A DNA stretch of 64,000 nucleotides from NCBI GenBank assembly GCA_951799445.1, contig OX637292.1:16371296-16435295 (forward strand), given 5' to 3'. This DNA comes from Pseudisothecium myosuroides. Its lineage: Eukaryota; Streptophyta; Bryopsida; Hypnales; Lembophyllaceae. Of the stretch, positions 1 to 64,000 are shown in pieces. Numbering within the stretch: position 1 is the stretch's first letter; every line of letters starts with the position of its first letter. Below the pieces are notes generated by a model. It did not search any database and was not told where the DNA came from. It saw only the letters and a program-made list of their open reading frames with translations. The position numbers and the translations under genes were made by a program.

Positions 1-1285
1 ATTTATGTATGTATTCTAGAGCAACAACAAGGGAGAGTTCTCAGATGGTCAGCCTTTCATTTTCAGCAAGTGGTGGAGTGTTGATGGGGGTGGTAACCAG
101 GTTTTTTTTTTTCATTTTTGATGAAGTGCCATAGTGGCAATATTGAATGTTATAGTAGTGCTCCAAATTTCAACATTCATCCACATATTGAATAGAAAAT
201 ATCATATTAGCACATATCACTTATCCATAATTCAGTTTTCATCTAGAATTTGGCGATTTCATCCATGATTTTTTTTTTATTTGAAGTTTTCAGGCAATTT
301 TCCACCTTCTTACTACCATTTTTTTCTATAGGCCCCAAATGCACCAAATTGCCTAAAAAAACAACCCTAGTGGTAACTTAGATTCAATTTTAGACTCCGT
401 ACTTTTAGGTAGCCCAGCTTCTTATATTTTCTGAAACACAGATAAAGTAGAGTTTGTGTTAGTGCATCCTCTCTAAGTGCATAACTGCCAATTATACAAA
501 GAGTAGATGGTCCAATTTCAAGCACTTCTATTGAAAAGTAGTGTAGTTAGAGCAAACATCAATTAGGTGAACATTATTAATTTACACCTCTTTAAAATGC
601 ATAAACCTCTTTTAGTGCATAATCCTAACACCATGCACTAAGACAAATTCTATTCTACTTGCATTCCCACTTGATGCAATGAATATAACTCAAAATGGCT
701 TTACTTTACTTGCTATTATGGTTTGTCATGGACTTGTTGTCTCTTGCCTTGGTTCGTTTTGATATTAAAATGATGTTTCTAAAAATGTTTTTGAAAATGT
801 AAAAATCTTTGCCGAGGACATGGTCCATTGGTTTGGTATACTTTTTCCTTTATCAATGGAATTTGTCCATGATGTGTTTCAAGAAGAAGAAAAAAAATGT
901 AACTCAAATTGATAATTCAATATTGGTCCCAGCTGAGAGCAATGGTTTGTCAACCACATTATAAGTTAAGTTACTGTACTTGGGTGATGGGTCAATTTGA
1001 GGCTTTCACAGCATCCACTTATTTATGGCTATGGAAGATGGTTGATTTCACCCAAGTTCTACTTCACAACTCACAACTCACAACGTGGCCATGACTGGCA
1101 TGCCTCAGAATCATCAGTGAGCGATAACAGTAGAAATTGCATGTCACTGCTATTCAATTGAAAGCAACTTGATGCGACTTAAAGCTCAACAACATCTCTA
1201 ATAAGAAGTATGAATAGTGTTGTTTACAAGGAACCCTCTCCAGTCATGATCCATCCATGTGAGTGTTCCGTGTGGTTCCAGGCTC
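1..1285. other. AT-rich intergenic DNA with one small inverted-repeat element
   Basis: No reading frame with a recognisable protein is present. The only structure I see is the miniature element at 448-652; the rest is simple AT-rich sequence. Confidence 0.5.
448..652. mobile_element. Miniature inverted-repeat element (~205 bp)
   Basis: The left end TAGAGTTTGTGTTAGTGCAT and the reverse complement of the right end TAGAATTTGTCTTAGTGCAT agree at 18 of 20 positions. TA at both outer edges would fit a TA target duplication of mariner/Stowaway type, but the superfamily is an inference. It has no coding capacity. Confidence 0.5.
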
Positions 1286-2214
1286 TTAACCCCTAAAGGA
1301 CCAAGGCATTTTCTGGCTCCAAAATCACTGAAAACTTCCATTTCTGCTGCGATCACTATCTAAATCAAAATTTATTTTTTTATTTTAGAATCTAACCGTA
1401 GGATCTTATGCTTCACTTGTCTCAGATCATGTGGTAAAATTTTAAGAAATTTGACCGTTCCGATTGGAGGATATTAGCATTCAAAGTTGGAAAAAAAGGT
1501 TTTTTGAACTGTTTCCTGCAATTTCAGATGACTTTGACGGCCATTTGTGGATTTTTTTTTGCACTACACAACTTAAAGTTGTAATTTTTTATGTTGAACA
1601 TTTGAGTTGAGAGTCGGGGAAAACAATTTCAGAATGTCAAACCTTGATTTTCACATATAAAAAAATTGTTAAATAGAAGTAGGTTCAAAATTGAACGAAA
1701 CACTAAATTGTTAATAGCTCTTAGGTGGAATTAAAACAACATAATCCCAATGGTGGGATTGTTCTTGCAAACAAACTTGACCTTGTCAAAAAAAAATTGA
1801 AAAAAATTGAAAATTGCATTCAAAAATGAATTCTATAAGTGCTTCTTTTTAAAGATGCTTAAATTGCCCAAAAAACAAGATTGTCCGTAACTTTCTCATT
1901 TTGAGTCCAAATAGAATGAATCAAAGCTTCAAATGTAGACATAAACATGATCTTTGAGAAAAACAAATTTTAAAAAAATAAATTATTTTTCTGTTTTTTT
2001 TTTTTTCTGCCCGCCGAACTGCTTTTTTGCTTAGGATGGCATAATGTTTGCTCCTGGGCACCGATTGAAAAAAAAATTATATTTTTAGAAAGCTAATGTG
2101 ATTTCCTATCTTCAGAAAAAGTTTCAAAAAATCAGGTCAAAATTTCAGGTCGCATGAGCCTACCCGAAATCCCAAGTGTCCCTCGAGGGGACTTTGGTCC
2201 TTTAGAGGGGTTAA
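1286..2214 (+). mobile_element. TTAA-CCCCTAAAGG family element, full length (copy A)
   Basis: About 929 bp bounded by TTAACCCCTAAAGGACC on the left and GGTCCTTTAGAGGGGTTAA on the right. It is closely similar along its length to 31511-32439 and 63066-63991. The terminal CCCC next to TTAA resembles piggyBac ends (TTAA target, termini starting CC). No transposase is encoded, so it looks like a non-autonomous element. Confidence 0.75.
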
Positions 2215-2401
2215 GACGCTTTACTGACACAAATCAAAAGAGTACAACTTTCAAAGTTTTATGCACAACACTTTTGAAGGCCAAAGAAAGACCTTCCAAC
2301 CAAGAAGAGATATTCTATTCTTAGATGCATATAAGAGAGATTCTATTTTTGGATGCATAGGGAGGATTGCCGATATAAGATTTTAAAGAAAGTCATGCTA
2401 T

Positions 2402-3190
2402 TAATCCCTAAAGGACCGTTGTCCCTTCAAGGGACAAATGCAATTTCGGGCAAGTACCTACGAGCTGAAATTTTGTCCTGATTTTTTGAAACTTTTTTTG
2501 AAGATAGAAGAGCCAATAAGCTTTGTAAGAATATAATTTTTTTCACAATTGGTGGCCGGGGACAACAATTATGACCAAATAAGCTCAAAACAGGAGACAG
2601 GGGGTAGCCAAGGCAGCAAAAAAAAATTTGAAAAATTTGAATTTTTAAAAAAAAAAAAAATTTTCTCATAGATTATATTTTTGTCTATCTGGAAAGCTTT
2701 GATTCATTTCATTTGGATTTGTTATGAGAAAGTTATGGACATTCTTGTTTTTTGAGCAGTTAGAGCATCTTCTTGAAAAAAATAACTTGTAGGATATGCA
2801 ATTTTTCAAATTTTTCAATTTTTTTTTTGCATGGTTTGGTTTACTTGATAGAACAATCTCACCACTAGGATTAGTGCATTTTAATTCCATCTAAAATATA
2901 TGAATATTTTAGATTTTCCTTCTATCTTGTACCTACATCTACTTAACAATTTTTTTAAGAATGATAATTAATTTTTTTTGAATTTTTTTTTTCCTAGACT
3001 CTCAACCCAATTCTCCACTATGAACATATAAAGCTCAAAACTCTTTAGTGCAAAAATTTTAAGTTAAAAATGTTTAAAGTCAAAAAATCTAGTCCCACAA
3101 TGTGCTAGAAAACTTGTTTTTTCCACTTTAAATACAAATATCTTGCAATCTGTGCGGTCAAAAATTCTGAGAATATTAAGTAGACCAATT
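2402..3190 (-). mobile_element. TTAACCCCTAAAGG family element, inverted and partial (copy B)
   Basis: It begins TTAATCCCTAAAGGACC and then follows the reverse orientation of the family, with the same interior blocks as 50951-51660 (for example the block around CTATCTGGAAAGCTTTGATT). The far end near 3190 has lost the terminal sequence. Confidence 0.6.
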
Positions 3191-5037
3191 GTATGACCAG
3201 TTTCTTCAACTAGAATTGCCTCGTATTCATTTACTAGAAATTTCCTAGTTATATGATAACAAGCCCTCATAGTTCCTTCTTGTCACTATTATACAAGTTC
3301 TCTAAGGACTTTGATTTCACATAATGACACATGTATATTGAGACAAAACCTACCTTGCTAGCACAAACATTGAATATTAATAAGCATATGATTTTTGACA
3401 TGTGGACAAAGAACTACCATAATTACTTCATGGTCAGAATACACTCCCTAGCAAATAATTAATTAAAGTTGACAATTGTAATTTGACATATACTTAAAAA
3501 TAGAAAGATTTATTCTTTCTTAGACAATTTTTTTTTATAACATAATATCCCAAAAGTTCTAGCATTTGTTTTTAGATTTTTTTTTGTAGACCTTTGACCT
3601 TCAAGTACGGTATGTGAGAACAGAATCAGTGGAACTCATGGACCAAATCCACAACTACAGGTGAATGTTCCCACTTGCTCTTTCCAACGGTGTGAGAGCT
3701 CGCTTTTAAAAAGCTATATACAATCATTCACATACAGTGCTTGTTGACTACTGAACTTAATTAGTTGGAAGGTGATGTGGCTCCTCTTTTACAAGGGATG
3801 TTAGGTAGTAACACCAAAAGTTTTGGCAGGGTTTGCGTAATAGAGAATCATTACAAAATGAAGATTTTGGAGTTGTAGCACCAGTCTTATGTATTGTGGC
3901 CATTTCCGGTACAATTTGTAATACACTAGTAAATAATACCACCATCAAAACTTTTGGTCTTTCCCGGACTCTTGTGCAAGGATCAGAACGCATGGATCTG
4001 AAACAAATCAAGTCACATACTGCAGTTGAATGAAGAGCAAAATGAGACTGGCAATGCACAACTTGCCATACACATAAAATGCATCACAAGATCCCAACAT
4101 TACAACAACATTGAATCAAACCACATTGAGAATACTATGTGGCTCTGTAGGTATATATACAAAATTTTGTATATGTATGCTAACTGCTAAATCATGTGCA
4201 AGTCTTCAGTTTATATCAAACTGCGGAGGCACTGTTGGGTTCAAGAGAAGTGGCTTGAAACTTCCTGTGGGTTGCTGCGAATTGAAATGGTAATTCAGGA
4301 TCTCTTGAGAAATTGCAGGTGTAGTGAAGGGCTGAAGGCATTTGGAACCCACTCACTATTGTCACTCAGTGCAAAGAGCCCAAACTAGAGAGTGCACAAG
4401 AGGCAGAACGTAGCAATTCTTCAACTGCATGTCATGTATGAACAACATACTGTATAATTAAAAACAGGCTAGGTAATTGCAAAGCAAGCCAAGTTATAAA
4501 AAATAATCGCCGGTTAGGACCTACCTAGTCGTGGGTGGTGAGGTTGGTACTGACCTGCAATTAATTTTGATGACTTGACCTACTTTGCAATTACTAGACA
4601 AAATCTCAATGTAGGAGAGTTGAGCTGTTTGACTTCTTTGATTGCTTAACCAATCAAAACATGCCACAATGGCAAAACTCTTTTGCATTTAGATTATATT
4701 AGGTGGATCATTTTGCACTCACTAAGTTGATATGAGTTGGTAGTAATAGAGATTTCTCTCAAATTTCTCACTTGCAAACCAATGAAATTTCTACTTCATA
4801 CGCTCCTTGCTAAAAATTTGCACAAACTAGCAATGAGCATTATCAGTCTTAATTTGTCTCTCCGTAACCAATTGAATCATGCCACGATGACAAACCTTCC
4901 CTGCATTGAGATTATGGTAATATATTTATTTTTCTAGGAGAAATGCACTTTTCCGTGTGACCGACATCTTTTCAAAATTAGGTGGGGTATTAAATTCTAA
5001 AATGTGTTCTTTGCAAACACCAAGTGGGAACATACCT
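3191..5037. other. Intergenic DNA, nothing recognised
   Basis: Only short unrelated open frames are present. I see no domain, RNA gene or inverted-repeat boundary. Confidence 0.45.
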
Positions 5038-5818
5038 TTAACCCCTAACTACCTTTAATCCAAAATTTCAACTTGTTTGTTTGGGGGTAGTTAAATTCCT
5101 TTGACCATTCTAAAAAAATTTACGGACAATATTGAAGATTAACTCTTAGAAGCTTTTATTTTTCACTGAAAAAGATAAATATTTGATTTATTTTTTAAAG
5201 GCATTATATGTACCATTAGTAAAAGAATCAAGCTTGCCAATTTTACTTGATTTCTCAAACTTGAACAAAGCTTGTTAATTTCACTTGATTTGAGATTTAA
5301 AAAATAGTACTTATCCATTTGCTTTGAAAATGGCCCCAATGGAAAGAATAAAGTGTTTATGATTTTCACCATTGAAAATTTAAACATGCAAGTATTCAAT
5401 TGGAGTTATTTGCAATTTCTACATATTAAAAAAATTGCATTTCAACAATTGCAAGGTGGATTGTATAATGAGTTTGATAGCTCTTCATTTGAACTTAAGG
5501 TTTTTGTAAGTGCATTTTAGAATACTAACACAATTTTAGTTGTTCATGTCACCTCTAATCCCCAAAAGATCTTATATGCAAATTTCTCAAACATTGTAGG
5601 GAAGGACAACATACTGAAAATAGGATATGTACATTTCTTTTATATAATCTCACAATTCCTATACAATATCACACTCAAAACTAGTCTTCACACTAATAAA
5701 CATCTATACTTTTAGATTTGAAAAAAAACAATTTGCTTTGTTGGAGATAACTATAAACCCCAACCTCTTTTTTCATAGGAAAAACACACTAAGAGAGGCT
5801 TAGGCACTTAGGGGTTAA
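5038..5818. mobile_element. Possible TTAACCCCTAA-bounded element (~781 bp)
   Basis: The left edge TTAACCCCTAACTACC and the reverse complement of the right edge TTAACCCCTAAGTGCC share the outer eleven bases. The interior does not obviously match the main family, so this may be a divergent subfamily or a chance pairing. Confidence 0.4.
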
Positions 5819-6175
5819 TGCATTTGCCTAAATTACTTGTTATGAATGACACTGACACTTTGTGCATACCCTTGGTGACTACAATAATTGTCCAGGACTC
5901 CTCTTCAGACATTCAAGGCTAGAAAGGGGTGTCTAAGAGATTGAGATCCTGCATTGCGAGAAGCTAGCTATTTAGATAATGAAAATGAAGATAAATGAAG
6001 AATCATGCAAGGCCGCATCTTGGAGAGAAATATTTGGCATTGTTTGGCATACTAAAGAATGGTGAGCATCTGATTTGTGCTCATCCTGCTCACAATAACA
6101 CCCATTGTGAGCAGAATGCAGAATGCAGAGCAACTGAAGGAGAGAGAGGGAGAGCAATTGATGGAACGCCGAAAG

Positions 6176-8690
6176 TTACAAGCCATGTATTTTGAGTAAT
6201 TTAATTTGTTCTTGCACGAGCTCAACAACAAGATCCTTGTCAATCTCTTGGAGAAATGCATCGAACTCTTCACGCAGGTCATGAATTTTACCGAATTCAA
6301 GAAGATAGCGTAAGCATTCACGCTTCAGATGCTTGAGCTGATAGAGCCATCCGTCCTGCAGTCTGGCTAGAACATTACTGCCATCAATGTCATCCACTAA
6401 GCTTACTTCACACGCCTCCTTCAGGTCACCGATGTCGTATTTGTGCGCGGCTCGCACAAGAGCAATCCTATGCTTTCGAAAATCTTCGTACTTCAAATTA
6501 CCGTACAAATAGCTGAGGAGCGCACGACAAGACTCAAGGGACATGTCATTAATATGGACTGTGGCTGATTGCTTCTCACTTAAGTTGTGAGAGAACATGG
6601 AATCGAAGACAGGTGATCGTGCCGCAAGAATAGCTCGGTGAGCCCCTACGCTGCCACATGCTGTAAAGATTGTCACATCAGTGTGAATTCCTTCCTCGAG
6701 CATTCTGCTGAGACACCTGGATAAGCCAAGCTGGGCTTGTGATTGTATGTATTCTTCACTTGTCCAGATTGAGTGTGGCTCGCCACCCTGCACATCATGC
6801 CACCCGTTTTAGCTAGAATGATAACATCCAGAAATCGTACCTTCACAAAAAATCATAAAGTAGCACGGTAGTTGTATATTCACAGGGGCATTATTTAACG
6901 TCAAGCTTTGTGTATTACTAGTGAAGACATTTGCATACGGAGAAGGATACAATTCGAGAATTATACGTTAATTCTGAGCTGCGAGAAATATGTTCAAGGT
7001 ACTAGATTACTATTGTGGATGTATTAGAACTTGAACAAACTTAGGATTCTGGAGGGCAAAAATGAAGATTAAGTCTGGGATACAGAGTTCTCACAGGCGA
7101 AGATGCAACTTTCAAATCGTGGAATTCAACTTCAACAAGGAATTTTCCATATGCCACGGAGTAGTCTAATGGCCATACAAAATCATCAGAGCAGCTTCGG
7201 AGCAACTTGTCACTCACTGGTCAACAGCCCACATAACACGCACAGAATTTAGCTTTACAATCCAGGGGTGGTTAACTTTGAGAACCCTTGTGCCGACTGG
7301 AAAGTGTAAACTGGTGAAGATATTATGCTTCAGTTGTAGCGACGAAGGTATGGAGACACAATTGGAGACAAAGAGAAAGTCCAGTACCTGTCAAATCTTT
7401 GGATGCCACTGGTTGGCCATCACATCCCCGAACCAGAATACGAACCGTAAAACTGGCAATTGGTGACTGCTCCTTACGACAATGCTCTGGGTATAGGCGC
7501 ACAGTCAGGGATGCCTTTTTCTCGATGAATATATGCCTGCAAAAAGAGTCTACTCGTAAGCACAGGAGTTTTGACCACAAAATTCAATATCCATCGTCCT
7601 GAGCAATGCACACCCTAAAGTGAAAAACAATTCCCAATTTTTCAGCTAGTATAAACGTTTTCAAAGCGAATTGTGCATTAACCAATGTCAAGATGCTTAA
7701 GTAACTGTGAGTTTATAACATAGAAGTTCAGCAATAGAGGAAAACCTTCAGTTCCTGCCATAGCACATTCGCACTCAATGTCAAACAAACTATATCCACT
7801 TTCTATACTCCGATGCGACGTCTTTAATCCAGCATATTGCGTTAACTGCAGCATATCAGATCTCGTCTGCTCCACCCCCGGTGCAACATCACCCTAAGAA
7901 TCCAATCACTAGAATGTAATTTCGATGCATACGCTTCTTGCTCTATAAATTCTTTAGAAACGAGGTCGACTGACCAAAGCCAAACCTCAGAGAAACGCAT
8001 GAGACAAGAAAACAGATGCATTAAGGATACAAAAACGGGCATCGACAATAAGATCATTCCGAAGGAAGAAACTCAACACAAACTTCGGAAGTATTTATGG
8101 ACCTGAAATGCAGGATATAGCCAACACAACAGAGAATTCGGATTTTGGTAAGCTGATGGACAGTCAACGCCCACTGATATCACAAAGTTGTCCGAACTCC
8201 TACAGTGTACACTGCTAAAGGCAAAGTATTCACCCATAAGCACTATTATAAGAGACCATGCATCAGCTATGACTAATTTCGTAATTTCATTATGAGAGAG
8301 CAGAATGCAGAGAGTGCGCGATTAATTTCTGGACCAATTTCTTCCAGAGTTGCGGCACACAAATGCCACAGGGTTGTCAAGTGCAAATTTATCACTTCAG
8401 CCAAGGTGACATAAGGCGCTCAGTCGTAAGTGGCGAGTTTCAGTTCTAGAGAGACGTGGAATGAAAAGGAGAACAATAAGGCAAGACTGAATCCGACACA
8501 TGGACGAACAAGTATGCAAACCCTAAACCAGAATTTTATGAGTATTCGAACGAGAGGCAATTGAATCATACCAGTTCCAAAGACCAATTTTGAACGGGTC
8601 AGATCGACGAGAACAGCCACTTCCCAGGCTATCCACGCGCAATTGCGCAAGCCTTGTAGTTGTCTCCACTCTGGAAATACACTCGGCCAT
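6176..8690 (-). CDS. BTB/POZ domain protein, At1g21780-like, four exons
   Basis: Exons 8572-8690, 7388-7536, 7095-7216 and 6176-6787 join in frame into 333 residues, close to the 326 of Arabidopsis At1g21780. All three introns are GT-AG. The N-terminal ~130 residues carry the family signatures SDPFKIGLWNW and the segment DDFVWPLDYSV...GKFLVEVEFHDLK. The BTB domain is at about residues 165-265, with EEGIHTDVTI, GAHRAILAARSPVFDSMF and a YLYG motif; a helical tail follows. Family knowledge: such proteins act as substrate adaptors that bind CUL3 in ubiquitin ligases. I chose the ATG at 8690 because MAEC...TTRLAQLRVDSL aligns with the family start; an in-frame ATG lies six codons upstream. No frameshift or internal stop is seen, so the gene looks intact. 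The UTRs are not defined here. A ~290-bp tandem array lies just upstream. Confidence 0.93.
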
Positions 8691-8928
8691 GCCTGTTTGT
8701 AGAAGCATTGCCCACTCCACCCGCAGCTTTCAGCACATATACAACTGCACGCTGCAAAACAGACGCCCTGTTCAATTTATTGCACTTATAATTCTTCTAA
8801 CTATAAAACTTTGTCTCTATTGTTCGACCTGTACTGTATAATAAAAAGTGGATTCCTTCGCACGGCTTTCCTTTAAGCTAAAGCAGAAAGCAAACTCTTC
8901 GGCGGTCAATCTTCTCGTCCTCTAATTT

Positions 8929-10615
8929 GAAATCGTACAGCACCTCGATCATTTCAGAAACATATTTCCATCTCAAGAGGTTCACCTCCTAAGCAAAAAG
9001 AACTCGAAGGAGTACGCTACTCCTTTACGCCATCAGTTGAACTCACCATGGCTACCTCTACTTTCGCGTGCAGTGAACGTACTCGTTCCAGAAAAGGAAA
9101 TTTGTCTCTTTCGCTAAAGGTCAAGCATTAATTCTCCATCAACGTTACATATACCTCAGAAGTAAATGCCGCCTAATGAAGAACATGAATCAAGTCCTTG
9201 AAAAATGCATTACAATTTTTGAAATCGTACAGCTATCCTTCCATATCCAGAATCTCGTACCTCCACCTCTCAAGTAATTAAATTTCTAAGCGAAAATCTT
9301 ACCCCGAGGAATTACGCTACTGCTCTACGTCATCAGTTGAATTCGCCATGACGACCTCTACTTTCTCGTTCAGGGAATATACTCATTCAACAAAAGCACT
9401 ATTATCTCTTACGCTATACAGGCGAAGTAATCATTCTCTATCCACATAACAAGCAAAATTCCGCTTAGTTAAGAACATCAAACAGTTCTTGAAAAATGCA
9501 TTCAAAAAAATTTAGAAATTCGTACAGCAACTCTGCCATATCTAGAACCAATGCATCTCCACCATACAAAACAAGGTTCACCTCCTAGCTAAGAAAGAAA
9601 TACCTCGCTACAACTGGACGCCATCAGTTGAATTCGCCATGGCGACCTCTACTTTCTCGTCCAGTGAATATACCCGTTCAAGAAAAAGCACTATTCGCTC
9701 TTACGCTATACAGGTGAATAAATCATTCTCTATCACATAACAAGTTCTAGGAATCAAAATTCCGCCTAGTTAAGAACGTCAAACAGTTCTTGAAAAATGC
9801 ATTCAAAAATTTAGAAATTCGTACCATACACGGTTCACCTCCTAAGAAAGAAATACCTCGCTACAACTGTACGCCATCAGTTGAATTCGCCATGGCGACC
9901 TCTACTTTCTCGTCCACTGAATATACTCGTTCAAGAAAAAGCACTATATATTCGCTCTTTCGCCAGAGGTCAATCACTTATCCTCCAAACACAGCTCCGA
10001 AGAGGAATGACGCAGAATTAAGAACATCAAGCAGTTTCTTGAAAAATGCATTCAAAAATTTAGAAATTCGTACAGCAACTCTGCAATATCTAGAACCAAT
10101 GCATCTCCACCATACAAGGTTCACCTCCTAGTTAAGAAAGAAATACCTCGCTACAACTGTACACCATCAGTTGAATTCGCCATGGCGACCTCTACTTTCT
10201 CGTCCACTGAATATACTCGTTCAAGAAAAAGCACTATATATTCGCTCTTTCGCCAGAGGTCAATCACTTATCCTCCAAACACAGCTCCGAAGAGGAATGA
10301 CGCAGAATTAAGAACATCAAGCAGTTTCTTGAAAAATGCATTCAAAAATTTAGAAATTCGTACAGCAACTCTGCAATATCTAGAACCAATGCATCTCCAC
10401 CATACAAGGTTCACCTCCTAGTTAAGAAAGAAATACCTCGCTACAACTGTACACCATCAGTTGAATTCGCCATGGCGACCTCTACTTTCTCGTCCGGCCA
10501 GTGAATATACTCGTTCAAGAAAAAGCAGTATATATTATTCGCTCTTTCGCCAGAGGTCAATCATTTATCCTCCACACACAGCTCCGTCTGAAGAGGAATG
10601 ACGCCGAATTAGGAA
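8929..10615. repeat. Tandem array of ~290-bp units upstream of the BTB gene
   Basis: Six copies of the landmark CCATGGCGACCTCTACTTTC and variants lie at about 9049, 9348, 9638, 9891, 10180 and 10472, so units are 253-299 bp. The units at 9891-10179 and 10180-10468 are almost identical, implying a recent duplication. These two carry an open frame of 79 codons starting MATSTFSSTEYTRSRKST; older units have lost it. I recognise no protein in it. The array sits 240 bp beyond the BTB start codon, so it occupies that gene's likely promoter or 5' leader side. Confidence 0.85.
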
Positions 10616-11127
10616 TGTGTCCCGAGAAACGCATGCCGAAAGCTAGATGATATCGGCCAAAGTCCTCAAAAGGCCGCAAGCGCTGCGCTTCGACACGAGT
10701 AGTACGACAGACTACATCGACATGAAATAATATTCTGCGCTAATGCCTCACAATTGACGGGAAAAAGAAGCTCTAACCCTAAAGGAGAGCACGCTCTCGT
10801 GCGAGAGACGCGAGACGGTGAAAAGGGAGGGAGGCGGAGGCGGAGGTGGAAGGGTGCCATGGGAAATGGCAGCCAGGTGCATCATGACGACGGTGCTGCA
10901 AACAAGAGAGCAGCAGGGGCACTGCTGCAGGTAAGTTAAAGCAGGAGCGGGAAGAGGATGACGGTGGCGATGATGTATTGGATGAAGAATGCTTTGGTGG
11001 GGACGGAATTTTTGACGAAATATTCTTCATCCGGTGTCAAGACCGTCGGTGAGCAAACCTTTGGGAGTGTTGCATTCATTCATTTCAAACGATGCTCAAA
11101 GCAAATTTCTCTACACAAAATGGTGAA
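10616..11127 (+). other. GC-rich segment with a possible orphan first exon
   Basis: This segment is markedly richer in GC than its surroundings. At 10859 an ATG opens 24 codons (MGNGSQVHHDDGAANKRAAG and on) that run into a strong donor CTGCAG/GTAAGT at 10931. I find no matching downstream exon. It could be a 5' exon cut off by later insertions, part of the BTB promoter, or chance. Confidence 0.3.
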
Positions 11128-11130
11128 TTA

Positions 11131-11482
11131 GAGCATCTCCTGCAGCCCTCCAGATATCCCCTCCGCACTAGAATTTGGATGAAAAGCTATTAATTCTAGC
11201 GTTTGTCAAGTTCGGCCTTCTCTTTCCCCTCCAAAAAATTCATTTCTACAGGGACTACTACAGGGGCCACTAGTCTTGGGATTAGCAAGTCATCATAATA
11301 AATGCAAATTGTTTAACTTGTGATTGATTGGGAATATATTTTGGGGAGTTGTGTGACTTGTGATTGGTTGGAAGTATGTTTTATGGAGTTGCACTGTTGG
11401 AAATACAAGTGGCCATCTCCTCTTCATTGGATAGATCGTGAATCACAGAGCGAGGATATGTTGAGGGCTACAGGAGATGCTC
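11131..11482. mobile_element. Tourist/PIF-Harbinger-like MITE (352 bp)
   Basis: The ends GAGCATCTCCTGCAGCCCTC and, inverted, GAGCATCTCCTGTAGCCCTC match for about 37 bp with a few changes. TTA flanks both sides (11128-11130 and 11483-11485), as expected of PIF/Harbinger target duplication. It has no coding capacity. Confidence 0.75.
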
Positions 11483-11485
11483 TTA

Positions 11486-11992
11486 GGTTGCCTTACAATT
11501 AGGCTGCCTTCCCGGAAAAAAATTATTTTACAAGCCATCACTGAAAGTCAACAGATATTTCTACAAATATTTCAATCCGTTTGTACACATGGAAATTTAT
11601 GAGTCCTAATTACAGCAAAACCTAATTTAAAAGTGGTACATTCTTGTACAATAACTATAAATATTTATATAGTGTCAAACGTCAAGAAATTAGTATGGGG
11701 CAACCTAATTTCACTATTTTTTGTAAAAAGGATGAAAGCTCACTTGTTTGTCCAAAGGTGCATGCATTTATTCAAAAACAAAGGTTATCATCCTTAGAGT
11801 TTGTAGTAAAATTATAGATTTAACCATTCTAAACTACTCTATTCGGATATCAAGGTGGGTAAAAAATAATTCTAAAAGTTCATGTTTGAATTTTAGGGAA
11901 GTTATTTTTCAAATTTTAAAAAAAATTATATAAAGAAAATACAAATTTGAAGAAATATTTCTATTCAAATACATTTGTTTCGAGGGTTAACC
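11486..11992. other. AT-rich spacer left of the large element
   Basis: No gene or inverted repeat is seen between the MITE and the outer edge of the large element. Confidence 0.4.
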
Positions 11993-12014
11993 CCAATTTA
12001 ACTAATTCTGGACT
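11993..12014 (+). repeat. Left terminal inverted repeat of the large element
   Basis: CCAATTTAACTAATTCTGG followed by ACT. It agrees with the inverted right end (27193-27214) at 19 of 22 positions and with the solo end at 57968-57989 at 21 of 22. Outward of it, AACCCC (left) and AAACCC (right, inverted) may extend the repeat by a few bases. Confidence 0.65.
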
Positions 12015-12374
12015 TTGGGACCAATTATGAACAAAACCAGGTAGTTAATGTCCCCTCCGACAACCAAAAAACAACAAAACAAGTGTCAAGTATCGACGGC
12101 CAGCCAACATATTTAGCAAATTGATATTGGAATCAGACCAAACATTTCAGAAAGTGACTTGGCAAGCAATAATTTCACACCCAATTGCATAATACACAAG
12201 TCGTAACAGCTCGCCAATACAACTGCAGACATAGAATTTCGTGGCTAAAAATAATACAATCGATTAATTATTTTCATAAGTGAAATGTACAAACCAGAGC
12301 CACTATCGATGCCCTACGTACATGAAGTTCTGAAGATCAAAGTATCGGATGGCATCCGACAACGGAACTTACTG

Positions 12375-12429
12375 AATCCTAAATCCTAATCCTAAAACCC
12401 TGAATCCTAAACCCCTAAACCCTAAACCT
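12375..12429 (+). repeat. Degenerate telomere-type tract (CCCTAAA-like)
   Basis: A run of CCTAAA, CCCTAAA and CCCCTAAA units with spacing errors, just inside the left end of the large element. CCCTAAA is the usual plant telomere repeat. It may be a captured interstitial telomere tract or a promoter telo-box cluster. Confidence 0.6.
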
Positions 12430-12581
12430 TCAAAACCCCAAAAGGCCATCGGCATATCGGCCGCTGGCCAATAACTAATCCGTCGACAGAGAAGTAGTTG
12501 CTAGCAGACAACTACTTCATGCTTCCTCGGTATGACACTACATGTCTGGTAATAGTTGGTACCGAGACACAGTCAACTAAG

Positions 12582-12721
12582 GTATCGGCAGGTAGCCGAC
12601 ATACAAGAAATGTATCGGCCGGTATCCGATACACAAGTAATGTATCGGCCGGTAGCCGACACACACGTAATATATTGGCTGCTGGCCGATACACGTGATA
12701 TATCGGCTGGCGGACGACAAC
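12582..12721. repeat. Palindrome cluster, about five units at 30-bp spacing
   Basis: Units begin at 12582, 12612, 12642 and 12672 with the next at ~12702, each carrying a variant of TATCGGCCGGTAGCCGACA. They lie just downstream of the stop codon of the DUF7869-type gene. Single further copies lie at ~12089 and ~12449. Confidence 0.85.
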
Positions 12722-12739
12722 CACTGCTTACTTGCCGGC

Positions 12740-15700
12740 TTAATCTTCTCCACCGTCATCAATATCTGGATCGACCATGGCGCCAGCAGCTTCCAAGTTT
12801 TCCAAAACTGCAGTAACTGAAGGTTCAGGAATTAAATGAGTCCATGGAGGTCCTTTCTTTGCCTGAGAAGGCATTCGGTGGGAGAACAAGACAATCTTTA
12901 CATAGACCATTTGGGGAAGGTTTTGTTCCTTCTGCCATCTACGGGTCCAACACTCCCTTGCAACGACGGCCTTGCTCTCCTTCTTGCCTCTCATTGGTGT
13001 CCACCATTCCACCTTGAATTTCCCATAAGTTGGGCCTGGGGTTAGGTCAACACATTCCAGCACTCGTCCAAGCCAAACTGGAAGGTAACTGCGTCCATAG
13101 GGTCGACAAAGAACAAAGTCCCCAAGCAATACGTCTCTATACGGATTGAAGCATAGCTTTGGTTTGTCCTTAGCAGGACCACAATATGGAATGGGTTCCG
13201 CTTCATCCTCCAGTGTGATGTCTTCCGGATTATGAGGATCTAGTCCATTATCAGCAAAGACTGGAACATGATCTTCTTTCCAATCTGAGAGTGGCCAGAA
13301 TCCCTCTTGAAGTTCTGAAGGTGTAGTAGGCAGTGGAGAATGAATCTCTGCAAGGATTCGCGCCCAGTACGCCACAACTCCGGCCATTTCTTCAGCGTAC
13401 CTTCTGTTTCGTGCCATTCCAGACTTCCAGTGTTCGATATACTTGGCAATTCCATGTTTGATGAAGCTCTGTTTCTCAATACATTCACCAACCCTTGCCA
13501 CTTCCTTCTCGACGTTCAACTTCTTTGCATTGACCTCAACGTTTCCCCACAAGGCCTTAAAAGGAACTGGCTTAGGTACGCCATTTGGAATCTTGGGCTT
13601 GCCTTCAGCATCTGCCCTCCACATCTTCACCGGATTTCCTGGAGGTAGCCATGATGAATCAGTTGCTCGCTTCTTATATCTCATGGCCGGCCATCCTTGA
13701 TCTGGACCGTCCTCTTCAACGTAAAATTTGAAGAGATGCTTATCCCCCAATCCGATAATTTTGTTGACTCCATCGTGGTGAAAGTCCTTGACATATGATT
13801 TGAAATCAGCAACCTCTTGGACAAACTTTGGAGTGAAGGCCACTGTCTTCTGAGAGTCCATGAACGCCTTCATGAGATCAGCAAGGACGTAGGTGTTCTT
13901 CCTCTTAATTAGTTTAGATAAGTAACTGAAGTGCGCGTCTATATCCTCGTGGGTATGACCCATAATGAGAAAGCCAACTGTCACTTCCTTAAAGATTCGT
14001 CTTGCAGTTAGTAATGAACAAAAGGCCATAACAAATTTTGTTCTTGTTGTCCTTCGCTGAGTTATCAAGCTGCAAATAGAGCTTCTTCGAAAGCGGAATA
14101 CTTGGTCCTCCAGGTCGAGGAAGGGGTCTAGTGACTTCTATGGTCGATACGTTAGTTGCATGTCGGCTGCTAGCCGATACATTAGTACAGGCCTCTGTGG
14201 CCAACGGTATGGAAGATGTGCATCTCGATTTCCCGTGGAGTAAAGCCTCGAAGAAATCGTTCTGAGGTGGAGTTGTAAATAACTATTTGGACTCACAAAC
14301 AGGCGGCTTTTCCAAAGCACGCAAAACACGACACAACGAGGAAATGGTAAAATTTGAGTCCCCCGGCCAAAGTGAAGTCGCGTAATGTGCATACGCTCCA
14401 TCACCATGACCGTGGGTAAGCATGCCAGTACAAGATATAGGAATCTGCCCGAGACCACAGGTTGCCTTGGTGATTCTCTACATTCGAGGGATAGCTGTCT
14501 TGGTCGTGTCCATCTTGTCATGAATAATACAGAGGAACTCAAATGGATTCTGAACAGACTACGCACTCCAGCCACCATAGATATTGCGGCAAGCTCTCTG
14601 GTAATTGAGGTGGCGATTTCTGTCCTCCACTAGTGATTGCCACTCGTCACATCCTCTGGGATATTTTGCGATAATCTCCACAAGAAAGTCACACTCGGTG
14701 CATTTCGAGAAATTACTGCCCACAGCCTTTACCTCCACATTCTTGAAATGCGATTTTCGAAGCCGACTAATTGCAGATTGCGACACAGATTTCAGGTTGC
14801 ATTTTTCATTAACCTGTTCAAAACAATGAAATGGAAGCATAAGAACTGGAAATCCAAAATCCATCAGCTTACAACTTACATATGTATTGGCTGGTAGCCG
14901 ACACAAGCCTTTCAGTATCAGCTTACAATTTACATACATATCGGCTGGCAGCTGACACAAGCCGACACAAGCAGTCTATCAGCTACCAACCGACACAAGT
15001 AATCTATCGGCTACCAACCGACATAAGGAGGCTATCATGTGCCAGCCAACACAAGTAGTCTATCATGCACCATTTGACAAAAGTAGTCTATCGGCTACCA
15101 GCCGACATAAGTCTATCAGGTAGCAATACAACAAAGAAGAAAAGATATATCATCAGATATCTCATAGAAATGGATTGAAGATTCTTACGTAATTGACTTC
15201 ATCCCGCATGTGATCCCAATTCATGGCTGACGGAAGAACCATCAAATTGTCCACACATTTATGACCAATGACTCTAAACTCATTTGGCATCTTATCACAA
15301 TTCTCGCTGATGATTGTTGTTAGAGTTGCTTGGGCTTCAACTGTTTGTGGACGTGGTCGACGAGTCCCGGCGTTTCCGTGCGTCCCACTAATGCAACCTT
15401 CGAGTGCAGTGATCTTGTAGAGGTAATAAGCTGACCTTGAAACTCCATGAATAATGTACCATGCATTCTCGCATACGTCACGGTTAGCAACGGTAATGTA
15501 TTTCCTGCCAGGACGAGCACCCGCATGTAGTTCACTTTGAACACTGTAAGCCGTTTCTCTCCTCTGCTCAAAAGTGCTTGCGTAGTACCTGCGGCGGAGA
15601 TTCTTTGTGGCTTCCCAAGGAAAATGTTGACAACAGCTTTCTTTGCAGCACTTCTGAGAATTGACCTTTCGAACTTCTACCTCCGATGTCTTCTTCTTTA

Positions 15701-17177
15701 ACTTGAATTTGCACATGCGATCTCTAGGAAGAACTCTACAATGGACCGATCCGTAGGCATTCTTCGGAACCCCAGCGATGCCTCCATCATCTGAGTCCTC
15801 TAACTCCGTAGCCTCAGAACATAGGGTGACAATTTCTGAGAGGAGTCGACCATCTTCTAATCTTGCGTGTGTTAATCTCCAACGCATGGTTGTCATCTGG
15901 AGTGTCTCATGCTCCGACACAAATTATAAACCCACGTCTGTGTCACCAAGGACATCCTCGTCGCATGCTTCGTCCGGGAGGCAGACCTGGATCATCCCGA
16001 TTCCAAATAGGGATAAATCATCACTAAGTAGTTCACAATACTTGTTTCTCCACAGTGGCCGGTCCGGCCAAGGAAGGCCAGGTCCAAATCCTGTACTGTT
16101 GCTCTTGCCACTTTGAACAGCACCTGAAGGAGTACCACCATCGCCTTCAACAACGAATTTTGTGCGACCTTCAATGCTACCAACCGGTGGAGGTCTAACA
16201 TCACGAGCATCAACGCTGACGGTACAATTATCATTAATGTTTGGCATTTGATCACCAAAATCCACGTCCTCATCTTCCGAACAGTAAACCCGATCAATTC
16301 GGTCGTCTTCATCAGAAGCATAGGCAAAGTTGTCTTGGGGTCTGCCTTCTTGAGCCCCAACCTGGACATCGCTTGAGCTCTCGCTGCTAGCAAGATGCTC
16401 ACCGTCGGCTGTGTCACTGGACTTCTTCTCTTCGGGTTCCAGTTTGATCTGCTTCAGTGTCGGCAGTGTCGGCTGTCGGCCGATAGAATGAGCACAAGAG
16501 ATAGCAGAATCTAGGGGTCTCACTTTGTACCCACTCCAGAGGATTAGGTATCCAATACATTGTCTTAGGGTTGTGAAATGCGGAATTTGATAGTATGCGA
16601 TATGATCTAAGAAATCGTGATTGACCTTCTGCAATTTCACAACGACAAAGAAACTGTGTGGGATCTGGAAGCCTTCCCATAATCCTTTCGGGGAGCACTC
16701 AACTATCTCACCGATTCCCACACATCGGAGGTTTGGACCGTCACCATGCAAGAGAGCAACGTCCATGCTGACAGTAAGAGTAAGGAACTCTTGAATCGGC
16801 TTTTCGTCAAGAAGAACCTCTGACGGCTGTCGATAGACATCTGAAGCATTCGTCTTCTCCAATTCCACATATGGTCTAACATATCGTTCTTCCCAAATGA
16901 TGGTCCGACCCTTGCACTGACGAAGTTGCTTTAAGTCACCCTCAGGGAAGGGAATGCACATATCGATATTTTGTGCTGCATCAAGCACTCGCACATACAG
17001 AAGACCAGGCTCCCTAGAGGCCACTTTCTCAATTACTGCTCGTCCTGCGTAGTAGAGGCCATCCAATGTGAGAGCCACCTCCACGCCCTTCCTCAAAGTC
17101 CACCTTCCAGAGCTCCCATTCTTTGTAAAAGATGTGATTGGTTCGGTATCCAATACCATGTCCAGTGGTCTTTTCAT
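12740..17177 (-). pseudogene. DUF7869-type transposase-like gene, interrupted
   Basis: Two exons are inferred: 15189-17177 and 12740-14813, joined in phase over a GT-AG intron full of palindromes. The composite is ~1350 codons. The first ~240 residues hold two similar blocks (VALTLDG...ILWEERYVRPY and VALLHGDG...LILWSGYKVRP) that resemble the DUF8039-like modules of plant transposon proteins; this is tentative. An acidic linker follows, then a Cys-rich region (CCKESCCQHF, ENAWYIIHGVS, GTHGNAG). The second exon has CIIHDKMDTTKTA, HGHGDGAYAHYA, LQLDNSAKDNKNK, FVMAFCSLL and MGHTHEDIDAHFSYLSKL, the signature order of DUF7869 proteins, probably RNase H-like. The C-terminus has a GDFVLCRP...PVWLGRV module. 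Breaks: in-frame stops at 15924 (TAA), 14559, 14478 and 14283 (all TAG) and a one-base frameshift at about 14036-14039 that separates DNKNK from FVMAFC. The start at 17177 is the first ATG; upstream exons are possible. Confidence 0.75.
14881..15131. repeat. Palindrome cluster within the intron of the DUF7869-type gene
   Basis: About eight degenerate copies at roughly 28-30 bp spacing, such as CTATCGGCTACCAACCGACA. They occupy most of the 375-nt intron (14814-15188). Confidence 0.8.
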
Positions 17178-17237
17178 CTCTTGGTCGCTACAGGATTTCT
17201 AGTGCAGGTAATGACTCCGGTCCAACACTAGACGGGA

Positions 17238-17438
17238 TCGTATCGGCTGGCGGCCGACACAGAGAATGAAACCTATCAAATGGTGGCCAACCCAGGAGGT
17301 GTATTATATTGGCTTGCGGCCAAAACAAAGAGGCTATGTTCTATCGGCTGGCGGCCGACACAGGAGGTTGTTTCTATCGGATGGCGGCCGACATAGGAGG
17401 TTTGTTCTATCGGCTGGCGGCCGACACAGGAGGTTTGT
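17238..17438. repeat. Palindrome cluster at the 5' side of the left gene, 33-bp units
   Basis: About six copies; the last three (17340-17438) are nearly exact 33-bp repeats containing TATCGGCTGGCGGCCGACA. The period here differs from the 30 bp used elsewhere in the element. The position, just upstream of the first ATG of the minus-strand gene, suits a regulatory role. Confidence 0.85.
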
Positions 17439-18779
17439 CTGTTGCCTTGTACGGATCAGTAAAAAGTAAATCTTAAAAGTAGAAAAGTATAATTTAAAGT
17501 AGAAAAGTAGAAAAGTATATCCAAATTTCTATAGTTTAGAGGTTGCATGAAATGAAGCAACGACAGAGTCGATCAGAAGTTGCACGATGTGAAGCAACGA
17601 GAGAGAAGATCAGAAGTTGCACGAAATGAAGCAACAACAGAGAAGATCAGAAGTTGCACGAAATGAAGCAACATGTTGGAAGCACAGAGAAGCACAACAT
17701 GAAATTTATTAACTGAAAACTTCAAACCATGTCCACAACACACTTGCGCTCTTCCTGATCTGAAAGCGTACCTAAGTCCTTCCTGAGCTCTCAAGCTCTA
17801 TCTCAAATTTCCTTAGTCCGGAACCACTAAACAGAGTAGCGTTTGAATCGATGTACAAATAAATCAGAACAGAAGTCATGGGACGCTAATCCTGAGCATG
17901 ACGCCTCACAGAACACTCCTTCAAGCGCTTATCTCTCTCTCAATTTCACAACGCAGAACTCTTAACAGTTATCACTCATTGTTGCAACCTAAAGCACTCT
18001 TGAACGTGATCCTAGAGCCTTGCAAATTCCCTTGAAACGTGATCCTCAGCCTCACAGAATCACTCGCAAAACTCACACTCGCAAAACTCACTCGCTCCAG
18101 AATCACTCGCAAAACTCACTCACACACTCGCAAAAGTCACAGTGCTCCAGCCTCACAAAATCACTCGCAATCCTGAGCTCCAAGAATCGCGTCAACAAGA
18201 GAAGAGAAAATGATCTCAAACTAGAAGAGACTGGCTGTCTTCCCCCAAATTTGGGCGGCGGTCCGAATTTGAATTAGAAATGATAACAAGTAGTGGGGAT
18301 TTTCAAATTCAAAATGCAGTTACGAGAGGTAGTGGGCCGAGATTTTGAATTCAGTCACCAATTGCGATAGGTAGTGGGGAATCATCTCGCCAAATTCACA
18401 AAAAAGGACACTCATTGCGAGGGTCTGTACAATTCCATTTCGGCCGCTTGAATGAATAATGGAAGGTTTTCATTAAAAATTGAACTGGATGGATGAACAA
18501 TCAAGTGGATGAATGAAAAATCAACCGCGAGTGGATGGAAAAACTTGAGTACTGAGCTTGATTTGATGGCTGGAGGGAGGGGGGTATACTCCCCAGAGCT
18601 GCATGCTCACAACCTCATTTTTCTTTTCTCTCCTGGCAGCTCTCATCTCTCTCCTTCCTCTCCTCTCTCTCTCCTTCTTCTCCTCTCTCCCTCGACTCTT
18701 CCCATGTGAGCTCTGGAGGCGGTACGTGAGCTATGGAGTTGCAGTCGATACAATTAGGGTTGTAGTTACAATTAGGGAA
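17439..18779. promoter_or_regulatory. Central divergent zone between left and right genes
   Basis: No coding is recognised. It contains three ~39-bp direct repeats around AGAAGTTGCACGAAATGAAG (17573-17672), a run of ACTCGCAAAACTCAC repeats (18056-18170), three ~60-bp units around GGTAGTGGG (18287-18380) and a CT-rich tract (18632-18705) like plant 5' leaders. Its place between divergent genes suggests a bidirectional promoter region. That is an inference; no specific TATA box was fixed. Confidence 0.4.
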
Positions 18780-19030
18780 TGCATCAGCCAATACATTAGT
18801 ATGCATCAACCAATAGAAAGTTAGTTCATCCGCCGATAGAAATGCACCAGCCGATACACTAGTGGGCATCAGCCGATACAGTTCTCTTTGATCTGCCGAT
18901 AGAAATGCATCAGCCGATACACTAGTGGGCATCAGCCGATACATTTCTTGTTCATCCGCGGACACTTGGGCATCAGCCGATACTGAAGCGACATCAATTG
19001 ATACAATTGTCGGTTGCCCGCCGATACTGG
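18780..19030. repeat. Cluster of half-palindromes (CATCAGCCGATACA)
   Basis: About ten copies of the half-motif CAGCCGATA or CCGCCGATAG, without the matching left half, at the start side of the right-hand gene. Confidence 0.75.
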
Positions 19031-19360
19031 AGCGCATGGAGACCCCACTGGAGCGAGGAGACGATACTGGAGCGAGGAGACGATACTGGAGCAAGAGCAG
19101 ACGATACTAGACCGACAGTGGAACGAGCAATGGAGAGTGAAGGCAGCCAGGAACAAAGGTACGTCTCAAATTCCAACTTCGACCTTACATTTCTGTAGAC
19201 ATTCATTCACCGCACAATACATTAGTTGTATATCAGATGCTAGCCGATACAGTAGTTGTGGACCCTATAGCCGCCCTAAACACTAGATTGCTAGCCAACA
19301 ATGTAGTTGTAAACCCTAAAGCCGCCTATAAGAATTATTGCGTATCGGCTGCATTGTTCC

Positions 19361-20140
19361 GTATTGGCTGGCAACCAATACAATATTTATGCGCGGGCTG
19401 CTTGCCATAACGTTAGTTCCGTATTGGCTGGCAGCCGATACATTATTTATGCGCGGGCTGCTTGCCATAACGTTAGTTCCGTATCAGCTGGCAGCCGATA
19501 CATTAGTAGCGTATCGGTTGACAGCCAATACATTATTCTTGAGCGGGCTGCTTGCCATAACGTTAGTTCCGTATCGGTTGGCAGCCGATACATTATTTAT
19601 GCGCGGGCTGCTTGCCATAACGTTAGTTCCGTATCGGCTGGCAGCCGATACATTAGTAGCGTATCGGTTGACAGCCAATACATTATTCTTGAGCGGACCG
19701 CTGGCCATAACATTAGTTCCGTAACGGCTGGCAGCCAATACATTAGTAAAATAAAGGCTGACAACGGATACATTGTTCTTGAGCGGGCTGCTTGCAATAG
19801 CGTTAGTTCTGTATCGGCTGCCAGCCGATACATCAGGGTCGCATTCTCTGATAGCCGATTCAGTAGTTGCATATTGGTTGGCAGCCGATACATTGTTCTT
19901 GAGCGGGCTGCTTGCCATAGCGTTAGTTCTCTATCGACTGCCAACCGATACATCAGGGTCTCATTCTCTGATAGCCGGTACACTAGTTGCATATCGGCGG
20001 GCAGCCGATACATTAGTAGCGTATCGGCTACTAACCGATATCCTAGATGTGTATCAGCTGTCGACCAATCTGGTTGTAGTGTGTTAGCTGGAGTAGTTCG
20101 TTTTACAGGTGGTGGCCGATCCAATTTTTGTTCATTGGCT
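19361..20140. repeat. 30-bp tandem array of palindrome units, 26 units in exact register
   Basis: Every unit from 19361 to 20140 is exactly 30 bp with no insertion or deletion, although units differ by many substitutions. Two main types alternate: GTATCGGCTGGCAGCCGATA plus a 10-bp tail, and the diverged GCGCGGGCTGCTTGCCATAA plus a tail. Because 30 bp is ten codons, several frames stay open across it (for example 259 codons on the plus strand repeating SVSAGSRYI); I do not regard these as genes. It lies inside the inferred first intron (19159-20192) of the ParB-like gene. Looser copies precede it from ~19228. Confidence 0.9.
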
Positions 20141-21045
20141 TAGTCGTCTCATTATTGTTTAGGGCTCTGATGCTATTTCTATTTCCTTCAAGAAGCCACC
20201 AGTTCTGGCGAAACTACTTGGCGAGCGAGTCAACAACTCACCTGTTACTTGTGGCGGGATTCGTCCGCGCGCTTCCTGGAATGGGAACCCCCAGATTCAA
20301 GATTGGGGACTTACCTAGAGAGAAGGTTCGGACAAGCGCGTTGAAATCACTTGCACTTTTGTCATGAAAGGCACTATCATGCCCGGCTACGAAAGTGTCC
20401 TAAATGTCATTGGGGGAGGATGTCCACATCTTAATATGTGTCCCTCCTATTGGCGATAAGGAGGGTGAGCCGGACTATGTCGCAGTTGCCTTGCCATGGA
20501 TTAAATGCAGTGATGAAGTTTGCGGTGATGCGGCTAGAACACAAGGCATGATTTTTGAAGGCGCACGTCCTAAACATGCAAAAGAGGTAGTCGAGTCATG
20601 GGGTACCCTGAGCACCGGGCGAGACATTAGGAACAAATTTCTTGATGATCTAGCCGCCAAGGGAAAGAAGAAAGTGCCGAAGCCGCAGAAGAAGATGGAT
20701 AACGCTGAAGCTTCTCAGGCGATTGTCGAGGCAGAGGAAACCCCAACTCAGTGGAAGTCGAAAGGCAAATCCAATGCGATGAAGATGACGTTGGACGAGG
20801 CCTTGTTCAAGGCAAACAAACTTACTACAAAGACCAAGGAATCTGAGGTCGAGGCAATTTATAATGCTTTGGAGTATGGACTATCAGGTGCATTTCCATA
20901 CAAGAAAGAACAAATCCCAAGAAAGATCCATTCAGACAGACTGCACATTGCGCCAAAGGAGTTGAAGTGTAGGACGGTTTCGCATGACCGACTTGTTCAG
21001 GTATGTCTTGAGGTCTAATCTGAAATCTTCACTTCATTTATCCGA

Positions 21046-21776
21046 TGTCGGCTGCTAGCCGATACGATTGATCTGTTTTGTTGCCTGCCAGCAAATACAC
21101 TTATTGAAAATTCCTGATCAAGTTTTATTGCTTCCTTCTAGGTTAAGCAGACCTTGATGGGATATGGATCGATAAAAAAGAAACCGGAAATTTATGCCAT
21201 TCCCTTGAAGCGAGCTCCAACACTCGAGGACAAAGGTCTTGACGCGGTAATGGCTTCTATACCGAAAGAGGAGGATACCGTTTTATTAGAATCTAGAGAA
21301 AAAGTTTCGTGGTGGCAGGCTCCTAATGTTCACTGGTACATTATTGGAGGCCAGCATACGGTGATGGCATGCCGCGAGTTGGCGGCACAACATCCTACCC
21401 GGAAAGATCTGCTGGAGTTTGAGGTCATTCCCGTGTTTAGTGATAAGACAGAGATTCTTGTTTGTGTCTCCAATGCTTTAAATTTGAATCTAGATGAGAA
21501 GGTTGCAAAAGAGAACTTTCGATCATGCGTTGAGCTAGGAAGAGCTGCTTGGGAGAAAGCTGGGTTCCCGCAGCCTCATAAAGGTGGTGGCAAACCGTCA
21601 ACAGCGTTTGAGGTAGTATTCCTCCTTCTTTGTGCGATCACCCTATCAATGGACTAGATTGTGTATGTTTGGTTTGTTGTTGTTAGGATGTCGGCTGTCG
21701 GCCGATACGTTCTCCTTTGGTCTAGGCTGCTGGCGGATAGACTTTGCTCGGGCCTGTGTCGGTTGCCAGCCGATAG
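21046..21776. repeat. Palindromes inside introns 2 and 3 of the ParB-like gene
   Basis: One copy at ~21046-21064 in the first of these introns, then copies at ~21690-21706 and ~21756-21776 in the next. Further copies at ~23235 and ~23270 lie in the intron 23199-23376. Each intron of this gene thus carries at least one. Confidence 0.8.
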
Positions 21777-23541
21777 ACTGACGTGCTTCCCGTGGTCTAA
21801 TTTCTGTCTCTTTTATTGACACAGACTGCAAAAGCAAATGTCATGGCGCACTTTGTAGAGGACAAAGCCTCCAGTAAGCTTCCGCTTCTCTTTGTGAACG
21901 ACGCAACATGGAAAATTTGGAGTGAGGTTTTTGACCAGTGGAAGGCAGGTTAGCTCATATCTGAAGACGGGAATATCAGGCCCCCGAAAGAGGGTGTGTT
22001 CACCAAGCCCATCATGCACATTACAAAGTCAGAAGTGACCACAACTCTGGGTTTGCGGGACTCTGACCTTCAGGAACTAGCCCGAGAGATTCTTGCCAAG
22101 AGAGTGAGCATAAAAAATACAGCAAAAGTACGGGCCGTTGGATGCTTAACATTGCTAGAATGGTGCAAGGATAAGAAACTTGATTGGGTCATCATGAATG
22201 AACTCATGTGGCTCAAGAACCAGCACCCTCTACCATGCAAGGACACCCACTGGATTCCTTACACCGATGAGGCTTGGCAGATACTGGCTGATCAGCGTGG
22301 CTACTTTCCTGCAATCATCCGCAACATTTGGAAGGAGCTCAAGAAGGACACGGAGAGCGCCAAGTGGTTGGACGGACGCGTTTCGGCGATGAGTCCGACT
22401 ACGGATAAGTCACCTAATGGCAAGGCTCCTGCGGGTTTTTTCACTGCTTTGAGCAAGTTCACGGTGCCCGAACTTCCGCCCGTGGCAACTCCCGCAGCGA
22501 CGCCCGGTTTGGTCCCAACACTAAACGTTATTGAGTACAAATGTCGGCACGCTGAATCATTGCCTGACGTATTTGAGTCATTGAAGACGGGTTCCAAGAT
22601 GTTTCCACTTCCGAATGGTTCTCCGAAATTGTTTGTGTTATTTGCGTACACGACTGCCGGTGAAGCTGTGTCAGTTTCGAGGAAGGATATTCAGGAACTT
22701 GCTTTGTTGGCTGAGCATGTTGTCCCTGGCATGGAAGTTCCTTTTATTGAGGATGGTAGCGATGATGAGAGCAGCAGGCCACCGCCGATTCCACTTCCTA
22801 TGTTTTTCATTGCAAACTCTCGGGTCCGAGATAACATCGTCTCCGCCTCGAATAGATCGGATTCCACTTGGACTGTACACACCATGTACTACCAACCTGG
22901 GGTTCGGTGTGGCTTCAAGAGCTCAGGTATTGACGCGAAGCCTTTAGTGACCATATCAATCTCCTATCCTTATCCACAGGATTATCCTAACGTGTTTCCT
23001 AAGTTCAAGAAGTTTACCGAAATTCAGAAACCCTTGGATCCGATCCATTTTCCCATCGATGGTGAAGTCGATTGGAACCATGAAATGTGCGGAGTCAGCC
23101 ATGGTGTACTCGAGCGGATTCTGAGGCCGAGTATGAAGGCTTGCTCAGCAACTATTATAAACATTTGGGGTGGTGGAAATATTACAGAGATAGCTCTGGT
23201 ATGCCGTCTTACCATTATTGTATCTCCCTTATCTGCTGTTGGCCGATAGAATTCGAATTGATCATCTCGTGTCGACTACCAGCCGATACATTCATTAATT
23301 ACTTTCTTGTTCTTGTGTCAAAGGCTGGCAGATAGAATTATTACTGACTGTTTATTGATTTTATGTTTTTGTGTAGCAAATTGGGAGACCTGTATTGGAG
23401 TTTGTGCGTGAAGTGGACCATGTTACTGTTGCTCGAAATCGCGTCAAGGGATTAAACCTTACTATCAGTTCCGACATCTTGGCGGCACCCAACCTCCCCT
23501 CCAATGTTGAACCTACAGTCCCTCCTACATCCAAGTCGCAG

Positions 23542-23715
23542 CCCCAGGACCCTGTCCGGTCGCATGTCCCTGCCCCTCGTGGTGTATCGGCTGGTAGCCG
23601 ACACGGAGAGGAACCTAGAAGCTTGCAGCCCCAGGACCCTGGCAGCCCACATGTCCCTGCCCCTCGTGGTGTATCGGCTGGTAGCCGACACGGAGAGGAA
23701 CCTGGCAGCTCTAAG
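23542..23715 (+). repeat. 87-bp in-frame coding repeat, two copies, each with a palindrome
   Basis: Two units (from 23542 and from 23629) encode PQDP...HVPAPRGVSAGSRHGEEP. The nucleotides GTATCGGCTGGTAGCCGACA supply the residues VSAGSRH, so the palindrome is carried within an exon of the ParB-like gene. The repeat length of 29 codons keeps the frame. Confidence 0.85.
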
Positions 23716-24661
23716 AGAGCCTTCTTTGACTTGACTACCACTACGCGAAAGAACCGGAAATCCTTGAGCCCTGGGACTGTGGTCATTAATCTCGAAGATG
23801 ACCATGATGGTTTCCCAGACAGTACAACCTTGATTGAGAAAGCCGTGAGCCTTGTGAATGTACCCATTCATCGTGATGCACGGTTTGATGGACTTCCAAT
23901 GACGCCGGGAAGAGGTAAGGACTTTGACAAGTCTACTTCCATGGAGAATCCCGATTCAGAGGTGGATACCGTAAATCCTACATCCCCTTCCAATTTGGAG
24001 GTTGAAAATACTTCCCCTTCCAAATCGGTCATACAGACTTCCCCTCCCCGAATTCTGCCTCTTGACATTTTACAGCCGGTTGCATCTAGCGCCGGGCATA
24101 TAGCGCCGCTTTATATCCCCCTTCAGGTTCCACCTACTTCAGAGGTGGTAACCAGATTGGCGGAAGGGCATCAGTCCATGAAAGGACCTGACCGTGGTCC
24201 GGTGGAGGAACCTCGAGAGGCAATGACTTGTGATGGGGAAGAGCAGGACCTTATCAGCGACCAGCCGATAGATTCAACTACGGGCCCTCTGAAGCGTCGT
24301 AGAGGTAGGGATAAAGGCAGTGCTGTAGAATCTTCGGGCTCTTTCGACTCTGTTCGCTCTACTCGCTCAAAGTCAGCAAGGGGTCGGCAAAGGCATAGTC
24401 GCGACAAACTTGTGGAAAGTGGAGGTCCAGGCGTGGTTCCGGACTCGGATTTGCCTAATGAGCGGCTGTCGCCGATACCTTCTAAGCGTCAACGCACTTC
24501 TGGAGGTCGGTCCTAGGCAATGGAAATTGTAGTATTTGGTAGTGAGGTCGTCGCAGAAATCTTGTCTGCTAGAATACTTGTAGTTCTGTTGATCGTTGCA
24601 ACTTGTAGCACTCTAGCGTAGTTCATTCTTATATTGTATCGGCTGCCAGCTGATACGTGTT

Positions 24662-25591
24662 ATGTGTCGGCTGCTAGCCGATATCCCTTATTATAAATTG
24701 TACACTTCTATTATTTTCATCATCTTGCCTGATCATGATGTGGGACCTGCAAAGTTGTGCCTAACCAAGTCAGGACGTAGTACTGGTAGCGGGGACAGTT
24801 CGCCATCGGGGGCTGACGAGGACGATGGTGTCGCTCAGCCACTGGGAAAGGAAGATGGTGCTTTGCCCCATTCAGGGCACCAGGTAGCGCCTCAAAAATA
24901 TTTCCTAATACTGGACATCAATGGGACGGTCTTGTACTTTGAGCCTCTTCTAATGAAAAACAACAAGGTTATTCGGAGGGGTTGCACGCGAAATAGACCG
25001 GGTCTGGAAGCCTTCTTGAAATTCTGTCTTGCGCAGGGATTTGAGATTGTTTTTTGGTCCAGTGTCACTGAGAAAAATCTAGAGACCCGCTTCAAAAGCA
25101 TCTAGGAACTTGTTCCTAAGCTCAAAAACTGTCGTCGATTTTCACAAACCATGTGTGACACAAGCGCTTATATTGACCCCAAAAACCCCAGTCAACAGTG
25201 GTTCCTGAAGCATTTATCACGGTTGCTTACGTCTCCAAAAGGCTTGCTTGGTACACATGCAACTCTAGATAATTGCCTTCTTGTTGATGATTCGCCCTAC
25301 AAGAATATTTTGAATGACCCCTATTCTGCATTTCACCCTCCTACCTGTACAAAGTATTCGGAGCAGAAGGTGAGTCCTGGCAAGACATATCTGGAGAAGG
25401 TCATGATTCCGTTCCTTGAAGGATTGCTGGTATCTGGGCTCTCAGTTCCAGAGTATTGTAAGTCAAAAAAAGAACTTGGTAGCCCTCGTTGCTTTCCGGG
25501 TTCTATTGAGTACAATAAGTATATTGAGCTTACTCCCGAATCTCGAGCCGGATTTGAGGATCCAGACATTGAGATGGAGATAGGGGAGTAG
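24662..25591 (+). pseudogene. FCP1/SCP-type (NLI-interacting factor-like) phosphatase-like gene, one internal stop
   Basis: The frame encodes a HAD-fold FCP1 homology domain. The nucleophile segment is YFLILDINGTVLYFE, followed by RRGCTRNRPGLEAFLKFC, FEIVFWSSVTEKNLE, and after the break NCLLVDDSPYKN, the motif IV acidic pair. Family enzymes remove phosphate from serine residues, for example on the RNA polymerase II tail, using DxDx(T/V). Here the second Asp is Asn (DINGT), a form also seen in plant relatives with LDxNG, so catalysis is doubtful. A TAG at 25103 interrupts an otherwise continuous frame (FKSI then ELVPKL). The start is uncertain: the only ATG in frame (24662) lies inside a palindrome copy, and an upstream exon may exist. 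It follows the ParB-like gene in the same direction. Confidence 0.7.
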
Positions 25592-25832
25592 GATCTCCTG
25601 AACTAAATATCCTCTTACAAGAGGAAACTTAGCGTGTTGGCCGCCAGCCGATACACTTTTTTCGAAATTTTGTCTTGTAATTAGCTACAGTACATATATT
25701 GTAATTAGCTGATGGAGATAGAGGAATGGAATCTCGCAAAGTAAACATCCTCTGAACAGAAGACGCTTAGCATGTCGGCCGCTAGCCGATACATTTATTT
25801 AGAATTTTCATTGTACATGTCTTGTAATGAGC
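25573..25832 (+). repeat. Duplicated ~117-bp block at the 3' end of the first FCP1-like gene
   Basis: 25573-25687 and 25714-25832 align along their length: GAGATAGGGGAGTAGGATCT against GAGATAGAGGAATGGAATCT, then matching palindrome and TCTTGTAATTAGCT/TCTTGTAATGAGCT. The block spans the final codons, the stop and the 3' flank. Substitutions show that it is an old duplication. Confidence 0.7.
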
Positions 25833-26162
25833 TAGTACTCACGGATTTTGGACCCCTACTTACTGGATAATTGTATAAATTTGGGGGCTTTATTTTTGGT
25901 ACACGAAGTATTGTAGATTCAATCCACTGATTGTCTTTTTCAATGATGTATGTTTTGGCCTTTCTTTGAGATGTACTCAATAATATGCATTTGCATCTAT
26001 CCTTGAATGTCATTTACATCTTAATTTCATAGAATGAAAAATATTTTTGTTGCTAGTTTGCCATAGCATTTCACTTGTCGGCCGCCGGTCGATACCAGTA
26101 TCAGCGTTTTAATTCGTTCTAATGTATCTCTTATTTGGAGGGCTTTGCGATTTGTTGTTCAG

Positions 26163-26810
26163 GGATCCACCAGCGGTCCAGGACATCCCGTCAAGAAATG
26201 TGTGGTTCTTTGTGTTACGGGATTGCTTTGTTATGTCGACCTACATATCTCTACGGATCGATGGAATCCGCATCGAAACATTGTGAAGCGTCCCAGGCTT
26301 AAACAGTTGTTTGAGGTGTTGTTGCGTCGATTCCATGTGGGTATATGGTCAAAGATGCCCATGCACGAATTGGGTCCTCTACTATCACACCTACTCCCAG
26401 AGAATATCATTCCCAGGTTGTCATTCATTTTTGGGCGAGAATATTGTCTCGATAAGGAAAAATTTCCTTGGTGCTACAAGGTGCTTTCTACGCTTTTTTC
26501 AAAGCGGCGGTCTAGGGAGGTTTGTGTGGAGGATCAGGTCCTCATGGTCGATGTTAGCCCACTTTCGCTTCGTAGGACCCCAAATCATGCTTGCTACCTT
26601 CCTTCTCCATTTGTCGGAGAACTTAGGCGCACAAATAACAGAAGTGTTATTCCTAACGTGTGTGTTGATATACTTCCGTTCATTGATCCTTTAGCCGACT
26701 GTAACTCTGTTTCAGATTATTTGAAGTCCGCTCAAAGGCCTGGCCAGTTTCATTATGAGGTGGCTCAATCCATTTTCTATGGACGGCCTGATTGGCATGG
26801 CCTTTTCTGA
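26163..26810 (+). CDS. Divergent FCP1-like protein, second tandem copy, catalytic Asp residues lost
   Basis: An acceptor TTGTTGTTCAG precedes the frame at 26163, which runs 215 codons to a TGA. Order of motifs matches an FCP1 domain: KKCVVLCVTGLLCYVDL at the nucleophile position, RRFHVGIWSKMPMHELG, and DQVLMVDVSPLSLRR at motif IV. Both aspartates of DxDx(T/V) are missing (CVTG), so phosphatase activity is not expected; it may be a binding-only relative. The first exon or start is not found. It shares direction and spacing with the upstream FCP1-like gene, and similarity of layout suggests an ancient tandem duplication. No internal stop is seen, unlike its neighbours. Confidence 0.6.
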   Translation, partial: GSTSGPGHPVKKCVVLCVTGLLCYVDLHISTDRWNPHRNIVKRPRLKQLFEVLLRRFHVGIWSKMPMHELGPLLSHLLPENIIPRLSFIFGREYCLDKEKFPWCYKVLSTLFSKRRSREVCVEDQVLMVDVSPLSLRRTPNHACYLPSPFVGELRRTNNRSVIPNVCVDILPFIDPLADCNSVSDYLKSAQRPGQFHYEVAQSIFYGRPDWHGLF

Positions 26811-27192
26811 TCCGTAGTTCTTTGGAAATGTATCGGCTACCATTCGACACGCAGGCTGCCACTCTGAAGTTTGCTGATACTGAATCTGTAACTCAGTAGT
26901 TATTTAGTTCAGAATCTGTAATTTTGTAGTTTGATAGATTAGATCTGTAGTTCCGTAGTTTGGTAGTGAAGATCCGTACTTGTGTAGTTTGGTAATTAGT
27001 GCTGTAGCAATTTTTTTCGGCTAACAACCGACATATCTCCATCGGCTTATGCCTTATCTTTAATGAAATGCACAAGCTTGCGTTACTTTGTATCATCCAT
27101 ATATTCGTCTTTCTCCTCCACGAGTTTATATTATTCTTAACTGAAAAATGTGATGTCGGCCACTAGCCTATTTTAATTTTGGACTGGAAAAT

Positions 27193-27214
27193 AGTTCATA
27201 ATTTGTTAAATTGG
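27193..27214 (-). repeat. Right terminal inverted repeat of the large element
   Basis: AGTTCATAATTTGTTAAATT followed by GG; its reverse complement begins CCAATTTAACAAATTATG. The preceding ~20 bp (TTTTGGACTGGAAAATAG) also match the solo end at 57.9 kb. Confidence 0.65.
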
Positions 27215-27230
27215 GTTTGGTTGCTATTAT

Positions 27231-27471
27231 GTGAGCATAGGAGTGTGAGCATAGGAGTGTGAGCCCATGAGCCTAGAATACTACACACCTATGTTATAGG
27301 TGTATATACTATAGAAACTGTCTATGATTATATGATATATATTACAAATACCCATATTATAGGTGTTTATGATACATACACTTTCTAGAGTGTGTGGTAT
27401 CTATATTATAGGTACCTATATTGTAGGCTCAATGCTCACAAGCTCGCATTCTTAGGCTCACATACTAGCAC
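27231..27471. mobile_element. Miniature inverted-repeat element abutting the large element
   Basis: The left end GTGAGCATAGGAGTGTGAGC and the inverted right end GTGAGCCTAAGAATGCGAGC agree at 16 of 20 positions. The left end also holds a 15-bp tandem copy. It starts 16 bp past the right end of the large element. Confidence 0.6.
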
Positions 27472-28047
27472 CGTTGTCGTGTAAATAAATATTATAATAC
27501 ACAATAGATCGAGTGACATAAACCTACATCAAATATGAAAGCAAAATCTAATTAAGAACACATAAAAACAACACTCTCAAGCGAGCTATCTCTCACTTCA
27601 CAAAGGAAGAATTCCAATGTGCAAAAGCAAGAGAAATAGAAGCTTTACTCAAAGGCAAACACCAGAGCCAAGCAAACTCCAACAACAAATTTCCTTTCTC
27701 TCTCAAAAGATCTGCAAGACTCAAGTTGGCAAATAATGTAAAGTCAAGGGAGCCTCAAAGCCTGTCCTCCAAACACTAGTTGACAAGAATAAAGAAATTA
27801 ATTTCTACATGAACAAAGAGTAAAATTTTACATGGGAATCTTAAATGATTGAGGAATCCTTGGTGACAAGTACAAAGTAAAGGGAACCTTTCCAATTAAT
27901 ACCTAAAATTCTAGGTAGCCCTAAACCAAGTACCACCAATGTGAAGTCTTGAATAGCCTATGGTTCCCAAACAAGACTAAACTACAAAAACTAATGTAAT
28001 TTAGCAAACTACATCAATCTGAGGTGATGTTGCACTTGATGCCATGT
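27472..28047. other. Intergenic DNA, nothing recognised
   Basis: AT-rich sequence without a coding frame, repeat boundary or RNA gene that I can support. Confidence 0.4.
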
Positions 28048-28905
28048 CATGTGACATTTTCTATTGCAAAGAGCAAAAAACTTTACAAATTGCTTCTTTG
28101 TACATTTAATTCTAATATCTTGCACAAGACTAGTATAAGAATGTGTAGAAGAAATTTTAAAAACTTTCACCACACATATTGCATTTATAAAGCAAAAAAA
28201 ACATTTTTTTGAGCACCTTGTATGACTAGATTATTTGACTTTAAATCTTTTTAACTTTAAAAAAAATTGTATTACAAATTTTGAATCTAAAATTTTTATG
28301 TTGAAGTTTTGAGTTGAAAGTCTAGGATAAAAGAGTTCAAAAAAGTGAATGTGATTTTCATTCTTTAAAAAATTGTTAAGTAGAAGTATGTATGAGATTG
28401 AAGGAAAAATTAAATTGTCAATAGCTTTGAATGGAATTGTAATACACTAATTCCAACAATGAGATTTTTCTAGCAAGCATATTCAACCTAGTGGAATCTA
28501 TTTATTTTTTATTGTGAAAATTGAATTAAAAAACAAACCCAATACATTACTGATTTTCTCAAGAAGTTTCTATGATAGGCCGCAAAACAAGAAGCTCCGT
28601 AACTTTCACATCACTAATCCAAATGGAATGATCCAAAGCTTTCCATGTAGACAGAAATATAATCTAGGAGTGAAAAAAAATTCAAAATTAATTTCAAGTT
28701 TGTATGGATTTGTTTGGTTGCACAATTTCTCCTATTTTGAACTTATTGTAGCATAACATTTGTTCACAAGCACTGATTGAAATTAAAATTATATTCCTTG
28801 AAAGCTTATGGATTTTTTATCTTAAGAGTTTTATAAAGTCATATCAAAAATTGAGGCTACATGAGCCTACCTAGAATCCATTTTGTCCCTGTAAGGATTA
28901 ATGGA
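28048..28905 (+). mobile_element. Degenerate TTAACCCCTAAAGG family copy (copy C)
   Basis: Interior blocks match the family in order (for example TTGTTAAGTAGAAGTATG, CTTTCCATGTAGACAGAAAT, GAGCCTACCTAGAATCC). The terminal repeats are eroded, ending at GTCCCTGTAAGGATTAATGG. Confidence 0.5.
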
Positions 28906-29090
28906 ATATTTGGCATAAAAATTCAACCTTCATAACTACTAGGTACAATATTTGGCTTACCCTATTTTGAGTCTAAATTCAATTTTCATATCATCTTCAA
29001 TGAAATTCTTACCAATCATGTGACACTTGTTGATAATAATTAATAATTAATTTATATTGAAACCAACCAAGCATAGAACACTAGTAGGAA

Positions 29091-29375
29091 AAGGGGGACT
29101 TTAAACCCGTTCCATGAAGTGCAACTAGCAAGGTGGGATTTACCCATGGGGAAAACGCAAGAATTTTTTATTTGTTACAATTTTAATTTTTTTCAAATTT
29201 TGAATTCATATTTGCAATCAAAGTGCCCAAATTAGCTAGGAGAGGCAAACAACATACCCTAGACATGGCTCAAAATAGGGAGCTCTTTTTTACTTTTACC
29301 CACCACCACCACCAAAAGAAAAAAGCAAAATTTACCCCGCCGGTCCCACTTCGTGAGACGAATTTAACGTCCCGT
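29091..29375. mobile_element. Degenerate relative of the 56283 MITE
   Basis: The block AGCTAGGAGAGGCAAACAAC and the following ~60 bp match, in reverse, the interior of the element at 56283-56511. The ends (GGACTTTAAACCCGTTCCAT... and its loose inverse at 29345-29375) form only an imperfect inverted repeat. Confidence 0.5.
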
Positions 29376-29547
29376 GTAGGAAAACTGAAGGAATGTTTAG
29401 CATTGAGTCTCATCTCCCCAACAGGAGGACACGCAATAATGCAATGGCTTTTCCACCTTTATCCACCTAATGATTCCTTAAAAGACTCCTTTTAACATTC
29501 AGGGTAACATTCTTCTTCTTCTTTTTGTCTCCCCAAACCCAAAAAGT

Positions 29548-29590
29548 TTTTTATTTTTTTTATTTTTTTATTTTGACACAAATGAAACGA
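29548..29590 (-). repeat. Poly(A)-tailed retroposon 3' end
   Basis: A T-rich run followed by TTTTGACACAAATGAAACGA. Read on the minus strand it is TCGTTTCATTTGTGTCAAAA, the same terminal motif as at 45.6, 52.1 and 57.3 kb, which suggests truncated LINE- or SINE-type insertions. Confidence 0.4.
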
Positions 29591-30320
29591 AACCCAAAAA
29601 GTTTAGAAAGACTAATGAGTGAGAGTGAGCCCTAGAATCAAGCAAAACAAACTCAAAATACAAAAAAAGTAGAAAGTAAACAAGAAATAGTGTGGGCGGA
29701 CTCAGGATCAAAGCAGAGCACCTGCTTTCAATCATACAACTTCTACAAAGCCGATGAAGGCAAAGTTGATTGAGGTGCAGAATAAAAAGCGGATTTAGCG
29801 GTCCAAAGCTTGTCCCTGGCCAGGAAAACTGGAGATGAATTTTTTCTGGAAAATGTACAGTAAAATCATAAAGGATGTCAAGTACTGGGACTATATATAA
29901 TTACATATACCATCATACCCCATCATCGTATGTAGTGTTCAGCTGCAGATACATATACAAAGTTGACACCATCATTGTAGGGGATTCTTGTAAGATTTTT
30001 AGTGTTGAACTTGGGCATTGCACAAAGATATGTCCTATGCCTTTTCATTTAGGGGAATGCCTGAGGAAGGGATTTCATGGGAAAAAAAGTGTCGACGAAG
30101 AAGGTGGAGCCCGACAAGGAGGCGCTTTTTTTCAGGAAATCTTTAACGATGAGCAACATTGTCCGGTGTAAACCGTAGGGGGGAAATACTCCATTTGAAT
30201 AGAACTTGGATGAACGAAACTTTTTATGATGAAAAATACGTAACGACTGATTACGCTGGAAAAACCATGTCAATACAAGTTTTGTGAAACATATTTATAT
30301 CTGTATCTATGTAATATAAT

Positions 30321-30346
30321 ATTATATATATATATATATATATATT
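30321..30346. repeat. TA microsatellite
   Basis: About thirteen TA units followed by degenerate CATATGTAT-type repeats to ~30415. Confidence 0.85.
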
Positions 30347-31510
30347 CCATATGTATCCATATATCGTATATCATATTCATATGTATACCATATATCGTAT
30401 ATTGTATTCATATGGGACACAGGAACATGGGGGCTGCAAGTAATTTTGGGAAGATAGTCGGTGTTCAGCTGCCTGAGATGAGATCTTATTGATAACTTAA
30501 ATGGTACTGTAGTGGTGCTTGACCATTTCTTCATTCACCCTGAAGTCCTGAACCATAAGTGGCCTTGAAGATAGAACGTGTGGCCATGTGAAGTACCGTA
30601 GTATAATGAGAACTGTTCTTTATTGTGCACCCTAGTTTGTGTAATTATTTTGCAACTGTTAAAATTGTTTTTAAGCAACCCTACTTTTTTGTGACTTGAT
30701 GAACGACACTACTATAATATGATACCAGTATTCTAGGTTTTAAAACACAAGAATTACATACCTTAGTGTTGATTATGGAGTTCTTGTAGGATTTGGTGTA
30801 GCCTTCACTAAATACACATAAAGTAATTGCATTACTCTACATAATTGAGTTTGAATAAGCAATTGTAAATTAATTAATCTTCTACCAGATCTTGTTGAAA
30901 CTCAAAACTGTACTTTTGCTCACTTCTTATTCATTTTTTGAACTCTATGTATGTAAATGATGAATTTTCAAGGTGCTGAAAACATGTGAACCCCAAAACA
31001 ATCCTAGACCTTCATGATTAGGAGGTAATACATTTTAAGCATGAATCTATAAGGGTCATTTTTAGAATGAATTCCCAATTAAATGCAATTACTTTAGATA
31101 GAATCAAGAACCAAACAATTAAAGGTCTATTCTTTTGTCTATTCAATTTACTTTAACCTTCCATATGGTGACAAGGACAATTAATTTTCAGTAGCTCTGC
31201 TTCACTACTTATGTTAGTTCAATTATTGACCTCCACAGTGGTAACACTAACCACACTAATTATAACATCATCCAAATGTGTGAAGCACTCTAACATGAAA
31301 ATTTGTAGTATTTTAAATAAAATCAAGATAAATTTGTCATCATTGTTTTCATGCTATCACAAATGATATGATTATCATCTAACTTTAATCCAAATTTTGC
31401 CAAAATTATATCCAAATGTTCGTACTAACTAACTCGACCATATCTATCCAAAATTCTTCCAATTAATTGGTGTTTGGTCTAGCATTATCCAAGTTCTAGC
31501 ACTAATTGGT

Positions 31511-32439
31511 TTAACCCTTAAAGGCCCAAGACATTTTCTGGCTCCGAAACCACTGAAAACTGCCATTTCTGTTGCGATCACTCCCTAAACCAAAAAGAAC
31601 TTTTTTTTTAGAATCTAACCGTAGGATCTTGTACTTCACTTGTCTCAAATCATGTGGTAAAAATTTCATGAAGTTTGGCCGTATGGATTGGAAGATATTA
31701 TTGTTTGAAGTTGGAAAAAGAAGTTTTTTTGAACTCTGGATTGCAATTTCAGATGACTTTGATGGCCACTTGTGGAATCTTTTTGCACTACACACCATAA
31801 AGTTAAATTTTTTTATGTTGAAAATTTGAGTTGAGAATTGGGGAAAAAAATTTCAGAATGTCAAAACTTGATTTTCATATATAAAAAAATTGTTAAGTAG
31901 AAATAGGTCCAAAATTGAACAAAACACTAAATCTTCAATAGCTCTTAGATGGAATTAAAAAACCGTAATCCCAACGGTGGGATTGTTCTTGTAAACAAAC
32001 TTAACCTTTTCAAAAAAAAAATTGAAAAATTTCGAAAATTGCATTCAAAAATGAATTTTATAAGTTGTTTTTTGAAGAAGACGCTTAGATTGCCCGAAAA
32101 ACAAGATTGTCCATAACTTTCTCATTCTGAGTCCAATTAGAATGAATCAAAGCTTCAAATATAGACAAAAACATGATCTTTGAGAAAAAAAATTAAAAAA
32201 AATAAAAAATTCAATTCTTTAAAGTTTTTTTTTTCTGCCCGGCAAACTGCTTTTTTGACTTCGGGCGGCATAACTTTTTTTCCCGGGCACCGATTGAAAA
32301 AAAAATTATATTTTTGGAAAGCTAATGTGATTTCCTATCTTGAAAAAAGTTTCAAAAATCAGGTCAAAATTTCAGGTCGCACGAGCCTGCCCGAAATCCC
32401 ACGTGTCCCCCAAGGGGACTTTGGGCCTTTAGGGGTTAA
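31511..32439 (+). mobile_element. TTAA-CCCCTAAAGG family element, full length (copy D)
   Basis: Bounded by TTAACCCTTAAAGGCCC and GGGCCTTTAGGGGTTAA, 929 bp. It is nearly collinear with 63066-63991 and slightly less like 1286-2214. No protein is encoded. Confidence 0.8.
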
Positions 32440-32670
32440 ATTGAGTACTTCTCAACTCTCTTAGTCATATAGATTTTCACTGTATAATGCATTAAGTCAT
32501 AACCAGGTCCCACAAGCAACTTCTATTGATCTTGAACATAAGAACTGAATAGTCACAATCTCACAAGCAACAAATACAGTCATTTTTCTGAATTTCATCT
32601 CAGCTTGTTGGATACAGCAATGTCCTTGCACAATCACATGTGACCAATTGCTTGGTCTTGCTCAATCCTG

Positions 32671-33316
32671 TTAACCCCTAAATGCCCAAGGCCTGTTTTG
32701 AGTGACTTGGAATTTGCTCTAAATTGAACAAAATGCCAACATTTTGAAAAGTTGTATCAATTTTTTTTAAATTGTAACCATACCAATTCAAACTAGACAT
32801 GTTAGAGATCTCATAGGAAAAGAAAACACAACAATATCACTTATAGAATGAAAGATTATAATATTTGACCAAGAGGGTGTTAAAACTGCAAAAAACTTTC
32901 AACCCTCTTTTCACAAGTTGAATCTAAAAAAATGGTGACCAAAAAAATATGAGGTTAAAGAGCCTAACATGTTTAACCCCAATCAATTTATGGCTTCTTA
33001 AAATCTACTCTATAATTTTTTTAAATGAATTTTGAATGTGATTTTTGATCCAAGATCTAGTGTATTTGAGGCTCATTTCCAAGAGCTCTCAACACTACGG
33101 GAAGTCAAGATTGCAATGGGTACCCTTGCACAAAATCTTCAATAGAAAAATCACTATTGATTATTTTCAAGATCGGATTTTTGATGCTAAAACTAGACTT
33201 CACAAAGAACTTTTCAAAAATATTAAACTACTAAAAATAGCAACTTGGTTGAGTTTTGTTTGACTGCAAAGTTTTGCAAACACCAGATTTTGGTGCCTCG
33301 GGCATTTAGGGGTTAA
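32671..33316. mobile_element. Shorter TTAACCCCTAAATGCCC-bounded element (646 bp)
   Basis: The left end TTAACCCCTAAATGCCC and the right end GGGCATTTAGGGGTTAA are perfect inverted repeats of 17 bp. The interior differs from the 929-bp family, so this is a second family sharing the same termini, presumably mobilised by the same enzyme. Confidence 0.75.
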
Positions 33317-33752
33317 ATTCCTGGTGCGCACCATGACCGCCGTCCTCAAAAATATACAAGTAGCAAGTAGCAGATTGGTATATTCGTTCTACTCAAACTT
33401 GCATAACCTCCACTTGACTGCACACTGTTTTATAGGACACCTCATTATGGGATTATTTGTTTCCCCTGGCCAGACCGAGGAGCACATATTCTACATGATT
33501 TCAGGCACTAAGTAAGCACTTTGTAAGGAACATTGAAATAGCAAGTTGCAGACAGCACACATCATGACAATGGTTACACACCAGAGAAATTCATTACATC
33601 TTTATTGTATACACGGGCTAGGCCGACCATGCATGGCCAGCGCTCGACCGCAAAGTCCAAGGACGCTTTGTAATTGCACTAGAGCAGAAGAGAATTCAGC
33701 TGAATACAGGAATGTCCAGGCCAGGCCAGGTCATCCGAACAAGTATCGGCTG

Positions 33753-36700
33753 TCACAAGGCGAGGGGACCTGCGTCATTAGTCATAGATTGCACCATCAA
33801 AGCAGGGCGAGCGCTGAAACTGGTGGCCTTTCCATAGAGTTGAGCATTTCCAGATGCTCCTGATTTGGTAAAGAAAGCTCCGTTGAGGAACAAATCACCA
33901 GAAGATCTCCAGTTCCAATTGTCCTCGTTTTTGTTTCCTCCATCATCAATGCGCTTCGTCACCTGAAGAAGAGACACTCACTTCCCTCAGAAACTTGAGA
34001 ATCGAATTTCGAAAGTGAAGCAGCTGTCTATTTAGATTGAAAAGACAACTTCAGCCTCTGATGTCACAGAAACAGGTGGGCTCGGATTCAATGTGAGATA
34101 TCAACAAGCAAGGCACCACGTACGAATATGCCCCTTATTCCGAACTGTGAGTCCGCCCAACTTCACTGGTTTTGTCGTCGGGTAGCAAAAACCAGCCAAG
34201 TTGAGTGGACTCACTGCGGGAATGCGACACGTTTTAGACTAATTAAAAACGATTGATCGCAGAAAGGAGAGTTCGAGCAAAAAATCCACCTCTTTCTTGA
34301 ATCTGGCGTTGGGAGCAAAGAAGCGATTCCCCTCACTGTTTATGATTGGATTTTCACTTCCTCCAATAGCATACATTTCCCAGCCTTGGTAGTTGTTGTT
34401 CACAATGTGGAATGTTCCTTGCCGGCACCTTCAGAGACAGAAACATCACTGCATAAATATTCATGTATTTACAAAATGTAAAGCATTGGCTTCTCAAGAA
34501 GAGGAAACTGGGAAATCAAAGATCAACACGGGAAGACACATTGCATTTACCTTGGCATGCGCTCAATTAGATTTGCTCCAAAGTGATTGAAGGCGACGGT
34601 GACTCTCATACCCTTGTCTATGGTGTCCTTTGGATGAGCGCCAAGTAACATCACCTGGGGCAGACAAGTAATGAGGCAGACGAATCAAAACTTGGCACAG
34701 AGGTAATCATCGCAATGAACACTTTCCTCATCTCTCCGAGTTGTATGCAACCAAAGTAACCCTTAGTGATATGGCGACCCTCATATTTACAATTAATTAG
34801 GAACACCATTAAAACATCATAATCTCAATGACGCATAATCTAAACATGGCAGGCAGCCATTCAAGAACCTTCAAGAAGAGGAGCCGCATTGTAATTCATA
34901 GACACTCTCCTTTTTCCACACGCAATTTTGAGACAGTTTTCCAAGATTTTCTTGCTGCACCATTTTCTTTCATCCAGAATCATAACACACACACTGAGAT
35001 TATAAAGGTAACTGACATCTGGAGCCCAATTGTTAGAAAAAGTACAACTTGGCATGTACCGTTTCCACAATTTTGCTCTACACTTGAGAACAAGCATTTG
35101 AAGGACACCCGAATTTGAACATTTTTAGAAGATCATACCTTGTCATGGTTCTCAAAGTAGTTGTTGGAGATGGTGACATCAGTAGATCCTTGAATGACAT
35201 CGACGAGGCCATCAGCGCAGCTAGAAAAATAGCAGTGGTCCACCCAGATGTCGTGAGACCCAAAGATGTTAATAGCATCTCCATCGGATTTACCTCTGCT
35301 TCCGTAATGGGTGGGAGAGCTCCTTACTTTGGCAGGCCCGGTGGACTTACAGTCGTGAATGTGAATGTTGTGAATGATGATGTTATTCACATACTGAACT
35401 GTAAGACACGCCCCTCCGGCGATGTGAACATTGTGACCACGGCCGTCGAGAGTCTTGTAACTGTTCATGATGAGCTCCTCCTTGAGCTTTATGTTCATGT
35501 TGCGGCTAAACACAATCCAGAGAGGCTCGGACTGAATGACGCCATAGCGAAGTGTCCCTTCTCTGGGATTAACCACGTCGTTGTCGCTGTCATCGGTGAC
35601 AACGTAGATTTCTCCGTTTTTACCACCGACGGCGTTCTTGCCAAAGCCAAGGGCGCATTCTGCGAGTTGTTGCCGATCCTTCGCCCAGTTGTAATTGCAC
35701 CTCCAACAGTCATCGACGGGATTGCCGGTTCCGCAACCTCCAAGTGCTCTTCGGGTTGAATTAGAGCTTCAATTACAACAACAGACGCATAATGTCAGAC
35801 TCACACCTTGAGAACCACCGGCCGTGCAATACTACTTAGACTAACCGGGGCACATTACTCGGAAAACAAAGCAGTAAAATGCGAGGTGGTCGCTTCACCA
35901 GTAATACTCAAACAAATATAAAATAAAAGAGACACGCCAGTCACTGGAACTAACTGAACGTGCTCCCTTCCAAGCGATTCAATACACATAAATGTGTTAG
36001 CTGAATTAGGCTCATGACCACGAGAAAAATACAGCTCTGCCTTACAACTTGGAGCGGAGAAGCTTACATTCCTCCTCTGAAAGAACCAGAAACAACGCAT
36101 CTTAGATAAATGCATTCATTCCTTAGCTGTGGAGTGTAAAATGAGGCTAAAGCTTCACAGAAAAAGTCCAAACCTTTTACGAAAGCAGGCAAGAAATGAA
36201 ACAGGCAAAACAAGAAAGAGGAGTACATCACTGCATAATATCGGTATATCAGTTTCTTCCTCAGTTCTGAAAGCAATGCTTACTAACATGAACTAGAAAT
36301 CTGCAGTCTCATCTCACAAGACCTCGCGACAGCGGCACTCATCTGCTTCAGAAATAAATTTTCGCAGAAAAGTTAAACGTTAAGCGCGCATATTAAGTCA
36401 AGGCTATTGCCGCGAAAGAGACGGAACATCCATTAGTTTGCGTTCCAGATATACTCAATCCCAGGACGAATTTCAAACGAGACTACAATCTTAACTCTCA
36501 AGCTATATTTCAGACATTGTCTACAGGTTCCGAAAAACAGAGGATCGGAGAACCGCAAGAACGTACGCGATTCCTTCGCCAGCTTCTGACCAGCTATACA
36601 TAGATCAAGTTAGAAGGACATTGATCGATGCAAATTCTGCCCGTGGACACCTACCATCCTCTACTCAAGCAATGATGTTTCTGCACTAGAGTAGACAGAG

Positions 36701-37034
36701 AAAAACGAGATTATAATTCAAACTCGTCAAGCTGAACATTAGACAATAGTCTATTCCAAAAAAGCTAAGGACCGCGCGCACGACAAAAAATTTTGCGCCA
36801 GCTCCTAACCAGCATTGGAGTTTACTATGCGGACTCTACGCCTACCATTAGCAATCTCAACTCTGCTCAAGCAATGACACTCCTCGGCATTGGACTTGAT
36901 CTTTACCTTGCTTCCGAGTCCACATTAGTCTCGACCACCTTCGTCGTGGCCAGAATCCGCACAGCTCCACAGACTTCCCAATGCAACAGCAAGAAACCGA
37001 CCACTACAACGCCGATCAACACTGAGTTCGCCAT
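33753..37034 (-). CDS. Pectate lyase (polysaccharide lyase family 1), secreted, five exons
   Basis: Exons 36907-37034, 35139-35766, 34551-34654, 34290-34428 and 33753-33962 join in phase into 402 residues. It cleaves de-esterified pectin in the cell wall by calcium-dependent beta-elimination. Residues 1-24 ([19 protein letters not shown]...) form a signal peptide. The mature protein has [42 protein letters not shown], the [10 protein letters not shown] segment (residues ~215-223) and RMPRCR (284-289), the RxPxxR catalytic motif with its arginine. Introns are GT-AG; exon 4 ends at GTGGAT. The protein stops at ...DAGPLAL, without the Cys-containing tail common in Arabidopsis relatives, but the catalytic core is complete. 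No internal stop or frameshift is seen. The start at 37034 gives the signal peptide. Confidence 0.95.
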
Positions 37035-37196
37035 CGCCGTACGTAACTCCACAAAGCAACTACAAAGCGATCGCGGGAATTAAGGCGACAAGTTTTCGAA
37101 ATTAAAAGGCCGGCCAAGAACGGCGCACGTAAGTACGATAATGGCGGTCGGGAGAGGGATGGAAAAAGAGCGTTGAACAGCAATGGCAAGAGGAAG

Positions 37197-37208
37197 GCTT
37201 ATTATAAG
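37197..37208 (-). promoter_or_regulatory. Candidate TATA box of the pectate lyase gene
   Basis: On the minus strand the sequence AGCTTATAATAAGCC lies about 165 bp before the start codon, in otherwise GC-richer DNA. This fits a TATA element, but nothing else confirms it. Confidence 0.35.
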
Positions 37209-38033
37209 CTGGACTTGCGTGCAAGCTCCGTCGGATCGGATCGCGATTGAAGCATGCAGCGCGGTGAGCGCAATCAGCTGCGGCGTTGCAATAATAAGAG
37301 CGATCGAGGTCGGAGCTTCTGTTGCTGCAGCAGCTGCAGGTTGATCTGCCTTCTCTTTTAGTCAGGACTCAGGAGGCCGGGGGGCGTCAGTACTCTCTCA
37401 CCAACAGACCACGACCCTCACACTACCACCTCACTCGCCCCTCGCTCATTATTAAGGCTCCTGGTTCCACTTTCACTGACAGTTAGCCGCTCACGCTCTG
37501 ACCATCGTCTCGCACCTCCCGCAGTCCCGCTGCACCTCACTGCAGGTGCAGCCACCGGCTCCCTATGCTACTTCTTCCTCTGGCTTCGATTTGCATTTAA
37601 TGTGTCGGCGGAATTTCTTCACTGAAGCCTGTAGGGTAATTATTCCCACCAAGGGGAATAATTATTCCTATTAAAGCCGTCGAAGGATTCATGAATTTAA
37701 AACTCGAAGGTTTTTATATTGTTTGATTGAGTGAAGAATATTGTATTGATGTTTTGATTTAAGAATATGTGTTTTCAAATAAATAAATTATAAATTATAA
37801 ATTATAAATGATCTTCTCAAAATAGCCCAAAATATTTAAGGTTTGATATGGGCATCTTTGTCCTTAAATCTTTAATGCTTGAATTTGAATTTGAATTTTT
37901 TAATATTTTTGTTTATATAGTCATTCAAATATATTTAGGGTTGTCATGGTGCTAGATGGGCATATTTGTATGTGTGGTTGAGGCTTCTCACGTCTAGTAT
38001 GGTCAAAGGCAAGTTGAGTGTTAAACAAGGTAA
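37209..38033. other. Upstream region of the pectate lyase gene
   Basis: Moderately GC-rich to ~37630, then AT-rich. No gene or repeat boundary is recognised apart from the candidate TATA box. Confidence 0.4.
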
Positions 38034-38965
38034 TTAACCCCTAAAGGACCGAGGCTTTTTTTCCATCAAACTACACTCAAAACTGCCATTTCTATTGTGA
38101 AGAGCAAAAATCTTTAAAAATTGTTTTTTTTGGCATATCCAACCAATAGATCATATATTTGACTAGTATATGAATACGTGGAAGAAATTTCAGAAACTTT
38201 GACCATGTAGATTGCAAGATATATGCATTTAAAGTGAAAGAAACAAGCTTTTTTGCACCTTGCTTGACTAGATTTTTTGGCTTTCAATCTTTTTAGTTCA
38301 AGTTTTTTGCACTACTAATTTTGATTTTCTACTTATTTATGTTAATTAGTTGAGTTGAGAATCTACAAAAAAAAAATTTAGAAAAAAAATCACTTAATTT
38401 TCACTCATTAAAAAATTGTTAAGTAGAAGTGGGTTCAAAATTGAAGAAAAAACTAAATTATTAATAGCTTTCAGATGGAATTGAATCACAATAATTTCAA
38501 CGGTGAGATTGTTCTAGTAGGAAAATCCAACCCTTTCTAACAATTTTTTTTGAAAAATTCTAAAAATTGCATTAAAAAATGAATTCTAAAAGTTATTTTT
38601 CCAAGAAGATGCTTACATTGCCTGAAAAACTAAGATTGTCCATAACTTTCTCATTATTAGTCCAAATTGAATGAAACAAAGCTTCACATGTAGACAAAAA
38701 TATAATCTTTGAAAAAAAATTTGAAAAAAAAATTATTTTGATTTTCTGTGATTTTTTTTGTACTGCCCGCCAAACTTCATTTTTGCTTATTGTGCCATAA
38801 CTTTTTCTTCTGGGCATCAATTAAAATAAAAATTATACATTCACAAAGCTCTCACAAAAATACACAACCTCAAAAAATCCCAAAAAATATCACTAAAAAT
38901 TGAGACCGTAGGAATCTGCCCGGACCCAAATTGTCCCCCAAGGGGACAACGGTCCTTTAGGGGTA
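38034..38965 (+). mobile_element. TTAA-CCCCTAAAGG family element (copy F)
   Basis: Begins TTAACCCCTAAAGGACCGAG and ends CGGTCCTTTAGGGGTAA, 932 bp. The interior is collinear with copies A, D and I but with many substitutions, so it is an older copy. Confidence 0.75.
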
Positions 38966-41900
38966 ATATGTACATAGACTTACCTTACTTTACTACAAGG
39001 CTGCCATGTGTGAGCTATGTAGGCACACAAAATGGAATAAGAATGAATAGGTGTTGGGGCACAAATGGAATAGACCTCGGCGTGAACAAGGACATGGGCA
39101 GCAATGGATAGAAGTTGGCTCATGTCAGTTGACCGTTGTTGCCCATGTCAATTCTTTCCATTCATATCATCATCTTCCCGTTGGCTCCTTGAGTCTTCCT
39201 GTTCTTACTTTGGTCCTACCCATTCATTGTAGAAATCCATATTCCTAAACTTTTACCAAGAAATTTTAAAGTACAAACAACCATAAACTCATTTTTCTCA
39301 AATCCAAAACCAAGTCCCCTAAAATTGAATTCGTTGTTCTATCCAACGGATACATGATGATTCAAACTTGTTTGATGTAACTACTCTGAATATATTATTA
39401 ACCCTCAATCTCATCAAAGTAATCGTAAAAGAAGATTGTCTTTTTAAATGATTAAAATATTACTTTGGATGATTGAAAAGTTTTATGGTCAAAACATTGT
39501 CTTCATCCACTATATTAAATATCAAAAATATGGTTTCCATAGTTTTTAAAATTTGAGGGTTAACAATAAGGCATTGAAATTTTAAACTTGGCTTAAGCTA
39601 AGCAAATCTATTGTGACTACAATTTCAAAATTTTGAATGATCTCCTTGAAGTGTTGAAAACAATCTATCTTTTTTACACAAGGGCAATAAATAACAAAGT
39701 AATTAAAAAGTATAAATATATCTTCTATAAAAGTAGGAATTTATTATGAATACTTGAAGTGATTATACCTAAAGCCCATATGTGCTACTAAGACACCTAC
39801 AAACCTGACCAAAAGTGAATTTATAAACGTCATTTTATTCATTGAAATTAATCACAATGTCAAAGCCTAACTTGGTTTTAGCTTCATTACCTTTCTAACA
39901 AAATGATCAATAATATTGGCCATCGCAAAATTACACATGAATCTTTGGTCTTTAAAATATCAAATTTAATCCCTTACAATATTTTTGTACTACATCTTAA
40001 GCTTCATCCCTTACAATATTTCAATAAAACTGGATACTTTGACAGTATAGATTGCAAGATTTTAGCATTTGCTGATAGAAAAAAGTATGAAAGTTTTTTC
40101 CAAACTCGTTCTAGATTTATTTTTTCAAATTTGTATATTTTGCAATTTTTAGAAATACAAGGTTCAATCTGGTGTTCACATCAAGAACACAAAATAATGA
40201 TAATGATTCCAAATTTTTTGAAGATGTTCCAAATAATATGCTAATAATATCTATCATTCAATTTCAAAAAATTGACGCATATATACTTATTTATTTATTT
40301 ATTTTGTAGGATCAAATTTGGTCAACTTTGGCTTTCTACTCCTTCTGTTTGAAAATGATTGTGTAGAAATTTGGAAGAGGTTTTATTTCTCATTTAAAAT
40401 AATTAAATACTACTAAATTTGCCTTAGATTCCAATACAATTTGTTGGAGGGTAAAAAACATTTTTTCATCTTTTTATTTTTATTTTTCTCTAAAAGTTGC
40501 ATTTTTGCCTACAAGTTGATCATCCAAAATTCTTATTATCTAAAAATCCAATAGTCAATATTTTCTACAATTAATTCCATGCATACTAGACAAAGTAGTC
40601 TTTACTTTTGTACACTTAAATTTAAAAATCTCAAGCACATTCATGTATAAAAAAACATCAAAGTGTGACAACTCATTAAAAAATTATATTGTTAAGAAGT
40701 CGTTAGGCCTTGAGGGACTAAAGAACAATTATCATTTAGGAATTAATTTAATAAAATTAAAATTCATACCTCCAAAGTATCCAAATTGTTGCTATTTTTT
40801 TTTCAAATGAGATAATATACTTCTCAAATATACGTATTGCATATGTACACTATGCATTTAGCGCATATTTAATTGGACTATTCATTTGTCACGTTGTGCA
40901 TGTATGTTCTTTGTTTATGCTTGAAACTAAGTTATAAATGGTTGAAAGTACTCCAAAACATAAGATTATTTTACAAAATAATTAAAAATAAAAACAAAAA
41001 TAATTGGAGATAGTTTGAAATCTACAACATGGATGTGTACATAGAGGTATCCATAATAATTAATAGCTTGGAAGTTCTAAAGAGTATGATTCTTTTAGCA
41101 TGATAATATTGAAGAAATGTAGGCAATAGATTTTCATTTATCAATGGTTGAAATTGTTGAATTGAAACTAGGGATGGTATGTGAAGCAACCCATGTTGGA
41201 TATTGATCAGCAAGTCATTGAAGGTGCGTCTTTGTTATAGGATTATTAAAAAAATAAGAAATAATCCAAAATTTTATTTAAATTGTAGAGTCCCTTCATT
41301 TATATTTTGAGGAAAAAGCCCATTGACTTTTCATGATTCTTCACTACTTTATAAACTCCTTGTTTGAATGACATGGTTTTAGTGTTAAAAAAAACTCTCA
41401 ATGCACATTTCATTGTGACTATTGTCATGGAATAGTGAAATGTTTCTTGAAAACCTTTCAACAATCAAATAAAGACTTTGTACATAGCTTGAAATTGGAA
41501 GTGATTCTACAGAAAATCTTCCAAATGATCACAAGGAAGCATGTTCCTCAAAGGTGTAGATAAAAGATCTTAAGGAACTTTTCATTAGAAAAAACAACCC
41601 TGAAAACCACTAATGCCAAGACAATGAATAAGTCATTGAAATATTTTTTGAGAACATTTTTTTTCAAATTCTCTATATTTTTTCACTCCTTGAGATGAAG
41701 TTTGGGATTTTCATTTTCGAACATATTTTCAAAAAACCTCAAGTATTCCAAAACTTTAGAATAATAGGCCAATGAGAGTTTGTGTCTTTGAAAACTTTTC
41801 AACTCTAAAGTGCCTTGCTAAAAAAAAATTATTATAGTAATGAAGTGAGAAAATAATGAAAGATTCATTGAAAATATATTAAACATTGAAAACTTAAAAA

Positions 41901-43111
41901 AAAAAATTGGCTAAATTTTACCACTTCAACACTTCAACAAAGTTTTAAAAAATATTCACTTTTCAATTTATATAGTGTTTGGTAGAAGCCAATTTTGTCA
42001 TAATAGCAACAATCTAAGATTTAGTGAAAGGAAAATCAAATAAACTAGTGGTATGTTGCACTCTACTCCATAAGTGATGCTTGCCTTAATGTTTCACACT
42101 CCTATTTTTGGATTAGAAGACCTTTGGCAATAGAAATTTGTACATGGATATTGGAGTTTAAAAAACATAAGATTTTTATTAGTAATAATTAATAATCAAT
42201 TTTTCATAATATTCTTCGGCTATTCATTTATAATTCTATTTAAAATATAGTTGTTTTTTTGAAATATTGACCATCAATTTGGAAAAAAAAACTTACAACC
42301 ATTGAATGTAGGTTTTCTAATTAAAATGACTTGTTAGAAAAATTTGCACTATAATGTAAACCTATGGGGAGATTTTTAGTTTTTTTGAGCATATGTATTG
42401 CATATGATATGAATTGTTCCACTTTTTATTGAAATATTCATGGAACTTTAAAAAAAAAATCTAAAATAATTTAAAATTCTTACAACTAATAGAAGACATG
42501 TAATCACATCTTTGAAAAAACAAATATAGAAAATCACATTCATAGGTATTTGCAAATGATGTTTGAAAAAATGGTAATAGACTAGTCCTTTGAGGGTTAT
42601 AAGTTTGTAGACTTCCTTTGACATATTAGTCTTGGCAACTATAATCTTATTACGGTGAACTTTGGAAGTGTATATAGACTAATAGCTATCGTTGGATCCT
42701 ATATTTGTTAATTTACAAAAGGCTCAAATATCTTGTATACCAATGGTTGCTTCAAAACCGTTTCAACTTTCAATTTTTTAATTAAATTCCAAATTCTTAC
42801 AACCTTGGTTTCATAAATGAATTGAAATCCAAAGGTTTTTATTGGTTCCCTCAATATTTTTTGAACTCCCTCAATTGAAAAGACACAATAGGCTTCATTT
42901 TTAGTCTTGTAAATTTAAATTTCCTTTATTTTTGTCTTGTCTTCATTTCATCATTTATATCATGGTTTCATTCTACCATTCCATCCATGGCTTCAGTCCA
43001 TTCATTTTAATTTTTTTGCTGTGACTTCAAGGCACCCTATACTTGCAAAGTGGATCTATATTTTCAATACAAAAATCCCAAAAATTAATTCAAAAATTGG
43101 TTAAATTAATA
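38966..43111. other. AT-rich desert
   Basis: No coding or RNA gene is recognised. A short, worn stretch near 39900-40245 resembles the TTAACCCCTAAAGG family interior (ATAGATTGCAAGATTTTAGC), but without ends. The remainder shows only simple AT-rich sequence. Confidence 0.45.
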
Positions 43112-44208
43112 GGTGAATGCAAGAAACACTTAATGCGTTTTGTCACACTCTAGTTTTTGATTTTCTTTTTGCCATAACTTTTGCGTTTTAGCTCCAAATG
43201 ACTTAAAATTTATAGGAAAGCTACTCATAACCATTATACACCTTCTCCAACTTTTTTAGGATTTTTCAAAAATAATTTACTATTTTTAAACAACCCAGAT
43301 AATTTCTCACAATGGATGATTTAGGGGGGTTTTACACTTTTTTAACCCACAAAATTAATTTTGAGCTAAAATTTGGAGAGAAAGGTCTTCTAGTAGACTT
43401 ATAGCTACTATCCAAAGATTTTTAAAAATACTTATTTTTATGTGGTGTAGAAGTCCACAAAAATAGCTTCTTTTTGCATTTTTTCAAAGGTATGAAACAT
43501 TATTTTGGTGCGTTTTTGGGTCAAAATCCATCACCAAAAAGTTTTTTCAAATGTACAATTTTAGTATTTAAAAAAAAAATCCTATTTAAAAAAATTAAAA
43601 TGTCAAAAGTGGTATTTCCTTCACCGGTTTTAGGGTGAATTCTATGTCCAAAATTCTAGTGAAGAAAATACCACTTTTGACATTTTAAATTGTAAAAAAT
43701 AGGAATTTAAAAAAAAAAATCTAAAAATTGTCCATCTGAGAAAACGTTTTGGTGACGGGTTTTGACCAAAAAATGCACCAAAATAATGTTTCTACCTTTG
43801 AAAAAAATGCAGAAAGGAGCTCTTTTTGTGGACTTGTATACCACATAAAAATTAGTATTTTTAAATTTCATTTGGACAGTAGCTATAAGTCTACTAGAAG
43901 ACCATTCTCTCCAAATTTTAGCTCAAAATTATTTTTTTTGGATTAAAAAAAGTGCAAAAAAACCCTTTATGAATTTTGAAAAATTGGAAACTCTTAAAAG
44001 AAACTCAAGAATCTTGAAAAATTGGAAAGTCTTAAAAGAAACTCAAGAATCTTGAAAATTTGGAAAAGGTGTATAATGGTTATGAGTAGCTTCCCTATAA
44101 ATTTTGAGTCATTTGGAGCTTAAACAAAAAAGTTATGGCCAAAAAAAAAATCAAAAACTAGGGTGTGACAAAACACAACAAGTAGTACAAGTGTTTCTTG
44201 CATTCACC
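43112..44208. mobile_element. Foldback element, ~1.1 kb near-complete inverted repeat
   Basis: The left end GGTGAATGCAAGAAACACT is the inverse of the right end GTGTTTCTTGCATTCACC. The arms of ~520 bp match inward through GGTGTATAATGGTTATGAG and its inverse, CACCAAAATAATGTTT and its inverse, and AAAATGTCAAAAGTGGTATT and its inverse. The centre is at ~43630-43665. A transcript would fold into one long hairpin. No protein is encoded. Confidence 0.8.
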
Positions 44209-45258
44209 CATATCCCAACCTAAAAATCCTCACTAAAATTCATTCTTGAAATATATTTCTAAAAAAAAAATTCAAATTTTCAAGAGGATTTGCAACTTAA
44301 GCATAATTTAAGAATTTTTTTGTTGTTTATAATAGTATATCACTGGGATTCACTTTCCAAAATTTCAAAGTAATGTATGGTATATAAGTTAATTAAAGCT
44401 AGAACACTATATTTTGCAACTATGTATCTTTTGAATTTTTGATTATTTATTTCCTTGTTTGTGATCACTAAGGTGAAATTGTACAAAATCACTATGCAAA
44501 AGTTTGTTTGAATGTTGAAAGTTTTAAAGAAACTTTACAATGTTTCTAGAAGATAATTTGTGATACTTTGAAAACTTTTCAAGACCAAAAGCGTGCTAAT
44601 GATGTGGGAACTACCTAAAAAAACAAAATACAAAGACCATAAAAGATTGATTCAAAATTTATTTGAACAAAACTTTTTCATAATTTTTGTACCTTTACCT
44701 CAACCCCTAAAGGTTCAAAGTCCTAGAATGTTCTTTTCAAGATTGTAAGTTGGTTTCTATGATGTCAAATTTTATTATGATTTTCCTAAACTTGATTAGA
44801 AAGTAAGCAGAGTATACTTTAAATTTCATTCGGTATGTGGAAGAAAAAATTATACCCTTCATTTTCCTTTTCATCTTGTACCTACTCCTACTTAACAATT
44901 TTCTTAAGATTGATTTTTTTTTTAAATTTTCAATTTTCAATGCAAATTTAAGACCATGAAGATGTAAACCTCAAAACTTTGTAGTGCAAATAATTCAAGG
45001 TAAGGGGATTTAAAGTTTGAAAACCTAATAAAGCAAGGTGTGAAAAAAATCAGTTCACTTTTCACTCTGAACATTAGTATCTTACAATCTACAAGGCCAA
45101 AGGGTCTAAGACTTTTTCCACACATTCTTTGTATTGTAGAAGTCTAATGGAAGATCCTAAGTTTGAATATACAAATTTGTTGCCATCATAACTCTTTGCA
45201 GTAGAAACGACAATTTTGAAGTGTTTTTTGGTGGAACGTAGGACTTCATGAACCTTTA

Positions 45259-45733
45259 GAGCATTGCCAACGTGGAGCGGCCAAATCCCCACGGGAAAGC
45301 GACCTCCCAGAGCCTAGTGAGTTGGAAGGGCCCGGTGAGATGAGAACCCCCCACTGTGGGCCGAGACCACAACCCAAAATTCGTAACAAAGTTCTACAGC
45401 TTGTAAAGCGAGCATTAAATGCTCTCCACTCCAATTGACCCTTGCGCCTTCCAATTGCTCCCAATTCTCATTGGCTTGTGCACAAAAATTTGTCAACTCC
45501 GAGCACGGTTCAAATTCTCCCCGTCCACGCCAAGCTTCAATATCTCACCCAGAATTGGCCGCACCTGGTGCTTTTTTTTTTTTTGACACAAATGAAACGG
45601 AATTTCATTGCATAAAATAAGAGCACCAGGTGCTTTGGAAAGATCGCCCGGAGTCACGGTGGAGACTATTTTCGCTTCCGGGCCCGGCCTACTGTGTCTC
45701 ATGAGGTCATAGTGAGTCACAGTGGTGATGCTC
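45259..45733. mobile_element. Tourist/PIF-Harbinger-like MITE nested in copy J
   Basis: Ends GAGCATTGCCAACGTGG and, inverted, GAGCATCACCACTGTGAC; TTA flanks both sides (45256-45258 and 45734-45736). The termini resemble those of 11131-11482. It contains the poly(A)-type tail at 45572-45617. Confidence 0.7.
45572..45617 (-). repeat. Poly(A)-tailed retroposon 3' end
   Basis: On the minus strand: ATGCAATGAAATTCCGTTTC, then ATTTGTGTC and an A-run of about 13. It is nested within the MITE at 45259-45733, and GCACC-type palindromic sequence flanks it. Confidence 0.55.
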
Positions 45734-45743
45734 TTAGGGTTAA

Positions 45744-47719
45744 TACAAATTTGCACCATTCAAGAAAGGGGAAAAAGAGCACAGTTGACATCATCTCTTG
45801 AATTCAACTTAATGTGCAGTCAGGGGTGGTAAAATTAATGCAGTCAACAACTCAACATAGTACTAGTACTGAAATTCATTACATGTGAATAAAACTGGTA
45901 ATAACACACTGATCATTCATTACATGTGAATAAACTGATAATAACACACTGATCATTCAATGTGCTGAAAATTGATTACAGAACAAGGTCCATCAATCAA
46001 TGCTTGGAACTTTGAAATCATTATTATAGGATTTTGGAATTTACAAATATTATAGCATATGCTGTAATTTGGTTGATACTACAGTGGTTACAGGCTTACA
46101 GCAGATGGCTGACGGGTCTGGCTAATCAGCCAGAATTCAGGGATTTGCTACAAGAATTATGGTAAGGTAGGAGGTCCTAAAATGGAAGGGGCATTAAGAA
46201 TGGAACCTACAAAAGGTCCAGAAATGGTGCGGTTGGTTTGTAAAATGGAAGGTAAATTTTGGGGCAGGAAGCAATGAGTGCAACTATTCCATTTCAGCAC
46301 ATGTAGCAGTGGTTTCAAAGTAAAAGACTGTGTTGTTTATTGAATACAAATGAATACTTCAATTACAAATGGGGAATCCAAAAAAATAGTGAAAAAGAGG
46401 CAGTGAGGCAGGAGTCAACGCATGTAATTATGTTGTTCCATTTAAGGCATCATGCTAACGCATTTTGGAATTGTAATGAACATACAGAGAAAGCTATTTG
46501 TCAGTTTCCGGATTGCTTTGGTCTTTTCAAGAGCACTTCTTGATTCCATACAGATGAAGTCTAGGAGCACTTATAGAGCCCTACGCACTTCCACTTTGAA
46601 AAATCATAACTATTTCATTTGAAGTCCGAAAATTTCACTAAAAATTGTGGTTCACTTGTTTCCCACTTCTCCATCTACCATAAAATTTTCAAAATCAATC
46701 AGCACCCAATTTCTCCTACAGCTCTGTTTTTCTCCTTATATGTGCCATTTTTGAGCCTCCTACCTTAGAACCCATAGTCGACCACTTAACGCTTGAACGT
46801 CGGGCGGTGACCGTGGAAATCATCCCTTTTGGCATCATATGACATCACCTTCTTAGAAAAAAATCAAAAGTGCTCACTGGAGGTCAAACTACTATTCATG
46901 CTCTCGCCTTTCTATACAAAATTTTGAAAATGAATAGTTGCACTTCTACCCTACATAGGAGATTCTCTTATCATTCATCGGCTGCAAAGTGTCCTCCTCG
47001 ACGTTTAAGGGTTAAGCGATTCCGTTCATGTTATGGAGCAGTAGAAGTGAATGTTAATTTTCAGCCATGTAGAAAGATAGAAATGATAGACATTGCCAAA
47101 TTTTCATGATTTTTTTCCTTGAATTCAAATTACTATGAATTTTGGAAGTCAGAAGTTGGCCTAAACTCATACCCAATCTATAGATTTTGTCAATTCCAAT
47201 CATTCAAAAACTACTGAACCACTCACTACTTCCTACTTTCTTGCTCACTACTTTGGGACATGTGTCACGACTTTACTAGTAAAGAGAAAAAAATCACATT
47301 CCAAGCTTGGTTGGAGATTTGTGTCAACCTTGGTTGGAAATAAATGCACCCTACATGTTGGGTATGGCTCATTGGTTGGCAATGGGTGGTTCTACCATAA
47401 TGTCTTTGAGCAACTCCACCGCCTCAACTTCATACGGAATGTGAAAAGGTTTTCATAGGGTGAAGTCGCAGGCCAATTCCTTTGCAATATTTCATAAAAC
47501 TTACTTTGCGTCACCAAAAACATCATCGAAGAGATTGATTCTTCCATAGTCAAAGAGTTTGAGTCGTTGTGAAAGCTCTTGCGTGGTCTCAAAAGACCTC
47601 AACAATGGCCTGGTGGAGCATTGTAACATTGTCTAGGAAAATCGGAAATCGAATTTTCTAGCGGTGCAGTGTAGCCACTAAATCAATGTCTTTCTGCTAC
47701 AATCGTAGGCATGTTTGCA
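45744..47719. other. Intergenic DNA with one dispersed repeat
   Basis: No gene is recognised. The segment 46860-47000 (AAAAGTGCTCACTGGAGGTC onward) matches 53515-53660, so it is a dispersed repeat whose ends I cannot define. A short direct duplication of GTGAATAAAACTGATAATAACACACTGATCATTC-like sequence lies at 45885-45960. Confidence 0.45.
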
Positions 47720-48009
47720 TTAGAGGAGATCTGAGTGCTTAGAAGACCGTTTCAGGGCTGGTTCCCATTGGGAACCCTAAACCGATGTCAGAAAAAAAAA
47801 TTATTAAAATTTAAAAAAAAAAAAAAAAAAGTTCTTAAACTGTTAAAAGAATACTAAATTTATTTTTTTTCAAATTTTTTTTCAAAAAAAAAATGACGTG
47901 GTAGTCGATTGGCCACGCTGGACAGGCCATGCGGCAGCGTCGCAGCAGTCCTGCAGAGTTCCCACAGTCCGGGAACTCGTGGGCTCTTAGAAGCCCAAAT
48001 CTCCTCTAA
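47720..48009. mobile_element. Inverted-repeat-bounded element (~290 bp)
   Basis: The left end TTAGAGGAGATCTGAGTGCT and the right end GGGCTTCTAAG...ATCTCCTCTAA (seen as CTTAGAAGCCCAAATCTCC) form an imperfect inverted repeat of ~25 bp. The interior has a GC-rich stretch and long A/T runs. Confidence 0.5.
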
Positions 48010-49799
48010 TGACATGGAGTTTGCAATGGAGCTGCTCTGGGAGTTCTCCCACCCCAATTCTAGATGATGAATAGAGAGTTTCCCAAATGTTTTGTACCAC
48101 ATAACTTGTCATTCATTCAAAACCAATGCTTGATTTTTTTCTAAAACTTTTTATATGACCAAATTGATGAAAATGAGGTAAATAATATGTATTTATAAAG
48201 ATATAAACAAAAATGTGCAAAAAATCAAGAAAAGATTCAGGCACTAAGGGCTTAAAAAGAATTATATAAGGCTTTAGGGTTCATGAAGATTTGCTTAGGC
48301 ACGATGTCCAAATCAAAACATTGGAGAGGTGACTTTGGGACCTTGTTTTATGAGGACAACTTTGAGTTTGAGGTATGCATGCTTATAATGCCCACTAATT
48401 GAAATTAATAAGCTAAAAATGACTTGAATTAGATGAACAAACAAAAGGGAAGGCATGTCAAAACTTGACATTGAAGTAGAGAACTTTACATCTTCAATTG
48501 TCCAAAATGAAGATATATTCACTTCCAAAGTGAATATCAATATATAACAACTGATAGTAAGATCATCCATAAATGAAATGTAACACATCTTTAAAAAAAT
48601 ACAATGGATCTACAACATGGTGAATTCAAATAACAACACATGTTCAATGACTTCTCTCTGTGATTTCCTCCAATGTTGGTATGTTTACCATGCTGCCCTT
48701 TACCACTCATGCTTATACTTTAAATGATGATATTTACATAGTGTCAATAATGGATGCTCATATTGAATAGAAGTAGCTTGACCTTTCACATCCTACACTA
48801 TAAGGTAGGTCCACCCATAATCACACCCCAGCTAAAACTCACAGGATCACTCAATGTATATCTCCTAAATCAATATGTACCTATCGGCTGAAGAAACGAT
48901 TCCAGAACACATACCAAAAAAACCCTGACTTTTCATAACTTTTGGATGCAGTATCCAAATGATGCGTTATTTGGTACAATGGAATCTCTTATCATTTGCC
49001 TACTCAAAAATAGAATTGTTTCACCACTCTAATAATAAGAAAGGTGAACCGGATAGAAAAGTGGTGTTTTGGGGGGTGTCCAACTGTCCATCCGTTAGAA
49101 AAAATCTGAGCCCTATGGAGGGCCGTTAAGGATTTGATTTTCGGTGCCCCGCACTGCAATTACAGGAAATTAAAAAAAAAAAAAAAAATTTAATAATTTT
49201 TATTTTTTAAGAATATTAAAAAATATTAAAATATTAAAAAGTATGAAAACCTCACGTGGCGCTGATGTGGCACATCAGCAGGTTTCATTAAAAAATAAAA
49301 AACAGTGAATTTCCTCTCTAAATGCACTAGGGTAGTTGCGGGCAGTGCAAACCTCACGGCCTTTCCGAAGCCTGAAATTTTTAGTAATGTGAGTGAGTGA
49401 GTTCTGATTTTGCAGATCATAGGAAACCTTTTGGACAGTGTGAGAGTTCCAGCTACTAACTCTGGCACACTCAGCATTTGGAGCTGCTGTCTCCTCCAAG
49501 TTTCCGTTTCTAAGTTATTTGCCCAATAATTTTTTTAATGCTTACCTCCACGTACAGTCCATGTCATTGTTTTGCAGTTTGAAGGTGACGTGGGATAAGC
49601 TTAAATTAGGACTTAGGAGAGTCTGCTGGCTGGCTGGGCTGATTCCTTAGACGAGGGAGGGATGCTCTGCGGCCTCCAATTTTCTTCTGATGTGACTGTC
49701 TGTGGATTCAGTGAGTGCCGTTAGACATCCTGACAATCAGGCAAACACCCTGTTTCTACGGACTGCTAAGAGTCCTAGACTGGGGGTGCTTGGATATAA
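48010..49799. other. Intergenic DNA, nothing recognised
   Basis: AT-rich sequence with simple A/T runs near 49170. A short palindrome TGATGTGGCACATCAGC lies at 49262. No gene is supported. Confidence 0.4.
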
Positions 49800-50420
49800 C
49801 TTAGGGCTGTTTCACACTATGGCCGTCCAAGTTGAGAGTCCGTGGAATTGAAAGTCCAAACTTTGTTGAGAGTCCAAAGAAATTGGCAATAAAAAGGCAA
49901 TAAAATATAGGAATTGGAGCCTTCGGCCAGCCATAGTGTGAAAGGCCAAGCCCAAAGTCCAAACGCTTGGCAATGAACTCTCACGGCCTCTCAACTTGGC
50001 CGGCTATAGTGTGAAGCCTCCAAAGGCTGAGTTGAAAGTCCAAACTCTTAAAAATGAACTCCCACGGCCTCTCAATTTGGATGGCCATAGTGTGAAGTCT
50101 CCAAAGGCCAAGCCCAAAGTCCAAACCCATACCAATCTAACGGTTGAGATCTTGTAAGCTATTAAATGAACTCCCACGGCCATAGTTTGGACTCTCGACT
50201 ATACTTTGGGTCTCCATTTTTAGCCGACCCAAACTTTTGTTGAGAGTCCGACGCCATGTAGGCAATTCATTGCCATGTAGGTAGTTGGAGGGCCATCGCC
50301 TTTGGACTTGTGCCCTTTAGTGTGAAGGGTCGAGAGGCCAAACTCTTGGTTTTTTGCATTGTGATTGGTGGAAACCCATGGACTCTCGACCTTTGGCTAT
50401 AGTATGAAGTGGCCCTTAAG
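49800..50420. mobile_element. Inverted-repeat element with internal duplications (~620 bp)
   Basis: The left end TTAGGGCTGTTTCACACTAT and the inverted right end TTAAGGGCCACTTCATACTA share an outer pattern, then both reach GAGAGTCC. Inside, the block CTCCCACGGCCTCTCAA with CCATAGTGTGAA recurs three to four times. A TAGGGCTG-type end recalls hAT elements; this assignment is weak. Confidence 0.5.
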
Positions 50421-50782
50421 TTCTGCGCTTTCTTTACGGTGAAAACATCCAAAACCGTCAATTTAAGCAATTCAACATAGGTTGAGGCACCTTTTTCCTT
50501 AAAATGACATTTTTGAAGTAATAGCAAATGAAAATTATGCATATTAAAAAAAAATAGATTTTTTGGATGTGACTGCCCAGTTACGAAAAAAAAGTAACAT
50601 ATTTGGCCATAACTTTTGACTCCTATTTCCAAATGTGCTGAAATTTAGTGCATATGAAAGATATTCCTCGCACCCACCTTCTATTAAAATTTCAGCTTAA
50701 AATATGGAAATCTCTAGTCACATGTACCTGCCCAAAATTTCTATATAGCCAAAAAACGCATGCCGGTCCTTTAGGGGTTAAT
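50421..50782 (-). mobile_element. Right part of a TTAACCCCTAAAGGACC element
   Basis: Ends GGTCCTTTAGGGGTTAA at 50765-50782. The preceding ~60 bp match the end of the element at 52477-53513 (CCAAAAAACGCAT against CCAAAAAATGCAT). The left end is missing, perhaps because of the neighbouring 49800-50420 element. Confidence 0.45.
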
Positions 50783-50950
50783 GTGTCCTTGAAATGTTTA
50801 ACTTTGATTCACTAACTCATTTGAAGGACACATACCTAACTCTCATTTCCTTACTAGTGATTTTTTGTAGATTTTGGTTTAGGATCCACCTATGTGACAG
50901 TTTCAATGGTTTAGGGAGTCTTCACTTTGAAAAATTATAGAAATTACATA

Positions 50951-51660
50951 CCAAGGCAGCAAAAAAAATTTGCAAAAATTTGATTTTTTTTCTTAACATT
51001 TTTTTTCTCATAGATTATATTTTTGTCTATCTGGAAAGCTTTGATTCATTTCATTTGGATTTGTTATGAGAAAGTTATGGACATTCTTGTTTTTCGGGCA
51101 ATTAGAGCATCTTCTTGAAAAAATAACTTGTAGGATTCATTTCTAAATGCTATTTTTGCAATTTTTCAAAAAAAAAAATTTCATAGTTTAATTTACTTTC
51201 TAGAACAATATCACCATTGGGATTAGTGTATTTTAATTCTATTTTAGATTTTCCTTCTATCCCGTGTCTACTTCTACTTAATAATTTTTTTAGGAATGAT
51301 AATTAAGTTTTTTTTTAATATTCTTTTTTTTCCTAGACTCTCAATTATCCACTATATAGATTTAAAGCTCAAAACTTTGTAGTGCAAAAATTTTAAGTTA
51401 AAAATGTTTAAAGTCAAAAAATCTAGTCCCGCAATGTGTTGAAATACTTGTTTTTTCCACTTTAAACGCAGATATCTTGCAATCTGAGCAGTCAAAAATT
51501 TTGAAATTTTTTCCACACATTCACATACTAGTTAGGTGTAAGATCCTACGGTTAGATGTGAAAAAAAAAACATTTTTCAAATTTTTTTACTCCTTGCTAT
51601 AGAAATGGCAGTTTTGAGTGTTTTTTGGCAGAAAAAAGGCCTTGGGCCTTTAGGGGTTAA
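50951..51660 (-). mobile_element. TTAACCCCTAAAGG family, 5'-truncated inverted copy (copy H)
   Basis: Collinear with copy B from CCAAGGCAGCAAAAAAA onward and ends TGGGCCTTTAGGGGTTAA at 51660. The other terminus is absent. Confidence 0.65.
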
Positions 51661-52065
51661 TGGGAAGTCTAGGGACAAATTTTGTGACAGTCTAAGGTTC
51701 ATGAATGGGAACAAGGAAGCTAATGGGTGTTTCTACCTTAGTTTGCCTCATTAACCCCCAAGGTAGCGGATCCATTTCCAACCACTTCACCAATTAAGTG
51801 TATCTGGAGCACAGGTTTCTTGAAAGGGAAATTTTTCCTATGTACAGAGATAGAGTTTGGAGGGATTCCATAACTTTTCAAATTTTCATTTTAAAAAACA
51901 TAATTATTATGAATTTTTTAGTTGAAAATTCTCTTCAATTTGTTTTGGTCATATAGGTCTTCCTATTTCCAACCACAAGTTGGTTGCAAAATTGACCAAG
52001 AGTTGGTTGCAATATTGAAAGTTAACCCCTAAATGATGTTAGAAGTGAGAATTGGCCTATGGTTT

Positions 52066-52114
52066 ATTTTTATTTTTATTATTTTGACACAAATAAGACG
52101 GAATTTCATTGCAA
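52066..52114 (-). repeat. Poly(A)-tailed retroposon 3' end
   Basis: Minus strand: GCAATGAAATTCCGTCTTAT, then TTGTGTCAAAAT and an A-rich run with T interruptions. The same motif occurs at 45.6 kb and 57.3 kb. Confidence 0.45.
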
Positions 52115-52476
52115 AGGTTTAAATTAATTGGCCTACGATTTACAATACATACATATATACTCGGCTGCATGGGCATCAAAGGATTAAGTATAAACCTCTA
52201 TACCATTCTCACAAAATTCACATGAAACACAAAACTATATTATAATAAATAAAAAATTGAAACAAGGAATTATCACTAAGCTGATCATGATGTGGTAGCT
52301 TCTAAGCTACTACATCACCGGGAATGACTACAGCTAGCAATAAATGGGACTCTTCTTGTTGGTCATAAACTTGGACTTAAATTTTTTTTTTTTGATTTCT
52401 TATTTGCTACTTGCTTCACAATCAGCAGGGAGACAAATTGGTGGCCCCACAAATGTGCCAACATTTAAGTTAATCC

Positions 52477-53513
52477 TTAACTCTTTAATGCCCAAACAAC
52501 TGAGTATATAGATTTTTTTCATATTGTAAACTCTAAGCCAATTTTGGCTTTTAATATTGTTTAGGGATTAACTTAGTTTGGCGTAGTTGCTCTTAAAGCG
52601 ACTTTTAAGAATTGATTGCATTTGGGGGAAAGTTAAACTTGTTGAAACAATTTTCAGTAAATTTAAGTAGGAAGGAACAGGGTTTTTTTTTCTGGCGATT
52701 TATCGCCAGATTGTCAGTCCTGTGAGTCACTACGCCCTGCTCCCTCCAGAAATACACCTTTCGTGGAAGGCCACACAGGCCTTTACTGTTGATGAATAGT
52801 GCCAAAAAAAAAACGCTGGGAAAGAAGATGGAATTGGCAACTAATCTAAGTTGTTTTATATCTTTTGGACCTTTGAGGAATCAATTATAATTTTTGAAGT
52901 TGAAACGCACTAGTCTCTAATATGTACTCCCTCCATCTCAAAATAAATCCGGGATTTCCTAGAAATGGCTAGATTAATGCGTGAGCTGTTCCTATTTTCA
53001 AGGGATTGCAGAGATATTGTAGCTTCTACTAAATCCTACTAGGTGTGAAAGAATGGAAGTCAAAAGTGAAGCGGCACATATTGAAAACAAGTGGTGAAAG
53101 TGACAAATTTTTGCTCTTTTTGGAATTGCTCCAGTGATATTAATTTTGATCATTCTTCAAGCAATGTTGGTGTAGTGACGTCAATTCCGACAATGTCTTG
53201 TGATTCAATTCCAAGGAATTATCAACAAATTTGTTAATAGCAATTTTGTATAGTTTTGGATTCAAAGCTTTCCACATATATATAAATTTATAAAATCAAT
53301 TTCAATTTTTTTCTAAAAAAAGTGATTTTTTTTCATTTGCCCGAACTACCCGCCGGATGAAAAAACACATCTATCATACAATAACTTTTTAACCATATAG
53401 TCAAAAGCTATTAAAATTGTTGTGCCTTAAAGACAGTTTTTTTGCATTTGTAGTGAATTCGGCCTAAAATCGCTATGTTGCCAAAAAATGCATCTTGGTC
53501 ATTTAGGGGTTAA
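52477..53513. mobile_element. Possible TTAA-bounded element of a third subfamily (~1.04 kb)
   Basis: The left edge TTAACTCTTTAATGCCC and inverted right edge TTAACCCCTAAATGACC agree loosely. The right 100 bp match 50421-50782. A TACTCCCTCCATCTCAAAAT segment at 52924 looks like a Stowaway MITE end nested within, but its partner is not found. Confidence 0.35.
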
Positions 53514-53787
53514 AAAATCCAAAAGCACTCATTGGAGGTCAAACCACTATGCAAGACCTCCCCTGTTTCCACATAATTCTATAGATGAACATTTGCACTT
53601 CTGTCTTACATAGATGTAAAAGGATTCTTTATCATCTATCGAACACTTTTAGTCCACCACGTCATTACAAGGTTAATATGAAGGGCCTGAAACTTTGAAT
53701 TCAATTTTCAAGCTCTACAATATGGTAAGTTTTTGTCGAATACAATTGAGCACCTTTAGTTGAGTGAGGGGAAACCTTTACAGAAAT

Positions 53788-54264
53788 TAAGGTGAAACAA
53801 CCCATTATGGACAGAATGGGGAGTTTGCCCTCATGTCATTGCTGAAATTTTTTAATCTTTTTTTCACATAAAGACAAGTGATAGAAATGGCAAGAGCAAT
53901 TGAAATTACATTTTTTCGACAAAGTGTGAATTTGTTATAAATTTTTGAAGTGTTCAGCCCATTATGGCCTAAAAGAGTCTCTAGACTATTCCAAAATCAA
54001 CAAAAACTATATCCATAATGGTCATCTTATTCACCTAAAGCAATTATATTATTTTTTTAATATGAAAATCCTAAAACAGTCACTTCTTACAATTAATTAA
54101 CACTAAAAAGCTGGAAGTTCCTATTGTGGTCACTAATCACTCCATTCCAGTTAGCTAAGCCATTGATTGTGGCCCAAATCTCATTCACTGGAAGAAAACC
54201 ATAATGGGGTCATTCCTAGGTGTCCACAATGGATCTTTTGTCCGTAATGGGCTGTTTTACCTTA
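53788..54264. mobile_element. Inverted-repeat element (~477 bp)
   Basis: The left end TAAGGTGAAACAACCCATTA and the inverted right end TAAGGTAAAACAGCCCATTA match at 18 of 20 positions, and the match continues for several more bases. A repeat of CCATTATGG-type words occurs inside. No coding is seen. Confidence 0.65.
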
Positions 54265-55094
54265 TGTCTTACAAGACATGTGCAATAAAATGGAGTTTAT
54301 TTTCACTCCTAAGTATCTACTAGTGAACAAAAAAGCACCTAGCCCATATAGAGTGGTGAAGGCTGAACAAAGGCATGTAGACAATGGTTGGCATTCCATT
54401 GGATCAGTAAGATGAGTATTTTGAAAGGACGATTGTGTTGCAGACTATGAATAATCACTCTACACTAAATAGTGAAATTAGGTTGTCCCACACTAATTTC
54501 TCAACATTTGACACTAAATAAAAATTTGTTATACAAAAATGCACGACTTTTGAATTAGGTGTTGTTGTAATTGTGACCTCGATGTGTACAAATGGAAATA
54601 TTTGGAGAAATATTTGTTGACTTTGATGGATTGTAAAGTAACTTTCTTAGGATAAGGCAACCTAATTTCACTACTTAGTGTAGAATTATTCCTTTTCCTC
54701 TCTCAAGTCCTCATCCAAGATTTTCATCCTAACATCATTAATGTAAGCTTTGGTACCTGGATAGTCGCAATACATTTATGGTATGTCCCATTTTCTTTTG
54801 CTAATTCTAGGACCGAACATACAAATCAATAGATAATTTTAGAAAAAGATGGTTTGCCAAAAATTCAAAGAATCCAATGAGTATTACACCAATGCAATTT
54901 AACCATCTATCATCAAATACAAATTTTGATGGTAAATTAAAGGGATTGTATCGTTGACATTTACAAGATTGGAGGGTGGAGACATCATTCTTATATTGAA
55001 ATCTATTGTCCGTCACGAGTAGCTTCAAAGGATATGGGATAATTTGAAGATGAAAGTTTAACAACTCATTGTCAAAATGATAAATTATGTTTGG
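54265..55094. other. Intergenic DNA, nothing recognised
   Basis: AT-rich, with no gene or repeat boundary that I can support. Confidence 0.4.
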
Positions 55095-55442
55095 AGTAGA
55101 ATTTTAGACCTCACTGAGGCATAGGAGGATAACTTCTCTCATAAAACTTTGAACTAAAAAAAGTTGGAAATCAAATTAAATTTTATCTCCAAAAATCCGT
55201 TTGAGATTTCAAGCCTCCAATCAAAAGTTGTGGACAAAATTCAAAGAGGATGTTTGAAAATGTCAAAGAAAATGTCCCTTTCAATCCCTTTCTCAAATTT
55301 GTTCATAACTTTTGATTGGAGGCTTGAAATTTTAAACGGATTTTTAGAGATGAAATTTAATTTGATTTTCCAACTTTTTTTAGTTCAAAATTTATGATAA
55401 AAGTTATCCTACTATGCCTAAATGAGGTCTAGAATTCTACTT
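55095..55442. mobile_element. Foldback element, 348 bp, nearly full inverted repeat
   Basis: Arms of ~170 bp: AGTAGAATTTTAGACCTCA against the inverse AGTAGAATTCTAGACCTCA, then GAACTAAAAAAAGTTGG and CAAGCCTCCAATCAAAAGTT in both arms. The centre is near 55265. A second copy is at 58538-58880. Confidence 0.8.
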
Positions 55443-56282
55443 GAAACACAATTTCTGCTTTTTGACTTAGTTATAAACAATTGAGCTTCCACACATCCTA
55501 ATTTACATATTCTACATGGGTTGTTTTACCTCCTACCACCTCAAATGTATTTATATAGCTTCTCTCTCACTAAAAAACTCAAAATATATTTAGCTTTTGT
55601 ATCAATGCAAAGTACTTGTTCAATTCATTGATTTCAATGAATGAAACGCTGGTTTTCTTTAAATTTTTAATGTATTGGAAATTACTTTAGTGTACATTGT
55701 ACACTTGTGATCCAACAGACTTCACTTCAATTCTTTGACAAATTTCAATGTGTGCATGTTTAATTACTAATGGGTGTGCGGAATATTTCACATCATTTCA
55801 TTCGAAGGAAGGCAATAACATTGATTGCTGCTGAATGTTATGTCACTTGCAACCTAATCTCACTCCCAAATTTGTTCATTGTCCTTGTGTCTTTCAAAGA
55901 ATGAAATGTCCTTCTTGAAGGAAGCCAAGTCAAATGGAATTCTTGTCACACTTGGGAAATGTGGGATTGTGGGTTATGTTTAAGTATTACAAGGTCACTA
56001 TTCTCACACATGATCAACTTACACTTCTATGCACATGCCATTCTCCTCATATCAACCAACCATATAAAGATTTCAAAGCTAATGTTGTATAAGTATTTTT
56101 TTTTCAAATTTTAGTGCAATTTATCTTTGAACACTAAATTACATGGTCACCCTCACGACTGACCTACTCATGCAATGCAAAAATCAAGAAGGGATTTGGA
56201 CTTCTCTTTCAAAGTTTGTGCTTTAACAAAGTGATAGTATAAATGGAATTGGAACATTTGTGCTTGTACTAAGTGTAAGACA
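55443..56282. other. Intergenic DNA, nothing recognised
   Basis: AT-rich, with no supported gene or element boundary. Confidence 0.4.
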
Positions 56283-56511
56283 TTAAATTGTGCCATCAAA
56301 AGTGGGCCTTGCTGGGTGAATTCTATGTTCACCAAGGTAAATGTAAAAAAAAGCCCCCCTGTTTTGTGTCGTGCCTAGGGTATGTTGCAGACTTCTCCTA
56401 GCTAATTTGGAGTCTCTGATTGCAAATATGAATTTAGAATTTGCATAAAATAAAAATTGTGGCAAATAAAAAATTCGGCCCGCAAGGCCCACTTTTGATG
56501 GCACAATTTAA
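56283..56511. mobile_element. MITE with 30-bp perfect terminal inverted repeats
   Basis: 56283-56312 and 56482-56511 are perfect inverse copies, beginning TTAAATTGTGCCATCAAAAG. TTAA forms the outermost four bases on both sides, so the target could be TTAA. The interior matches 29091-29375. It is the youngest-looking small element here because its ends are identical. Confidence 0.8.
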
Positions 56512-57807
56512 CGCCCTAAGTACTAAGGTAGGAGGTCCATAAAGCGACCATCTAAGTGCTGAACCTGAATTTTGGGGAGGTAAAACATCTTGGAATATTT
56601 TTCAGTAAATTTTCCTTGAAAGACAAGAAGAAATGGAATGTGGCCCAAGTTGTTTCATATTTTTTTGGAGCTTTGTGGAATTAATTATGAAATTTTGAAG
56701 TTGAAAAGCCACAGGGCTCTAAAAGCGACCACCTCCTAGAATGTACATCATTTGTACATTTCGACAAATTGAAGAAAGCAAAATGTACCTCTGAGTCCTG
56801 TTCCGTTCAAAATGCCTGGTCGGAGTTCGAGCCTGCTACCTTAATTGCAGGTGGGTTTGGTTCATGTGAAGAATGCACATTTATGAAAAGTTAGTGCTGT
56901 TCTTAAAGTTGTCTCCAAGGTACCCAGATCACTAATTTGAGTTGATGCAACTAATTTATGTAAATTAAGATTAGTAAAGTACTCTTGAAAGAAGCACAGG
57001 CTACAGGCACTGGTCAGATGTAGACCCGTGCCAGGTGTTCCTTGTCTATAGGACCAGGATGGCTGTATGTACTAAGTTATAATTATTCAGGTTGAAAACT
57101 AAAGCCCACCTCTCAATTCAAAAGTTGCTTGGGGTGCGAGTGTGGTGTGGTAAATACTGGACTCAACACAAGATTCAGGTTGAATTCTCTTTCATGTCCT
57201 CGACATGACCTCAATGATGGTTCATTGTCAACTCACAGGTTTCATAAACTCAGCAGGTTTGTATATTTTTTTAGTTTTTTTACCACAAATGAAATGGAAT
57301 TCCATTGCATAGGTAAAATTAGAAACCGACCAGCCGAATTCAGCTTGGTGGAGAAGAAAGCCCAGGTTTGTCAGTTAACCCCTTTAGGATGTGGAGACCC
57401 TGCTTGGGCCTCGGTTTCCAGTATTTGACATTTTCGTACTAATTTCCTTACGTATTGGACAAAACATAAAACTAGAAACACCTTGGCAAAGTTGTGGAGC
57501 TAATTATGAGAGTAAAAACTAAGAATAAGAAATTAAAGGGTAGAAGCTATGCTTGCATAAAGAGCATGTTCTATGTATTCGCAGTGAATACAAGGTCTTT
57601 CCTGTAGAAGGCATCGTATCAAGTGTACTATGTTGGAAAGTATGCATACTTCTTTGGCTACCGGCAAGAGCAGTTAAGAACAATTGCCCTACGTGATCCA
57701 CTGCATTGTAGAGATTGTGTGTTGGCAAGTAAGTTTGCTTTGAATTCTTCAATGCATTTGCTTGAAATTCCAAATTTACTAATTATGGACATTCTTTGTA
57801 ATTAAAA
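56512..57807. other. Intergenic DNA with one retroposon tail
   Basis: No gene is recognised. The only identified structure is the retroposon tail at 57266-57312. Confidence 0.4.
57266..57312 (-). repeat. Poly(A)-tailed retroposon 3' end
   Basis: Minus strand: ATGCAATGGAATTCCATTTC, then ATTTGTGGTAAAAAAAC and an A-rich run. It is a variant of the motif at 45.6 kb. Confidence 0.45.
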
Positions 57808-57989
57808 GTATATTGGCTCGTAGCCAGTACTTGTTTATTTTTAGTTTTATTTGATCCAAAATGATGATTATGATCCATTTAAACTCAAAAGTGTATATTT
57901 GGACTACATTTATATCATATTTTCATCATTTACTAGCAAATGTGATATTAATTCTAAACTGGATAGTAGTCCATAATTAGTTAAATTGG
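57808..57989 (-). mobile_element. Solo right end of a relative of the large palindrome element
   Basis: A lone palindrome copy (GTATATTGGCTCGTAGCCAG) at ~57808 is followed by the end repeat at 57968-57989, which is 21 of 22 identical to the left end of the large element in inverse. The spacer between them is longer than in the large element (~27153 to 27193). No coding remains. Confidence 0.55.
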
Positions 57990-58537
57990 AAATTTGAGTT
58001 TTATGATGGAATTTTTTTAAACAAATGGGAATTTGAAAAAGAAGAAATGTCATGGTCACATACCCGCTTCTAATTCACATGCTTAGTTCATCCAATTGAA
58101 ATCCAATGATACTTTTTGAGGATGTTGTGAACCACCATTTATCTTCAATTATTATAAAATGAGAATTTTAAACAATGTGAGTGAATTTAAGAATCCAAAA
58201 GAATTAGTATTTCAAATTAAACCATAACTATGAATTAGGGAGTTTTCCATTAGATAATGATGGAGAGGTTTGGAGTTTAGGGTGAAGAACTAAAAAGTGC
58301 AAATAGAAAAAAAAAAATGAAAAATTGTAGGGAAAAAATAGGTGTTTCAAACTAAAATTACTTTAAGCAAGAATTGGTAAAGTGACCAAATTAGGCAACA
58401 AAAAAGTGGTGATAAAATGAAAACAAAAATTTAACAATGTAGAAAAATGAAATAAGAATGAAATAGGAAACCAAAAAGATATCAATTACAAAAAAATACA
58501 AAACCAATTTGAAAACAAAAGACTCCAGGTAGCAATC

Positions 58538-58880
58538 ATGTTCAATGTAGAACTTCAAACCTAATTTTGGCATGATTGGATAATTTAGTTCAAAAAACTT
58601 TGAACTAAGAAAAGTTGATAAATCACACTAACCTCCATTTCCAAAAAGCGTTTGAGATTTCGAGATTTGAATAAAAAGTTATGAACAAAATTAATGGACA
58701 TTTTCTTTGACATTTTCAAACACCCTCTTTGAATTTTGTCCATAACTTTTGATTGGAGGCTCAAAATTACAAACGGATTTTTGGAAATGAAACTTAGCTT
58801 GATTATGCAACTTTTTTTAGTTTTTGAAGAAATTTATTCTACTATGCCAAAATTAGGTCTAAAATTGTACAATGAATACA
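58538..58880. mobile_element. Foldback element, second copy (~343 bp)
   Basis: Same family as 55095-55442: both arms carry CCTAATTTTGGCAT, GAACTAAGAAAAGTTG or its inverse, and ATAACTTTTGATTGGAGG around the centre. The arms are more diverged than in the first copy. Confidence 0.7.
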
Positions 58881-60448
58881 ATTCCTACATTTTGACTATG
58901 AGCGGCCGCATGTTCAACTTGTCCCATATCTTTTGAGGATGGTGGACTATGACATTCAATATAAGTACAACCTCTCCATCCAACACTTCTCATTTGTAAT
59001 ACATTGAACCTTGTGCTTGGCATTTTCTTAGGAACGGATATCATTGTTTCCCCTGGAAAGGGAGCAATCATGTTGTCTATAGAAAATGCAAACTACAAGA
59101 GTACATGTACATTCCTACAAATATTGACACCTTGATGAGGTGGATGGAAAAGTTAAGAGTTTGTTTCAAACTTTGCATGTTTAGGGTTCATGCACGCTTC
59201 GGCGACGTCCCCTTCCATCCAATTGTAATGTTTTGGTGTTCAACATGATGTCACTGTCTCAATTGAGACAACCTACTATATCAATAAATACAATAAAATT
59301 ATATTTCAAGCATTTTTGTTATTTATGTTTGAATTCTTTTACATTCAAATGTATGCATATTTTTTAATGTATTCATCATTGCATATACTTCATTCATTAA
59401 AATTGATATTCTACATTTCAATGTATGTACGTTTGTAAAAAAATTTATATGAAGATTTTAATAATTTTTAATTAGAGACTTATTGAAATTTTACTTTGCA
59501 TTCTATTTATTGTATGAAATTTCCAATAAAATTAGAATAGTATGATAAATGCATAGTGTAGCAAGCGCCAACCACTAGTGCTGTGTAGAAAAAATGCAAG
59601 CTCTAAGAGTATATATGAATTAGCCAATAGGATTTTTTTTTATTTTAAAGATTGAGGTTGTGTCTATGATTCAATTTGTATTTTAGAAACAAGTTAGGTT
59701 TCGGGATTGAAACAACCTAGGTTCTAGATTTTTTTTCCTTTTTTGGAAGAAGGCTATGTTTGCATTCATTTTGTATTTTTGAAAGAAATTAGGTTTGGAT
59801 TTTTTTTTCCCATAACAAACGAGGTTTTTGAATCTTTCATTTTTTGGTAAGAGGTTGGGTCTACATTACCCTTTTAGGATGTGTGTTGGAAGGTAGGTTT
59901 GTCTTCTATTATTCAATCCACTTGCTTACTTTAGATAATTTGCATTATTTTTCTAAACTTGAATTATTTGAGACTTTTCAAAGTTCAATAGTAATATTTA
60001 GCATTTTCTTTTAATTTTATTGATAATTCATAAGTTCATTGGAAAAGATGGTTTTCAAAACTTGCTAAGTATTTATGTTTCAATTATTATAGTCATAGTA
60101 ATAATTCTTTTCATAATCCTACAATTTTTACTTCCTTTCTTTGTATTTTGTGAAAAGTTGGATTTGCATTTCTATATCAATTAACTTCTGCCCTCATAGA
60201 TTTTCAATTTCATAAATTCTTCAACCAAATTCTTACAGCTAAACTACCTTGTTGCATGGGCTATTGTTGTCCTTGTTGAAGCTTCATTCTCTTTGGCCAC
60301 CGGTACACCTTGACCTACCACCGGTACATGTGCATCAGATCAAGTGTGTGAGGGTTGTTGAACGAACGATTTCGTGTTGATTTTCCCTTATTCTCCCACT
60401 TCATACAGTACGTTGTCGTGTAGAGACGAGCGCGCTTAAGGAACACGC
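58881..60448. other. Intergenic DNA, nothing recognised
   Basis: AT-rich, with loosely repeated TTAGGTTT-type words at 59640-59870. No gene is supported. Confidence 0.4.
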
Positions 60449-60479
60449 ATGGTGTCTGGCTGCAAGTTGATGAGTATAG

Positions 60480-60950
60480 ATGGAAAATCTCAAACTCAAA
60501 TCTTCACTCGGTCTTCAAATCTTCAAACTCGAATCTTCACTTGGTCTTCAAAGTCTTCAAACTCGAATCTTCACCCGATCTTCAACCATCCTATCCTGTG
60601 GTGGCTCTATAGGGCCAAAGGTAAGGGTGTGTAATAAAAAACAAGGCCTCGGACGGGTAAAACGAGACAGCCAAACCACGAGCTGACCGTCCGAAAGATT
60701 GGCTCCTAAACTTCAAACCCACGGTGACCAGGAAGCACCTTTCACCAGTAGGAACAACATAGAAGATCGACCATGTGGGTGATCAATCCCACTTCGTCGC
60801 CACAAACATAAAACGGGGCTATTACTGAATATCCACGTAGCCCGCAACAATGTTTACAGTGCAAATAAAAAATGAAAACAACAAGCCTCCAAAACCGGCT
60901 AGGAATAACAATAAAACACAACGAGCCTCCAAAACCGGCTAGGAATAACA
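60480..60950. repeat. Short tandem repeats
   Basis: At 60488-60590 about three units of ~33 bp around CAAACTCGAATCTTCACTTG occur. At 60881-60950 two 40-bp units carry GCCTCCAAAACCGGCTAGGA. No gene is recognised around them. Confidence 0.7.
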
Positions 60951-61099
60951 AGCCACAAGCCACAACACAAGAATCTTCAATCTTCTTGTCTTCAAGTCTT
61001 GGTTTCTTCAAATCTCTTCAAATCCCTTCAAAACTCCTCAAACCCCAATTCTTTCTTCTAGACCAAACTTTGGTGTGATGCCACGGCTACTCTACAAAC

Positions 61100-61620
61100 T
61101 CAAATGAGATGTGTAATAACTTTTTGAAAAGCTTACACAAATTTCTACATTTCCTCTAAGACTCAACTTAAACTAACACTCTCTTCATATTTTATGACCA
61201 CTCAAAGTTTCGGCCTCAAAATTTAAGGGCAACAAACCCTCTTTTACTTCCACACTCATAAATCACTCATACATGTTTCAAATACAACGAATGATAACTT
61301 TATGGAAAGCTAACAAAAATCTCCATATTCTCTCCAAATTTCAACTCAAACTAATATCTTGTCCATCTGTTATGGTCACTCGAAGTTTCGGTCTTAAGAA
61401 TTGAAGGCAGCAGACCCTCCTTTACTTCCACACTCATAAATCACTCGTACATGCTTCAAATACAACGAATGATAGCTTTATGAAAATCTCATAAAATTTC
61501 TTACATCCTCTCCAAATTTCATTGCATACTGAAGATCTGTCCGTCTTTTATGGTTGGTCGAAGTCTCTGCCCCTTCAATTGGGAGGCAGTAGACCTTCCT
61601 CCATTCAAACTAGCACAAAT
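61100..61620. repeat. ~177-bp tandem repeat, about three units
   Basis: Landmarks AGTTTCGGCCTC (61205), AGTTTCGGTCTT (61382) and AGTCTCTGCCCC (61560) are 177 bp apart. Each is followed by a CAGACC/CAACAAACC block and preceded by TTTATGGTCACTC-type sequence. The third unit is worn. Confidence 0.7.
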
Positions 61621-62095
61621 CTCAACTCACAACTTCAATTCAAGCAAGAGAGGACTTTTTGGAAAGACAACAACACGATATCAAAACCCACCAATTTTCA
61701 TTTCAAAACTCGTCAAACTCCATACACAATAGGCCTCCAAACATTCGGATCTTGGCAACTACAACGAGAGAGAAGATGAATAGTGTTCACCTTTTTCCCC
61801 CACCTTATCAACAACTCCATACCTTCTAAGCAAGTGGCAATCAGCCCTTAATTTGCTCCTAAGGCTAACTTTTAACCATTGACCCTCCTATTTGGCCCCA
61901 CAACTATATCTTTATGTTTAACTTAGAAGAAAAATCACTTCAAAGTTCACCTAGAAGATAAGTATTTTCATCATTTCCTTCTACAACTATAACCATACAA
62001 AATCCTTTCTATAAAATACTCTAAATATGGATATAAGCACTAACATCAAACCAATGCCTATTAGAGGTAAAAAAACTAGAATTTCAAGACAAACT

Positions 62096-62554
62096 TCACT
62101 CCATCCGCAAGAACTTGAGAATGCGTTTGATAGTCCCAACGGCATATTCAGCACGATCCGCCTTCGTTAAGGGATTGACCGGCCCCTCTAACCATCGTTG
62201 GTGGCCACGACTCCCCTTAATCGGCCTGACTATACAAAAGTATTGGTCGTTGTTTAGACCCTCAAAACTCCCTTCAAATGTCACTTCACAGCTACCGGGT
62301 TCAACACATCCAACTTGTAACAAGATTACCAACGCACGAGCATCCTCTTGAAGCTTCCCGTGCCACCGCTACTCAATACGAGGCTGCTTTGACGGTCGAG
62401 AAGGCCCAGCTTCATCTCGTAGATGCACAAATGGCGATGGCAATTTCCGTGACAGAAGCGGCTCATCCGGCAGTTGCAACAATGAAAGTTCAAATTCAGC
62501 CTCCGGTTGAGGCTCTTCATCTTGAGACTCAGAAAAAACCCTCCAGTTTGACAT
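62096..62554 (-). pseudogene. Small unrecognised gene remnant, one internal stop
   Basis: From an ATG at 62554 the frame reads MSNWRVFSESQDEEPQPEAE, then LSRKLPSPFVHLRDEAGPSR, then PRIE, a TAG at 62369, and without a frame change RWHGKLQEDARALVILLQVG ... NNDQYFCIVRPIKGSRGHQR ... KADRAEYAVGTIKRILKFL to a TGA at 62096. Total 152 codons before the stop, including the internal TAG. The composition and length on both sides of the TAG look coding. I do not recognise the family; it could be a transposon-related or host fragment. Confidence 0.45.
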
Positions 62555-63065
62555 TTTAAATTTAAAGTAGGAAACAAAAACCACTACTGGAATTCAATGA
62601 AGCTTTAAGACAAAATCGTCCTCTTATATAGAGGTCATACACCTCTTAGAACAGTGTCACCTTGAAGCTACTCAATAAAATATATTATAATATATTTTTA
62701 CACTGTGTACAAATCTACAACAGGACAACGCTCTTCATATGTAGAGCACCAGACACCCTTGCACAGTCACTAATTTTTGTCCGGATCTTATTTTCCTCAA
62801 AATCACTTTTGATTTCAGAATTGTAAAGCACACTTGCAAGCGGTCATTGAGTAAAAATTCCAACTTAAAAAGATGTGTTTAGGAGTTACCAAATGGTGAT
62901 TATACAACAATGGCCCTCAGAATACGTTGGAATGGCTCTCGTATGCCATTCTGCCAACATTCTAAAGGGGTTAAGGTAACTCCACCTAAAAATGGACCAC
63001 TCCTCAAAATTGACCCTTATTTTTGAAGGAAAAATGAATTGGGAGAATACCTCAAATGGTACACA
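62555..63065. other. Intergenic DNA, nothing recognised
   Basis: AT-rich, with no supported feature. Confidence 0.4.
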
Positions 63066-63991
63066 TTAACCCCTAAAGGCCCAAGGCATTTTCTGGCTCC
63101 GAAACCACTGAAAATTGCCATTTCTGCTGCGATCACTTCCTAAACCAAAAAAAACTTTTTTTTAGAATCTAACCATAGGATCTTGTACTTCACTTGCCTC
63201 AAATCATGTGGTAAAAATTTCATGAAGTTTGACCGTACGGATTGGAAGATATTAGCATTTGAAGTTGGAAAAAGAATTTTTTTGAACTCTGGATTGCAAT
63301 TTCAGATGACTTTGACGGCCATTTGTGGATTTTTTTTGCACTACACACCATAAAGTTAAAATTTTTTATGTTGAAAATTTGAGTTGAGAGTCGGGGGAAA
63401 ATTTTTCAGAATGTCAAAACTTGATTTTCACATATTAAAAAATTGTTAAGTAGAAGTAGGTCCAAAATTGAACAAAACACTAAATCTTCAATAGCTCTTA
63501 GATGGAATTAAAAAACTGTAATCCCAACGGTGGGATTGTTCTTGCAAACAAACTTAACCTTTTCAAAAAAAAATTTAATTTTTTTGAAAATTGCATTCAA
63601 AAATGAATTTTATAAGTTGTTTTTTGAAGAAGACGCTTAGATTGCCCGAAAAACAAGATTGTCCATAACTTTCTCATTCTGAGTCCAATTAGAATGAATC
63701 AAAGCTTCAAATATAGACAAAAACATGATCTTTGAGAAAAAAGATCAAAAAAAAAAAATTCAATTTTTTGAAGTTTTTTTTTTTCTGCCTGACGAACTGC
63801 TTTTTTGACTTTGGGCGGCATAACTTTTTTTCCCGGGCACCGATTGAAAAAAAAATTATATTTTTGGAAAGCTAATGTGATTTTCTATCTTCAAAAAAAG
63901 TTTCAAAAAATCAGGTCGAAATTTCAGGTTGCACGAGCCTGCCCAAAATCCCAAGTGTCCCCCGAGGGGACTTTGGGCCTTTAGGGGTTAA
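63066..63991 (+). mobile_element. TTAA-CCCCTAAAGG family element, full length (copy I)
   Basis: Bounded by TTAACCCCTAAAGGCCC and GGGCCTTTAGGGGTTAA, a perfect 17-bp inverted repeat. It is the closest relative of copy D (31511-32439) and has no coding capacity. Confidence 0.85.
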
Positions 63992-64000
63992 AGGACAAAT

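Follow-up and report, generated by a model that had tools for sequence, protein, structure and literature searches.

A probable decayed giant transposon that combines a DUF7869 gene, a ParB-like gene and a private repeated palindrome

The window analysed here, i.e., the whole stretch of 64 kb, contains an interval at positions 11993-27214 that is bounded by 22-bp terminal inverted repeats (TIRs; left, 11993-12014, + strand; right, 27193-27214, - strand), the right one being identical to the left one at 19 of 22 positions; with the ends shifted outward by one C, the agreement becomes 20 of 23. Searching the 64 kb with the end pattern CAATTTAACTAATTATGGAC (20 bases, up to three mismatches) returned four matches, against 0.01 expected, which form two inverted pairs (11994 with 27213, and 57771 with 57988). 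That is, the window holds one large and one small copy sharing these TIRs, and the ~22-bp inverted end repeats claimed by an earlier note on this DNA are borne out. What that note had taken for a solo end at 57.8-58.0 kb is instead a whole 220-bp, non-autonomous copy (57770-57989, unstranded), which runs from CC to GG, carries one palindrome (at 57811, five mismatches to the word described below), has ends that agree with those of the large one at 17 to 21 of 22 bases, and has AAATT on either flank, i.e., a 5-bp target duplication; for this single copy, the 5-bp reading goes with symmetric ends, and a 4-bp duplication (AAAT) is possible with asymmetric ends. The flanks of the large copy were also checked and target duplication was absent, implying that this copy is old, has been rearranged or is a chimera. 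The 64-kb window showed no second large copy. GC content is 0.46 inside the element vs. 0.38 for the two 10-kb flanks combined; however, the 33-38 kb region likewise shows 0.42-0.47, and hence GC content alone is no marker of the element. Telomere-like CCTAAAC repeats lie at 12372-12428, just inside the left end. Elsewhere in the window, an ORF segment at 9751-10421 is directly repeated (two copies of ~95 residues), and ORFs at 6176-6808 and 35133-35768, which by eye are BTB-like and pectate-lyase-like, represent host genes or their remains. Together with the Riccia sorocarpa relative described below, these two ORFs suggest a land plant as the source, perhaps a bryophyte.

The left half of the element carries, on the minus strand and as previously proposed, a gene with a DUF7869 domain (Pfam, E = 4.7e-24). 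Compared with the relative P0001, its main coding part (12740-14810, - strand) has three in-frame stops, changes frame near 14034, and carries an in-frame insertion of 19 residues that contains the palindrome at 14161. A probable upstream exon (ORF at 15162-15923, - strand) matches, at 15372-15674, the start of a DUF7869 protein of the liverwort Riccia sorocarpa (P0097, E = 5e-4), and an adjacent 424-aa ORF (15924-17198, - strand), possibly the first exon judging by adjacency, appears by eye to include a module duplicated in tandem and matched no family in a Pfam search. Ninety-seven DUF7869 relatives were found, and the domain was matched in all 29 of those scanned against Pfam; the 10 other families recovered among these 29 occurred in one member each, at E = 0.036 or worse. 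The aligned relatives share the motifs IIHDKMD, LQLDNSAKDNKN and GHTHEDID, with D82 kept in 37/44, D214 in 72/75 and D254 in 80/81 rows (counting only those of the 97 rows that have a residue at the column). On the structure model (mean pLDDT 72), these motifs come after strands 76-81, 208-213 and 240-245, with helices at 222-234 and 251-267, and this strand order is compatible with an RNase H fold, although part of the model is of low confidence, including spots within the proposed core (pLDDT 55-64 at 251-270 and <50 at 106-136). Comparison of the model with solved and viral structures yielded nothing with an E-value of 0.001 or lower; no transposase or integrase is named among the best 50 matches of each list, and the matches of one list fall mostly on the C-terminal barrel. 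We read the conserved acidic motifs as a putative DDE core, on a model that is uncertain in parts, and the DUF7869 protein is probably the transposase. Our literature search returned no mention of DUF7869.

The right half begins with a ParB-like gene on the plus strand, modelled as four exons: exon 1 (20404-21000, 199 codons), exon 2 (21142-21612), which contains the ParB-like motif IIGGQHTVMACREL and has 19 relatives, exon 3 (21825-23198), with one in-frame stop and seven relatives, and exon 4 (23377-24516), with the terminal stop. The exons measure 597, 471, 1374 and 1140 bases, each a number of whole codons, for 1193 residues in total, and are separated by GT-AG introns, every one of which contains palindromes. 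IIGGQHTVMACREL is followed by EVIPVF and NALNLN. The ParB likeness suggested in the earlier note found agreement in one profile comparison, in which hhalign against seven phage proteins scored 23.6 vs. 19.3 for the top shuffle (40/40 shuffles beaten, at a probability of 7%), but not in Pfam, where none of 20 members matched the ParB family; the structure model has a mean pLDDT of 49.5, and a structure search with it gave no match. Judged by these sequence comparisons, the ParB likeness is plausible but weak. A methyltransferase in exons 3-4, considered because the sequence looked by eye somewhat like motif I, was rejected, with no Pfam match and an hhalign score of 16.6, below the top shuffle (21.5); pairwise comparisons of these exons stood at 0.04, 0.055, 0.38 and 0.81 of shuffles for the four phage proteins with a methyltransferase part and at 0.55 to 0.91 of shuffles for the remaining three of the seven. 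A viral or prokaryotic origin was rejected as well: in collections from which records close to the element's own genome had possibly been left out, no relative was found for DUF7869 (viral_contigs, genome_contigs, phages), for exon 3 (viral_contigs) or for exon 2 (viral_contigs, genome_contigs).

Further to the right lie two FCP1-type (NIF) ORFs, also on the plus strand, the first at 24617-25591 (including a same-frame continuation past a stop at 25103-25105) and the second at 26067-26810. Both NIF matches (22.2 and 30.2 bits; the lower E-value of the two is 4.1e-7 and the higher 1.2e-4) exceed the Pfam cut-off of 21.8 bits, in agreement with the FCP1-like genes reported earlier for this side, and both are partial, covering positions 2-68 and 35-136 of the 160-position profile. 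In the first ORF, NIF is limited to the part before the stop and what follows has no Pfam match; we infer that the two parts are one interrupted gene. FCP1-type phosphatases have the catalytic motif DxDx(T/V). By eye, the first ORF reads LDINGT, lacking the second Asp, which makes the label "signalling-type" that had been attached to these genes doubtful; in the second ORF the match starts at profile position 35, and the catalytic motif could possibly sit in an unseen first exon. The stop at 25103-25105 would be the fifth in-frame stop of the element, in addition to the four (three in DUF7869, one in ParB-like exon 3) and the frame change that are apparent from comparison with relatives. Because its proteins are interrupted, this copy would be unable to move by its own proteins and, as judged from its reading frames, is dead. 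All five stops noted (14034-14810, 21825-23198 and 25103-25105) are TAG, possibly by chance or through methylation-linked mutation.

The element also carries a near-palindromic word, TATCGGCTGGCAGCCGATA, picked from repeats within the element itself. With up to four mismatches, it occurs 48 times inside the element and not once outside it in the 64-kb window, and the inside/outside counts are 55/1, 59/2 and 69/6 at five, six and seven mismatches, respectively, the sole outside site at five mismatches being the one within the 220-bp copy. In ten first-order Markov sequences as long as the element, the mean number of sites at up to six mismatches was 1.1 and the maximum 3. The 59 sites at this threshold are distributed over the left part (16), the region between the genes (25) and the right part (18); they are densest between the divergent genes, and some lie in introns. 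Fifteen of them form an array in a single 30-bp register between the divergent genes (19362-20070, unstranded), and a cluster of five palindromes lies upstream of the left gene (17241-17426, unstranded). Five of the 59 sites fall in reading frames, four of these according to approximate exon limits and the fifth (14161) inside the insertion relative to P0001. The earlier statement that palindromes are confined to the interval is therefore correct for this one word (48 vs. 0) but not for palindromes generally, since those of arbitrary sequence with 7-bp perfect arms showed no enrichment in the interval, which holds 6 of their 78 rows (a count that includes overlapping ones). Outside the element, three near-identical 18-bp palindromes, AATCCCAAYGGTGGGATT, are found at 1743, 31967 and 63520, probably as another interspersed family, and a related palindrome pair, TTGTCCC...GGGACAA, occurs at 2419 and 38931.

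The same word also appears next to the genes of relatives. Gene calls made without splicing can extend into introns, and peptide versions of TATCGGCTGGCAGCCGATA were found beyond exon boundaries in nine of 123 relatives, vs. a mean of 0.83 and a maximum of 5 in 500 residue shuffles. The carriers comprise one of 97 DUF7869 relatives (P0001), two of seven exon 3 relatives (P0100, P0101) and six of 19 exon 2 relatives (P0105, P0106, P0107, P0109, P0112, P0113), and the peptide word of P0001 aligns with the window palindrome near 14885, in a proposed intron. As read from peptides rather than from DNA, relatives that share 44 to 71% protein identity seem to have kept the palindrome word alongside both genes, and the presence of this word beside exons of both the left and the right gene links the two halves. 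Together with the occurrence of one word in the left, middle and right parts and the ends held in common with the small copy, this makes the earlier idea of one mobile family carrying its own genes well supported.

We consider it rather likely that the interval is a decayed giant cut-and-paste TIR transposon, for which the matching inverted ends, the small non-autonomous copy, the divergent gene halves and the private repeated palindrome are observed, and the roles of its proteins are predicted. Under this hypothesis, the DUF7869 protein would act on the inverted ends as transposase, the palindromes would be candidate sites at which a protein encoded by the element binds, the ParB-like protein being the likeliest one, and the bound protein would coat or mark the element, for regulation or for assembly of transposition complexes; in other words, the element's DNA may be marked by a protein of its own. 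Alternatively, a DUF7869 transposon might simply lie beside a separate ParB/FCP1-type gene set, and the co-occurrence of the two is indeed known from this window alone. We regard such a chance neighbourhood as very improbable, however, given that a single TIR pair encloses both gene sets and that one palindrome word spans both halves and flanks exons of the relatives of both genes. The palindromes themselves could also be a functionless repeat, selfish or driven by slippage, that spread within the element, coding parts included. This view would accommodate the sites that fall in reading frames (5/59), two of which are copies within an 87-bp tandem duplication, but it accounts less well for the maintained dyad symmetry (6.5 of 9 pairs vs. 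2.2 in the background, although the sites were themselves selected by palindrome likeness) and for the recurrence of the peptide word beside the exons of such divergent relatives, and we deem it possible but doubtful. A more specific form of the marking idea, in which the ParB-like protein and its roughly 50 cognate palindromes, distributed along the full element and within its introns, constitute a parS-like system in a eukaryotic transposon, with the protein coating the element and setting it apart as a chromatin domain of its own that would control expression, pairing or transposition, is a tentative and, in our view, unlikely proposition.

A further alternative concerns the identity of the transposon rather than its nature. 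Of the described elements that we found, Sola1-1_Ec32 of the brown alga Ectocarpus comes closest: it is a Sola1 element of 21.5 kb in which a ParB-like protein of 1104 aa is encoded opposite the transposase strand (PMC12477816), and the interval studied here resembles it in size (>15 kb) and in a ParB-like protein of ~1100 residues opposite the probable transposase. Given this described giant element, the layout is not unprecedented. The element might be a bryophyte Sola1 member, in which DUF7869 would be the transposase of Sola1 and the ParB-like gene the counterpart of the accessory gene in Sola1-1_Ec32; such an assignment would be a refinement of the explanation as a giant TIR transposon and is compatible with it. 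The similar Ectocarpus layout (PMC12477816; the ParB-like gene here is modelled with 1193 residues and runs divergently from DUF7869) and the listing of Sola1 for Physcomitrella (PMC9033089) are in favor of this assignment, whereas the duplication of the small copy is 5 bp if its ends are symmetric, vs. 4 bp in Sola2 elements (PMC3627910), and neither Pfam, hhalign nor pairwise comparison revealed in this element the DNA methyltransferase domain reported for the algal protein. On this balance, we hold membership in Sola1 to be somewhat unlikely. The Kyakuja-Dileera-Zisupton (KDZ) elements, described in the same work as very large DNA transposons in which accessory genes are frequent (PMC12477816), are alike in both respects, but the Pfam scan of DUF7869 relatives, which covered 29 of the 97, recovered no KDZ family. 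The left gene belongs to DUF7869 (PF25273), known, e.g., from Riccia sorocarpa and listed in Pfam as a domain of unknown function. A literature search of titles and abstracts did not find a plant element of comparable kind.

Giant transposons with ParB-like accessory proteins have been reported from brown, green and red algae in a study whose authors raise the possibility that these proteins bind the transposon they come from and mark it (PMC12477816). If the explanation of the interval as a decayed giant TIR transposon is true, these transposons would extend from algae to an apparent land plant. The element also supplies a concrete candidate binding site, i.e., one word that is present dozens of times, forms a 30-bp phased array and is apparently common to relatives. 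Palindrome arrays of this kind go unmentioned for Sola1-1_Ec32 in the available part of the algal description (PMC12477816); the candidate site would make the idea of a self-marking transposon directly testable.
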